DNA of 64,000 bases, taken from NCBI GenBank assembly GCA_021018995.1, contig CM037588.1, forward strand, positions 94,338,765-94,402,764, read 5' to 3'. Both the position numbers and the translations under genes were made by a program. This document shows, one piece after another, positions 1-64,000 of the stretch. Origin of the DNA: Chloranthus sessilifolius (lineage: Eukaryota > Streptophyta > Magnoliopsida > Chloranthales > Chloranthaceae). The first letter of the stretch is position 1. Each line of letters opens with the position of its first letter. The notes under the pieces are model-generated. The model was not told the origin of the DNA. It saw nothing but the letters and a program-made list of their open reading frames with translations, and made no database searches.

Positions 1-320
1 AGTGGGTGTTTGATCCGAATTAAGAGTTTTATGAGTGGCGTGTGATCTGATTGAGCACTTTATTTCAAGCGCGCAATTCGGGCGACTTATATAAATTGTT
101 CAGAACTTCTCATTTTTGTCGCGCGATCCGTTTTAGTCTTTGATTTTCTTATTTCCTAGTTTCTGTGTGCTCGTTTTTCATATTTTCACGATATCCTGTG
201 ATCCGGTCATCTATTTTGGGTGCCGTTTCTTTCATTTTTTTTTAGTTTTTCAAGCTCTTTGTATCAGAGGAGGGTGAGGGTGTTGGTGGGCTGGGGCTCA
301 CTATTTCTGCGTTAGAGGGG

Positions 321-364
321 ATGTTGATGTGCGATGGAGGGGATGTTGATGTGCGATGGAGGTG
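321..364 (+). repeat. 22-bp direct duplication
   Basis: The unit beginning atgttgatgtgcgatgg occurs twice head to tail at the start of the acidic first exon of the PMD gene. A 22-bp duplication shifts the reading frame, which fits the decayed state of the gene. Confidence 0.8.
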
Positions 365-3300
365 AGAGTTCGGGGGCACAGGCTAGAGCCATTGCCATAA
401 AGGCAGATATCAGGGAGATGGTCGCGGAGGGAGTCCCTGAGACCAGATGGTGGTCTGGGAGGAGGTACCCGAGGCTGAGCCAGGGGTAGTCAAGGAGGAG
501 GGCGATAAAGTTGAGGGTGAGAAGGGTGAGGAGCAGCCAGGCGCTGAGCCTCGGGATCGTAGGCACTATCCACTGGAGGATTTCTTTGCCAGAGGCCGGG
601 TAGGTCCTTGTAAGTAAGAGTTCTTCCATTTTCCTAGGCATTCAAGCTATGACATAGGCTCGTTAGGATCCATAAACCCTTATAATTTACGTCGAACCTG
701 CATTGATTATGGGTCGTGTTTACTTGTGTATTATGAAGGCGTATACTATTTAGTTGTTCTTATCATGTTTTGTGTGTTAGTTGTAAGTTATTATTATGTG
801 GTTTTGGCATATTTCATTTGCTATGAGCTCTAAATTTGTTTATCTTTCATCATAGGTATGCGTTAGTCTTACTGTCATTGTTTGTGTTTCATTCACTAGG
901 AGCCCTCGCAGCTGGCTATTAGCACGACATGGACCGAGTCTCATATTTGGTACTGTGTCTTGCCGGAGTTTCAGCAGGAGCGGTAAGTGTCTTTCGGGTT
1001 TGGGATGATTTTGAAGTTGGAGCCTTTTCAGGTCGATCGGGGCTTGATCGCGATGATTATAGAGAGGTGGAGAGAGAGGCATCAGGCGCTTCTCTTTTCG
1101 GTCGGTATCATGGTGCCGACCCTTGAGGACTGGGTCTGCATTACTGGTCTTTGTTTTGAGGGTGAGCTGATCAGGGGCGGATGGCAGGGAGTTATCTAGA
1201 GGTATGTGAGGAGATCCTGGGTGTGCCTTATAGGTTGAGTGGATCGGGGCCAGGTGTTGTTCGGGTCACTTGGTTTTTTAATACGTTCGCAAGTGGGTTC
1301 ACCCCTCCGAGGTGTCATTTAGATGCAGGAGCACTTACAAGGCACATTGTGCGAGAGTGATGGGTCGGGAGCCCGTGACTGAGCCGGGGTTGGCTCCGGA
1401 TAGGGTACTCTAAGCATTCTTGATGCACTTCTTGGGCGCAGTACTTTTCTCTTCTTCGACTTAGGGATGCATCACTGGGTTATTTTTTATGATTCTGGGG
1501 GATTTAGACCAGGTCCCAACCTATGCGTCGGGTGCAGCTACGTTGGCGCATCTCTACGAGTAGTTTTACCGTCGGGGCCAAGGGATAGCGTCAATCAGAG
1601 GTTTCCTCCCATTTCTCCAGGTGAGTTTTAGTTAAATTGATATCGTGGTGACTTTTTTTCTTTTTTAACCTTTGGTCATAGTGACAATCTTAATGTTTGT
1701 TGCGTGTGGTCGTTGTTGTTATGTTATCATTTTCAGTTTTGGGCATACGATCATTTAGCTTTTCTGCGCCGAGGGGTCCTGTCGGAGATTTCGTTCACGT
1801 TCCCACGGATGTGCATGTGGAGGGAGGCATTGAGGGGTTGTCGCTAGTCGGCTGACCTTCAGACTGCACGAGGCCTATTCGAGGATATGCATGCAGGGCA
1901 GGTATGTATATGATGTTATATTTTTGTTTGGACTCCATCTGTTTATTTTTGGTGGCCCTTAGGCTTCGCTCATGGATTGATTTGTTCCTTTGGATTGGTG
2001 ATCTAGAGACCCTATGATGGTGTAGAGGATGCGGGTGAGGCGGTGATTGAGTCTGGTCGACCCTTCTTCGATGTTGACATATGGGTCCATTGTTTTGAGT
2101 GAGTGGAGAGGATCCACACCTCGCTAGTGGTACGACAGTTGGGACTCGATCAGGGAGTTCCTCCGACAACTAGCCACAGGGTGGCTAAGAGGAAGACCGG
2201 CCCTTCGGGCTAGAATTTTGTAGAGCGGATGGCGCTCCAGATAGCTGATTTTAGAGTCGGGGGACCAGAGTCACGGGGGCGCGCGATGAGGCTGATGTGT
2301 GAGAGTATAGGAGGTGGTTTGGTGCATTGGGTGGTGGGCGTCTCTTCACTCATCCTTTTCATGGTAGTGGTTCTTTCCCTGTCGGCAGGCTGGTGTCGGT
2401 GTCAGCATTGAGGGAGAGGTTGGTCGCATTGGAGGAGGGCCACCTTACGGCGAGTGTACGGGGAGCATTAGATGCCCTCCATAGGGCGATGGAGCAGATG
2501 GGCCATGCTCCTCGTCCTAATGAGGAGATGTTGCATTCTTTGACTGAGTTAGTTGCCAGGGCAGTGGAGGATGAGTTAGGATTTTGACTAGCAGAGGCTC
2601 GTCAGCTCCTAGTGAGTTAGTTTACTGGTTTTAATTCATCCATGCGTTATATTGGTTTATTCTATTTTTTTTTTCAATATAGTGGTCTTGTTTTCATTGT
2701 GGCTAGTCTGAGAAAGAGTCTGAGGTTGCTCGCCAGGCGGCGATCATCGAGTTGTTGCGCAGCCAGCAACAGGCGGATCGCGCGGTGGAGGCTAGTTTAT
2801 GTTCGGAGATCGAGCGATTGGTAAGTATCTTGGATTGGACTTATTAACTTTTGACAGTTCGAGGATCCTTGCTAATGTTGGTGTATTGGTGGCGTTTCTA
2901 GATAGCAGAGCTTTCCGCTGTAGGGGCTTCGGGTCGGGCATTTGATCCTTCTTCATTGGCTTCCTCCAGTCGGGAGGATCCAGTGATAGCTTGTCTACGA
3001 TCTGAGTTGGAGCATTGGGTATGTTCCATTACTCTTTAATTTACTTGTGTTACTGTACTAGTTTGTTAGGCGTTATTATTATGTTGGCTTGATGGTTTAC
3101 TAACGTGTGCCGGTGTTTCAGCGTCGAGTTGCTGAGGACTTGCAGATGAAGGAGGCGACTGCCGCCTCTCTTCGTGCCGAGAGTTAGGTGTGGTTTAGTG
3201 TAATTTAGTTTGGATTGTTCATTTCTATTTATTCTAACGCGTTCGTATTAGCTTGTTGTTTGTTGTTTTTTTTGTTCAAGCAATTTCGAACTCCGCTCTC

Positions 3301-3504
3301 GAGGCTCCTCAGGGGTCTGTTCCTATCCCTACCCAGGTATGTTTTAGTCATTGGGATCGTAGTTTATTTGTTATTGTAATATTTAGCTGATGCATTTGCT
3401 TATTCTCGTTATAGCCGTCTGCGTTTGCCATCCCTCGGGTGCCATCTGTCGATCCTGTGACTACAGAGACAGTCGAGCGACTTCTGAGAGAGAGGCTAGA
3501 TCTG

Positions 3505-3524
3505 GTATATATATATATATATTT
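3505..3524. repeat. AT microsatellite in a PMD-gene intron
   Basis: A run of about nine TA units starting at the GTATAT donor that follows the exon ending near 3504. Confidence 0.9.
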
Positions 3525-4160
3525 CATTTCTGAGTTTTGTTGTTGTTTGTACATGCATATGTTTGCTTCTTTTGATTCAATAGAGTTATACAGGTTTGTC
3601 AGCTCGAGGAGGCACGGCTAAAGGCAGCGTGGGCGTGCACCACTCCAAAGGCGAGACGGATCCTTGGAGAGGTGGAGAGTCATGAGGATCTGGTGGTCGC
3701 GATGATGGTCACGCAGCAGACTCATACAAAGGTGCTAGCGGCAGCGTGTCGGACGACATGGGCGGAGATGCAGGTGTCCCTGGATCGGTTACAATATTGT
3801 TTGACGAGGGGCGAGCGGGGGTCGCGCAGGTCGGCTAGTCATCGTGAGGGGTCATAGTCGAGGGCTACGAGTTCTTCAGCTAGGCAGTCTCATCATACCT
3901 CTCGCAGTCACGACAGGAGCGATAGTCGTGAGGATTCCATTGTTCGAGGGAGTCATGCGAGGCTTCCTCCTCATTCTCAATCGAGGCAGTCGGTCAGTCA
4001 GGCTAGTGAGGGGGGTTCGGTGGCGGGCCCTCACTATTTAGAGGTTCCGAGGACTCTGGGTGCCGGGATTGTGTTTTCAGACGATCAGTCTATGGACCTC
4101 CGGGCTGACGATACCGGCAATAGCGGCACTTGTCCTCCTCAGCGGCAGCATAGGGATTAG

Positions 4161-5487
4161 GGGTGTGTATGTGTTTGTTTTTTTTATTTATGTGTGTTGT
4201 ATATAGGGGGAGTGTCCCCAATGATAAATGTGAAGAGAAAAAGAAAGGACAATAATTTTTGGCATATGTCTATATATATATATATATATAAGGATTTTTG
4301 GTTCAGATGTACCTGATCCGCTTCTCCTCCTCTTATTACCTTTTGGTGTTTTCTTTTTGTCTTCGGTGCCGTTAGCTGTCACTGGGACTTGGATGCTTTC
4401 TAAGCTGGCCTGGTGATAGTTTGAAGGTCGCTTTGCGTCGGCACATGTAAAGGTAATGCTATCAGTAGTTTTGTTCGCCCCCTTGCCAGTTGTCAATGGG
4501 GGTGAATATCTCAGACCGGGGTCTGGTGATAGAAAGGTGGATATAAGTTTTTCTCTTTTTTTTGTTCTTTTTCTCTTTTTTTGACTTTCTTTCCTTTTCT
4601 TTTCTTTCTTTTTCTCTTCTTCTTTTTGAAATAATAAATAGTGCAACAGGGAAAGCAAATGACAACAAAAATAATGATAAATAAAAATAAAAAAAATGCC
4701 CCAACGTAGAAGCGTGGTTGGTCTTGCGGTATGGTATTTTGATAGTGCTCTCTGAGCAATATCTTCATCATCCTTCATCTTTTGGTAGTCGAGTTGGCAC
4801 TTCTGGTATAGTTTATCTTCTTTTTCTATAAAAAAAAATGCCCCAGTGTGTGGATACAATGGAGCTTCCCTGTGCCTTAGATAAGCATTTTAGGTCTGTA
4901 AATAGTCATGGGTATTAGGTGAATTAGTCTTGCAGTAAAGTGCATCGGTACTGTCTCTGAACCGGGGGGAGGCCCTTCAATTAATGGCATATGGGCGTCT
5001 ATCTTAGGGTATTGATCATCCTATTATGTGGTTATTCACGAAAAGCATGGTAAGTATAATGGGTGATTACATCAATCTTCATTCAGTGGTTTTCAGTTTC
5101 ATTCTTAGAAATATTCTGTGAAGTCTCAGATTCATCGTCCAAAATAAAACTAGAAAGGGGAGAGGTAAGGCTTAGTGATATGGGGAATAGCTCGTAACTA
5201 ATACCTTTTCAAAAGGGGTATGTAACAATCTTCTCCTTTGAGGGATATGGAATGCCATGATCGAGCTCTTCATCATGTTTCGGTACCATCAAAATCTTGC
5301 ATTCTATGGCTAGCAGGGGTTTATCCTCCTCCTACCACCTTATGACGATATCTAGTAGTATGAGAATATTAGGGATGCCCTCGCAGCTTGCTTATACACT
5401 TTTAGTAAAATTATCGGAGAGGTCCTTACGGCCTGCTTATGATTTCTTGAGTTCATTGACTTGTTCATTCGTCGTAATGCTCTCGCG

Positions 5488-5533
<46 letters not shown>

Positions 5534-5858
5534 ATGTGTACATTTATTTTGAAAGCATCTTGTTGGCGCAAGAATGATGAATTTTAATTGAACCTAATAT
5601 CTTCATTTTTTTTCTCTAACGTCTCCTCCAATGGTGGGGATAGGGAATGAGAATCAGGTGTTTCTTACACTTTTAAAAAAAGTTTTAGGTAGGTCACTAA
5701 TCCTTCAATCAAATCGCCCGAGTGTAAATGGTGGGCGACAAGTGGTATATTTTTAAGGATATTTTGAGGATTGAAGACATACGACCAATGGATGAGTCGT
5801 GATGACTACTGGGATATAAGTATAAGTATTTTAACCATGGGATGTGATGATCATAAGA
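4161..5858. other. Non-coding spacer between PMD gene and element A
   Basis: No supportable gene. It holds AT dinucleotide runs (about 4269-4290 and 5488-5518, the latter followed by a T run) and a polypyrimidine tract (about 4547-4630). Open frames on the minus strand here are Lys/Glu low-complexity translations of that tract. If element A is complete, this is its 3' untranslated region, because A's integrase frame ends at 5859. No copy of A's LTR end was found here. Confidence 0.6.
5487..5534. repeat. (AT)n followed by poly-T
   Basis: About fifteen AT units and then about sixteen T residues, in the spacer downstream of element A's integrase. Confidence 0.95.
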
Positions 5859-7065
5859 CTAAGGATGGTATTTTCTAAGGTACATGGCATTCCAGGGGCT
5901 AGAGAGATCTTCCCTATCTTAGTTCGCCAATTTGTATCCGTTTCCAGGGTATGCAACTGTTATAACGTAAGGGCCTTCCCAGTTTGGTTTTAGTTTTCCT
6001 TTTGGATGGGCGTATTTGGAAGGCATAATTTTCTTTAGGACTAGCTCGCCAATGTTAAAGGTTCGTTCAAGGACTTTCTTATCATAGGCCCTGGCCATTC
6101 TCTTCTGATATACCTGAGCGTGATCAGCTGCCCTTAGGCGTGTTTCATCGTGTCACTCTAACTGAGTGAGTAAAGTAATTCTCCTCTCGTCTAAGGATAG
6201 CTCATCATCGAGTTGGATGCATAAAGATGGTACTTGTATCTCATACAGTTGGACTACCTCCATCCCATAGGTGAGGAGGTAGGGAGTTTGGCCAGTGGCC
6301 GTATGAATAGAGGTCTTATAGGCCCAGAGTGCTTTCGGTAATCGTTCGGGCCAGTCGGCTCCATTGCTTGTTTCCATAATTCATTTCAGGATTCGAATAA
6401 GCGTCTTGTTCATAGCTTCTGCTTGTCCATTGCCTTGAGGGTAGAACGGCGATGAGTGGCACAAATCAATGCCGTATTTCTTACATAATTTCTTCGTCTT
6501 TTTTGCAATGAACTGCGGTCCGTTGTCGGTGATGAACATTCTGGGTACTCCAAACTGGGTAATGGTATTTCGAACTATAAGACTCGGCTTCTGCCCATTT
6601 GGTGTAGTATTCGGTCATTGTAAGTATAAACTCATGCTTGTGAGTATTCCCAATGATGTTTGTAAATGGTCCAATGATGTCGAAGGCCCACATCAAAAAT
6701 GACCACAGCGAGGTCATAGTGTTTAGCGCAACTAATGGAGCTTTGATAAGTGTGGCGTGCTCTTGACATTGTTTACAGGATTGAATGTAGAGGTGACAGT
6801 CTCTTTTCATCGTCTGCTAGAAGTAGCCTTGTCGTGTAACTTGATCGGCGAGTCTTTGTCTACCGGAGTGGGCACCACAGGCGCTGGCATGTGCTTCTCG
6901 AATGATGTATTGCCCTTTAGCGATTGTGACGCATCGTAGCAGTACTCCCTTGGTGAAGGCTTCTTTGTATAATGTTTTGCCAAGTATACAGAATCGGGCG
7001 CACTGGTTTCTTATAGTCTTTCGTTTGATCGTCGTGGCATATGGGGGAACGCATTGATGTTTCAA
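5859..7065 (-). pseudogene. Element A integrase
   Basis: Integrase joins the retrotransposon cDNA to the host genome. The HHCC zinc-binding part is at 7065-6750 (HASACGAHSG and, downstream, SCKQCQEHA). The catalytic core follows with its first Asp in 'AFDIIGPF' near 6690 and second Asp in a 'TDNGP' block near 6525. The later part reads ALWAYKTSIHTATGQTPYLL (about 6330-6260), and the C-terminal GPY-like region runs to a TAG at 5859-5861. A stop replaces a conserved Trp after 'RQGYF' (TGG to TAG) and frames break several times, so it cannot give a functional protein. Confidence 0.85.
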
Positions 7066-7089
7066 GAAATTCTAGATGTCAAAATACTG

Positions 7090-7995
7090 TGGTTGTCAAT
7101 CGTCGGTTGGTGATTTCTCGAATCTGAATGTAGCGACTTCGGTTTTTATTTCAATGTGATTTTCTGGAGTAATTATTTCTTTTAATTTCATGCTGGCAGA
7201 GAGAATTGGTAGTTCCCTTGTAACGGTCCATGCTACTTTGTGAGCGGGTACTGTTAATCTTTCAATGAAGAAGGTCTTGGTATTTTGGCCGATAGGTATC
7301 TGGATGACAGAGGCTAGTGTGGCTAAGGAATCTGCTAACTGATTTTCTAATCTAGGGATGTGTGTGAAAGAGATCTTTTCAAATTTCTTCACCAAATATT
7401 GAGCGGTCTCCAGGTATGTCATTAGTCTCCTTTCCTTAGTTTTCCATTCTCCAATGACTTGCGGGATTACTAGTTTGGAATCACCTGTGGTTTTTAACTA
7501 TTTGACACCTAATTGTAATGATGTCTGCAATCCAGCTATAAAAGCTTTATATTCTGCAACATTATTGGTAATAGGGAAGTCTAGTTGGAAAGCTTTGGAT
7601 ATCACCACTCTTTTCGGGCTTAGAAGGACTATCTCGATGCCCTTCCCTTTGTGATTTAGAGCACCGTCGAAATAGAGGGTCCGTGAGGTTTTATCGGGCT
7701 CTTCATCATGAATTGTCAGTAAGTCTTCATCAGGGAAGTCCGCGTGTATGGGTTCATCGTTCGGGAGTGGAAGATCTGTGAGGTAATCTGCAATGTCTTG
7801 GTCCTTGATCGACTTTTGGGTAACGTAAGTGATATCGAACTCTTGTAATAGCATATGCCAGCGGGCGATCTTCCCTGATGTGGCGGGCTTTTCGAATATG
7901 TACTTTAGAAGATCCATTCGGGCTAGCACTAGTATCTTATGTGCTCCAAAATAATGTCGTAATTTAGTTGAAGTCCATACCAATGTGAGGCATGG
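7090..7995 (-). pseudogene. Element A native and archaeal-type RNase H
   Basis: The first segment (7983 to about 7780) is the end of the native Ty3-type RNase H and connection (MDLLKYIFEKPATSGKIARW). The second, at about 7710-7290, has the archaeal-type RNase H pattern: first Asp in LYFDGALNHKG, Glu in NNVAEYKAFIAGL, third Asp in TTGDSKLV and final Asp in LADSLATLAS. This second RNase H is an established mark of the Tat lineage and is thought to remove RNA primers during reverse transcription. A stop separates the two halves near 7498. Confidence 0.8.
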
Positions 7996-7999
7996 CTTC

Positions 8000-9360
8000 T
8001 CCGTAGGGGTGTACTTTCATTTGTATTCGACCATAATTCTACTGAGGTAGCAAATGGCCTTCTCTCTCTTGCTATCTTCTTCGTATTATCCTAAGATTAC
8101 TCCCATCGCTTTATCGTTTGCCAAAAGGTATAGGATTAGGGGTCTTTCGGGAATTGGTGGTGATAGTATTGGCGGGTTAATGAGGTATTTTTTAATGTTA
8201 TTAAAAGCTTGCTGGCATTGGTCATTCCATCTGTACTCGGTCTCTCCTTGAAGTAATTTGTAGAAAGGATCGCATCGGTCTGAATGCTAAGAGATAAATC
8301 TCCTGATGAACTGCAATCTTCCTATCAAACCACATAATTCCTTGATATTACTGGGAGGCAACATCTCTAAAATGGCTCTCACTTTCACAGGGTCGACTTC
8401 AATCCCTCAATTGCTAACTATAAAACCAAGTAATTTTCCGGAGGTGACTCCGAAAACATATTTCTTAGGATTCATTTTTAGTTGATATTTCTTAGCTCTC
8501 TGTAGCACTAGCGGAAGGGCTTCAGCGTGTTTTACTCGCATTTAAGACTTCACTAATATGTCATCGACATAAATTTCTACACACTTATGCATTATGTCGT
8601 GAAAAATAGCCATCATGGCACGTTGATATGTGGCTCCTGCATTCTTGAGCCCAAAAGGCATGATGATGTAGCAGTAAGTTTCCCATGGTGTGGTGAGGGA
8701 AGTCTTTTCTTAGTCAGACTCTGCTAACTTGATCTGATTATATCCAGAGAAGCCGTCCATGAAGGATAGCATCTCATGTCCAGCAGTGTTGTCAACAAGA
8801 GTGTCAATATGTGAGAGTGGGAAGTCATCTTTTGGGCATGCTTGATTGAGGTTTCGAAAGTCAATGCACACCCGTACCTTGCCGTCTTTCTTAGCGACAG
8901 GTACTATGTTGGTGACCCACTTAGGGTAGAGGACAACTCGGATGAAGGGCTATTTGGGGGTGCATCCTGCGGAGTTATAGGTAACTTGTCAACTTTCTCT
9001 TTGACTTGAAGGGCTGTTTGGGGGTGCATCCTGCGGAGTTTCTACTTAACAGGTTTCGCATCGGGTTTTAAGACAAGATGATGTTCTACTAGACTTGGGT
9101 CTAAACCACGCATGTCCTCGTAGGACCATGCGAAAGAGTCAAGATGTTCTTGTAGACTTGTACAATCTGTTGACGTTCCCTAGGATTGAGCGTCGCACTA
9201 ATTAACAGTTTCTTGGGCTTCTCGTCAATGCCAAAATTGATTTCCTTCATGGGTTCGGCGGCAGCCTGAGTCTGTTCGTCAAAATGTTTAATAACCCGCT
9301 GAAAGTCCTGAGTCTCATCAGGGCCTGGTGTTCCTCCTTCATCCTCGATGAGCTCATACA
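8000..9360 (-). pseudogene. Element A reverse transcriptase
   Basis: RT copies element RNA into DNA. Minus-strand blocks in order are the pre-RT region (about 9360-9040), the conserved DIDTLVDNTAG-like and MLSFMDGFSGYNQIK-like region (about 8830-8730), MPFGLKNAGATYQ-like (about 8665-8625), the catalytic YVDD (about 8560-8571), and the thumb/connection. Stops are frequent. A 33-bp sequence is duplicated at 8944-8976 and 9008-9040 and disrupts the start of the domain. The in-frame TAG at 9042-9044 follows 'KPVK' and matches stops in elements B and C. Confidence 0.85.
8944..9040 (-). repeat. 33-bp direct repeat in RT (64-bp offset)
   Basis: The sequence starting gaagggctrtttgggggtgc occurs at 8944-8976 and 9008-9040 with one mismatch. 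It is probably a short tandem duplication made after insertion, since it breaks the RT coding frame. Confidence 0.9.
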
Positions 9361-9364
9361 CCGC

Positions 9365-10780
9365 AAAATTACTAGGCTAGGGATTTAATCTTGCGCAAGG
9401 CAACTCTTCCTCGGCATAATTTATGACCGAAAGGTCTTTGGTAAAGTTAAGGTCAAGGCCATTGATTCTTCTTTCAAAGTCATGGAGTATCTCTTCTGGT
9501 ATGATGCCTGGCTTATTACTTAGCCTGCAGGCTTTGCGTCCTTGCACGTGAGACGGGTCAGGAGTTTGAGGAGGGAAGTCCCCTCGTTGACTGCAGACTT
9601 TAGTCAGGGTAAAGATTGCCCTTTCTTTTTCAAGGTTTTCTAATTTTTTTGGGTTTTGTATTTCTAGCTTTTTAGGGTTTTCTATATTTTCTATTTTTTT
9701 TATTTTTGATAATAGATATGGTACAGGATCGATGGCCTCAAAAGGCACCGGGAGAGCCGCCTCCTCTAGTTGAGGGAGCGAGATGGCTGCTGGAGCCGTT
9801 CGGGCGATCCTTTGGGGAACACGGATTTGTTGCAAATTTGGCAATTATTTTTTTGGAGTCCTCATCCAATGGGATCTTTTGAATAGGTAATGCTGATGAT
9901 AGGGGTATCATAGTTCGAGTTTCCTCTACTAGATTGATTGTCTCTTCCCTAAAGAAGCTCGAGAGATTATAATCAATTGAACTATCATCGTTGGACTTAT
10001 GAGATGATTGTCTTGCCGCGAGGGGGAATCTCCTCAAGGGTCTCTAGGGGGAGGGAGCTCTTTCTCTTGATCTTCATGATATGTTGGGATGAGCGCACAT
10101 ACTCGGCAACAGGGCTGGTAATGGTAAGAAATGCAGGGAGATTCCCAAGGACATTCCCATCCTTCCAAGTTAGAATCGATGATATTATCCAATTCACTCT
10201 CTTGATCTGATAAGGCGTGAAGTTCTAGGTTGGCTTGCTCTACCAATTCGAGTGTAGGGAGGCCTATCCAGTAGTCCTCGTCATCACTTGGTGGAGGTCG
10301 CCACTATTCCTTGAGCGATTGCCAAAATATTTAGAGTTGTGGTGCATCTGGGGATGAAGGAGCATCTAGTTCAAATTCCTCTTCAAACTCTAGGAGTGGG
10401 ACGTGGGTGTTTCCTCCTGAGTCGAACAACTGCCTATCAGGCTCTCTCTCATTTGGTGCTAATGGTGAGGTTGGTGGATTACTGGTCATGCTTATGGTTG
10501 TGGGGTCGGATCCGTCCACTTCGGTCGTTAGGGGATGTGTGATCTTGCTAGCAAATTGCTCTAGTATATGAGTGCATGCATCGCATTGGGGTTGATATGG
10601 GTAAAAGATACAAGGCGAGTCCAACGGGCATTCCCGTCCTCCAAGGCCGAGGCAAAGGAGGATGCTATATGAATTAATATCTTCTTGTAGGGTGCGATCC
10701 CCTTCCAATGGTTGACGTGAGTGTTCTTTGTCGTCTCGTAAGGCTGCTATGTGAAAATCTTCGTCATCTGTAGATTCCCA
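9365..10780 (-). pseudogene. Element A acidic/Cys-rich region between G-patch and RT
   Basis: No named domain is recognised. Minus-strand frames are rich in Ser, Pro, Asp and Glu. Two related Cys-rich modules appear: 'ECPLDSPCIFYPYQPQCDAC' at about 10645-10575 and a diverged copy with 'SPCISYHYQPCCRVCAL' at about 10160-10095. The second spacing is C-x5-C-x9-C-x2-C. A Lys/Asn-rich tract (IENIENPKKLEIQNPKKLE) lies near 9690-9620, and a similar tract occurs before RT in elements B and C. This is probably a linker region of the polyprotein. Confidence 0.55.
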
Positions 10781-10789
10781 ATCCTATAA

Positions 10790-11257
10790 TTATGGTTCAA
10801 TTTTTGGAGGGACCTTCTTTCTTCCTTCTATGGGATTTTTAGTGTCAAATAAAGGTTTGACTCCTTTGAGGGGTTCATTGATATTATCGTTCAAGTTCAT
10901 CAAATTGTTGAATGCTTTGGATATTAGTTCAATTTCCGTCTCCTGGGATTTGGTGAAGGATACTTCCTTTTGCTTCGGCACATCTGCTTTCTCAGTAGTT
11001 CCATAGATGAAGTGGTCATAAAGAGACCATTTCGGTGAGGTAGGGAATAAATCGATTGGTTGGCCGTTCAATTGGTAACCTAATCTTATGTGCTTCCGTA
11101 TTTTAATCAGGAATATAGGTCTCACACGACCTTGATTATTCTTACTGAGTCCGGTGTGGGGGACGTATCCAAGTTGGTACATAAGATCCCACCCTTTCAT
11201 CGCAGTTGGGTTGATGTCGTATAATTTAGCGAGGTCTGGGCTAACCTCCCTTCTCAT
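10790..11257 (-). pseudogene. Element A G-patch segment
   Basis: A 155-codon open stretch. Residues about 27-62 read as a G-patch (LGYVPHTGLSKNNQGR, then RLGYQLNG), a glycine-spaced RNA-binding motif known after the protease in some retroelements and betaretroviruses. The rest is charged and unassigned. It follows the protease by about 120 bp on the same strand, the same order as in B and C, which supports a conserved PR-G-patch arrangement. Confidence 0.7.
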
Positions 11258-11369
11258 CAGCTCTTATTATCGCTCTAGGTGAAACCAGGAAGGGCAGGTG
11301 AGCAGACTTCTGCAACAGCTGCTTCATCAGGAATTCGCGTCTTTTAGATGTGGCCTATGTTTAGTACGG

Positions 11370-12141
11370 ATTCATGGGCTGTCAGAATGGTTGCCGCGTA
11401 ATCGGTATCCATCTCTTGAAGAGGTGCATCGGCGTATATACAGACGATGGAGTCTCATACAGAAATTTAATGCATTGATGGTATGGGAATGCGACAACCT
11501 CTATTGATTCTAACCATTTTCTGCCTAAAATGAGATTATATGTACTAGCAGAGTTAGCAACATGAAACGTAACATTCTTTGTCACGGGTCCAAGGCGGAC
11601 TTAAAGTTTAATAGTTCCTTTTACGAAATGACGTGAGCCGTTGTATGCTATGAGCAACAAGGCCGAGGGCCTGATGTCTTGTTCTACGTATTCAAGTGTT
11701 TTTAATGTGGTGAGAGGGAAAATATTGAGTCCCGCACCTGTATCAACTAGTGCATGGGGTACAGAAAACCCTCTGATTATGACTGTAAGATATATGGGGG
11801 TAGTGCTCCCGCAAAGTGACTCCTTAGGCATGTCTGCGTCTGTGAATGTGAGGGCTGGAGGCTGTGCCATGATAGAGGTAATTTGATGAAGCTCATCCAT
11901 GGTTGTGTCTTTGTCCACTTGAGTGTCCTCGAGTGTCCTTATTAACAGTCGGTGATGATCAGTCGACTTCTTGATGAGTTCTAGTATAGATATTTGGGTT
12001 GAGATATTTTAGAGATGTCGTAATAGATCATACTCTTGTCCTGGCTCGAGTGCTATTTCTTTGCCTAGCCGATGGGCCCTACGTGCAGGTGGTTGAGGTG
12101 GTTGTGATACAGGAATTGGTGGCGGGATGGCTATTAAGACC
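11370..12141 (-). pseudogene. Element A aspartic protease
   Basis: Retropepsin-like protease that would cut the gag-pol polyprotein. Visible features are LTFTDADMP before the fold, the active-site block ALVDTGAGLNIFPL at about 11765-11725, and the second half with YNLILGRKWLESI at about 11540-11500 (hydrophobic-hydrophobic-G-R, typical of the family). A stop lies between the halves near 11600. Upstream coding sequence stops at the edge of insertion F (12142). Confidence 0.85.
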
Positions 12142-12329
12142 TGAAAAGTACCACTTTTCACCCCTTAACTTAGCCTTTGATTAGACCCTTAGCCATCTAA
12201 TAAAGGTTTGTTAAGTATTTTCTGTAAGCAATAAACAGTAGTATAATAAGGCCAGGTATCCTATTAAGGAACCCATGATTGGCACTAGAAGTCCCTCAGA
12301 AGAATGAGCCATGAATCCAGACCTAAGGT

Positions 12330-12960
12330 AAGCCTCGCGCAGTTGATAAAGCTCCAAAGGATTCAGGAATTTAGGCTTCGCACAGTCCTCACGAATTCCC
12401 AAGACTTCACAACAACTTCTCGCGCAGTTGAGTGACAGACTAGCTTCAGAATCCTGCCTTGCGCAACTGTCACGCATTAGCCGCGGGATGCAAATGTCAA
12501 GAGAAACTGTCGCGCAGTTCTGAAAAGCCTCAAAGCTATCGCGAGGATCCTCGCGAAGATCTATCAAGAAATGGACTCTCGCACAGCTCAGAAACTATTA
12601 AAGCCTCGCAAGGATCCTCGTGAAGTTCCAGTAAGAAGTGAACTTCTCACGCAGTTCTTGTGCTGTTCAGGAAGAAAGTAGCCTTGCAAAGCCAGAGTTA
12701 GCCCCGTGAAGATCTATTGTGAAATGGAATGCTCGCGTAGTTCCCACGCTATTCACAAGTAGCAATCCAACTGCGTGAAGCTCAATCCAGCGAGAGCTTA
12801 ACTACCTACCTCGCAACTGCTCAAAGCATCAAGAAGCTGCAACCCCGCGACGTCTAAAGTTTTAATGCAAACTTAACCACGTGAAGAACATAGCTACTAC
12901 GCGACGAGTCTGGGAAACGATGGCTACCTAGCAAAGCTCTGAACTTTAACCTTCCATCGC
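12330..12960 (+). repeat. Cluster of CGCGCAGTT / GCGAAG words in F
   Basis: Variants of ctcgcgcagttg and its partners (gcgaagatct, tcgcgaggatcc, cgtgaagttcc) recur about every 30-60 bp. One site, TCGCGAGGATCCTCGCGA at 12539-12556, is a perfect 18-bp palindrome. The cluster lies 170-800 bp upstream of the TATA box. Confidence 0.8.
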
Positions 12961-13130
12961 TTCAGCAGAGGACTTTTTGGGAATTTTCAAGGATTAGGGC
13001 ATGCACTCCCATGCTCAAATCTCTATGCACGCACCCTGAGGCATCCAAGGATCATTAATAGGCCATGTGGCATCGCTAAAATTAGGGTTTCCTAACCCTA
13101 ATGTGCCGCCACACCACTGCTATATAAACT

Positions 13131-13140
13131 TAAACTTGGT
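13131..13140 (+). promoter_or_regulatory. TATA box of LTR-like element F
   Basis: TATATAAACT lies about 990 bp from the left end of F, after a TTAGGGTTTCCTAACCCTAA stretch. The matching site in F' is TATATAAG at 51600-51607. Confidence 0.6.
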
Positions 13141-14545
13141 TTAGGTTTAAAGGGGGGCCAGACTTTATCACTAATAGGAGATCTGAGACCATTTTCTTTT
13201 CTGTTCTTTTGTAGTTGTAAGTAGTTTTCTTTTTTCATTTTCTTTCTCTCCATGGCCTAGCACTTGCTGGCCATGCCTGTGTATGTTTATTGAGATTAGA
13301 TTAATGGAATTTGTGATTGGGTGTTGTACTTTTATGGGATTCGTGTGTTTGTGAGTTGCTCTGTGCAAGGCTGTTGCCTTGTGATCCGCCATTGCTTTGG
13401 CTGTGATTCAAAGCAATGGAGGACTGATTCTAAGGATCCATTCAGATCCAAGTGACCTGTGTGTTTGGGCTATCATGGTCCGATACAGCCTTAGCCCCAC
13501 CTCAGGACCCACTAGATCTGAAATCCCCATGGGAGTCTGAGCTGGTAGCCTTGTGACCATGGTGGTGGCAGCAATATTACTATTCTATTTTGGACTCTAT
13601 GAGGAGGATAGCCTTTGGGATAGTCTGTGACCATTCAAGTGGACAGGCTATAGCCTTAGGGTGAAGCCAATCCGTAGGATCCAAGATGGATTCTTCTTCT
13701 CTGCACATGTGCTTGTAGCCTTGTGGGAGATTGTACAGAGGCAGACTCCCTTATATTTGTATAGACCCGCCATCAGATGTTAGATCTGATCTGGTTATGG
13801 AGATTGTAGGCTTGTGACTGGACCATTGTAGTCCCACTCAAGCAATGGACAGCTAGATCAAAGGTTGTACTCAATCCCTTGCTGGTTCTATGTGTCTGGG
13901 CTAACATGGTCCTATACAGCCCTAGCTTTAGAGGTTGAGGTTCCCTATGGATTCTTGAGCTTGTAGCCTGGATGAAGTAGTGCCTACAATGGTTAACTTG
14001 TTTTGACCCATCTTTGGATTGTGGTTCCCCTATGGGATAGTCTGTGACCATTTGAGTGGACAGGTTATAGCCTTAAGGGATTGGATCATGGCACAGAGAT
14101 GGGTTGGATTCTTTCTCCTCAGTGGTGATAATGTAGCCATTGGACAGGATTTCTATAACATCAGATCTGAATCTGAGTTACAAAACTCCTCTGATCTAGA
14201 CCCAATAGTATACTTCTCACCCTTTTATATTTATTTTCCCACACTCCATCCATCTTCTTAACCCTTTATGTAGTTAATTCATTAGGCTACCTTAGGATAT
14301 TTAGAATAAGTGACCCTAAACTCCCTTCCTTTTAGGACTGCTAGATCTGTAGTCAGATCTAGAGGGACTACTAGAGATGGCTCCCTTGGAGCCGTAGATC
14401 ACTTTTCCCTGTGGGACAAACTCTTACTTATTAAAACTTGCTACAAATGGACCCTGTATCTTGCAGGTCTAGGATTTCTCAGTTGTGCTAATCCCATCCC
14501 CTGTTTTACTTTGATTTTAAATTGCTTTTACCACCAACAAATAAA

Positions 14546-15420
14546 GTAAGCACACTGGGGTCGCAACAATGGCGTGCGGTGGGGGTGGCAAGTCGACTTC
14601 CCTTTTTCTCGTGTTCCCCTCGAGTAGTTGTGCATGCTTGAAATCTTTATTCCGGGGGAAAGGGGGAGGTGGATAGTTGGTTCCTGACTTGAGAATAGGG
14701 TAGGTCGGTTGCTGGTCGAACCTAGCGTGACTCGACGTCGGTGCATTTGTGAAGCGAGTGAAGTTAGGGGTTAGAGTGCGTGTCCGTATGGAACTACTCC
14801 AAGGTGGGAGGTATTGTGTGTGATCCTCTTCCTCTAAGAAAGTGAAGACCAATGCCTTGCATAGATTTAGGTATTCTTTTCGTAAATTTGCTCTTCATCT
14901 GACGGATACTCAGTTCTGGCTTCACTCTCTTGGTTGGGAGTCATGTGGGTGACACTGTCTACCCGTGTGATAGTTGGAACGACAGTTTGAAGAGCATAGT
15001 CTCCATACTCAGATCCAAAGTCGGGTGAAGGGAGTGGTAACACTGGTGATTCAGGATTTGGCAGGGTCATGGCTCTAGTGGGGAATGATGGAGGAATGAC
15101 CTCCTTGCCCTGAAGGAATGGACTCGTATTTGAGTAAACTCTGGATATGGAGGCGGGCTCGGCGGGGCGATCTGTGTGATCAAGGTAGGGGGATGTAAGG
15201 AGGGAGGAGTTCCCATAAGGGTAGTAACATTGTCGGAGGGTAGGATACGAGTGATTAATGCCGAAGGTCAAAAATGGGATTGATTGGGGAGATCTACAGT
15301 AGTGACCTGGGCCGGTGTCCCTTCGTTGTGGTTGGGCATGGGGTTATTTATGATCCCTAAATTCTGTTGGGGTTAATTGTTATTAGGGTTAAGGCTCCTA
15401 AGCGCTTCCCAATCAATTTG
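14546..15420 (-). pseudogene. Element A Pro/Ser-rich region downstream of gag
   Basis: Two minus-strand open stretches (15271-14867, 134 codons, and 14852-14546) are rich in Pro, Ser, Thr and Tyr. No domain is recognised. By position this is the linker between gag and protease, continuing across F to the 'PPPIPVSQPPQPPARR' stretch at about 12130-12085. B and C have a similar proline-rich linker at the same place. Confidence 0.55.
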
Positions 15421-17029
15421 ATTCTGGTCGTTCATGTCATAGATCACGTCCCTGAGAACCCAACAGTCCTCTAGGTTGTGTCCCGTGTACCGATGGAAAG
15501 AACAATATTTACCATAATCTAGATTTGCAGGCCATGGCCTAGGCTTTTCTTGTAGGGTCCCCTAGTTGGGTTAAAGTTCTGAGGTGGAGGTATGTTGTTA
15601 TAATTCGACGCATGGGCCGGTCGATTTTGTGCTGTGTTTTGGGCCTGATAAGCGTTGGGGTACTGGTTTCTATTTTGATATTGGTCTTGGTTCTAGTTTT
15701 GGCCCTGGTTCTGGTTTGCATACCTTTGTTGATTAGCGCCCTGATTTTGACTAGCGTATCATTGTTGGGTTTGGTTCTGCCCGAAGTTGCGCAGTGGGAA
15801 GTTCCCATTATTCAAATTTTGCCCTTGATTGACAACCATATTAACTTGTTCGATTCCTGAGGCTTTCTTATGATTTTTCAATTTCGACTGGTTGGAGTAA
15901 CCCACCTTTGACGTGACTATGGATAATGTAAGGTCTCCGCCCTTGATGTGTCGCATTAGTTGGGATGCCCGAGAGTGAAGTGCAATGAAGTCGGGAAAAT
16001 CACTGATGACTAGGGCGCTCCTTAGTGGTTCCTTAGTATTATCAATGATGATGTCAATTGAATCTTTCTCTTTCATTGAAGTACCAATTCTAGCAGCAAG
16101 CTTTCGCTATCTAGCGACGAAGTCGGTGAATTCTTCATCTGGTCCTTGCTTGGCCGCCATCAGGTAGCTAAGGCTAACGGTCTCTTGAATCAAGTGTTTG
16201 TATTGGTCTAGGAATTGACCGACTAGCTCATCAAAAGTCTCTATCTTATAAAGTGGGAGCTCCGCGAACCAGTCTAGAGCTTCTCCTTCTAATGAATGCT
16301 GAAAGTAGTGAATGAGAAGTCCTTGCATATAGGTCGGCAATCATTACAAAAGAGGGCCAAGTGATGGTTCGGATTTTCGGTGCCATTGTATTTAGTAAAT
16401 TTTGGCGGTTTAAATCCTATGGGTAGGTCAAATTCAATGTCTCAATAAAATTTATCGAATCCGAACGAGCGACCTGGGCATTCCCTCTTAGCCATGTATT
16501 CATTGAGCATTTTTGGGAGGTCTTTGATCTTTATAGTGTTGTCTTTGGGAGTGATGTATGAGATACCTTTGTCTGACAAACTGTCATTAAAGAACATGTG
16601 AGTGTGTTGCTTCAATGGCATAGCCCGGGCTGACACCGTGCTTGGGGTAGAAGGTGGTCTCTCTTGTCGCTCCTGCTCTCCCAAATTTTATTGTCTCTTA
16701 ATGGTTTCATATGCAACAGCCAATCCTCGAAGCAACTCTTCGGAATCATCGCCTCCTCTTTGTATTCTTTGGATGCTAAGTTCTACGATTTGTTGAGTGG
16801 TGAGATTTTGTCCAGAGCTATTATTTCTGTCGTTATGGCTATTACCAGTGTGTGGTGTAGAAAAGGGGTTCTCTTGTTCACCAGCCATATTGACTTCAGG
16901 TTGTCGTGGGCTAAAAGTATAAGGTGGTTCTTTCTCGTATGTAGGTTTGTTATGAAGTCCCCACAACGGAGGGTCTCTTAAACTTACTCTACGTATGCAA
17001 GACATTTCGAGTCTTTGGCGATGACTCAT
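15420..17029 (-). pseudogene. Element A gag
   Basis: Structural protein that packages element RNA. It starts at an ATG at 17029 with 113 open codons, continues in another frame (16684-16442), then a capsid core (EGEALDWFAELPLYKIETFDEL, about 16290-16220; EEFTDFVAR to 16107; SRASQLMRHIKGG near 15950). A Gln/Asn-rich tail (about 15860-15590) and a CCHC-like 'YCSFHRYTGHNLEDC' (about 15510-15465) end it. A TGA at 16442-16444 falls where element E also has TGA. Other stops (for example TAG for the Trp seen in E after 'VAR') show decay. The homologous gag of E at 22267 supports the start. Confidence 0.85.
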
Positions 17030-17289
17030 ATAAAAAGAATCTAAATGACATGACGGGAAAGAAAATAGGGAAGTAAAATGAAACTAACTATCTAAAGAAA
17101 AAGAAGGCGTTTACAAAAGTGTCCCATCGCGATCACCAGTCTGTTGGTGTGCGCTTTTTCTGGGCTCCTCTTGGTTCTCGTTGAATAAGTGGCTTCCAAT
17201 TCCGTCTTGTTGGACTCTAGCAATGAGGTGTATGTGATAAGGTGGGGATAAATAACAATAGGAGGAATTTCCTAGGATGATTCCTAGTT

Positions 17290-17480
17290 GATCTGTGATC
17301 GCCAGCTGTAGATATTTATCGACACTGCAACACGTCAATGATCACGCGTTTAAGCGGGTGTGGGTTACTTCTATACTGAATCATCCGCCTACAAACGTCA
17401 GCAGCAGTGTCCTCTTTTAATCAGATAGTTTCAGCTTTTTTTTTAGTTTCCCTTGTTGCGGTTATGGTCAATTTAGATCC
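17290..17480 (-). other. Element A PBS remnant and 5' LTR fragment
   Basis: Minus-strand sequence reads ...ATATCTACA, then GCTGGCGATCACAGATC. The TACA end followed by TGGCGA recalls the LTR end and the tRNA-Arg-type PBS of Tat elements (TGGCGACTCTGCTGGGGA), but only the first six PBS bases fit. The LTR fragment starts at 17307 and loses recognisable identity near 17480, where element E's repeat block begins. Confidence 0.4.
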
Positions 17481-19471
17481 TCTTTTTTTGTTGTTAATTA
17501 TGATTAGGTGAGCTTATTATGATGGGTTATTTTAGTGTCTTGATGCTATCAGGAGTCCAATCATTTTTAGTTTCTCGGAATCATTAGGAGTCCAATTAAT
17601 ATTGAAGTCCTGATACTACTAAGAGTCCAATCAGTTCCAGTCTCCTACTGGTACTAGGAATGCATGCATATCAGTTCCAATAATTTTCCAATTAAATAAA
17701 AGAATCCAATTATATTGCAATTCTAGATAAAATGGGTATGCTAATTTTATTGTAATTCTAGATAAGCAGATGTATCAATTGTATGACAATCACAACTAAA
17801 GCATTTAAGGTCATCTTACTAGCATTCTAATTTGAAGAAAACAAAGATTAATCTTTTTTAGATTTTTGATTGAAGCAATAAATTAATTTACTAAAATAGA
17901 AATAAATGATCGAGGCAACAAAATTAACTCTTTTTTTTAGAATCATAATCTACGGATCAGTTATGGTAAAAATCTAACAAATAATGAACGAATTAACTTT
18001 CCTAAATTCTGATTAAGATAATAAATTGACCGAACTAAAAGACTAAATTGAATCAAAGCAAATAATGATATGAAGGCATATTTGATGCAATTAGCCAATT
18101 ATATTGAAATAGAAAAAAACTACCTATAATTAACTAGTTAACCCTAAACTATCTAAAAAAAGGGGGGTTGGGCCCGCTATCCTAAGGAGGATTGGCCTCA
18201 TTCCTGAGTACCCTCTGTAAGCTCCCGTGGGCAAATCGGATGGCTGAGATAAAAGATAGGTCGATAGTTAAATAATAAAAGGGGAATTTTTAGAATTGAA
18301 TTCGAAATTATAATAAGAAATTAGATTGAGAAACTAAAGTTATGAACTGAAATTTATATTTTTTTAGATTTTTGACGGTATGAAAATATAGAATTAAATT
18401 GTAAATTACAATTTTAGGACTGAATTCGGGTCTGAAATCAGAAAAATTAGGCCGTATGATTAAGAACTGGTTCTGAACTCTGAGAGTCAAAACCAGAAAT
18501 TAATGATAAGACTGTAGATTAAGATTTTAGAGTAAAATCAGAGCATAAGGTCAGTATATCGAACCGCCAGATTAAGGACCGGCTCTAGAAACAGAGAACT
18601 AGAACCGGATATAGAGAATTTCAGTTCGAAGAAGGTATACGGTGAGGAATCATCAAAGATTCAAGGGTTTGAATCTCGACGTCATGACTAATTTGCTCTA
18701 TGGGCTTGTCCTCAGAGTTCTCTGGTTTCGAAGTCCCAAAAAAAGTTCTGTTCTCTCTCTCAAAATTGCGAGCCTCTCGTGTTGTGTGTGTCGAATTGAA
18801 AAAAAAATCTTTTATAGGTTTTCCTTCAATTACGTGCCTGTTTTAGGGCGTTTAATTGAATTACGTGCCATTTTTATGGCGCTTAATCACTTTGAGTCGG
18901 TCACTGACTCAGTGAGCGACCGGCTGAATTACTCAGCGGGTTTCCTATTCCAAACGAAATTAGAACTAATTACGCGCGTGTTGGGACGTGCGTAATCCTA
19001 TTATGCGCTTAATTGAGGAAACGTAGGAGTCAAGAGTAGGAGACTAGGTCGGGCGTAGGCCAATTGCGCGCTTGTGCTGTAACGCTTAATCCAATCGCAC
19101 GTCTGTTTCAAGGCGTGTAATCGAGTCTCGAAACGGTCTGTGAAAGGAAGTTTGGTCTGAAAGGGGACTGATCGCGCCCTTGTGGTTCTGCGCATGATCG
19201 AATTATACGTGGGTTTTCAGGTGCTTAATTCAGGGTTGTCCAGGTGTGGTCTCAAGAATGGAATGCAGGACTATTATTTTAGTCTGCATCCCGACTAAAT
19301 ACTATTGCTTAGTATATATCCTCCCTATGTTGAGATCTGAGCCACAAAGCTATTATTTCAGTTTGTGTTCAACCATGTACAGTTGCATGGTCCCATGTCT
19401 AGGGTTAAAAAGGTCAAGGGCTGACCAAACAAATTCTTGTACTCCGAGAGGGCGAAATGAGGGTGTCTACA
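17480..19471 (+). repeat. Element E LTR-like unit, first copy
   Basis: Ends in GAGGGTGTCTACA at 19471, the usual terminus of Tat-type LTRs. Its part from about 18130 is closely similar to 19955-21715: both contain 'ctaaggaggattggcct', a 'gggcaaatcgg.tggctgaga' segment, the antisense 'gaactagaacc' region, and a segment with 'tcactga.tcagtgagcgacc'. The first 600 bp are AT-rich with 'aggagtccaat' repeats. It carries one copy of the CTATTGTTTCAG segment where the second unit carries two. Confidence 0.7.
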
Positions 19472-19489
19472 AGCATGTATACTAGTTGT

Positions 19490-19955
19490 ATCGAAATTCT
19501 AATTGAAACAAATATAACAGTCCTACCAGAATTGTAATTGAAATAGAAGACTGATTTTACTAAAACTCTAATTAAAGTAAATATACTAATTTTATTAAAA
19601 TTCTAATTAAAGCACATAAACTAATTTTGCTAAAATTCTGATTAAGGCAATGAATTAACTATACTAAATTTTAATTAAAATAAAGGAACTCATTTGACTA
19701 GAATTATGACTAGAGTAATAAATTAATGATATTAAGATTCTAATTAAAATAAAAGGACTGATTCTTGATACTGAGGTCTAATAAAGCGAGGAATTAACTA
19801 TGCGAGAATTATCTAATTAAAATAAAGGAACTAATTTTATTGGAACTCTAATCGAAGCAATTATTCTAAGGATTTAATTAAAATAAAGCATGTAAATTGA
19901 CTATACTAAAATTCTAAGAAGAAATTATGGAACTGATATTATAACCCTAATTAAA
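19490..19955 (+). repeat. AT-rich degenerate tandem repeats
   Basis: About ten imperfect copies of a motif near 'ctaattttactaaaattctaattaaag'. No coding potential. Confidence 0.75.
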
Positions 19956-21159
19956 GCAACTAAGTAACTCTAAAAAAAAGGGGTTTTGGGACCGCTATGC
20001 TAAGGAGGATTGGCCTCGTTCCCGAGTGTCCTCCATAACTTTCCTTGGGCAAATCGGGTGGCTGAGATTGAAGATAAATTAGATTTAGGATTATAAAATA
20101 GTATTTTTAGATTTTTCAGAGTCGATTTCGGAGTAATAATTATGAATTAAATTAAGAAACTAGAATTATGGAAACTAAAATTAATATTTAGAATTTTTGG
20201 AGGTATTAAACTAAGAAATTAAAATTTTAAATTTAAATTTCTAGGACTGAATTCGGGTCCAAAATCAGAAAATCATACTGTATGATTAAAGACTGGTTCT
20301 AGGATCCGAGGACTAGAACCAGAAATTAATGATAGGACTAAAATTTGAGATTTTAGAATGGAATTAAAGCCTAGGGTCGATAAATTAGACCGTCGGATTA
20401 AGGACTGGTTTTAAATTCGGAGAACTAGAACCAGATATAGAGAATTTGCGGTCTAAAAAAAAGGGTGCTACGGTCTCGAACTGAAAATTAAAACCTATAA
20501 TTAAAACTAAGAGAAATATCCTAAGTCTAAAACTAAGAATTTTACCTAGGACCAGGGCTACGGAGAGAAACCTCAAAGATTCTACGCTTGAATTTTGAGA
20601 TTATGATTAGGTTGCTCAATGTGCTCATTCTCAGAGTTCTCTGGTTTTGAAATCCTAAAAAAGTCTGTTCTCTCTCGAAAATTGCCCAGCCTCCCCTGGG
20701 CAAATTAAGAAAAAAAATTTTAAAGGCTTTTTTCTAATTAAACGCCCTATTTCAGGCATTTAATCAATAGTGCTTAATCGCTTTGAGTCGCTCACTGAGT
20801 CAGTGAGCGACCGACTGATTTGCTCAGTGAGTTTCCTAGTCCTAACTGCGTTAGAACTAATTGTGCGCCCATTGTGAGGTACGTAATCCAATTAAACATT
20901 CCTTCCGAAGCGCTTAATCGAGGAAACTTAGGGATCAAGGACGATGAGGCTAGGCCGGGCGTAGGCCAATTGTGCGTCAGTGTGGCACTCAATCCGATCG
21001 CGCGTCTGGTGTTAGACACGTGATCAAGTCTCGAGTTGGTTTGGGGAAAGGAAGTCTGGTCTGAGAAGGGACTGATTGCGCGCTTGCTATTTGGCGTGCA
21101 ATTCAATTGAGCGCTTGGTTTTAGGAGATTAATTCGGGGTTGTCCGGGTCCGGGTGGGG

Positions 21160-21665
21160 TTTGAAATGCCAGGCTATTGTTTCAGCTTGCATTTCGACTA
21201 TATACTATTGTTTCAGTATATAGTCTCCCTACGTTGGGATTTGAGCCACAGAGCTATTGTTTCAACCTGTGTTCAGCCATGTACTATTGTTTCAGTGTAT
21301 GGTTCCCACGTTAGAGGTATGGGGCCTGAGCCATAGAGCTATTATTTCAGCTTGTGTTCAACCATATACTATTGTTTTAGCATATGGTCCCAATATGAGG
21401 GCAAAAGGGGTCTAAAATGCAAGACTATTGTTTCAGTCTGCATTCTGACTATGTACTATTGTTTCAGTATAGTCTCCCTACGTCGGGATCTGAGCCATAG
21501 AGATATTGTTTCAGCCTATGTTTAGCCATGTACTATTGTTTTAGTGCATGGTTCCCACATCGGGGGTATGGGGCCTGAGCCACAGAACTATTGTTTCAGC
21601 CTGTGTACAACCATATGCTATTATTTCAGCATATGGTCCCATATCCGGGTTATGAGGTCAAAGGT
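21160..21665 (+). repeat. Two ~250-bp repeats built on CTATTGTTTCAG
   Basis: The dodecamer ctattgtttcag, with small variants, occurs about fourteen times, every 30-45 bp. The whole block repeats twice (21160-21410, 21410-21665). A shorter, diverged single version is at 19250-19410 in the first unit. Confidence 0.85.
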
Positions 21666-21715
21666 TGACCGAACAAATTTGTATATTTCGAGAGGGTAAA
21701 ATGGGGGTGTCTACA

Positions 21716-22266
21716 GCAACAACCCAGGTACACTCTATTTAGAATTCGTTTCAATATTGACAACTCATTTCTGCAGGTGTGCGTAAAATTTTCCCTTTTA
21801 TTATTCTATCGCTCTTCGCCAACAATCTCAAACAGAGTTCATTCTGGACCAAATTGGGCCACTTATTCTAGGACTCGAAAGGGACCTAAAAAAATGCGTA
21901 CCAACAGACTAGCGATAGTGATGAGACACTTTTTGCTAGGGTTGCCCCAATTTAGTTAGTTTGCTTTTATTTATTCTTTTGCTTTATTTTTTTTCACTTT
22001 ACACACTTAAACCCGTATAGGGATTCTAGCAACCATTCTCTACTACCCCCTACGAGTACAAGGGCCGGTGTGATCATCTCTTCGGGGATTCGATTCGGGA
22101 AACTTTCTACACTTTGAACCTTCTAGCAAGTCCTAATCAGACGCAGGTTGTACCCACCCACCAAACCCGAAGAACACTTACATACGTGGTGAGAAACCTA
22201 GGAACCCGAAGAGGAAGTAAATATGGTTCCCCTTAGTTCCATAACCCCTAAGAGTTTTTGACAGCG
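21716..22266 (+). other. Element E leader
   Basis: Untranslated stretch between the LTR end and the first gag ATG. The bases after the LTR (gcaacaacccagg) do not match a primer-binding site I recognise. No gene is seen in it. Confidence 0.5.
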
Positions 22267-23357
22267 CATGAACATTTTTCAAAAACTCAAGATGTCTAGA
22301 ATACATAAATTGAATCTCACTAACAAAAATGACCTACCATTATGGGGCTACCATGATAATCCCCTTTATGATGTTAGGCCATCTTACGACTCGACCAAAT
22401 GCCACCCCGAGATTAACATGGCAGGCGATGATCACTAGATTCCTTTTACTCCTCCGGGTACCAGTAATAATAACAAAAGTGGCAATGGCATTAGGCATAA
22501 CTACACTATTGAGCAAATCGTAGATCTCAATGTCCAGGCACTGTCAAAAGGAGGAAAAGAATCCGAGGACTTGCTATGTGCCTTAGCTGCTCTATACCAA
22601 AGTGTCACGGAACAACAGAATATGGAAGAACAAGAACGTCTAAGCCATGAACGTCAACAGGAAGAGTGGTCGCCGACCCCTCCACGCACTACTACACCTC
22701 TATGAGTAACCTAAACTCTCTTCAGTAATAACAATCGAGGATGAATCTTGCACATTCGACAACTATAAAAAAAAACACCACATAAACATAAATGACCTCC
22801 CTCAATTTTTAGACAACTACATGGCTAAGCGAGAGTGCTCTAACCAATCTTGTGCATTCGACAAATTTTGCTGAGACATTGACTTTACCATACCTGTTGG
22901 CTTTAAATGTCCAAAATTCAACAAATACAATGGTATAGGCAATCTGAACAACCACTTGGCCTTATTCTATATCAACTGTTGGCCAATCTGCACTAATCAT
23001 GGCCTCCTCATCCATTGCTTCCAAAGATCCCTAGAAAGAGAAGCCCTTGACTGGTTCGCTACTATACCTTTAGCCAAAATCGAGACATTCGAAGACCTAG
23101 CCGATAGATTCTTAGACTAATACAAACACATGACCTACGAAGAGATCAGTCTTGTTGATTTGATGACCCCAAAATAAGAAGACAAGATTTTGTGACTTTC
23201 GTTAGTCGCTGGAGAAAGATTCTCGCCCGAACAGGAAATCAAATAAAAGAAAGCGATGCGATAAACATTATAATCAACAGTACCCGGGAGCCCCTTCAGA
23301 GTGCTCTCATACTAAGCGACTATCCTAACTTCTCTAGCTTATACTCACGTGCCTCAC
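22267..23357 (+). pseudogene. Element E gag, 5' part
   Basis: Homologous to gag of element A. The N-terminal part reads DLPLWGYHDNP (A: DPPLWGLHNKP), EQIVDLNVQALSKGG and EDLLCALAALY. The capsid core has EREALDWFATIPLAKIETFEDL (about 23038-23103), then ISLVDLMTPK, VSRWRKILAR, and SDYPNFSSLYSRAS just before 23357. Stops include TGA at 22872-22874 (shared with A) and TAA in place of a Gln seen in A. Element D breaks it at the SRAS codons, and it resumes at 46610. Confidence 0.85.
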
Positions 23358-24762
23358 TGATACGACTTTTATTATACTTAGCCATAGCCTATTGCAAGCG
23401 CACAACAGAAATTGTAGCAATAGTATAGGATCTTTCCCACAGGGAGAGTCAATCTCTATTTTCCTTCTTGTGAAAACTTTTATTTGTCTTTAGAGGTTGA
23501 GAAATATGAATAAAAGAATGGTTGTTAAACTAATATGCGAGAAAAGTAAATCTAAATTCTCCTTCTAAATTATGGTCATCAATCACAATCCTTCAGTTCT
23601 CGAATGCTTATAAAAGTAAAATACTATTATACTGTATCTCAGTCCTCTAAAATTTAGGCATCAATCAAAAATTAGATTTCCTCAACACAGATTTATACTA
23701 ATCAGCAATCTTTCGAAAATTTGGGCGTCAATCAAACTCATGAAAACTAAAGATGGAAAATAAAAATCGTTATGCTAATTTGCAAATTCAAGACTTTAGT
23801 CAATTAAAATCAAGAACTCTTAAGATGTTTACAAAATAGTAAATGAATCCAGTAAATCTAAACTAGAAAGCAAAGTATAATCATTCAAAGGGTTGATCTT
23901 TTAGACTCTTTGGTCTTGGTTGTCAGGCAAGACTTTCAAAAATTTATGGATGATTTTACTTGATAAAAACTAATCTAAGGTGATCTTCCAGAATTTCAAC
24001 CTCAATTGTCAATTATTGCTGAGAATTCCATGGATAAGTTTTTCTCTATGTCGAGTCCTCTTATTTATAGATCATAAGGGATTGGGTTACATTATTCAAT
24101 TCTAATCAATGTAAACTACTAAGAATAAAAGTTCCCTAATAAAACTAAACTTCTAATCTTAATCTTCCTTGCTTTGGATGGCAGATGCGCGCACGACTTT
24201 TCTCCTTATTTTAAGTAGCATAGATTTTTAGAAATCTTTTGCCAATCTTCTTAGATCCGTGGGTTGTCAAACTTCTAATTTAAGAGATCTTCAAATTCAG
24301 TGCTTGGCGGTGTAGTTCTCACATGATCAGCAGTAATAGCAGGAGCTTTAATTTTGATACAATCGTAATTACAATTACATCTCTTTCTGTACAATTTCTC
24401 CTTCTTTTATTCTAAGGCACGATCATATCTCCACTTTGTGTCCTCCAGTCTTTAAGCATTTTTTTAAGAATCGTGAATATGATATCTTCTTTCTTTCTTC
24501 TATTTCGTTCGTTCAAGATTCACAATTGGACGTAAACTCTCTCTTCCTTTAGCCTTCAGGCTGGTTCTTACTACGATTGGTCGTATCTATGTATGATCGT
24601 GATTCTTATTGCATTTTGAGTTTATTTTGGCAAAGATTAATACTTTTGCTCTATTATGCTATCTGTTCTTAATATCTACACATCATCATATTATTTGTAG
24701 CAAACTAGGGTCAAGCATTACTATGCTAAGGGTGATAAAATGGTAAATAACGTGACTGATCA
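23358..24762 (-). repeat. Element D 3' LTR
   Basis: Matches 45195-46609 along its length, for example 'attgcaagcgcacaacagaa', 'gggttgatcttt.agactctt' and 'ggtgataaaatggtaaat.acgtgactgatca'. On the minus strand it runs TGATCAGTCACG...CGTATCA. A TATAAATAAG box lies at about 24062-24071. Confidence 0.9.
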
Positions 24763-26633
24763 CACCCCAAACTTACGCTTTGCTAGTCCCTAGCGAACAA
24801 AGAAAAGTAAACTGACCTAAAACTACAAATTTAAATGCCACTTTCGTAGGGAACATGATTCCATTTAGCAGATGCAACAAGCATTTAAACTCCTAGGTGA
24901 TCCCTAGTGGAGGAGTTATAGTCTCCTAAAGGTCTTCAGTGAAGTTACCTACAAACTTCAAATATTTTTAGCTTTTTCAAAAATATTTCCAAAACTAAAG
25001 GAAACAAAAAGATTTCTAAACTAATTTTGTACACTATTTAGTTAATCATCACATGGTTATTGTAACTTTCAAAAGATAGGATTTTATCAGCCCTTGTTCT
25101 CCATCCTAGTAGTTATCCTTGATCGACACTCAACAATTTCAATTAATATTAGGCTTGGAGTGTGTGGGTATCAGTGAATAGTTTATTCATCATAGGTTTC
25201 TCTAAACTGTAGATTTAGAAAACATTTTCATCCAAACTCTCACTGTTGGCATACTCTAAAAAAGATATCAAAATTTTTGGGTTCTCATAATATGATGTAT
25301 ATAATGAATAATTCAAATGATAATTGACAAAAGAATGAATCTCATGAAGAAAGATAATCAATTCTATTTATATGTTTTCTTGTCTATCCATAGTATCTAT
25401 TATACATATCTCTACTAGGCTCATATTTTTATAAATCATGAATCAGAAAGGTCTTTATTCAGCTTGTAATGGGCCTTTGGGTTACAAGGTTTCTAAAGAA
25501 AGGTAGAAATTGTTCAAAAGTTCTAAGAATTCAGCCCATCTCTCTCCTATCTTCTTCTCTTCTTTCCTTTTCTGCTTCAATAAGTATCGAAAAAGCTGGA
25601 TAACTTCTTTCCATGTACTTTTTTCAGTAAAGCTCTTTTTTCTTTTTGTTTGGAAGCTCTTTGCTTCTCTTTTTCTTGAATCGTATTTATGATTTTTCTT
25701 CCTTTTCTCCTATATTATTTTCTTCAAAAAGTCTATTTCTTTCTCAGACATACCCTTTTTTGGAATATCCCTTATCGGTTATTACATACTCCTTCCCTTT
25801 TGTTCTAAATTCTCAGAAAATTACGGGTACAAGATTGAAAGTTTTGGGTAGTACATGTGGTTAAGGGTTTATAAATTTTTGGTACAAAGAAATTTGGTTT
25901 AGGCTTCTAATAGGGGTTCAAGGGATATATATATCGTTGTGATTTTTTTGCTTTTTTGGCTCAAATGAATCAAAATATGGCCTTTAATCATTTTCACGAT
26001 TTACTGACAGGAATTCCATGTTGTTTTGATGCATAGAATGGACAGTTCTAGAAAAACAAGTCATCATATTCATAGAATATTTTATTCGAATTACAGTAAT
26101 ATGAGATTTCATACAATCAAGAAGTTCAAGAAAATTTTGAGTTTGAATAGGTAGCAGTCTCTCTAAAAAAGAAAGGAATTCAGTCCCAAAAGCTCACTGA
26201 TTATATGATTTCGAAACTATAATCTAAATATTACAGTTTAAATCAAAGTATAGTTTCGAACATTCAATTCTGATACAGTGCACAAGAGGGCTAAACATGA
26301 ATCGTAACTGCTCTATTTTTTATGGTTGAACTCCTACTATGATGGGTCGTAAGGTTTATGGAATCGTAACTTTTCTATGGCAACTCACATGTGATGGTTA
26401 ATAGAACAACATTTAAAACAAAACTAACCTAAAAATCTAACTAAAAAGAAACTCTAAAAACAAAATTAAAATTTTTTTTTATGTAAAAAGCAAAAGTAAT
26501 ATACAAAAAGTGTGTGTACCGCCCCCAACTTAAATAGGACAATGTCCTCATTATTCACAAAACAGGGGATACTTAAAAAAGTTTCGTAATAATTACAGCA
26601 TACCTGGTGAGGTTCATGATGTTCTCGCTTATG
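24763..26633 (-). other. Element D 3' untranslated region
   Basis: AT-rich, no supportable gene. The polypurine tract is at its left end next to the 3' LTR, and the ORF2 stop is at its right end (26634). Confidence 0.65.
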
Positions 26634-29109
26634 TTACTCAGTTGGTGATGAGGGGTATGGTACAAGTGCCAATGATGGAGGTGTTAGTAAAGCTAGAAGT
26701 GAGATGGGGCTACTCGAAAATTCAGCCTCTGAGTCGAACACCACATCGGTAGAAGTTGTATAAGATTATTCTTCTAGAACGGGTTCCTCATATAGCTCAG
26801 GCCCAACCTCCTTGTAGAGAGCATCAATACTCTCTTTCTCTGCTATCAACGCGTTATACTTTTCATTCAAAGTCTGCTACTTCTCTTCAACCTTTTCTTT
26901 TTCTTTCAAATCATCCTTAAGTTTACAAATCACTGCAAACTTCTCTTTAGCTTTAAACCTTAGCTTTTTTGCTTCTGCGTTCAATTTGTCCGGTGTGATG
27001 AAGCTATTGTTAGTAATGGATTATATATGTTTCTTCTGGTTATCACAGATCTAAATTAAATAGTCTTTGTCCTCTTCAAGCTTTAATAATTATCCTTCTG
27101 CCATTGTGAGCTGATGAGTCTTCTCATCTAGTTGGACATTGAGTGTATGTTAGTACTCAAGATGGGCAAGTTCCCTCTCATTAGGGTCTGCAGCTAAAGA
27201 TTTGACCCTTTATGTCAGGTGTGTTGTTACTTCTTCATTCTTTTTCTTCTCTAGCTGCCAAGTCTACTTTTCTTCCTCCGTTACTATGTTCTGTTCTTGT
27301 ATTTGTGCAATTTGATGATGGAGGTGAGCAGTTTGCCTTTTGTACTTCATTTATTGTTTCGGCTCTCCACTAGGCTTGACGATCTCTTCTGCCTAGTGCT
27401 TAAGATTTTTCACCAATTCTCGACATTCTTGTGCAGTTGGTAGTGAATCAAGGACTCTAGTTTTCATCCTATGAATCTCTTCCATTAACCTTCGTACCAA
27501 ACCTGGCAACGGTAGTAAATTCGGCGCATTTTTATTCTACCACTATTCTAATTCTCACAATCTCCTTTCCCAGTCAGGCTGCTCTCCTGAAGAAGTCGGA
27601 ACTGATGTGGTAATAATGGGAGGAGATATTTCTTCATTTACCAATTCTTGAAACCCACTCATGGAGTTTCAAAACTTGGTCTTGCTTTGGCTGTCTGAAT
27701 AATAGAAGTTTGCTCTGTAGTTGATGTGACTATGGGTGGTGGAGTAGTAGACTCAGAGGGAATGATAACCAAGCTTGAAGTAGCCACTTCAGGGTTATGT
27801 TGTTCACCCATTAGTGGTCGGATTTCCTCTGCTTCAGATTTAATTAGGCCTGCAAGTTCTGCTTCAGATATAACTGGCATTGTGTCTACCACATGTAAAG
27901 ATGACATGGCAGGCCTTGTTGGTGATTCCAGGGTTATGTCATAGAGATTGTGGTGCTCTTGTGGAGGCTCTAACATAATCATCAATTCTGGCTCAGCCGG
28001 TCTCTCAAGCATTGGGGAGTTATGCTCCAGTCTCTCTTGGAGTGTAGTAGAAGTACTCACTCCCTCCGTCCTCAATAGGAGCGGTGAATTCTGTTATTGT
28101 TTCAACACCAGGCTCTTCCTGGATTTTAGTATTTGCCTCTCGGGCCTGTGTGGTCTCTGGCATAGAAGATACACCCTTTGACGAGATAGAATTAGGTATC
28201 TTCTTTTTATTTTCAGAGTTCAAGTTTCTCCTATAGGCCGTCAATGTTAGGCCCTCCTTTGATCTATCCAAAGCTTTTTCCTTGGGTTCAAATTTGTATC
28301 CCACATTCATCAGTAAATTGATAATTAGGCCTCTGAAAGGAAGGCTCAACTTATTCTTCTCATATTTATCTTTGTTCAAATTTTCCCTCACAATGTCGAT
28401 TACCTCTAAGAGGTAGGAGGGTACATCAAACCAAAAGTGGTTAGCCATCAGATATAAGGCTTTCACAAAGAGGGCTCTTCTCTGGGTTCCATGCCCGGTG
28501 GGATGGATAGTCTTATGAATCAAGATATCCAGGAAATAAAGTGATAAACTTCGAGCTTCTAGATCCCTCCATAAGAAATATGACCTATCACTTGGGGGTT
28601 CTCCTAGCAGTTTTGTGGTCATTTGGACAAAATCCGGAAGGGTATGGGGAGGGATTCTTAACATATTGGCTTCCAGATTGCCAAGGGACAATTCTGGTCT
28701 CTCTAGTGATGCACTCAGAACACTAGCATCATTTCCTCTGTTAATTGAATTGAAAATCCATCAACAACCATGGAGAGAATTGGAGATGGACCCTGGCTGT
28801 TATTGATCATTCTTTTGTAAAACAGCTTCACCAGTCTAGGGTGGATTGGCGTCGTTCTAGGCTCTAGGAAATAATTAAGCCCTGCATCTTTGAAGTACTT
28901 AAGGGCAGCTTTACTGAAGTCCAACTTCTCCCAAAAAGCGATATCCACTGCAACTTCGGCTCACACAAAATGATGGTTCATTGAGATTGGGGGCCGATCC
29001 AATGTTCTTTCGGTGGATGAGGACTTTTTGCCTTTATCTATTTGTTTGCCCTTTTTAGGAGCAGATACAGTTTCCATTTCAATCTCCTTTCCTCCTTTGG
29101 GTAGCTCTC
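26634..29109 (-). pseudogene. Element D ORF2, 3' part (transposon-domain and coiled-coil protein)
   Basis: Continuation of ORF2 from 42826-42653 after removing element B and one CTCTC copy; the frame joins exactly. The first block has YFLEPRTTPIHPRLVKLFYK and 'IQLTEEMMLVF' (28948-28715), resembling 'putative plant transposon protein' domains; then 223 open codons (28691-28020) with LSLPFRGLIINLLMNVGYKF; then a Ser/Thr/Glu-rich linker (28075-27659); then Lys/Glu coiled-coil sequence (about 27550-26780) and an acidic tail ending in TAA at 26634-26636. Breaks are a TGA near 28960 and frameshifts near 28720 and 28050. The function is unknown; a role in trans mobilisation is only a guess. Confidence 0.6.
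29105..29109. repeat. Target-site duplication of element B, left copy
   Basis: CTCTC immediately before TGTGCAAC. The matching CTCTC is at 42653-42657 after ...GTGTCTACA. The pair shows that 29110 and 42652 are the true ends of one insertion. Confidence 0.85.
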
Positions 29110-29290
29110 TGTGCAACTGTGGGAATCGAGACGATCCCGTCGCGACGATGCGCTCTCAAACGAAAAAATATAGAGTCACCACTCGGAGCTTTCGGTGTCC
29201 CGGGATACCTAGTTCATTTTTATGAGCACCGAAGTGCTAAAAATATGACTCTGAATCCGGTCCACACTAAAGGCTCTTAGGTAGGGGCTT
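29110..29290 (-). repeat. Element B 3' LTR remnant
   Basis: Nearly identical to 41063-41247, the U5 end of the 5' LTR (shared: 'aaaaaatatagagtc', 'ctttcggtgtcccgggatac', 'gagcaccgaagtgctaaaaa'). Identity stops abruptly after 'aggggcttcg'. The other 1.4 kb of LTR, including U3 and its TG start, is missing. Confidence 0.9.
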
Positions 29291-31160
29291 CGCAGGTGCC
29301 CCTGTTGAAAGCAGGGTTCGATATCTTTGGGCGAACCCATCGATCCCAAAGTTTATTTAGCATGACCACCTGAGCGAAGTGAATAGATGTCACAACGCTT
29401 TTTGAGTGAGCATGCCATTTTTTCGAAAGCATGCCTCAACTCAGCATGACCTAGAGTATCCAGTTTTGACCTCCTTGAATAGATCCAACCAAACATTGGG
29501 CACCTCCTAAAAGGAGGCATCCAATCCTGGTCTTTGTTGACAATGATCATAATTATCAATTAACTATGCATAATCATGCACCCATCGAGGGCAATAAGCA
29601 ATAACAAAGGCGATGGAAGCCCCGACCCGGACCTGCCCGGGTACAATTTACGGGGACAAACGACCATCATACGGATACCCAGACGCATGGCGTACACTTT
29701 ATAGGGATACCGCTGCCCATACAGGTTTTAAGCCTATAGAAAATAAAAGGGAAATGAACCCTTCTGAATGCATTGTTGGACATAGTTCGATTGACACATA
29801 ATCTCATTCTCAACAGGTTGGTCTCAACCAACGATTGACCTTTTCCAACGGAGAATTTGAAGCTTAAGACACTTAAGTTCGCATGAACCCAAAGACAGCG
29901 CTTGGCTCAAAAAATTTAGCAGTGGAGTTGACTCAATCGAAACATTGACTGTTTGACCGGGACTGACACCGTTGCTCTTTCCTTGAAGAAGGATCCAGAA
30001 TCCAAGGCGTGCCTTAGACTTAGGACATTAATTTTGCACAACTGCATTGTCGATAAAATATTGACATTTTACCGCATCGAAAATATGCGAGTGCGTAGCT
30101 ATGCGTAGCATGAAAACATAGATTTCTTTTTCTTTTCGAAATGATTTTTATCATCATTTTTTTATTTATTTTTAGACCTGACGTCGGTGGTGAGATGCTT
30201 TATCTGATTTGTCCATCGCTAAGAAGTTGCCCGCTTCGAGGCTTTGGACCGTGTGATGTTCCTGCACATTCTTGAGAAAGCGTCAGTCCCTTTTGTTTAT
30301 ATATAAAAATACATCCTAAACAATAGAAGAAAAAGTAGATTTCTACCTACACTTTTTCATTTTCAATATATATATATATATATTTTTGGGATTTTTGTTT
30401 TTTGAGATTTTTTATTATTTTTCTTCAATTTTGAGATTGAAATATGATGCTGGAAATATGTACATGAAAATGAGTAGAAATATATACACATTTTTTGGTG
30501 TTTGGATTTTTCTTGATTTTTTTTTTTTTTTTTGGCTTTTCTTCTTTGTTTTGTTTTGTTTTTGATGCCTTGATAGTGAGATGGAGTAACGGGTCCCATT
30601 TTGAGCATAGTCGAATTCTTTCATGCAGTCGGACCTGAGTGAGTTTCTGGATTTTACCAAGGCCGCAACGTTGATCCCTTTGGATTGAGTTAAACCTTTC
30701 TCCTTGCCTCGGGTCATACATTTGACGGTGCGGGTTTCACAAAGACAATTCCGGTCGGGACCCGATTCGAACTAGCATGAGCGGCCCAGTCGGACAAGAG
30801 GGTACAGGAAGAGTAACAAAATGGTTCCTCAAACATCAATCTTTTCAATCAGTCCAAACCTTTCTTTTTCAATTTTTTTCTTCTCTTTTTTTTTAACTCC
30901 CTTTTTTTACCTGTGGCGCCCTTTCGGGTTTTCACCACGTCCATGGGTTTAGCTCTCTTACCCCAAGCGCCCTTTCGGGTTTTCACCTGGTCCGCACGCC
31001 CGCTGTTTTTACCCATAATGCCCTTTCGAGTTTTTACCACGTCCATCATGCTTTGAGCTTTTATTTTATTTTTTATTCTTTTTTTTTTTTTTTTTCAAGA
31101 GCCACAATCAAAGCATGATCTCTCTCTTTCTGCTTCGGGTAAGCCTGATTCTATGATGAT
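29291..31160 (-). other. Element B 3' region
   Basis: No convincing gene. It holds a remnant of the integrase end (SGLPEAERER after a TGA near 31160), a poly-T run (31080-31096), the GTGAAAACCCGAAAGGGCG minisatellite, an AT run at about 30366-30382 and poly-T tracts at 30517-30533. The part from 29291 to about 30360 has no match elsewhere in the window. Confidence 0.6.
30912..31046 (-). repeat. Minisatellite GTGAAAACCCGAAAGGGCG, three units
   Basis: On the minus strand, three units of about 50 bp share GGT(G/A)AAAACCCGAAAGGGCG-type cores at about 30919-30942, 30966-30990 and 31018-31042. Translated it gives VKTRKG repeats, but nothing suggests it is coding. I recall similar repeats from the 3' ends of plant Tat/Ogre elements. 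Confidence 0.8.
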
Positions 31161-31919
31161 TCAGAGCAAGGGTACTTCAACCTCTACCGGGAGGACGGCC
31201 TCGGTTCCATACACAAGGGAGAATGGTGTTGCCCCTATAGCGATACGGATCGACGTTCGGTAGGCCCACAGGGCAAATGGCAGCATTTTGCTCCAATCTT
31301 GATAAGTGATGACCATTTTCTCAAGGATACAGATGACTGTCTTGTTCGCGGCTTCCATGGCTCCATTAGTTTGAGGCCGATAAGGGGATGAGCGATGGTG
31401 CTTGACCTTGTATTGCTCGCAGAAGTCTCGAATGCGCTTATTCACAAAGTTTGTGCCGTTGTCCGTGATGATATCTTTGGGTACTCCAAATCGGCACACA
31501 ATATTGTTCTTGAGAAACTTCTCAACATGACTGGCCGTGATGTTGGCATATGACACCGCTTCTACCCACTTGGTGAAGTATTCAATGGTGACGAGGATGA
31601 ATCGATGTCCATTTGATACTTTCGGATTAACCATTCTGACAACGTCAAGGCCCCAGGTAGCAAATGGCCAAGGAGTGGTCATGTAGTGAAGATCAATGGC
31701 AGGAGCGTGTATCAGACTGGAGTGTTCTTGACACTTGTAGCATTTTTGAACATGTTTGCAATAATTTGATTCCATGGTGGTCCAAAAGTATCCCTGTCGT
31801 AGGATTTTCTTAGCGAGCATGTGACCGCTGACGTGGGCTCTGCATACTCCCTCATGGATTTCTTTCATATTGATCGCTTCACTTTCAGTGAGGCACCTGA
31901 GTAAGATGTTATTGTATGA
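31161..31919 (-). pseudogene. Element B integrase
   Basis: Best-preserved ORF in the window (31868-31161, 235 codons). The HHCC zinc domain has HEGVCRAHVSGH and CKHVQKCYKCQ (about 31860-31730). The catalytic core has its first Asp in TWGLDVVRM (about 31650), second Asp in DIITDNGTNF (about 31470) and Glu in TNGAMEAANKT (about 31355). ALWAYRTSIRIAIGATPFSL follows. The reading frame ends at TGA after VEVPLL, where related elements continue with Arg; the rest of the C-terminal domain has been replaced by simple sequence. Confidence 0.9.
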
Positions 31920-33100
31920 TCACTTGTAGAGGCATTCTCCGCAAATGACGTAACCTGCCGCTAAACATTGAATGGTTCGTCGATCTGTCTTGGATGTACC
32001 CTCTTGGAAAGTTAGGGTCTCGAGGAAATTCTTGATATCTGAGAACCAAGGTGGCTCATCATCAGGCCTTGTAGTTTCCTCAATCTGGAGGCAGAAGGCC
32101 AGCTCATTCCTCTGCTCGATCACGATCGGCTTCATCTCAACATCATAGGGGATTTCAATCATTGACGCCAAAGTTGCTAATGCATTGGCAAAGCAATTCC
32201 TTATCCGAGGGACGTATGAGAAAGTCACATCTTGGAAGCAAGCTATTAGATCCTCGAGGTGTTCATGATAGGGGATCAGTTTCTCATCTTTCATCTTCCA
32301 GTCACCATTCATCTGGCATATGATTAACTATGAATTGCCAAATACTCGAAGGTGAGTTACATTCAGATCGAGAGCCTCCTGCAAACCAGCGGCGCAAGCT
32401 TCGTACTCAGCCATGTTGTTAGTGCAAGGGAAGTTGAGCTTGATGGAGATTGGTACATGGGATCCTTTTGCTGAAATTAGGATGGCGCAAACTCCTTAGC
32501 CCTCGACATTTGCTGCCCCATCGAAGTGCATTACCCATGATTCTTCTGCTTCTTCAGCATCGTCTTCTGTCATGAACAGGATGTCCTCATCGGGGAACTC
32601 AGTTCTCAAAGGCTCATAATTAGGTAAAGGATTATTGGCAAGATGATCAGCAAGCGCCTGCCCCTTGATCGATTTCTGAGTGACGTACATGATGTCGAAT
32701 TCTGATAATAAAAGCTGCCATCGTGCGGTTCGTCCAGTGAGAGCTGGCTTTTCAAATAGGTATTTTAATGGGTCCATTCGGGCCAAGAGCAGAACCGCCT
32801 GAGATAGAAAATAGTGGTGAAGCCTTTGAGTAGCCCATACAAGAGCTAGGCATGCTTTCTCCAAATGAGAGTAGCGCGTCCGTAATCAGTAAACTTTTTG
32901 CTCATATAGTAAATGGCCTACTCTCTTCTTCCTGTTTCATCGTGTTGCCCCAGGACACATCCCATCAAAACTTTAGTCGTGGAGAGATACATCAAGAGTG
33001 GTCTCCCTGGCTCAGGTGGTACCAAAACAGGTGGATTAAGGAGGTAGCTTTTGATTTTTTCGAACGCTGCCTGACAATCGTCATTCCATTCAACAGGCAA
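31920..33100 (-). pseudogene. Element B native and archaeal-type RNase H
   Basis: Native RNase H/connection: EWNDDCQAAFEKIKSYLLNP (about 33090) to TARWQLLLSEFD (about 32715). Archaeal-type RNase H follows: first Asp in VMHFDGAANVEG (about 32520), Glu in TNNMAEYEA (about 32420). The third position reads VFGNS where Asp is expected, and the last reads CFANALATLAS where FADALATLAS is seen in element C. Both changes are GAT to AAT, so two of four catalytic acids are lost. Stops occur near 32918, 32498 and 32330. Confidence 0.85.
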
Positions 33101-33900
33101 ATTCTTCCTTAGTAACTTGAAGATCAGCGTGCAAATTGGAGCTAGCTATGCAATGAACCGACTGATATACTGTATTCTACCCAAAAATCCTCTAACCTCT
33201 TTCTCGGTAGACGGCGATGGCATTTCAGTGATGGCTTTGACTTTGATTGGGTCGATCTCGATCCCCCTCCTACTGACGATGAATCCTAATAGTTTTCTTG
33301 ATATAGCACCAAATGCGCACTTCTATGGATTCATACATAGTCGATACTTCCTCAGCCTTTCAAACAGCTTCTGAAGGTTTACCAGATGGTCGCTTCGCTT
33401 CGGTGATTTAGCTATCATGTCATCGACATACACTTCAATCTCTCGGTGCATCATGTCATGAAATAGTATAGTCATAGCTCTCTGGTACGTTGCACCGCCA
33501 TTCTTCAGCCCGAATGGCATGACTCGATAGCAAAAGGTTCCCCAGGGGGTAATGAACGCTGTCTTCTCGTGATCAACCTCTGCCATTTTGATCTGATTGT
33601 ATCCTAAGAATCCATCCATAAATGAAAGCATCCCGTGCTTAGCCGTGTTATCAACCAAGATGTCGATGTGTCGTAATGGGAAATCTTCCTTTGGGCTCAC
33701 TTTGTTCAAATTGCAAATATCGATACACATGCGGACCTTTCCATCCTTCTTTGGTACGGGCACGATATTGGCTAGCCACTACAGGTATTTGGATACCATG
33801 AGAAACCCCGTGTCATACTACTTGATGACCTCGCCTTTGACTTTTAGCATCCATTCGGGTCAGAGACGTCTCAGCTTTTACTTGACTGGCTTCATATTAG
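33101..33900 (-). pseudogene. Element B reverse transcriptase
   Basis: RT blocks in order are VPKKDGKVRMCIDICNLNKV (33760-33700), MLSFMDGFLGYNQIKMAE (about 33635-33580), FCYRVMPFGLKNGGATYQ (about 33540-33485), and the catalytic YVDDM at 33417-33430. The core is open for 146 codons (33763-33323). Before it, stops TAA (33878-33880, after KPVK) and TGA (33860-33862) match stops in element C, and the first also matches A. After it, a TAG replaces a Gln kept in C (LNPQKCAFG). Confidence 0.9.
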
Positions 33901-34982
33901 GGTAGAGAGGCAACTCTTGCTCGACCAAATCAGTATCCAGACTAGGCATGTCCTCGTACGACGAGACAAAAACATCTTGGTATGACCGAAGGAAGTCGAT
34001 CATGCTTTTTCTTTCCTTAGGAGATAGTGACGTTCCAATTTTGGTTATCCTGGGAACCTCCTCAGTTCCTAGATTGACGTCTTCGGTCTCTTTGACAATG
34101 GGGGTAGGGCCATGCTCAAAGTCGGCAAATCGGTGAAGGAGCTCATCGGGGAGCTCCTCGAAGGGGACATCTTCGTCCAGACTCGTGATCCCTACCTCTT
34201 CTTGTATTTCTATAGGGAAGGGGTCAATTTCACGTGGGACGGGCATTTTGATTAAGGCATCCTTTTGTGGGACATTTTCTGGAATTTTAAATGACAATAT
34301 TTTTAGACTTTGGATTTTTGTAATGCTTTTGGGATTTTGTGTTTTTTTCGTGTTTTTGGGATTTTGTATTTTTTTCCATGTTTTTGAAATTTTTATTTTC
34401 TTCGGAGACGGATCCTTGGAAAGGCGGGCTGCTATATACACAAGGTATCGTTTGCCAAGGGCTTCTCTTACTTTTTATAGGTTATTTTTTTTTTCTGGGA
34501 AACGGGTGCCAAATGTTAGGCCACTCCTCGCTTCCAGGGTTTGGGGCAAGACGCCCGATTCTGCACTGAGGGGTCGCTTCTTTATTGGGATGGAGGTCTT
34601 GTTGATATGGCTCATTGGAGTCAGCCTCCATCATATTGATTCCCATTTCGTCTAAGATCATGTCCTCAAACGATAACTCAGTTTTGTGGTGATTCACCCC
34701 AGAGGGGGTTTGTTCAGGTACCGACCGTCGTTCCTCGAAAAGGGACAATGCGGCCAAATCTATCTCCAAGCTGCGAAGGGAGATCTGGGGATTGGTGGGA
34801 TCGACTGGGGCTATGGGTTTGTGTGGGGTCAAATGGGTTGCCCCATTTGGATCGATCTTTACGACCCCTGCACTGATAAAAGAATCCCTGATGTGCGGCC
34901 TAGGGCGAGGTTTCTCTTCTATGTTGATTCCTCGAGCTCTTGCAGCCGTGACGACCTTAGCTTTCTCTTTGGCCTCTCGGAC
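33878..34982 (-). pseudogene. Element B linker between G-patch and RT
   Basis: Acidic linker of the polyprotein. It contains VDLAALSLFEE-type sequence (about 34755-34730), a Lys/Asn-rich tract (KTWKKIQNPKNTKKTQNPKS, about 34395-34335), EVGITSLDEDVPFEELPDEL, and SLSPKERKSMIDFLRSYQD leading into RT. No enzyme domain is recognised. The same segments occur in element C at 60475-61300. Confidence 0.65.
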
Positions 34983-34985
34983 CTC

Positions 34986-35945
34986 TTACTCTGTGGGCTT
35001 GTATCCTAGCCCGAATCTTACTTTCTGTCCCTTAGCCACAACTGGCTCTCTTCTGCCTCGTAATTTAGGTCCCAGGCCCCTTCCTTTCTGATAGCCCCAC
35101 TTTTGGAGCATAGCCACCACTACTTCCATTCCGCCGTTGGTTGCTGAAGTGATGTTTTTAGGGGGTTCTGGGCCTACAGTCGACACCTCATATTCAAAAC
35201 TGTGCAGGTCGGTGTCTTCCTCAGTATGTGCCACATCCACTACCTTAGGATTTTCAATGCTATGGGTGGCCTTATCTTTCTCATCTTGCCCTTCACCATT
35301 GATGATGATCACCTTTTGTCCTGATATGAATTTCAATTTTTGATGGAGGGTAGAAGGTATCGCCCCAACCTCATGCAACCATGGGCGTCCTATAAGTAGA
35401 TTAAAAGAGGATTTGATATCCATCACTTGGAATGGTATGGAAAAGGTCATGGGCCCGATTACGAGCTCAAGGTCAACTTCTCCCATGATCTCCCGCCTTG
35501 TGTTATCAAAACCTCGAGCACTCGTCCTTGTTGGCCTCAACATGCAGGGGTCCACCCCAATTTTGGTGGCAGTTCTCAATGGGCACACGTTCAATGCAGA
35601 TCCATTGTCAATTAAAACCAAGGGAATTATCATGTTCTCGGATTCTACAGTGATGTTGAGAGGTTTAGAATGACTATTTCCCTCCTCTGGCAGGTCCGCA
35701 TCCGAAAAAGATATGACATTGGGAGCCATCACTTGACCAATTATCTGCCCAACTTCATTCGGACTGACTTGAAGTGATACATGAGCATTTTTCAATGCCC
35801 CCATTAATGCTTGGAAATGGAGTGGGGATGTCATCAATAAATCCCATACAGTAATATGGGCTGGCATTCTTTTCAGCTGAGTCTCCAGTATATGTTCTCG
35901 ACTCATCTTCTCAAACGGATTCACAGTGCTCTCTTTCTTCCCCAT
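34986..35945 (-). pseudogene. Element B protease plus G-patch
   Basis: An open stretch of 319 codons. The protease starts around residue 85 (FSDADLPEEG). Its active-site block reads IPLVLIDNGSALNVCPL at about 35620-35570, with Asn-Gly-Ser after the Asp instead of the usual Ser/Thr-Gly-Ala. The second half has SFNLLIGRPWLHEVG (about 35410-35370). A G-patch follows at residues about 273-317 (WGYQKGRGLGPKLRGR, then RFGLGYKP). Protease would mature the polyprotein, and the G-patch may bind RNA. C has the same fusion and order. Confidence 0.85.
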
Positions 35946-35986
35946 GGGTTGGGCTTGTGCATTGCCATCGCTATCACGTCATTGCC

Positions 35987-37140
35987 TCAGTCGCTCGAGA
36001 TCTTCCCTGACCTAGTAACAAAGTCCATAGCTCCCTCTCTACTACTGCTGCCGGCGTTAGCATTGGTTTGCTGGTAGCTCAACAGGACCTGATGTGGATC
36101 ATAGGTTGGTCCTGAGAGCTGGAATGGTATGGCTATCTGTGTCTGGAGTGCATGTACTGATGACTCTGGGAGGGTAGGTAAGACTTGGCTTTCCCCCGTG
36201 ATGGATGGGGGGTAGAAAAATTTGGCCAGGTAGGGGTGGTGAGGTTTAATGGTGGTTGCACCGGGGGTAATGGTGTGGGTGTAGGCCATTGATAATTGAT
36301 GGGTGCAGGCAGAGAGTTGGGGGTTTGATGGGCCATGAGGGAATTGACAGGGGTGGTAGAGTTTGCATCTGATTAGCTGACGATAATGGGGTGGGAGCAG
36401 GCTATTAGTAATTTATTGGGTGGGGGATCGGGGGTTTGTTGGTTTATTGGGTAATGGATGGGGGTGGTGGAATATGATTGATACACATTCATTTGTACGT
36501 AGTTAATGGGAGTGGATGGTGGGAAATAGGCCTTAAGATCTAGGGGTTCAACTGTTGGTGTAGGGGTATGAAAATAATCTGCCAGATTCAGGAGTTCAAT
36601 CACCCCAACAGTTCCTTCTCCCAGATTTCTCTGCCTTGGTGCCACAAACATTTCTGGATTACAAATGAAGTTTGACGGATCAAACACCAATTCTTCTTGA
36701 AATTCCTCTACCATCCCTATGGTGGGTCTAGGACCTGCTATTTCGGTAAGGTGTGGTGGTAAAGGCACCTGATGGATATTCGCATGCTGGTTCGCTTGGG
36801 CGGGTGCAAGGGGAATGATCTTTCCAGCATCGATTAAGTCCTGGATCACATGCTTCAATGGGAAGTAGAGATTAGTCGGGTGACCCGAACCCTGATGAAA
36901 ATTGCAATGAGTATTAGGGTCAAAATTATATGGAATCAGATTGGGAGGAGGTCGTGGTTGGAGAACAATTATTAAACCCTTTTCAATTAATAATGGCAAA
37001 AGTACACTCAGGGATTGCCCTAAGGGCATAAAGACTAGATCATAACGGGCTCTCCTCTCTGGGGTCATTTGCATTCCATGCCCATTCCCTGCTCTTTGTA
37101 CTGGCCCTGTCCTGACGGGAGCTAGTTGCGCTGCTTGGAA
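35987..37140 (-). pseudogene. Element B gag C-terminal region
   Basis: Contains a single Cys/His cluster 'CNFHQGSGHPTNLYFPLKH' (about 36915-36860), equivalent to the zinc-binding region of other Tat gag proteins but lacking a final Cys. A proline-rich stretch (about 36540-36150) and a 'FVTRSGKIS' segment before protease follow. The open run 37074-36373 is 233 codons. Confidence 0.7.
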
Positions 37141-39747
37141 TTAGAACGGGGCTACATTATTATTATTGGGCCGAGTGTTCGCAACATTTTGCACCTCTGC
37201 CCCTGTCCTCCTGTCGTTCTTCTGCTTAGTAAACCTCCTAACCCCGCTAAGGCCCCCTGAAGCATTCTTACTCAACCGCCCTTCCCTGATGGCATCCTCA
37301 CAGTGGTTGGCATTCCTCCCCAAATCAGCAAAACTGGACTGCTGTTGATATAGAAGAAAATCGAAAATCACTGGTAGAGTGTTCTTTGAAATCATCTCTA
37401 TTTGCGCATCGTCTGGTATTCTATTTCTGATTTGAGCTGTCAGTGCTCTCCAACGCCCCAAATAGTCGCCAAAGGTCTTGTTGGGATTCTGTTTTAAACT
37501 GGCCAAATCAGACTTGCGTGGTTCAATATCAGTATTATAGACATACTGTTCCTGGAATAAATGCATCAAATCCTTCCATGTCTTCATCATGGATGGTTCA
37601 AGAGATGTGAACCACCTTAGGGCCGGTCCGTTCAAACTTTTCTGAAAGACTTTTATTAGCAGTCTCTCGTCCCCCCCTGTACTGGCACATGTCCCCACAA
37701 TAAGACTTGAGGTGTGCAATCGGGTTGCCTGTGCCATTGTACTTGTCGAATATTGGCATTTTAAATTTGTGGGGCAAGGGGACCTCGGCAAACAGACATA
37801 AATCCGTGAAATCCGTGGCGTGGATTTCATCACCACCCATTTTTAACAATTGTTTCTGGATGTTGTCTAGTTGCTCCCTTAACTGTTCTGATTCTTTGGA
37901 TATGGGAGCCATTTTTTCAACAGCTGGCTGGGACTCGCTCTAGGCTACCAGGGGATGGGTAATTATGGGAGGAGGGTTGAGGCTGGTCAAAGCCCCAGCA
38001 TAGGCCCCGCTATTCATAATCTCGTCCTCTTCATACTGCTAGTCGGAATAGTGTGCAGTGAGGGCGGGATTCTCCTGTTGTTGTTGTATGGGTTGGATGG
38101 GAATGACATAAGTGGGGGTTAGGTGAGCCCATTGGGGGTGAGGAAAGGTTTGTTGGGTGATGGGAATTTGGTTTTTAGGTGGGGCCTGATAGGGCCATTG
38201 GGTATGGGGGAAGGTTTGGAGATGGCCTTGGGGTGTGGGGCCATGGGAGAATTGGGTTTGAGGTATGGCATGAGTTTGGCCGGCTGTGAAGGTTGGGTTA
38301 AATGTTGGGGGTATTGTGGAAGGTATGAGTGGGGGGTTTGGGTTTGGGCCATGAACCCTTGGTCATTTTGGGTCATGGGCCACTGATAGGTTTGGGCCAT
38401 AGACCCTTGGTAGGTTTGGGCCACGGGCCTTTGATGGGTCTGGGCCTGGGTAGGTTTGGGCCAAGGGCCCTTGATGGGTCTGGCCCAAAGGGCCTTGATG
38501 GGTATGGCCCAATGGACCTTGATGGATCTGGGCCATTGGGCCTTGATGGGTCTGAGCCATGGGCCCTTGGTGGGTCTAGCCCAATGGGCCTTGATGGGTC
38601 TGGCTCAATGGGCCTTGATGGGTCTAGGCCATGGGCCCTTGGTGGGTTTGGGCCAATGGGCCTTGATGGGTCTGGGCCATGGGCCATTGGTGGGTTTGGG
38701 CCATGGGTCCTTGGTGGGTCTGGGCCATGGGCCCTTGGTGGTTCTGGGCCATTGGGCCTTGATGGGTTTGAGCCGTGGGCCCTTGGTGGGTCTGGGCCAT
38801 TGGGCCTCAATGGGTTTAGGCCATGGGCCCTGGGTAGGCTTGGGTGGTGGGGTATTGGGTTTAGGGTTTAGGGGTAAGTGGGTAATGGGGGTTTGGGTGG
38901 TGTGGATTTTGGGGTGTTGATGGGGGTCATGGGGGAGTGAGGCATGAAGATTGGCTAGGGTATGGGATGGGTTCATGGGCATGGGGTGTGGAGGAGAGGG
39001 GGTGTTTTGAGAAGCCTTCCACATGGAATAGGCTTGGAACATCTCCTCCATCATAGCCTTGGAAGGAGGATCAGATGTGGACGGTGGGTTTAAGGGGTGA
39101 TTGGGTATAGATGGGGCGGAGGTGGCAGAAAAATTGGGCATGGCCCTGGTATAATCGGGCATGACCATGGTAGATGGGGGGGTATGGGGTGGATGAGGGG
39201 ATGTATTGGGTATATTTTGGGATGATGGGGGGCATGATGAGGAGGGATGAGGAAAATTGGGCATGGCCCCGATAAAAATGGGCATGACCCGGATGGATGG
39301 GGGATTTTGCGGGGGGTTGGATAGGGTGGAAGTGGTGTATGTGAATGTGGGTGGATCGGGTCTATAGGGGGATGATGAGAATTGGGGCATGGATGTAGAT
39401 TGGGAAAATGGGTTTGGGTTTTGTATGGATGTGGATGGGAGATGAGTTGGACTTGGCATGGCTTGGACAAAAGATGGAGAATGGGGGGTTGCATTTTGGA
39501 TATTTTGGGGGGTAGTGGTTGGGAAAATGGGGGCGCCAAATGGGCCGATAATGGTAAAAGGGGGTTGGGTGAGGGGGATGATGGAAAAAACTTCTCCCGA
39601 ATGGGAGTGGGTTGGAGAATGTGGCGGGGATGAGTCGGGATCGGCGTAGGCCGGGTCCACTACCCACGACATTCTTTGGGAGCGGGTCGGGTAAGGGTGC
39701 CTTGGATAAGGCCCAAAAATCCTCCTCCTTCTTCTCCTACGGGACAA
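37141..39747 (-). pseudogene. Element B gag, N-terminal and capsid part
   Basis: Starts at an ATG at 39747 with a basic segment (SRRRRRRRIFGPYPRHPYP). A 380-codon open run follows, rich in Pro, Ser and His, and ends in decapeptide repeats of the type GPWPRPTK. The capsid core is at 37912-37141: KMPIFDKYNGTGNPIAHLK, LNGPALRWFTSLEPSMMKTW, RWRALTAQIRNRIPDD. Two frames are used around 37700-37680 and the frame breaks near 38120-37920. Gag packages the element RNA. Confidence 0.85.
38340..38850 (-). repeat. 30-bp coding minisatellite in gag of B
   Basis: About seventeen imperfect 30-bp units based on GGGCCATGGGCCCTTGGTGG (plus strand), encoding proline-rich decapeptides on the coding strand. The unit length keeps the frame. 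Element C has the same kind of repeat at about 56090-56470. Confidence 0.9.
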
Positions 39748-41043
39748 CGGAGGGCAAGTTGATGCCGTTGTGCCGGCACAACAGACTATCTATTTCTTTT
39801 TGGGTTTTAATTATTTAATTTATTTATTTTTGTGAATTTTTTTGAAAGAGTTTTGAAAAATAAAGGTTCCGAGGCCTTGGAATTCCCTTTTCTGGTGGCT
39901 CTCGTACCTTAATTCAAGACTAGTGGCTACGATTTCGAGGCACTTCGAAAGAATTGAAGGAGAACCTTCGATCTATTGAAGGCATAAAAATCGAGGCAAA
40001 CAACCCGATCCCCTGAAATGAGCTAAAAAGAAGTTGCCTTCTCTTTACCTGCGGGGGCGTATTGGGTGTCAGAGATGGCGGGACCCAAACAAGGCACTAA
40101 GCACACTAATCGGGAAACTCAGGATGTGAAAAGGGCCTAGGATTCGGGCTGGTGGGCTGATAAACAAACCTGGCGCAACTAATACATGCGGCCAAAGGTT
40201 GAGACCACTTACATCGCAACTATTAGTTGCGCCAAGGTAAAACTTGATTTAAAGTCGCAACTATTAGTTGCGCCATTATAATTTCAAGAGTTACATTGGC
40301 GCAACTAACTAATACTTGCCTGTAAAACCGGTTCTCCATAATCGAAAATAGCGACCAATCGATGCGAAATGAGTCTCTTTTTGGTTTTTGTGAAAGCTAG
40401 GCTTAGAATTAGTGATCGATTCTCCTCACCACACCTAATGTGTTTGAGTCCGATATAACTTCGTTTTAAGCTTTAGAATGGGAACCCACCCGATATACCT
40501 CCGGCGCAAGCGCCTTCTCAGATACTAGGTGGGCTGGGACTTTTCTGGATCATCACCACTAGGGGCTGCCGCCATACTAAGACCTGGGTGTTTATGTGTT
40601 TGCCTAATCCCAACCCCTTTGAAAATCTAACCTGCAAAATAAATTAATTAAGCTCCTTAACTTGGTTCAATTTTAATTTTTTCAAAGCTTTTTTTTTCTT
40701 TTTTTGGAAGTTTTCTTTAGTTCAAAGACCAGGGGTGATTACCCTATGCCGCCACTACGGGCCGGTGTCCACTGTTAGGATATGAGTGCGCAAGTAGGCC
40801 CGCCAATCGGCTAAGACACTAAAATAACGGAAAAGTAAGGAATTTTAAAAGACAATGCGCATGTAGGCCTGCCGATCGGCTAAGGCATGTAAATGACGGA
40901 AAAGTAGGGGTGAGAAAAATGACTTAATCGGAGGGGTGAGTTAAAAAAAATAGTGAAAATAAGAAAAAAAACAGCAATAAATGTTAGGAAAAAAAAAAAA
41001 AAGAAAAGGCATAGTTCAAGGGGAAGCTCTACTAGCTAAAAAT
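39748..41043 (-). other. Element B leader (PBS to gag)
   Basis: A 1.3-kb untranslated leader. Next to the PBS are two copies of GGCCCGCCAATCGGCTAAG-type sequence (40795-40820 and 40856-40887). Farther on are four GCGCAACTATTAGTTGCGC-type words (40171-40320). No ORF is supported. Confidence 0.75.
40171..40320 (-). repeat. Four palindromic words in leader of B
   Basis: Copies at 40171-40193 (diverged), 40214-40234, 40255-40275 and 40296-40320 (diverged) of TGGCGCAACTATTAGTTGCG-type sequence. The two middle copies have near-perfect arms around TAT. Confidence 0.9.
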
Positions 41044-41060
41044 CCCCAGCAGAGTCGCCA
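41044..41060 (-). other. Element B primer-binding site
   Basis: On the minus strand TGGCGACTCTGCTGGGG, the tRNA-Arg-type PBS used by Tat/Ogre elements, two bases after the 5' LTR. It is identical to the site of element C at 54038. Confidence 0.92.
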
Positions 41061-41062
41061 TC

Positions 41063-42652
41063 TGTGCAACAGTGGGAATCGAGACAATCCCGTCGCGATG
41101 ATGTGCTCTCTAACGAAAAAATATAGAGTCGCCACCCGGAGCTTTCGGTGTCCCGGGATACCTAGTTCATTTTTATGAGCACCGAAGTGCTAAAAATATG
41201 ACTCTGAATCCAGTCCACACCAAAGGCTCTTGGGTAGGGGCTTCGGTTATCGATCGAGAAGGTGTTAGACACCCGATCAACCCACTTAACGAGGTCTCTA
41301 CTTATGGCCAAAAATAAAATGATGTAAAAGACAAGGAAATGGTTCCCTCTTGTCCAAATGAGCCTCCAATCCTATTTGTGCCCCTTCGTTCCTACCAAAA
41401 ATTCGGTGGCATAACGACACAAATGAGAGAGTAGGGAATGCCAAAAGGAGATAGGAGAAGAAAGGGGAGAGCTAGAGCCCTCGGGCCCTTGTAGTACCAT
41501 AGGAGAGCCTTGCTTTGGCTTGCTTTGATGAGCTTTTGAAGGCTTGTATGGTGGAAAGAGGAGTTCTAACCTCTAAGGCTTACTAACTAAGAGGTAGAGA
41601 GGGAAGGTGAATGGGTAGCATATACCTAAACTAAGGGATCTAAGGTGAAAAATTTCACTCAAAGGAGGTTTTGAAATTCTGGAATTTGTATGGGAAGTGT
41701 GCACCAAAGGGAGAAAGATCTTCTCACTTTAAGCTCTTTCTCTCTTAGGCCAAAATTCTCAACCCTTAAACCAGGGGGGGGGCTCTATTTATAGGAAATG
41801 AGTGGATTAGGAGGGTGTTTAGATGCTAAACATGGTTAAGAATTAGGTAAGCTAACATCTAAGGTTTCCTAGGGTTTTTGGAGCCTTGAAATGTGTGAGA
41901 AGGTCCTCCAATGGTGGATGATGGGGTGAGACCTTAAGCCACTTAAGGGTTTGCAAATAGGTAGTGAATGGGTGCAACAGAACTAGCAAAACACACTCCA
42001 AAGGTCAAGGTGGTCAACAAGTTAAATCCCAATCACGAATTTCGGAATAAAATCCAACATCGTTTCATGCGCGCAACTAATAGTTGCGCTGACAAATGTA
42101 CAAAGAAAAAAGAATAACAAGAGCTTTGGAAGTTGGCTTCGCGAGGGGTGGGGGGACCCATTTATACATGGTGCAACTATTAGTTGCACCAGGCCATTTC
42201 TGGGGGAAAAAGACCTGGCTCAACTATTAGTTGCGCTAGGCAAATCCAAGGGGAAAATGGCCTGGCGCAACTATTAGTTGCGCAGGCAAAAATCCCTTCA
42301 AAAGAGTTCGATTTTCGAATCACCGTAACTTTTGATATACAACTCCGATTGAGGTGATTCTTAGCTCGTTGGAAATTTGGAGAAGTCCTCTTTCTAATGA
42401 TATATGATTGAATATTAGTAGAAGACCTCCGCTAGTCCTGGTGTACCATTCTTTATCCATTGCTCGGGAAGGTTAGGTTTAGGGTTTGGAATGGGTTCTA
42501 AGGGTTGGGACTTGTTTCTAAAGGTTCGGGATAGGTTCCTAAGGGATCTAGGGTGATTCCTAAGGGTTCCATACATGACATCAAAAGCTCAAAAAGGTGC
42601 CTCTCTCTAAATGTGTTTCGATCGGGCCTTGGGCCAAATTTGGGTGTCTACA
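41063..42652 (-). repeat. Element B 5' LTR
   Basis: 1590 bp, minus strand from TGTAGACACCCAAATTTGG (42652) to CCCACTGTTGCACA (41063). It has a TATA box (CTATAAATAG, about 41785-41794). U3 holds four palindromic words at 42071-42283 and an 'aaagaggacttctccaa' box near 42385, also in C. It begins like the C LTR (TGTAGACACCCAAAT) and ends like the remnant at 29110. Confidence 0.92.
42071..42283 (-). repeat. Four palindromic words in U3 of B LTR
   Basis: GCGCAACTAATAGTTGCGC (42071-42089), GGTGCAACTA-T-TAGTTGCACC (42170-42190), a damaged copy (42218-42237) and GCGCAACTATTAGTTGCGC (42265-42283). Arms of 9-10 bp are perfect in three of the four. They lie about 280-490 bp upstream of the TATA box. 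Confidence 0.92.
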
Positions 42653-42883
42653 CTCTCTGATAACTACCCCAGAGGATTTAGATTTCTTCGTAGGTGGGTC
42701 TGCTATTTTTGATTTACCAATGAAGGCAGTAGCCCATGCGATGTGCCTCAGGAGTGGAGAATGATCGAAGATATTACCTTCCTCTTCTTCTTCTTCCCTT
42801 TCCTGTTTGTCCTTAGATCTCGACATGGTGTAATTTTTCACCTTCAATAATTCGCAAAACCAATTTAGTGCTCCAAAATACAT
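42653..42883 (-). pseudogene. Element D ORF2, 5' part
   Basis: Start of ORF2. The likely ATG is at 42826 (SRSKDKQEREEEEEEGNIF), with a second in-frame ATG at 42883. It contains LLRHIAWATAFIGKSKIADP and a Lys/Ser tract, then is cut at VVIRE by element B. Reading resumes in the same frame at 29109 (LPKGGKEIEMET) once B and one CTCTC copy are set aside. Confidence 0.7.
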
Positions 42884-43479
42884 GTTGAACTAGAAGGATT
42901 TATGAAAGAACCAACTGATTTTGGACTCAGCATCATTACCTTATCAAAACCTAACCTTAAAAATCACTAAGTCAATTTTTGGTAGGGTTTTGGATGAGAA
43001 AAGTGCAAGCTCAAGGTAGGTGAAGAAAATGGTTGGGATAACTACAGGAAATTTGAAAAATGGAGGGAGAAGAGAAGGTTTAGCTAGAGAGTTCAAAAAT
43101 GGGGCCAACTTATTCTCTCGCGAATATGTAGGCCCTAATTTCAATGATGACTTGTTGAAGTGGTCATCACGCATATGTTTAACCTAGAGTTGTTGGTTCG
43201 AGTCTAACTTTTCAGCTATCGTAAATTCGAACTCTCGTACCGGTTAATTGGTAATCACTATGACTTAGCCGATGAACTTATCAAGAATTATGAGCACTCG
43301 TAAATCCATACGATTTCTCACAATAGTGTATATCAAGGAATGCGTTACGATCGATCACATTATGCTGCAATCGTGCTGCATCTCCTCACAAAATTCTTAC
43401 TGAAAAAAGAGATACTTTACATATATTACAAAGTACTGCTACGGATGAGTCGGTAGCTCGACAAGTCCTTGAGAATTTC

Positions 43480-44890
43480 AAATTGGATTATGGGGAGTGG
43501 ATGTCTCCCCTAAGAACACTTGTCCTCCAGGATTAGTAATAGGTTGTGTTGGCAATTGGCCACTTTCTCTCTTTGCCACTTGTGAAGCTAGTTGGCCAAT
43601 CTGGCTTTCCAACTTTGTGATGGATTGGGTATGCGAATGAAGTACTTGAGAGAATTGAGCTAGTTGGGATACTTTAGAATGCTGATGTGACTATTGTTAC
43701 AAATCTCGAAGGATCTGAACAACTAGGGCAACTGGTACAGTGCTCGGTGGACCGAATTATGGCAGTCATTATTGACTCTATTTGTTGCTCTAGCGTTGCA
43801 ACCTTAACAATCATGTCATCCTCCTTCTTTACTTTGTCCTTACAAACATCGTAAAGACTACCCCTTGCGAGCGGAGTGTGGCGAATCACATCTGGGCCAA
43901 ATCTTAGCAAAGCTTGTTTCTGCTTTGAATTGTCAACTAGTTTCTCAAATAAACTTCAGGATTACTACCCATTCTAAGCCATGAAGGATCCTCCACTTAT
44001 AGCATCAACTGTAGACTGGTTGGTCTTAGTAAACCCTTGATAAAAACTTTACGCAATAGACCAGTTTGGCACGTCATGATGAGGACATTTTCTCCATAAA
44101 TCCTTCATACGTTCCTAGCTCTCATGGAATAATTCTCCAGGAAATTGACTAAAATCCTAAATAGCCTGACGAATCTAATTAGTTTTACCAATCGAAAAGT
44201 GCTTGTTCAAAAATTTGGACTATAGTCTGTCCCAGGTGGTAATACTTCTAGCGAGAAACGAGATTAGCCACACCTTGGCTCTATCTTAGTTAACCCTTGA
44301 TAAAAACTTTATGCAATAGACCAGTTTGGCACGTCATGATGAGGACATTTTCTCCATAAATCCTTCATACGTTCCTAGCTCTCATGGAATAATTCTCCAG
44401 GAAATTGACTAAAATCCTAAATAGCCTGACGAATCTAATTAGTTTTACCAATCGAAAAGTGCTGTTTGAAAACTTGGACTATAGTCTGTCCCAGGTGGTA
44501 ATACTTCTAGCGAGAAACGAGATTAGCCACACCTTGGCTCTATCTTTGAGAGAAAAGGGAAACAACCATAATTTAACAGCCTCATCATTAGTTGCTAACA
44601 ATAGTAACATACTACAAAGTTCTATAAAGTCCCTTCAATGTTGGTAGGGATCATCTCGATCAAGCCCATGAAAAGTGGGTAACGCTTGAAGTGTATTGAG
44701 CTTGATCCCATAATTTTGACCAGTCGTTATCTCTGGTATAACTATACAAGAGGACGCAGTCAAAGTGATTGGGCTGACGTGTGCCTGAATAGGGTGATCA
44801 TCAACCATGGTTTGGGATTCTCTTCTAGAAAATCGGTTAGATGTTAGACTACGCAAGAGAGTCCTTTCAATTTCTGGATTACACTAAAAA
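43480..44890 (-). pseudogene. Element D gag (Athila-type)
   Basis: Athila-type gag core: ALPTFHGLDRDDPYQH at about 44690-44645 is the usual start of the capsid region. A stretch reading like DEAVKLWLFPFSLK follows at about 44590-44550, then the tandem 260-bp duplication, a 'VATLEQQIESIMTAI' segment (about 43805-43765), and a C-terminal segment with SITKLESQIGQLASQVAKRE (about 43620-43560). Stops and the frame-shifting duplication make it non-functional. Confidence 0.75.
44031..44550 (-). repeat. 260-bp tandem duplication in gag of D
   Basis: Units 44031-44290 and 44291-44550 are almost identical, from 'acccttgataaaaacttt' to 'cacaccttggctctatctt'. The offset is 260 bp, not a multiple of three. 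Confidence 0.95.
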
Positions 44891-45170
44891 AATTCTAAAC
44901 TTCGAGATCGAGTGTGATGCATACACCAGAAAGGTATATATTTTTGTGTTTTTAATTTTTTCTAATTTTTATTTTAAAAAACAAGGAGAGAAAACAAATC
45001 TGAGCCTCTAGCTTCTATTATTAGAAGAAGTGTTGACACCTTTTATTAGTTGCTCCGAATAAACCTCCAAAAGATTAAGAAGTGATTAAAGAGAGTAAAA
45101 ACATAAAGAAAATAAAAAGAGAAAGATAAATATTAGTTTTCAGATAAAAAAATAAATAAAAATATCACCT

Positions 45171-45187
45171 CCCCGACAGCGACGCCA
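45171..45187 (-). other. Element D primer-binding site
   Basis: On the minus strand TGGCGTCGCTGTCGGGG. The Athila site for tRNA-Asp is TGGCGCCGTTGCCGGGG; three C/T differences separate them. Confidence 0.8.
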
Positions 45188-45194
45188 AAAACTT

Positions 45195-46609
45195 TAGTAT
45201 GGTTTTATTGTACTTAGCCTTAACCTATTGCAAGCGCACAACAGAAATTGTAGAACTAGTATAGGATCGTTCCCATAGGGAGGGTCAATCTTTCTTTTTC
45301 CTTCTTCTTGTGAAAACTTTTATTTACCTTTTAAAGGTTGAGAAATATGAATAAAAGAATGATTGTTAAACTAATTTATGATAAAAGTAAATCTAAATCC
45401 TCCTACTTCCAAACTATGGCGATCAATCAAAATCCTTCAGTTCTCGGATGCTTACAAAAGTAACATCCCGTTACACTTTATCTCAGTCCTCTAGAATTTG
45501 GGTGTCAATCAAAAACTAGATTTCCTTAACACAGATTTATATTAATCAACAATCCTTCAGAAATTTGGGCGTCAATTAAACTCAAGAAAACTGAAGATGG
45601 AAAATAAAAACCGTCACACTAATCTGTAAATTCAAGACTGTAGTCGCCAATTAAAATAAAAAACTCTTAGATGTTTACAAAGCAGTAAATAAAAGTAGTA
45701 AATCTAAGCTAGAAAGCAATGTATAACCATTCAAAGGGTTGATCTTTCAGACTCTTCGGTCTTGGTTGTCAGGCAAGACTTTCAGGAATCCGTGGATGAT
45801 TTTACTTGATAAAAACTACTCTAAGGTGATCTTCCAGAATTCCAACCTCAGTTGTCAATTGATGCTGAGAATTTCTTAGATAAATTTTTTCTTGATGCCA
45901 AGCCCTCTTATTTATAGATCATAAGGGGTCGGTTTATATTATTCAATTCTAATAAAAGTAAACTACTAAGAATAAAAGTTCCCTAATAAAACTAAACTTC
46001 TAATCTTAATCTTCCTTGCTTTGGATGGTTGATGCGCTCAGGACTTTTCTCCTTATTTTTAGTAGCAAAGATTTTTAGGAGTCTTTCACTAAATTTCTGA
46101 GATCCGTGGGTTGCCAGACTTCTAATTTAAGAGATCTTCTAATTCTGTGCATGGCGGTGTAGTTCTCACGTGATTAATAGCAGCAACAAGAGCTTTAATT
46201 TTTATACAATCGTAATTACGATCGCATCTCTTTCTGTACGATTTCTCATTCTTTCGTTCTAAGGCACAATCGTATCTCTGCTTTGTATCCTCCGGTCTTT
46301 AAGGGTTTTCTGAAGAATCGTGAATACGATTTCTTCTTTCTTTCTTCTGTTTCGTTCGTTCGAGATTTACGATTGGACGTAAACTCTCTCTTCCTTTAGC
46401 CTTCAGACTGGTTCTTACTGTGATTAGTCGTATCTGCGTACGATCATGATTCTTACTGCATTTTGAGTTCATTTTGGTGAAGATTAACACTTTGGCTCTA
46501 TTTTGCTATCTCTTCTTAATATCCGCACATCATCATAGCATTAGTAGCAAACTAGGGTCTAACATCAGTAAGTTAAGGGTGATAAAATGGTAAATTACGT
46601 GACTGATCA
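45195..46609 (-). repeat. Element D 5' LTR
   Basis: Direct repeat of 23358-24762. It starts TGATCAGTCACGT at 46609 (minus strand). A TATAAATAAG box is near 45906-45915. U3 (46200-46455) carries a cluster of AATCGTA/TACGATT words. The 3' edge has drifted (TACTA instead of TATCA). Confidence 0.88.
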
Positions 46610-47475
46610 CTCAAGTATCCAACGTTACATAATAAACTGGAAACTTAATTCCTCTGCTCTAACATCGAAAGGACTCTCTTCCAATGATCCTAAAATAAAG
46701 ACTCCAAACAAAATTGTAAAACCTAAACAAATCAACACAAACCAAGAACAAAACCAACTAAACTTGCACACATAACTAGAGCAATCAAAGTCAAAACCAA
46801 CACGCGAACCTATACCCTAACCAACACCAACCTCTATACCCTAACCAACACCAACCCCTACACCCTAACAAAAACCAACTACCATACTTTGACCAGGATT
46901 AAAACCAACTCTCCAATGCCACGCCAATCAATGTCACCTTTTACAACCCGTTATTCTAACAAACTCAATCAAGCCCTCAACTCGCATACTATACCAGACA
47001 CTCATTCACCCCTGCCCTAGTCCATCTGGCTAGCCTAATCCTTAGAATTGAACCTCCCTTTAATCACGTCCATACTTTTCACTCACAAGCAGATATTCGT
47101 GTCCCTCACACCATTGAACCTGAAGTCACTTTTCACGCTGAACCGATCACTAAAATCATTAAAATCCAATCGATCACTAATCCTACCCCAACTCAACCAA
47201 TCACTAAAATCTTTTAAATCCAACCTATCACCAAACTCACCCCGAACCAACCCATAACCAAAATTGACACACCAATTCCTGAACTAACCCAACAGACCGT
47301 CGAAATCACCAAACATACTCCCAAAATGCCCCAACCTATCGCTAAAATCACCAAATACAATTTTGAATTCACCCAATCGATCCGTAAAATCAACATACCT
47401 ACCCCCAAACTAAATCAACCTACCTTTAAATCTGACAATTTACCAACAAATGAACCAATCCCCATGCTCCATGAG
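46610..47475 (+). pseudogene. Element E gag, 3' part and linker
   Basis: Resumes the gag interrupted at 23357: QRYIINWKLNSSALTSKGLS matches the position of 'MRHIKGGDLTLSIVTSKVG' in element A. After a stop near 46773 comes low-complexity sequence. The part at 46800-46870 repeats 'aaccaacaccaacc', and 47130-47400 repeats a PITKI(TK) peptide (QPITKI, QPIAKI). It breaks off at 47475, where TGTAACATCCCC begins. No protease of E was found. Confidence 0.75.
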
Positions 47476-49291
47476 TGTAACATCCCCAAATTAGGAAGTC
47501 GTGTAAGTCAAACAGGTACATGTATAGGTGTAGTGCACTGTACAAATTTTGATTTGGCGGGATCAATGTGTGTGTGTAAATGACTAATGAGCGTGTATCA
47601 GGTTGGGTGTGTGTTGTTCATAGAGGAACCAAAGCAACTTAACATACACAACCCTATGTGTGTATGTGTTTCACACTAAGAAGGACAAGTGGATAAGGAT
47701 AACACACACGTTGTGTGTGGATGCTTCCATGGAAGCAAACACTTTTAGGATAAGTGGGGGCGAACTCACGTGCACCAAACCCTTGCATTTATTTTTGTTT
47801 GCATAGAGAGAGAAAGAGTGAGAAAGGGTTGTGAAGGAGAAGAAGGGGTTTGCCAAATCCGTGTACTCCGAAGCTCATAGCCTTTGAAAATTTCAGCAAT
47901 CTTGCTTGAGGGAGTAGATGCCATCGAATTGCGACGTTGAGAGAGATTGTTGGACATGGATTGTGGCCGAATGGGTTTTGGAACCCATTGTGTGTAAAGA
48001 GAAGAATCGCTCTGATTCTTGCCTTAGTATCATGAGATTTTTCTATCCTTGAAGGTGAGAAACCACAACCTAAGGATGTTTGAATTGTAGAATTATATGT
48101 GTAGGAATTTATGTGAAAAGTGTGGGTAAAAATGACGAAAACTCGCGAGAAGAACGAGTTCACAAAACTCAGATCTGATGAGTTTTTGAATCTCGCTCAT
48201 GCAAGCTATGTTTCTCGTGTGCGTGAGGAGCTTTCAAAAAGGCTCAATCAAACCTCGCGCACACAAGATATGAGGCTCCAATGAACCTTTGATCCTTTGC
48301 TCACGCGAGCTGGATAGGTGCCACAGACTAGCTCGCGCGACCTTGCTTCTCGCGCACACGAGATCCAATGTATGTGTATTTTCAGGAGTTCTTTGTGGAT
48401 TTTGTCGCTCGAGCTGTGCTATTGGCACTCGCTTGCGCGACCCTACATATCGCGCATGCGAGATTCAGAGATAGACTTACTTTGAGTCTTTTTGTGTGAC
48501 TCTTTCAGAAATATCGATTGTTAGGCTTCCTTAAGCACTTCTAAAGAATCTTGGGTGAATTGGGATGTAGGTTAAAGTGATGAGCATCCGTGTGAAGTTT
48601 TGAATGGCTTTGTGTGATATTGCGTAAGTCATGCTTGAGGTAGGGGAAACTTAAGAACATTGAATCTGATGTGCTTGGTATAGATTGACTGATGTGATAA
48701 AATAAGCCATGATAAGTTATGTACATCTATGGGCCGTACATGCAATTCTAGCCTAAAAGGCTTATATACCAAACTAGTATAGGAGACTTTCATAGAATGG
48801 ATGCTTTGTTTGTCTTTTAGGGGTGTACATTTACAAAGCAAATGCTGGCTTGATAGAATAGAACAGCCTTTGAAGCTTATCAGCTGCTTGCCTTGCCATT
48901 ATCGTACACAGCTGCATGAGTCATTATTTACTCTCATGCACGCAAAGTATACAAACAACACTATAAAACCGCCAAGGTCTTCTTCTTTATTCCTGCTATG
49001 CACTTGAAGAAACAACAGATGCACATCGACCATAGCAGAAAAACCACATGCTGAGCTCCACTCATGTTTGAAACCCATTACTCTAGTCATGTTCTTTACA
49101 CCTTCGATTTGAGACCCTTAGCTCACTAAGTGACCGACAAAATTATTCCACATCTCTGTTTATATACTCGCTCGGCAAACATGCGAAGTCGATACACACC
49201 TGCACCGTCATAAACTCGAGTCCATCAAATGGTATGTTATTTTTGTTCCGTTGGATTCAGTCTACAAAATAGTATTCATCTATGGTATTAA
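47476..49291. other. LTR-like scrap G1, unclassified
   Basis: Starts TGTAACATCCCCAAATTAGG, a TGTAAC start also seen in some chromovirus LTRs, at the point where element E's sequence stops. It contains a cluster of CTCGCGCGACC / TCGCGCACACGAG words (about 48190-48475). No gene is supported, and the right boundary was not found. Confidence 0.35.
48190..48475 (+). repeat. CTCGCGCGA / CGCGCACACGAG word cluster
   Basis: Recurring 'ctcgcgcgacc', 'tctcgcgcacacgag', 'cacgcgagct', 'tcgcgcatgcgag'. Many pairs are mutually inverted. Confidence 0.7.
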
Positions 49292-49298
49292 ATTTCTT

Positions 49299-49402
49299 AA
49301 GATCGCTTCGGCAGCACAAACGTAGACACTCTGTGGTGTTGATAGTGCACAGAGGATATAGCATGCCGAAATCATTTGCACGTGCACTCCGGAGTTTCCA
49401 TG
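49299..49402 (+). pseudogene. U6 snRNA-like relic
   Basis: The sequence has CGCTTCGGCAGCACA, as in the 5' stem-loop of animal/fungal-type U6 RNA, and about 40 bases later 'cagaggatatagcatgcc', close to the U6 ACAGAG-AGATTAGCATGGCC region, then 'tttgcacgtgcac'. The central part is diverged and no upstream element typical of plant U6 genes was seen. It is at best a decayed pseudogene; chance or another repeat is possible. Confidence 0.25.
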
Positions 49403-49461
49403 CCCAACTAAAATGTACATAGATAAATATAATAATGCTGAATTGAAGATATTTTTATCTA

Positions 49462-49479
49462 AATATATATATCTATATA

Positions 49480-49516
<37 letters not shown>
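49462..49516. repeat. (AT)n microsatellite
   Basis: An AT run of about 50 bp with a few interruptions. Confidence 0.95.
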
Positions 49517-49517
<1 letters not shown>

Positions 49518-49587
49518 CAAAACCACAAAGGCAAGAAGTACAGAGAGCAAAAGGATGCAAGGCACCATGACTTGTTGGCATTTAGGC

Positions 49588-49930
49588 TTGTCGAGGCAAG
49601 CTTGTGAGCTTGCCTAGACAAGTTTGTGAGCTTGCCGAGGCAAGGTGCTTGCCTAGGCAACCCTGTGAGCTGGCCGAGGCAAGGTACTTGCCGCGGCAAC
49701 CCTATGCTTGGACCACTATTCGATAGTTTGGTCATAACGTTTGACCCTAAACTCTGATTGGCACAATTCTTGATGCGTTGGAAAGGGGACAATAAGCCCT
49801 ATAATGTTTATAAAGCAACAAATCCCTGAATCCAATATTTAAAGGGTCAAAAAGTAGTGACAAGTTATGACAAGGTGTTCAGCTGGGCTGCTTGCCGCGA
49901 CAACCTCTATGGCTTGCCAAGGCAAGCCTA
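49588..49930. repeat. TTGCC-GAGGCAA word cluster (LTR-like scrap G2)
   Basis: Repeats of cttgccgaggcaag, cttgcctaggcaac and cttgccgcggcaac, each a 12-bp palindrome type, about every 25-30 bp at 49588-49705 and again at 49888-49925. Between them lies 'ggtcataacgtttgaccc...gttggaaagggg', which resembles the box beside the words in the B and C LTRs, so this is probably part of an LTR. Confidence 0.65.
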
Positions 49931-50529
49931 TACCTGGCTGCCTTAGTGCTTCGATGGTCCTTGGGTGACCATCCAACTCCTTGATCCCACAATTATGGAA
50001 GGTCTCAGGTTACCCATTACACTACTAAAATCCATAAATATTTATGAATAATAGGTGCCACTTGGTGCACATGAGCTGTTTTGAGAAAGATATCCCATAA
50101 TGAAGTTCTCAGATGCATGAGCGCACCTACAATAAGATTCACGTCAGCATAGGTTATAAAGTAGGGAATGTACTTTGCTAAACTTGTGTTTTAATTGCTC
50201 ATTCACATCTAGATAGCATATAAAATCATTTTGTTCAATAAAGCTATAAGTATAAAATAGTTGCACTTTGATAAATAAGAATAATAATGAGATAGATTCG
50301 ATGTATGCTGTTGTAGGGACATGTGATATTTATGCAACGGAATATATATACTCCGGTTATGTACATGTTCAAATTTGACAGCTTTGACATATGTTTTATG
50401 CACCTGCAAGTATAATGTAGAAATAATAATGCAAGGATAGTTAATTACATGGTTCTGCATGATTTAAGTAAGATCAATTTAGACAATCCATACTTATAAT
50501 TGATGCTATTAGTGGTAGATGTTGCTCAC
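49931..50529. other. AT-rich sequence without gene
   Basis: No coding or structural feature recognised between the word cluster and the start of F'. Confidence 0.5.
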
Positions 50530-52483
50530 TGAAAAGTACCACTTTCACCTCTTAACCTAGTCTTTGATAGACCTTGAAGTAGACTATTAATCATCTGTTA
50601 AGTGTGTTTTATAGTTAGCAATAATCTGTGCAACTTAGCACAGAATCCATCCTTATTGGCCCAAAGAAGAGGAAGAAGACATACAAAGATGACAGCTGAA
50701 CCAAAGCCTAATGGAACAGCCTGGTAGTGCTCACTATGGTGACCAGGTGTTGATCTTCATGGACCAAATGCCTAGCAGATGAATGAAGTTGGCTGAGAGT
50801 GGAGAAACTACAGAAGTAGCAACTGCAATGCATCGGAGCATAGAAAGACAGATCTCGCAGAGTTGAGAAGCTCCTTTGCGAAGCCAAAGATGCCCTCGCA
50901 CAGATAAGACGCGCAGTTAAGAGAAGAGTTGTAAAGACATGGCAAAGATCTCGAGGACTAAAACTCTTAGAATTTACGATCGCGAAGCTCTCATGGAGAT
51001 AAAGCCTTAAAGCAGCCGTGTGATGAACATAGCGAGTCCAAGTGTGTACTGAACTAAAACTCACCTCGCGGAGTTTGTGCGTGGCCCTGGAAGAGAGAGA
51101 TGCCCAGAATTATCCTCACGCAGATCTCACGCACTCTGAAGCCTTACCAATTACTACACGAGCGCAGGAGTACAACTGTGCGAGTACCTAGCGTGAGAGA
51201 GAGCTTCTGAAGCTCTACTTCACGAGAAGTCTAAGCACTCCATATCATCTCTGTGATAGCATTGTGACACAAAACAACTGCGCAATTAATTGAAGATTAA
51301 CTGTGCGATTGAGCACTTCCCACCAATAAAAAGCTACTCAACGAAGGCCCAACAACTGCACGAATAAGTGCCCAACAACTGCACAAATAAGTAAATGCAT
51401 ATGCCAGCCCAACGAAGCATGGGCTCCCCACTTCTCAGTTTAACTTAAGGACCTTTTGAGAATTTCTCAAGGCTAGGGCACACATCTTGAGGCACAGATT
51501 TTGAGGCACAATCTCAAGGCATTCAAGGGATGTAACAATACCACATTTGCTAGAGAAATTAGGGTTAGTCCCTTCAGAGCCAAGGAAGTATGGATAGAGT
51601 ATATAAGCTATACTTAGAGTTTAGTTTTATCATCAATCCTTCTTTTCATCCTCTGTTGGCTGCAAGCTCCAACAGGCTAGGGTTAGGGTTTGATCACCTC
51701 TTTTTCCCCTTTTTTCTTCTCTCTAAGCCCAACACTTATTAGTTAATCCCCCTGTTAGCAGCTAGGTTTAGTTTTATTTTAGTTTGTAATATGATTTTAT
51801 ATACATTGGGATTGTGGATGAGCAGTTGTGTACAGGCTAAAGCCTGGAGACAGTTCATTGTAAGTTTTGTGTTCATCAATGGATTGCCGTTTTAATGCCT
51901 AATTGAATCTAAAGATCTTATGGTTTCTTTAGATGTCTATAGGATCCATATATTTGGGAATAACCCATTAGTTTCTAGTAGATTTATTATTTATCTTCTG
52001 ATTTCCCTTGGTTTGATTGCCCCATGGAAAGCAATGCTGGATCGGTAGTGAGATCCAGGGAGCTCGAAGGCCTATGGACCATGGTGGTTGCAAAAGTTTT
52101 CATGTTCTTTCTCAGGCCTCTGTGGTATGGACAGACCAATGGGATATCCTATGACCATTCGAGTGGACAGAGTATAGCCCTAAGGTTGTGTCCATTCACA
52201 TATTTGAGAAGGATTCTTTTCCCCTGCACATGAGCTTCTAGAGTCTTATGAGGAGGTTTGTACAGGAACTGGCTCCCTCTGTTTTACTTAGCCGACATCA
52301 TATGTTAGATCTGATCTCTTTGTAGTAATTGTAGCTTGAGGCTGAGTCATTGCAGGCCATTTGTAGCAATGACCAACTGAATCTAAAGCCCTATTCAACC
52401 TGTTGCATGGTCCTTTTTGTGGGCACTAGTGAGCCATTCGTTTTAGCAAAGCACTTAGAATCTTATGGGTTGGAATACCTCTG
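50530..52483 (+). mobile_element. F': second copy of LTR-like repeat F, cut by element C
   Basis: Begins TGAAAAGTACCACTTTCACC (F: 12142) and carries the same order of parts: CGCGCAGTT words (about 50850-51400), TATATAAG (51600-51607), then non-coding sequence with 'gaccattcgagtggacag' (52152-52170) that matches F at 13630-13650. At 52484 the LTR of element C interrupts it. The remainder would lie beyond the window. Confidence 0.7.
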
Positions 52484-54035
52484 TGTAGACACCCAAATCT
52501 GGCCGAAGGCTCGATCAGTCTGTACTCTGAGAGAGATGTACCCCTGTGCTTCCGATGGTACCCCTGAACCCTTAGGAATCACCCCTAAACCCTAGGATCC
52601 CTTCCCAGACCCAACTTGAACCCTTATGAGCAATTGATGGGAGGAGAGCTACAAAATTTTACATAGACCATTTCCGAGGATGAGCTACATATCTTTGGAA
52701 AGAGGACTTCTCCAACTTTCTATCAAGCCAAAGATCACCCAATTTGGAGTTATGGTTCAAAAGTTATGGCCAATTGAAGTTTTACATAAAATCATGACTT
52801 TTACTTAGGCGTATGTATTACATATGCCCAGCAAATTTGGCCCCAGTTTTTCAGGCGTATATAATATATACGCCTGGCATATTTGGGCCAAATTTGGCTG
52901 GGCGTATATAATACATATGCCCAGCATCGTTAGGGCCCCCCACGGGCACCCACCTTCTCAGATCTCCTCTGGTTTTCATTAAAATCACTGTACATAAACT
53001 GGGCGTATGTAATATATACGTCCAGCTTAGCTTCAGTAACTATCATCAGATGCTCAAAATTCCTTCATCGAGTTTGACCTTTTGACCATCCCCTTGGTTG
53101 AGGTGGGTGTCTTAAGGTTGGTTGCACCCCCTTTGAGCTTATATGCAACCCTTAAGTCACCTATGGTCTTCCCCCATCATCTGCCATTGAAACCGGTTCC
53201 CCAAACCCCTAGGACTCTAAAAACCTAGAAAGCCTTAGATGGGGGATTACCTAATTACTAAACCAATTAGCTCTTAAGTAACCCTCTAACCCACCTTTTC
53301 TCTATAAATAGAGAGGTCCCCCCTATTCCCAAAGGTTGAAAAAAATTAGGGTTAAAAGTGTGAGCTTAAGAGAGAGAGCCCTAGTGAGAGAAAGTTTCCT
53401 TTTATTTTTTATTCTTCAACCAGAATTTCAACATGCTTAGTTCACCCCTTTCAATCCATTTCAACAATTAGATCACCCCTTTTTTAGTCAAGCTTAGTCT
53501 CTAGCTTCATCCTACACTTCCCATCTACTGAATCCTAGCATTAGAATCCATTCCCCTACCATTTAAGCCATTTAAAGCCATCAGAAGGACACCGAAGCGA
53601 AGGTTTTCTATGGTGCAACAAGGGCCCGTGAGCTCCGGCTCACCCCTCTCTTCCTCTACCTTCTTGGTGTTTCCTCCGTCCAAGGATTCAAGCCGTTACT
53701 CCACCGAAATTTCGGTTTGGCTCAAAGCTTGGTAGGACCATATTGACTTCGGGCAAGAGGAAGCTCCGCCCATTTATTTTTCAATTTGGCCATAGATAGA
53801 GACGACTACGTGTGGGTTGATCAGATGCCTAAACCCTTCCCAATCTATAACCGAAGCCCCTACCCTAGAGTCTTTGGCAAAAATCGATAAATCAGAGTCA
53901 TATTTAGCACTTCGGTGCTCAAAATATTGATTTAAAGGTTTCCCGGGTCACCAAAAGCTCCGGGTGGCGATTCTACATTTATTCCATTGTGAGCGCATCG
54001 TCGTGACGGGTTCGAGAGAATCCGATGGTCGCAAA
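52484..54035 (+). repeat. Element C 5' LTR
   Basis: About 1550 bp from TGTAGACACCCAAATCTGG to ...GATGGTCGCA. It has the TATA box TCTATAAATA (53301-53310). U3 carries four GGCGTATATAATATACGCC-type words (52807-53025) and the 'gaaagaggacttctccaa' box near 52700. The U5 end resembles B's, inverted in the window ('agcacttcggtgctc', 'cccgggtcaccaaaagctcc'). Confidence 0.9.
52807..53025 (+). repeat. Four palindromic words in U3 of C LTR
   Basis: At 52807-52829 (GGCGTATGTATTACATATGCC), 52853-52875 (arms AGGCGTATATA around a central A, 11 bp each, perfect), 52899-52925 and 52999-53025. Each is followed by (CC)AGC or TGGC. They lie about 280-500 bp upstream of the TATA box. Confidence 0.92.
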
Positions 54036-54037
54036 GA

Positions 54038-54055
54038 TGGCGACTCTGCTGGGGA
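54038..54055 (+). other. Element C primer-binding site
   Basis: TGGCGACTCTGCTGGGGA, tRNA-Arg-type PBS, about two to four bases after the LTR end. Confidence 0.93.
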
Positions 54056-55394
54056 TATCACCCTAGCGCTTCCCCTCTTGTTGGCCTTTTTTTAATCTTT
54101 ACTAACCATTGTTGTTTTTCTGAGTTTCTGCTGTTTTTCCTTCATTTTTGTTATTTTTACTAACATACTCACCCCTACGATTCAGTCCTTTAAGTGCCTT
54201 AGCCGATTGGCGGGCCTACTTGCGCCTTTAAATTTCAGTTTTTACGATTTTGTCATTTAAGCCGCCTTAGCCGTTTGGCGAGCCTGCTCGCATTTACTTT
54301 TCACGTCATTTAAATTTCAGTCATTTACGAGCCTTATCCGTTTGGCGGGCCTACGTGCGCTCTTTATTTCAGTCATGATATCTCACCGTTGAACGCCGGC
54401 CCGTTGAGGCAAAAGACTTAAATTCACTCCCCTTTAAAAATCTGCAATTAAAAGTGAACCAACAGTGTGGGGACATAATCAAATTAATTTTTGCATGTTT
54501 TGGGTAGTTTTCGGGTGGTTTAGGCGCAGATATAACTTACCCGGTTCCCAGTAAGGTGGCAGCCCTAATGGTGATGATCCTGAAAGAACCACCCCTTCCA
54601 GTACCCGAGAAGGCGCTTGCGCCAGAGGTATATCGGTTGGGTTTCCAATTCCGATCAAGCCGTAAAACCCGCAATGGTGAGAGCGTAGACAGCCCAAATT
54701 AAGCTATGTATCCCTAGGAAGCGGAAAGGAGTGACCCGATAACATACACAGCAGTCCCCGGGAGCATCCCTCCCAGGAAACCAGTTCAAAAAGACCCATT
54801 TTGCGCTTGCTGTTCACTGTCAAACCAAGCTGGAAGAACAGTTTTTGCCAGGTGTGTATATTAAATACGTCTAGCTAAATATCCCCAGAAATACTTAGGC
54901 GTATATAATATATCATGACCAAAATCAGATTTAAGCGGTATATAATATATCTGACCAAATCTGTAGTTTTAATTGTGTATAATAATACATCGCCCGATAT
55001 AAATCGGGTTCGAACCCGATCTGAGGCCCAATCCACCACCCAAGTTCCCCGATTAGCGGTATTAGTGCCCGTAGTAGCCTCCCGCATTCTATAACACCCA
55101 ATATGCCCCCGCCCAGTCAAAAGAAGGCGACTTCTCATTGATTTGCTCTAGAAGATCGGGTCATTTGTGTGGATTCCCTCACCTTCAATAGAACGAAAGG
55201 GTTCCCTTTCGCTTCTTCTGAAGTGTGTCGGATCCCGCTGTGGGACCTACTAAAGGTGCATATATCAGGCGAGACGGGAATTTTCCCTGGGCACCAAATC
55301 ATCATTCATTTAAATAGGGGAGTTAATTTCCATTCGAAAAATCCAAAAAATATATATAAAGAAAAATAAAAAATTAAAAAATATATATATACTC
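54056..55394 (+). other. Element C leader
   Basis: A 1.3-kb untranslated leader. Three copies of GCCTTAGCCGATTGGCGGGC-type sequence lie at 54196-54225, 54264-54292 and 54331-54360. About four GGCGTATATAATATA-type words follow at 54847-54995, mostly half-decayed. No gene is supported. The order matches element B's leader. Confidence 0.75.
54847..54995 (+). repeat. Four palindromic words in leader of C
   Basis: At 54847-54875, 54894-54920, 54932-54955 and about 54967-54995. They resemble the U3 words, with the right arm damaged in the later three. Confidence 0.8.
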
Positions 55395-57629
55395 TTGGTG
55401 TGACCGTCACTACGGCGACCTCGAACCCAACCGGTAGAAAGAGAACCCGGTAGGTATTCGGCCCTTACCCAAGACATCAGTACAACACTCGTCAACAGAT
55501 CATGTTGAGAGCCGATACATCCCCACCATCATCCCCATCCCATTCCCATGTAGGAGAAGACCTGATCTCCGACGCCTTCACCCAAATCCGGTTCGATGTC
55601 ACGGGTCCATTTGGGGCGCCCGTGTTCGCATCCACCCCATCCCCCTCCCTTACATTCTCCCAACATACCCCCTCCTCATCCCCTACTGAAACTCCTCATT
55701 TCCTAACCAACCCATACATCCCCATCTCCCATCCAAACACCCTTATCGCACTCCCCTACCCCCAAAGACCCCATAGGGAGCCCCATCCCCCGCCTACCTC
55801 CCACATCCCATCCACCTCATCATCATGCCCCCCCTACATACCCGAGTCATGCCCAATTCCACCCGACCCCCTCCATCCTTAAGTGGGGCATCCCCCCCCA
55901 ATCTCACACCTGAATCCATGCCCTCAATGGAGGACATGAGAATGATGTATGCCCTGTGGGCTGCCTCTCGGAGCCCTACATCCCAAACCCCACATCTAGG
56001 TCTCCAAAACCTCCATACCCCATTCCCTCATGACCATGCCCAACCACCCATCATCCATACCATCCAAAATCCCCCACCTTAATTCCAGGCCCAAGCCCAC
56101 TCATCTCAGGCCTAAACCCACACAAATCCATGGGCCTAAGCCCAAACCCATCAGACCCAGGCCCAAAACCCTTAAGACCCATGGGCCCAAGCCCAAACCC
56201 ACCAGACTCAGGCCCAAGTCCAAGCCCATCAGACACAGGCCTAGTTCCAAGCCCCCCAGGGCCCTTGGACCCAAACCCATCAAACCCAGACCCAAGGTTC
56301 ATCACCCCACACCCAATAACCACATGGCCCATTTGCCCAAACCCAATAGGGCCCATTGGCCCAAAATCATACCAACCCCCACACCCAGGCCCAAGGCCCA
56401 TCAACCCAAGCCTTCTAAAACCATCAAGCCCAAATCAATCAAACCCAAGGCCCATCCACCCACACTCATCAAGGCCCGTTCACGAACCCCTTACCCCCCC
56501 ACTAGTACCCTTCATTCACCTATACCCTTACGCCCCCATCCCGCCTCCAACGGAGAATCTGATCCGCTCCATTCCTCAAACCCATGCCTACAGCATCTCG
56601 GCACATCAACCACACCCCCATCACCCCCAGAATGTGCACCCAGCTCAGCACATCATTCATACACAAACCACTCATCCATTCATTCCTTCCCATCCCCTAC
56701 CAACCTTGTGGCCCCACCAGGTCACCCAACCCATCACCCCCCAAGTCCAAATAGCGAACCTCGCCCCTCACCAATATAATGACCAACAGTACGAGGAGGA
56801 CGAGATTTGCAATAGTGGATGAGTTGCCAGCTTCGACCCTCCCAGGCCCACCATCGTCCCACCCAGGGCCGAACAAAATCAGGGGGAGGCAGTCTCCGCT
56901 ACAGCCTCAAAAGAATCAGAATGAAAAGAATGATAGATGTAATACGTAAAGCTTGATGAAGATGGAGGAGTAGAACTGCATTCGACAGACTTTTTAGACT
57001 TATGTCTATTCTCGGATGTCCCCCTACCACAGAAATTTAAGATGCCATCATTCGATAAATATGATGGCACTGGCAACCCCATCGCCCACTTAAAATCTTA
57101 CTGTGGGGATATGTGCCAGTACGGCGGAGATGAATGACTCCTCATCAAAGTATTCTAAAAGAGTCTAATGGGCCCAGTACTGAGATGGTTCACATCCCTA
57201 GAACCATCCATGACAAGAACATGGAAAGATCTTACACACTTATTCCAAGAATAATATGTCTATAACATGGACATAGAGCCAAGGAAGTCGAATCTGGCCC
57301 GTTTGAAGCAAAGACATGATGAAACTTTCAGTGCCTACTTAGGAAGGTGGAGGGCATTAGCCGCCTAGGTGACCCACCGGATTCCCGATGATGAGCAAAT
57401 TGAATTGATAACCAAGGGATCTCTCCCAGTCATCACAGATTTTTTAGTGTATCAGCAACATTGTAGTTTTACTGATTTGGTCCGAAATGCCAACCGTTGC
57501 AAAGATGCCGTTAGAGAGGGCAGGTTGGGAAAGAGCATGGCCACTGGGGCCACCGGGGTTCAAAAAACTGCCAAACCAATGATTGAAAGAAGACCAGGGA
57601 CAAAGGTACAGAACATTGTTTACCCCTAG
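55395..57629 (+). pseudogene. Element C gag
   Basis: Basic N-terminus similar to B (VFGPYPRHQYNTR after an in-frame TAG at 55451-55453), then Pro/Ser-rich sequence from 55502, a 30-bp-unit proline repeat (about 56090-56470), and the capsid core: KMPSFDKYDGTGNPIAHLK (about 57045-57100), LRWFTSLEPSMTRTWKDL (about 57183-57235), RWRALAA and HRIPDDEQIELITKG (57375-57420). At least five in-frame stops or shifts break it. Confidence 0.85.
56085..56470 (+). repeat. Coding minisatellite of PKP-type repeats in gag of C
   Basis: Imperfect units around GGCCCAAGCCCAAACCCATC, giving Pro/Lys-rich peptide repeats. This is the counterpart of 38340-38850 in B, with different unit sequence. Confidence 0.85.
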
Positions 57630-59177
57630 GCCAATACCGATGCCCCCCCGATACAGCTCCAGGCTGCACAACCACCCCTAGCCTGTTTCGAGCAAGCACC
57701 AAGGCCAAACAACGGACCGAGAGCCCCATTTACCCAGGAACAGATGAGAGCACGATTCGAATGGGTGTTCACGCCGTTGGGGCAATCTTTAAGTGTCTTA
57801 TTGCCAGTGTTGCTATAAAAGGGTCTGGTCAATTTACTCCAGCCTCGCCCACCACCCAATCTAATCCTGAGAAACTATGACCCGAACTTGCATTGTAACT
57901 TCCACCAGGGACCGGGTCACCCTACGGACCGGTCCTTCCCACTAAAGCATGTGGTCCAAGATTTAATAGAGGCAAGAAAAATTATTCCCCCGCCGCTTTC
58001 TCAAAGGTAGAACTAGAACATCCATCAAGCCCCTCTACCACCGCACCTAGGAGGCCCCAGGCGTAACATCCACTGGGTAGAAGAGGAAGAAGAAGAGTTT
58101 GACCCCTCGGATTACATCAGTAATCAAGAGGAGTTTTCATTTCGCAGGTCGAATAAGGACGAACCATTTATGGGGGTGCTCGAGCCATTGTATTTAGCCG
58201 ATAACTTCCCCACCATGGCATACCAAGAGGAGCCCTTAGATTTAGGGAAATATTTTTCCACTCCCGCTCCCGCTTATCAAATCCAAAAGGGCACAGCCCT
58301 GCCGCAATCATAAACATATCCGCCCCACTCCCAATTTACCCCATATACCTCTCCGTCACCCGCAAATCACCCCACACCATACATAACTCCACTATCCCCA
58401 TGCTACCCTACCCCATACACACCCCAAATCTCTCCACCCAATACACCACCCCACCATCCCCAAATTATCCCATCTCGTACACACCTCCAAATCTCACCAC
58501 CCAGTATTCCACCCCACCATCCCCAAATCATCTTACCCAATACACAACTCCACCATCCCCAAATCACCCTGTTCCATGCACAACTCCATCATCCCCAATT
58601 TACCCCGTTTCATCCACGAACCCATCATCGCCCCACCATGCCACCCCATATACAAACCTTTCATATTCGTACCCCCTTGCTCCATCCGCTACCCCATCAT
58701 ATCCCTATCACCCCGCTCCACCCGCACCTCCGACGCTCCCAGTCACTTCATCCCATGCAACATACCACTCATCCATAGTTACCCCGTCTCACACCCCATC
58801 CCACCAGCTCTTAATCACACCCCCCAACATCCGATCCCATCGCCCTCCAACCACTCTCCATCCCAGTCACACTCCCACCATCTCTTCGCTATTTTGCCCC
58901 CAATCCAACTGCACCCCCACCAAAACAAACAACCCCTCACCCACTCCCCTTATCACCCACTCCCAATCACCACTGGTCTTATCATGCCCAGGTAATGCCT
59001 GTACAAGCCCCCTCCACACCCACAAATCCAACGTTGCCAATTCTCGCCACTACCGTTCTGCCCCCTACTGGAGTCAACCTAGTTGGACCCAAGAATTCGA
59101 CGTACCTAGCCTAATCCTCCCCAGAATCACCATGCACTCCCTTCCTCATCCTGAAACCTGCCTATGACCCGCATCAA
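57630..59177 (+). pseudogene. Element C gag C-terminal region and proline-rich linker
   Basis: Cys/His cluster CNFHQGPGHPTDRSFPLKH at about 57897-57953, then an acidic segment (EEEEEEFDPSD, about 58080-58115), then a 255-codon proline/serine-rich open run (58400-59167) with tandem units around 'acaccaccccaccatcccca' at about 58330-58640. It corresponds to 35987-37140 in B. Confidence 0.7.
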
Positions 59178-60398
59178 GTGCCATTAAGCTATGAACAGAC
59201 GGACATGAATGTTGGTTGCAACCGAGAGGAGGCTGTTGAATTTATTACCCGGTCAGGCAAGATTTCTACACAGCCGAAAGCATCGGGGGCCGTCAAAGGA
59301 GAAGAGAAGATGAAAGAGCAGGCCGCAGGGAGCCCCTTTGAGAAAATGGCCAGAGAGCACGTGTTGGAGACACAGCTCAAGAAAACACTCGCACATATTA
59401 CTGTGTGGGATTTGTTAATCACGTCCCTGCTCCACTTTCAAGCCTTAATGGGAGCACTCAAAGACACACATGTTTTCGCCCACGTAACCCCAGATGAAGT
59501 GGGAGAAATAATCAGGCAAGTATTGGCCCCAAATGCCATCTCATTCACTGATGCAGATCTGCCGCTCGAGGGGAACAACCACTCTAAACCCCTGAATATA
59601 ACAGTGGAAACAGGGAACCTGGTGGTGCCGTTGGTCTTAATAGACAACGGGTTGGCACTGAGCGTATGCCCTCTAAGGACGACAATCAAAATTGATGTGA
59701 ACCTCAACACCTTTCGGCCATCCATAACAAGCGCCAGGGGATTCGACAACACCAGGAGAGAAATCATAGGAGAAGTAGACCTCGACCTGATCATCAGGCC
59801 ATAAACCTTCACCGTCCCCTTTCAGGTGATGGACATCAAGTCTATGTTTAATCTACTGTTGGGTCGGTCGTGGCTACATGAGATCAGGGCAATACCATCA
59901 ACTCTACACCAAAAACTCTGATTCATTTCAGAGGGAAGAATCGTCACCATCGTAGGTGAGAGCAGAGAAGACAGGGAGAGGAGCGCTCTGCATATTGAGA
60001 ATCCGAAAGTGCTTAACATGCCGCACACAGCAGATGACACCGATCTCCATCGATTTGAGTATGATTTCTCAGCCGTTACCCTCGAGTCGACTGGAAAAAC
60101 CCCTGCCAAAATTGGAGGAGGAATGGATGCAGCTGTGTTCATGCTCCACAAATGGGGCCACCAAAAAGGAAAAGGGCTGGGCCTGCGCCTTCAAGGAAGA
60201 AGAGACCCCGTCAGGGCCAAGGGGCAACAAACCAAATTTGGCCTGGGCTACAGGCCCATTGAAGAAGAAGTCAGAGGCCAAAGAAAAGATAAGAGCCACG
60301 GCAATTGCCAGGGCCAGAGGAATCAACCTAGAAGAAGAAACTCCCGCCCGACGGCACATCTGTCAAACCTTTGTGAGTGCCGGGGTGGTAAAGATTGA
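59178..60398 (+). pseudogene. Element C protease plus G-patch
   Basis: Protease: SFTDADLPLEGNNHSKPLNI, then active-site block VPLVLIDNGLALSVCPL (about 59625-59675), where Leu replaces the Ser of B; second half MFNLLLGRSWLHEI-like (59845-59890) after a TAA at 59801. G-patch at 60150-60262 (WGHQKGKGLGLRLQGR, FGLGYRP). The 208-codon open run from 59178 covers the upstream and first protease half. Confidence 0.85.
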
Positions 60399-61303
60399 TC
60401 TGAATGGGGAGACGAGGGTAACCACACACAAGCCTGTTTCCGCCCATCCCACTAACCCTTACATCATCCCCCCAGACCTCGAGGTGGACTTAGCCGCCCT
60501 CTCCTTATTTGAGGAGGAAGTCCCCCGGTCCACCCATCACTTTAACACCAACCACTTTAGGCCCATCCTAACCATAGAGGACAGGGTCCCAGAGGATCCC
60601 TCCGTAAACATGCTGAGGGAGGAACTGCAAGAGCCTACCGATGCCGCTTCCAACCAAAGAGGTAAAGGCCAGGCCTCACAGGTAAGTAACTAGGCATCTT
60701 TGCCCCAACTCCTCGGAGCTGCCAAAAGTCGAGAATACGACACTGACTCTCTAAAAAAAAAAATAACCTGTAAAAAATGAGGTTAGCCTCTGGGACACTC
60801 TACCTTGTATATATAAAGATCCACCTCGCTAGGGGCTGACCTCTGAAAAAATGCAAAAAACTAAAAAAATAGAAAAAATACAAATTCCAAAAATATTATC
60901 CTTTAAAATTCCCAATACAATTAAAAATGATGTTGTGATGCCCGTCCCGTGTGAAGCCGACCCCTTTCCTGTAGAAATACAAGAAGAGGTAGGAGTCATG
61001 AGTCTGGATGAGGAAGGTCAAATCGATGAGCTCCCCAATGAGCTCCTCAAATAATTTGCTGATTTAAAGCATGGCCCTACCCTGATCGTCGAAGAGATGG
61101 AGGACGCCAATTTGGGCACCAAAGAGGCCCCTAGAATCACCAAAATCAGAACATCGCTCTCCCCTGCAGAGAGAAAAGGTATGTTAGACTTCCTTCGGTC
61201 ATACCAAGACGTCTTCGCATGGTCGTATGAAGACATGCCTAGTTTGGATACCGATTTGGTTGAGCATGAGTTGCCACTCTACCCTGAAATTAAGTCGGTT
61301 AAA
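60262..61303 (+). pseudogene. Element C linker before RT
   Basis: Acidic linker: VDLAALSLFEEEVPRS (about 60485-60530), an interrupting segment with an A-run near 60755-60765, a Lys/Ile/Gln tract (KIEKIQIPKILSFKIP, about 60866-60913), EVGVMSLDEEGQIDELPNEL, and SLSPAERKGMLDFLRSYQD leading to SVK and TAG at 61304-61306. Confidence 0.65.
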
Positions 61304-62015
61304 TAGAAGTTGAGACATCTTTGACCTGAATGGATGTTTAAGGTGAAGGACGAGGTCATTAAGCAGTATGACGTGGGTTTCCTCAAGGTATCCAAGTACC
61401 CGCAATGGCTGGCCAATATCGTCCCCGTACCGAAGAAGGATGGGAAGGTTTGAATGTGCATTGATTTCTGAAATCTTAACAAGGCAAGCCCTAAGGATGA
61501 CTTTTCGTTACCACACATCGATATCTTGGTCGATAACACTGCTAAGCACGGAATGCTCTCATTCATGGATGGATTCTCGAGCTATAATCAGATTAAGATG
61601 GCAGAGGCCGACCGAGAAAAGACTGCGTTCATCACTCCTTGGGGTACCTTGTGTTACAAGGTCATGCCATTCGGGCTCAAAAATGCCGGGGCAACCTACC
61701 AGAGAACAATGACGGCCCTGTTCCATGACATGATGCACAGAGAGATTGAAGTGTATGTCGACGACATGATTGCCAAATCACCGGAAAGGGATGACTACCT
61801 GATAAACCTTAAGAAGCTGTTCGAGAGGTTGAGCAAGTACAGGTTGCGGTTGAATCCCCAAAAGTGCGCATTCGGCATTATATCAGGAAAATTGTTAGGC
61901 TTTATTATCAGTAGGAGAGGGATTGAGGTCGATCCGACCAAGATCAAGGCCATCATTGAAATGCCACCACTGTCTAAAGAGAAGGAAGTCAGAGGCTTTT
62001 TAGGCAGAATCTAGT
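61304..62015 (+). pseudogene. Element C reverse transcriptase
   Basis: After TAG (61304-61306) and TGA (61322-61324), both at positions also stopped in B, the RT blocks are IVPVPKKDGKV (61417-61450), MLSFMDGFSSYNQIKMAEAD, LCYKVMPFGLKNAGATYQR, the catalytic YVDDM at 61754-61768, and a connection ending at FLGRI followed by TAG. The core is open for 162 codons (61526-62014). Confidence 0.9.
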
Positions 62016-63045
62016 ACATCAGCCAGTTCATTGCACAGTTAACTCTGATATGCGCATCGATCTTCAAGCTACTAAGAAAGGATTCACCAGTTGAGTGGAA
62101 TGATGACTGCCAAGCTGCATTTGACAAGATCAAGGGTTACCTCCTAAATCCTCCAGTATTGGTACCACCTATACCTAATAGACCCCTAATAATGTCCCTG
62201 TCCACGACAAAGTTTTCCATGGGCTGTGTTAGGGCAGCATGATGAGACAGGAAGAAGAGAGCAGGCCTCTACTACCTGAGCAAGAAGTTCACTGATTATG
62301 AGACGCGCTATTCTCATATGGAGAAAGCATGCTTAGCGCTCGTATGGGCTACTCAAAGACTTTGACACTACCTGTTATCCCAAGCCATTCTACTTCTAGC
62401 ACAGATGGATCCGTTGAAGTACCTGTTCGAGAAACCTGGTCTCACTGGCTTAACTGCATGATGGCGACTACTTCTCTTCGAATTCGACATACTTTATGTC
62501 ACCCAAAAGTTGATCAAGGGGTAAGCACTTGCTGATCATCTTGCTGAGAACCCTCTGTCGGACTATGAGCCTCTAAAGACTGAATTCCCTGATGAGGACA
62601 TCCTGTTCATGACTGAAGAGGATACGGCGGAAACAGAGGAGTCTTGGGTAATGCACTTTGATGGGGCATCGCATGTTGAAGGCCAAGGAGTTGGCGCCAT
62701 TCTTATCTCACCAAGAGGATCACATGTACCCATCTCAATCAAGTGGAACTTCCCATGCACCAATAATATGGCCGAGTATGAAGCCCGTATACCGGTTTAC
62801 AGCGCTCTTGATCCAATATAACTCACCTCAGGGTCTTTGGGGATTCACAGTTAATCATATGCCAGACCAACGGAGACTGGAAGACCAAGGATGAGAAGAT
62901 GATCCGATACCATGAACATCTTGAGGATCTGATAACCTGCTTTGAGGAAGCCACCTTCTCTTATGTGCCACGAGCGAGAAATTAGTTTGCCGATGCCCTG
63001 GCTACCCTGGCCTCAATGGTTGAGATTCCGTATGGAGTTGAGATT
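62016..63045 (+). pseudogene. Element C native and archaeal-type RNase H
   Basis: Native part: EWNDDCQAAFDKIKGYLLNP (62095-62155), the region with HMEKACLALVWATQRL (62317-62365), then a stretch with several stops to about 62560. Archaeal-type RNase H: HFDGASHVEGQGVGAI with first Asp (62656-62700), Glu in TNNMAEYEA (62758-62785), a frameshift near 62800, third Asp in VFGDS-like (about 62835) and last Asp in FADALATLASM (62988-63020). It keeps the two acids that B has lost. Confidence 0.85.
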
Positions 63046-63219
63046 AAGCCAATCATGATAGAGCAGAGGGACGAACCGGCATTCTGTCACCTGGTCCAAG
63101 GTTCCACCAAGTTAGATGATGAGCCACCCTAGTTCTCAGACATCAAGAATTTCTTCGAGACCCGAACTGTCTCGGAAAGAACATCGAAGGTAGACAGACG
63201 CACCATCTAGCGATTGGCA

Positions 63220-64000
63220 ACGAACGATGTCATCTACGGCGATCTCCTATACAGATTCTCACAACAATGTTCTGCTCCGACGCCTAACCGAGAGAGAAGC
63301 GGCTGAGATCATGAAGGAGATCCATGAAGGAGTCTGCGGGGCACACATCAGTGGACACATGCTCGCTAAGAAAATCCTAAGGCAAGGATACTTTTGGACC
63401 ACTTTAGAGACTGATTGCTACAAACACGTTTAGAAGTGCTACAAGTGCCAAGAACACTCCAGTCTAATACATGCTCCGGTCATTGATTTACACAGCATGA
63501 CCACTCTTTGGTCGTTCGCCACCTGGGGTCTCAATGTCATCTGCAAGATCAATCCTAAGGCTTCCAATAGACATTAGTTCATCCTCGTCGCAGTGGAGTA
63601 CTTCACGAAGTGGGTAGAGGTAGCCTCCTATACGAGCATTAAGGCCAGTCATGTCGAGAAGTTCATCAAGAACAACATTATTTGCAGATTTGGAGTGCCC
63701 AAGGATATCATCACTGATAATGGCACTAATTTCGCTAATAGGCGCATACAAGCCTTGTGTGAGCGGTTCCAGATCATGCATCATCGATCATCCCCATACA
63801 GGCCTCAGACGAACGGAGCTGTAGAAGCGACCAACAAAACTCTTATCTGCATTCTGGAGAAGATGGTAGTCACTTATAGAGATTGGACTGAGCAGTTATC
63901 CTTCGTGCTTTGGGCCTATAGAAGGTCTATCTGTACCGCTATAGGGGCAACACCATTCTCCCTTGTGTATGAAATCGAGGCTGTGCTACCCGTTGAGGTC
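63220..64000 (+). pseudogene. Element C integrase (cut by window end)
   Basis: HHCC domain HEGVCGAHISGH and CYKCQEHSS (63323-63465), with a TAG between. In the core the first catalytic Asp appears lost: WGLNVI (about 63525-63543) where B has WGLDVV. The second Asp is in DIITDNGTNF (63708-63735) and the Glu in TNGAVEATNKT (63811-63843). The frame then continues to the window end (EAVLPVEV). Confidence 0.85.

Follow-up and report, generated by a model that had tools for sequence, protein, structure and literature searches.

The closest described parallel to the arrays reported here is provided by the RM boxes of Sireviruses, palindromic words that are element-specific around a common signature, occur in many copies and lie upstream of the TATA box, a second cluster being found in another part of the element (Bousios et al. 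2010, PMC2829016). According to that study, Sireviruses are Ty1/copia elements, 12 of the 13 elements listed share a CGG-CCG core, and the second cluster is mostly found before the envelope gene. A small-RNA role has been proposed for the LTR palindromes of maize Sireviruses. In the Mutator-like VANDAL elements, the VANC protein is a known, element-encoded partner that targets arrays of a short word in one orientation, and the tandem-repeat motifs of these arrays differ between related families (PMC5735166, PMC10398659). The U3 regulatory modules of Tnt1 in the Solanaceae are described as diversifying while the coding part stays alike; the main text of that report contains neither "palindrom" nor "tandem", and no matched second array was seen there (PMC1838419). 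Among Tat elements, for which the additional RNase H (aRH) is reported as a distinguishing mark, Ogre elements carry an extra ORF, with a plant mobile domain in 57% (PMC6317226), and Retand relatives carry tandem repeats between pol and the 3' LTR together with their own candidate DNA-binding protein, encoded in antisense ORFs and bearing a TRP28 domain (PMC11963269). A search by titles and abstract openings for palindromic motifs in Tat or Ogre LTRs led no nearer than the Sirevirus work, and a search for three strings of the word returned no paper.

The window analyzed here is a stretch of 64,000 nt from Chloranthus sessilifolius (GCA_021018995.1, CM037588.1 positions 94,338,765-94,402,764, forward strand). 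Two of its elements, B and C, present arrays of palindromic words in U3 and in the untranslated leader (Table 1). In both, reverse transcriptase precedes integrase, as does RNase H in B, which is the Ty3/gypsy order and not the Ty1/copia order of Sireviruses, and an additional RNase H domain (RVT_3, PF13456) is present in B and in a further element of the window, A; in C, an RVT_3-like stretch is visible in translation only. Judged by their sequence, these are Ty3/gypsy elements of the Tat type. The primer-binding site shared by B and C is presumably a match to tRNA-Arg. The proline-rich ORF upstream of gag in B has no Pfam match, the protease/G-patch ORF of B has 197 protein relatives (the best 40% identical), which are from plants wherever the source names an organism, and the 3' LTR remnant of B differs from its 5' LTR at 10 of 185 bp. 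Searches of IMG/VR returned two pattern matches for the integrase protein, neither of them confirmed, and no match for the primer site; three matches to this site in bacterial or archaeal contigs were taken as chance.

Table 1. Positions in the window of the word slots and associated features of elements B and C, with the additional RNase H domain of element A.
Feature	Position	Strand	Remarks
C 5' LTR, start TGTAGACACCCAAAT	52484..54035, end approximate	+	exact LTR start match; primer site follows at 54038
C U3 word slot 1 GGCGTATGTATTACATATGCC	52808..52828	+	scaffold match
C U3 word slot 2 GGCGTATATAATATATACGCC, perfect dyad	52854..52874	+	
C U3 word slot 3	52901..52921	+	
C U3 word slot 4	53002..53022	+	
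C U3 tandem array, slots 1-3, period 46, 2.6 copies	52806..52926	+	Tandem Repeats Finder score 144
C TATA box TATAAATA	53303..53310	+	slots 485, 439, 392, 291 bp upstream
C primer-binding site TGGCGACTCTGCTGGGGA	54038..54055	+	
C leader word slot 5	54851..54871	+	
C leader word slot 6, right outer arm degraded	54898..54918	+	
C leader word slot 7, right outer arm degraded	54935..54955	+	
C leader word slot 8, indel	54971..54993, limits approximate	+	read from sequence
C RVT_1	61472-62011		Pfam
C rve	63578-64000		Pfam
B 5' LTR	41063..42652	-	primer site 41043-41060, minus strand
B U3 word slot 1 TGCGCAACTAATAGTTGCGCC	42264..42284	-	
B U3 word slot 2	42217..42237	-	
B U3 word slot 3, GGTG...CACC	42170..42190	-	one outer pair altered on both sides
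B U3 word slot 4	42070..42090	-	
B U3 tandem array, slots 1-3, period 47, 2.6 copies	42169..42290	-	Tandem Repeats Finder score 153
B TATA box TATAAATA	41786..41793	-	slots 481, 434, 387, 287 bp upstream
B leader word slot 5, right half intact, indel in rest	40298..40320, limits approximate	-	half-site TAGTTGCGC
B leader word slot 6	40254..40274	-	
B leader word slot 7	40213..40233	-	
B leader word slot 8, CATG/CAAC hybrid	40172..40192	-	
B proline-rich ORF	38608-39789		upstream of gag
B RVT_1	33326-33778	-	Pfam
B RT_RNaseH	32499-32885	-	Pfam
B RVT_3	31923-32327		PF13456
B rve	31161-31868	-	Pfam
B 3' LTR remnant, 185 bp, without U3 words	29108..29292	-	GAGAG flank as at 5' end
A RVT_3	7099-7497		PF13456

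The words of both elements are built on a common 21-bp dyad scaffold, GGCG-NNNN-TAWTA-NNNN-CGCC, which lacks the CGG-CCG core of the Sirevirus RM boxes. Allowing up to two mismatches, this scaffold is matched 13 times in the window, 12 times within B or C and once outside them (3069), against an expectation of 0.5 from shuffled sequence, and exact matches in the genome number 34,550, against three for the reversed scaffold. The shuffle expectation and the reversed control rule out a chance origin of the words. The sequence-only reading had described the word of C as completely different from that of B, but their consensus words are identical at 15 of 21 letters. They differ at three symmetric positions in each half, where B presents CAAC and C presents TATA, in all six slots free of indels. 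In this comparison, which covers slots 1-4, 6 and 7 because slots 5 and 8 each have an indel in one element, positions 4, 6, 9, 10, 12, 13 and 16 are the same in 6/6 slots and positions 5, 7, 8, 14, 15 and 17 are unlike in 6/6.

The eight sites of each element fall into two arrays whose period is close to 47 bp, with slots 1-3 being a tandem array, and are thus not the dispersed sites they had been taken for. Measured from the LTR start, the U3 word centres of C lie at 334, 380, 427 and 528 bases (steps of 46/47/101) and those of B at 378-572 (47/47/100); the leader words lie 806-926 bases past the primer site in C and 731-861 in B, the centres of C slot 8 and B slot 5 having been set by hand because of their indels. 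The four-plus-four layout and the word positions originally proposed for both elements are hence borne out. The U3 slots of B and C lie at distances from the TATA box that differ by no more than 5 bp. In their Tat-type Ty3/gypsy context, their GGCG...TAWTA...CGCC words, their steps near 47 bp and the placement of the second cluster in the leader, these arrays depart from those of Sireviruses.

A slot-by-slot alignment of B and C was obtained. With the words masked, likeness between their spacers was not detectable (p 0.19 to 0.61), and slot homology therefore rests on word register and on flanking sequence. Of 126 fourfold sites compared between B and C, 77 differ. Inside either element, the spacers of U3 and leader are unrelated (p 0.25 to 0.98), which rules out, for B and C, that the leader array is a recent copy of the U3 array. 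Another repeat in the same leader has one copy that is identical in B and C.

The survey was extended to 92 elements, comprising B, C and 90 genome elements from contig C1, these being the first 90 of 100 listed among 2,654 exact matches to the primer site. A palindrome search independent of the scaffold (21 bp, at least 9 of 10 pairs, at least four G+C) recovered 289 palindromes, of which 286 fell in the two array zones and 264 of these 286 presented TAWTA and a GGCG-like outer arm. The commonest steps were 47-48 bp, accounting for 85 of 163 in U3 and 168 of 183 in the leader among steps seen at least twice. To be assigned a type, an array required at least two classed half-sites and a 70% majority; TAAC, CGAC, CAAT, CAAG, CACC, CCAC and CATC were pooled with CAAC, TATG with TATA, and TGTA with TGTG, while CATG and other tetramers were treated as ambiguous. 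U3 and leader types agree in 68/68 elements typable in both arrays, a count that omits 24 of the 92 because one or both arrays were untypable, with C among those omitted because its leader words are degraded. No mismatched element was thus found among the typable ones of this sample, in line with the earlier expectation that mismatches should not be as common as matches.

Word types were then placed on a quick tree of flanking sequence, built without bootstrap and rooted at its midpoint, in which several forks near the word switch have support of 93-94; L021 and L073 were manually given the label CATG/TGTG, and an element typed in a single array retained that type. Elements with intermediate words (CATG/TGTG and TGTR), present in both arrays, branch between the CAAC and TATA groups. 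Replacement of the word in a single event is made unlikely by these intermediates, so that the proposed joint replacement in U3 and leader stands as to the agreement of the two arrays but did not occur at once. The tree requires 3 to 5 type changes, depending on the tree region used and with L030, L082 and four untyped elements omitted; taken separately, U3 type needs 2 to 3 changes and leader type 4 to 5. The 68 agreements therefore represent far fewer independent events, and agreement between U3 and leader is largely shared descent. The rapid change originally suggested is not shown, given so few type changes while B and C differ at more than half of their fourfold sites. As the root is the midpoint, we infer the direction of word drift.

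Among CAAC elements with four evenly spaced leader sites, hybrid sites with a CAAG or CATG left half occupy the first slot in 23/25 and the last in 20/25. CATG half-sites at leader end slots occur throughout the CAAC set, and the hybrid stage therefore reaches beyond the elements branching near the switch. Individual elements depart from the common pattern. Outer letters, too, may differ in U3 and leader alike: L074 presents an A at position 1 in all five sites; L019 has a T at position 1 on the left side of both leader sites and TTGCG or similar in its U3 arms, with a central core of YTTTA in U3 versus TAATA in the leader; L074 and L076 have mixed-type leaders; and neither array was typable in L034, L039, L088 and L089. 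L082 carries a TATA leader array but is otherwise kin to CAAC elements, with no words found in its U3, and the leader array seems to have moved as a block in L082 and L030. These data support a view of co-switching as slow, stepwise drift, mostly within one lineage, supplemented by swaps of the leader module in L082 and L030 and by a changed U3 core in L019. The concerted change invoked at the outset accordingly survives as a joint switch of U3 and leader, part of which is explained by tandem arrays evolving as units and by block moves of the leader.

The tandem organization of slots 1-3 invites a neutral account, in which unequal exchange or slippage homogenized the 47-bp units of an array and the versions seen in B and C were merely passed down to them. 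Spacer 1-2 and spacer 2-3 are indeed more alike within an element (z 6.9, inverted, in C; z 6.1, direct, in B) than is the same spacer between elements (z 1.8 and 2.7), and the apparent mobility of leader arrays as blocks fits such turnover. Nonetheless, about 2 kb separates the two arrays, and in B and C their spacers are unrelated, yet the types of the arrays agree in every typable element; the spacers of B and C are only 52% and 50% identical in alignment while the scaffold letters are kept; and positions 9, 10, 12 and 13 are nearly invariant in CAAC elements, with one letter in at least 98% of 384 sites, a figure biased upward because the word finder picks sites by scaffold, tolerating three scaffold mismatches. 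We regard neutral turnover as quite improbable.

An action of the palindromes as RNA, with hairpins of U3 and leader feeding small-RNA production or bound by Gag for packaging or dimerization, was likewise considered and is, in our estimate, unlikely. In B and C, each of the four word regions has a better fold than 200/200 shuffles (U3 z -10.8 in C and -7.4 in B; the others -3.8 and -5.4), although palindromes fold by construction. Spacers 1-2 and 2-3 are partly complementary (z 6.9 in C, 5.0 in B), and Sirevirus palindrome regions are reported as hotspots of small-RNA mapping (PMC5311732). Across the 92 elements, G-U pairs are commoner than A-C pairs in U3 words (142 versus 101), a result that leans towards RNA, but in leader words the two are equally common (115 versus 113). 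U3 words are also the better palindromes, with 71/80 Watson-Crick pairs in B and C versus 41/60 in the leader when slots C8 and B5 are omitted, and the same trend is seen in the 92 elements. Furthermore, hybrid sites, whose two halves do not match, are found repeatedly at the same slots of the leader, and the central TA-W-TA is symmetric even though it is unable to pair in a hairpin. The pairing data and the leader hybrids hence disfavour an RNA hairpin as the main function.

The explanation we consider probable is that the words constitute paired arrays of candidate DNA sites for a dimeric factor, with which they would be co-evolving. Each word would be a two-fold symmetric site at the DNA level, composed of two facing 10-bp half-sites around one A/T base. 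The first array, about 290-485 bp upstream of the TATA box, lies in U3 and would therefore be expected in both LTRs of a complete copy; the second would be the leader array. A dimeric, sequence-specific protein, supplied by the host or by another element copy, may bind both arrays and, once bound, set promoter activity or silencing state. The inner letters of the half-sites would have drifted through CAAC, CATG, TGTG/TGTA and TATA, with the outer GGCG and the central TAWTA largely retained. Under this proposal, U3 and leader would have changed together because one protein reads both arrays, with turnover of 47-bp units within arrays and occasional swaps of whole arrays helping the change. Protein binding, the dimeric state, control of transcription or silencing and co-evolution as the cause of the drift are what we infer from the observed arrays, their spacing and scaffold, and their joint passage through intermediate words.

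The factor could also belong to an ordinary, slow-evolving family of host transcription factors with a tolerant half-site, between whose paralogues element lineages moved with no arms race; this possibility, which overlaps with the dimeric-factor explanation as a special case of it, we hold only tentatively. The few type changes over a deep tree, the existence of intermediate words and a spacing from the TATA box that hardly varies between B and C are consistent with it, as is the report that Tnt1 subfamilies differ mainly in U3 (PMC1838419). On its own, however, it leaves the second array in the leader unexplained, and no host factor was found. VOZ-like and MYB-like sites, which we had presumed to resemble the word, were dropped as guesses.

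Among 15 Pfam-scanned stretches of B and C, matches were confined to gag/capsid, reverse transcriptase, RNase H, integrase (with its zinc-binding part) and G-patch, and none corresponded to a binding protein, to VANC (DUF1985) or to TRP28. The 1.6 kb past the end of the C integrase contains no sense ORF longer than 81 codons; the antisense ORFs in this region, of 105-126 codons, lie outside the scanned stretches. An element-encoded partner was thus not recognized in the stretches of B and C examined, and the co-evolving DNA-binding partner postulated in the sequence-only reading is retained here as a putative component. Like the VANC target arrays, the motifs described here lie in tandem repeats and vary from one related family to another. 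Whereas VANC targets are short words with a known partner in VANDAL elements, the sites described here are 21-bp dyads in an LTR retrotransposon and their partner is a predicted one. A doubtful but possible extension of the dimeric-factor explanation is a lock-and-key drift, whereby the word of each lineage would match its own version of the trans-acting factor, specificity having moved letter by letter from CAAC to CATG to TGTG to TATA, and lineages would be functionally insulated by a VANC-like anti-silencing or activation system operating in Ty3/gypsy LTR retrotransposons.

Unlike the situation in Sireviruses, the co-change of U3 and leader words and its intermediates are documented here. 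The words could serve as lineage tags that separate element subfamilies. If they are binding sites, the 34,550 exact scaffold matches would represent a single dyad site in tens of thousands of naturally occurring variants, the two arrays of each element would serve as mutual controls with intermediates on the tree, and the joint change of a regulatory word and its reader over many sites would become directly testable. Overall, these results suggest that Tat-type elements, too, have element-specific regulatory codes of the kind known from Sireviruses and VANDAL elements.

The sequence-only reading had given element C the same layout as element B, another LTR retrotransposon of the window, with four words each in U3 and leader, and eight words were indeed located in these places in both elements. 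It had also described the C word as completely different from that of B, a description that does not hold, since B and C words alike are dyads of 21 bp that follow the pattern GGCG-NNNN-TAWTA-NNNN-CGCC. MAFFT alignment of the two elements matched the arrays slot to slot (slots 1-4 in U3, 5-8 in the leader), with slot 4 one base out of register. In all six indel-free slots, positions 4, 6, 9, 10, 12, 13 and 16 were identical between B and C and positions 5, 7, 8, 14, 15 and 17 were different. Mean identity between different slots of the same element was 16.2 (C) and 17.8 (B) of 21 positions, compared with 11.7 of 21 between B and C words, whether or not their slots corresponded. Word identity hence goes with the element rather than with the slot. 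In the alignments, identity between B and C was 52% for the U3 spacers, 50% for the leader spacers and about 60% for the flanks.

The two elements share the same primer-binding site (minus strand in B, plus strand in C) and an identical LTR start. Pfam searches identified pieces of gag, RT, RNase H and integrase in B, and of RT, integrase and G-patch in C, in Ty3/gypsy order, together with, in B, the additional RNase H characteristic of the Tat group; the remainder of C, which extends beyond the window edge, is similar to B at the DNA level. Among the pieces compared, 77 of 126 fourfold sites differed, a divergence that marks B and C, as judged from sequence, as old relatives. The pre-gag proline-rich region of B contains short repeats. 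By sequence reading, B is flanked by GAGAG at both ends; its 3' LTR is reduced to 185 bp, of which 10 positions differ from the 5' LTR, and it appears to be inserted within another coding stretch. B lies between two direct repeats, which may be the LTRs of another element hosting a nested B, and the interrupted coding stretch may belong to that host.

Features of elements A, B and C and of their surroundings, with window positions
Feature	Positions	Strand	Remarks
Starts of the LTR-like repeats of A, TGTAGACACCC	21715; 19471
Array of CTGAAACAATAG in A	21174-21629; 19350-19361	minus	13 matches, at most 1 mismatch
Long dyad around TGACTCA/TGAGTCA, CGCTCACTGASTCAGTGAGCG type	18898-18918; 20789-20809		one in each LTR-like repeat of A
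Leader repeat CCGATTGGCGGGCCTACTTGCGC	54203-54225, 54338-54360 (C); 40788-40810, 40857-40879 (B)
Short dyad AAGGCGCTTGCGCC	54610-54623 (C); 40503-40516 (B)		identical in both leaders
Pre-gag proline-rich region of B	38369-38906		24-bp repeats; 15 overlapping 202-nt copies in steps of 24
Direct repeats on either side of B	23367-24763; 45203-46610		1.4 kb, 87% identical
Interrupted coding stretch	28020-28691; near 42700-42870	minus

Slots 1-3 of U3 are called as tandem arrays with periods of 46 and 47 and 2.6 copies, and the U3 steps are 47, 47 and 100 in B and 46, 47 and 101 in C. The distances from the four U3 slots to the TATA box are likewise 481, 434, 387 and 287 in B and 485, 439, 392 and 291 in C. 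With four words placed randomly in 220 bp, the C steps were matched within 1 bp in 5 of 200,000 draws; despite this rarity, common descent is the natural reason for the shared steps. Within either element the U3 spacers are unrelated to the leader spacers, which rules out a recent origin of either array by copying of its counterpart. In contrast to the words, two leader features did not switch between B and C: the short dyad AAGGCGCTTGCGCC, and one copy of a second leader repeat near the primer site, CCGATTGGCGGGCCTACTTGCGC, which is identical over 23 bases in both elements and in C is part of a 67-bp tandem repeat.

Searches of the 2.17-Gb assembly containing the window returned 11,538 exact matches for the B word (19 bases) and 8,531 for the C word (21 bases), with none for either reversed control, and 34,550 sites for the bare scaffold against 3 for its reversed control. 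From the 2,654 matches to the primer site, 90 (L012-L101, all on contig C1) were combined with B and C into a sample of 92 elements. The eight loci of the first B-word matches (L004-L011, six separate places) all match sampled elements, with L011 overlapping L012 and the best match of L010 covering 339 bp only. Allowing up to 3 scaffold mismatches, the 92 elements contained 574 sites, with 257 at -1,500 to -901 and 289 at +600 to +1,499 of the primer site and 28 elsewhere; of 289 palindromes found without the scaffold, 286 fell inside these two zones. Among steps seen at least twice, 168 of 183 leader steps and 85 of 163 U3 steps measured 47-48 bp, the latter also including 54 of 96-101 bp and 20 of 37-38 bp. 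The commonest inner tetramers of the half-sites were CAAC (516), TATA (170), CATG (66) and TATG (48), followed by TAAC (47), CAAG (46), TGTA (22) and TGTG (19). Among CAAC elements whose leader holds four evenly spaced sites (25 elements), the first site had CAAG or CATG as its left half in 23 and the last site in 20, the middle two being mostly CAAC/CAAC.

Array type, taken from the majority of half-sites, could be assigned on both sides in 68 of the 92 sampled elements (52 CAAC, 15 TATA and 1 TGTR), and U3 and leader agreed in all 68, as expected if the words of the two arrays switch together. The other 24 elements were not typable on both sides; they include four in which neither array is typable (L034, L039, L088 and L089), and the leaders of L074 and L076 are of mixed type. 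Leader half-sites numbered 302 CAAC, 1 TATA and 71 unclassed in elements with a CAAC U3, and 79 TATA, 3 TGTR, no CAAC and 16 unclassed in those with a TATA U3.

In a tree built from LTR and leader with the arrays excluded (92 rows, 1,403 columns), 18 of the 21 TATA elements formed a single group (support 100), the exceptions being L019, L030 and L082. Adjoining it is a group of seven (support 93) comprising four TGTR elements, L019 and two untyped elements. Outside both branch L021 and L073, with arrays mixing CATG, CATA and TGTG half-sites, and further outward L090, L067 and L086, with CAAC/CATG hybrids in their leaders, and then a broad CAAC set. This hybrid stage is less distinctive than the following two, because CATG halves occupy leader end slots in other members of the CAAC set too. 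The combined tree required 2 type changes in U3 and 5 in the leader, the LTR-only tree 2 and 4, and the leader-only tree 3 and 5; without L030, L082 and the untyped elements, word type required 3 changes on the LTR-only tree and 5 on the leader-only tree. Given the placement of the intermediates and the few type changes, the many U3/leader agreements are not independent events, and the difference between B and C appears to have built up through small steps in both arrays. Of the proposed joint replacement of the word, the change common to U3 and leader is thus supported in the elements typed, and gradual change is more likely than outright replacement. The outer letters can also move in both arrays, as in L074, with A at position 1 in 5 of 5 sites, and in L019 (see below).

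The TATA leader arrays of L082 and L030 are 94% identical to each other and nearest, after that, to those of TATA elements, and the first part of both leaders, as well as the 3' part of the L082 LTR, is CAAC kin. No words were found in the U3 of L082, and the upstream sequence of L030 had no match among the other sampled elements. These two are most simply explained as apparent mosaic elements with a swapped leader module. L019 is a true, though partial, U3/leader mismatch: its four U3 words (-1234 to -1090 from the primer site, steps 47-49) have TTGCG-like arms and the core YTTTA in place of TAWTA, against TAATA in the leader, where TGC- replaces GGC- at the left of both words.

The favoured reading of the word is a DNA site bound by a putative dimer. 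Its symmetry continues across the central bases, which would be unable to pair in a hairpin, and in CAAC elements the central base is A about as often as T (200 and 181 of 384 sites). The end slots of the leader repeatedly hold hybrid sites whose two halves do not match, palindromy is more nearly perfect in U3 words than in leader words, and G-U pairs are no more favoured than A-C pairs in leader words (115 and 113). Action of the words as RNA hairpins is disfavoured. Two results count against the DNA reading: G-U pairs exceed A-C pairs in U3 words (142 to 101), and each of the four word regions of B and C folds strongly as RNA, although palindromes fold of necessity. A protein partner for such a DNA site might act by activation, repression or relief of silencing. 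Pfam matches in 15 stretches of B and C were confined to gag/capsid, RT, RNase H, integrase and G-patch, and the 1.6 kb beyond the C integrase end contains antisense ORFs of 105-126 codons and no sense ORF above 81 codons.

Element A, a further element of the window with LTR-like repeats, has its own array, of CTGAAACAATAG, with 13 matches against 0.37 expected at up to 1 mismatch. Its middle is constant and its arms variable, the reverse of B and C. At 17 sites with up to 3 mismatches, the flanking arms pair better within than across copies (score 90 against a shuffled mean of 67, with 0 of 5000 shuffles as high), the copies being tandem duplicates and not independent.

Arrays alike in kind to those of B and C are described in the parts of the literature consulted. 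In Sireviruses, palindromes that differ between elements but share a signature occur in the LTR ahead of the TATA box, with a second cluster inside the element (PMC2829016); the tandem repeats of VANDAL elements contain motifs specific to each family, which evolve in step with the VANC proteins of these elements (PMC5735166). Compared with the accounts of both systems consulted, the present arrays differ in element class, dyad scaffold, U3-plus-leader layout and recorded intermediates. Among the titles and abstract openings searched, largely outside the subscription literature, none described arrays of this sort in Tat elements, and a search for the word itself found no paper. Arrays of words are hence known in kind from Sirevirus and VANDAL, and their Tat-type version, with dyads in both U3 and leader, is probably new.
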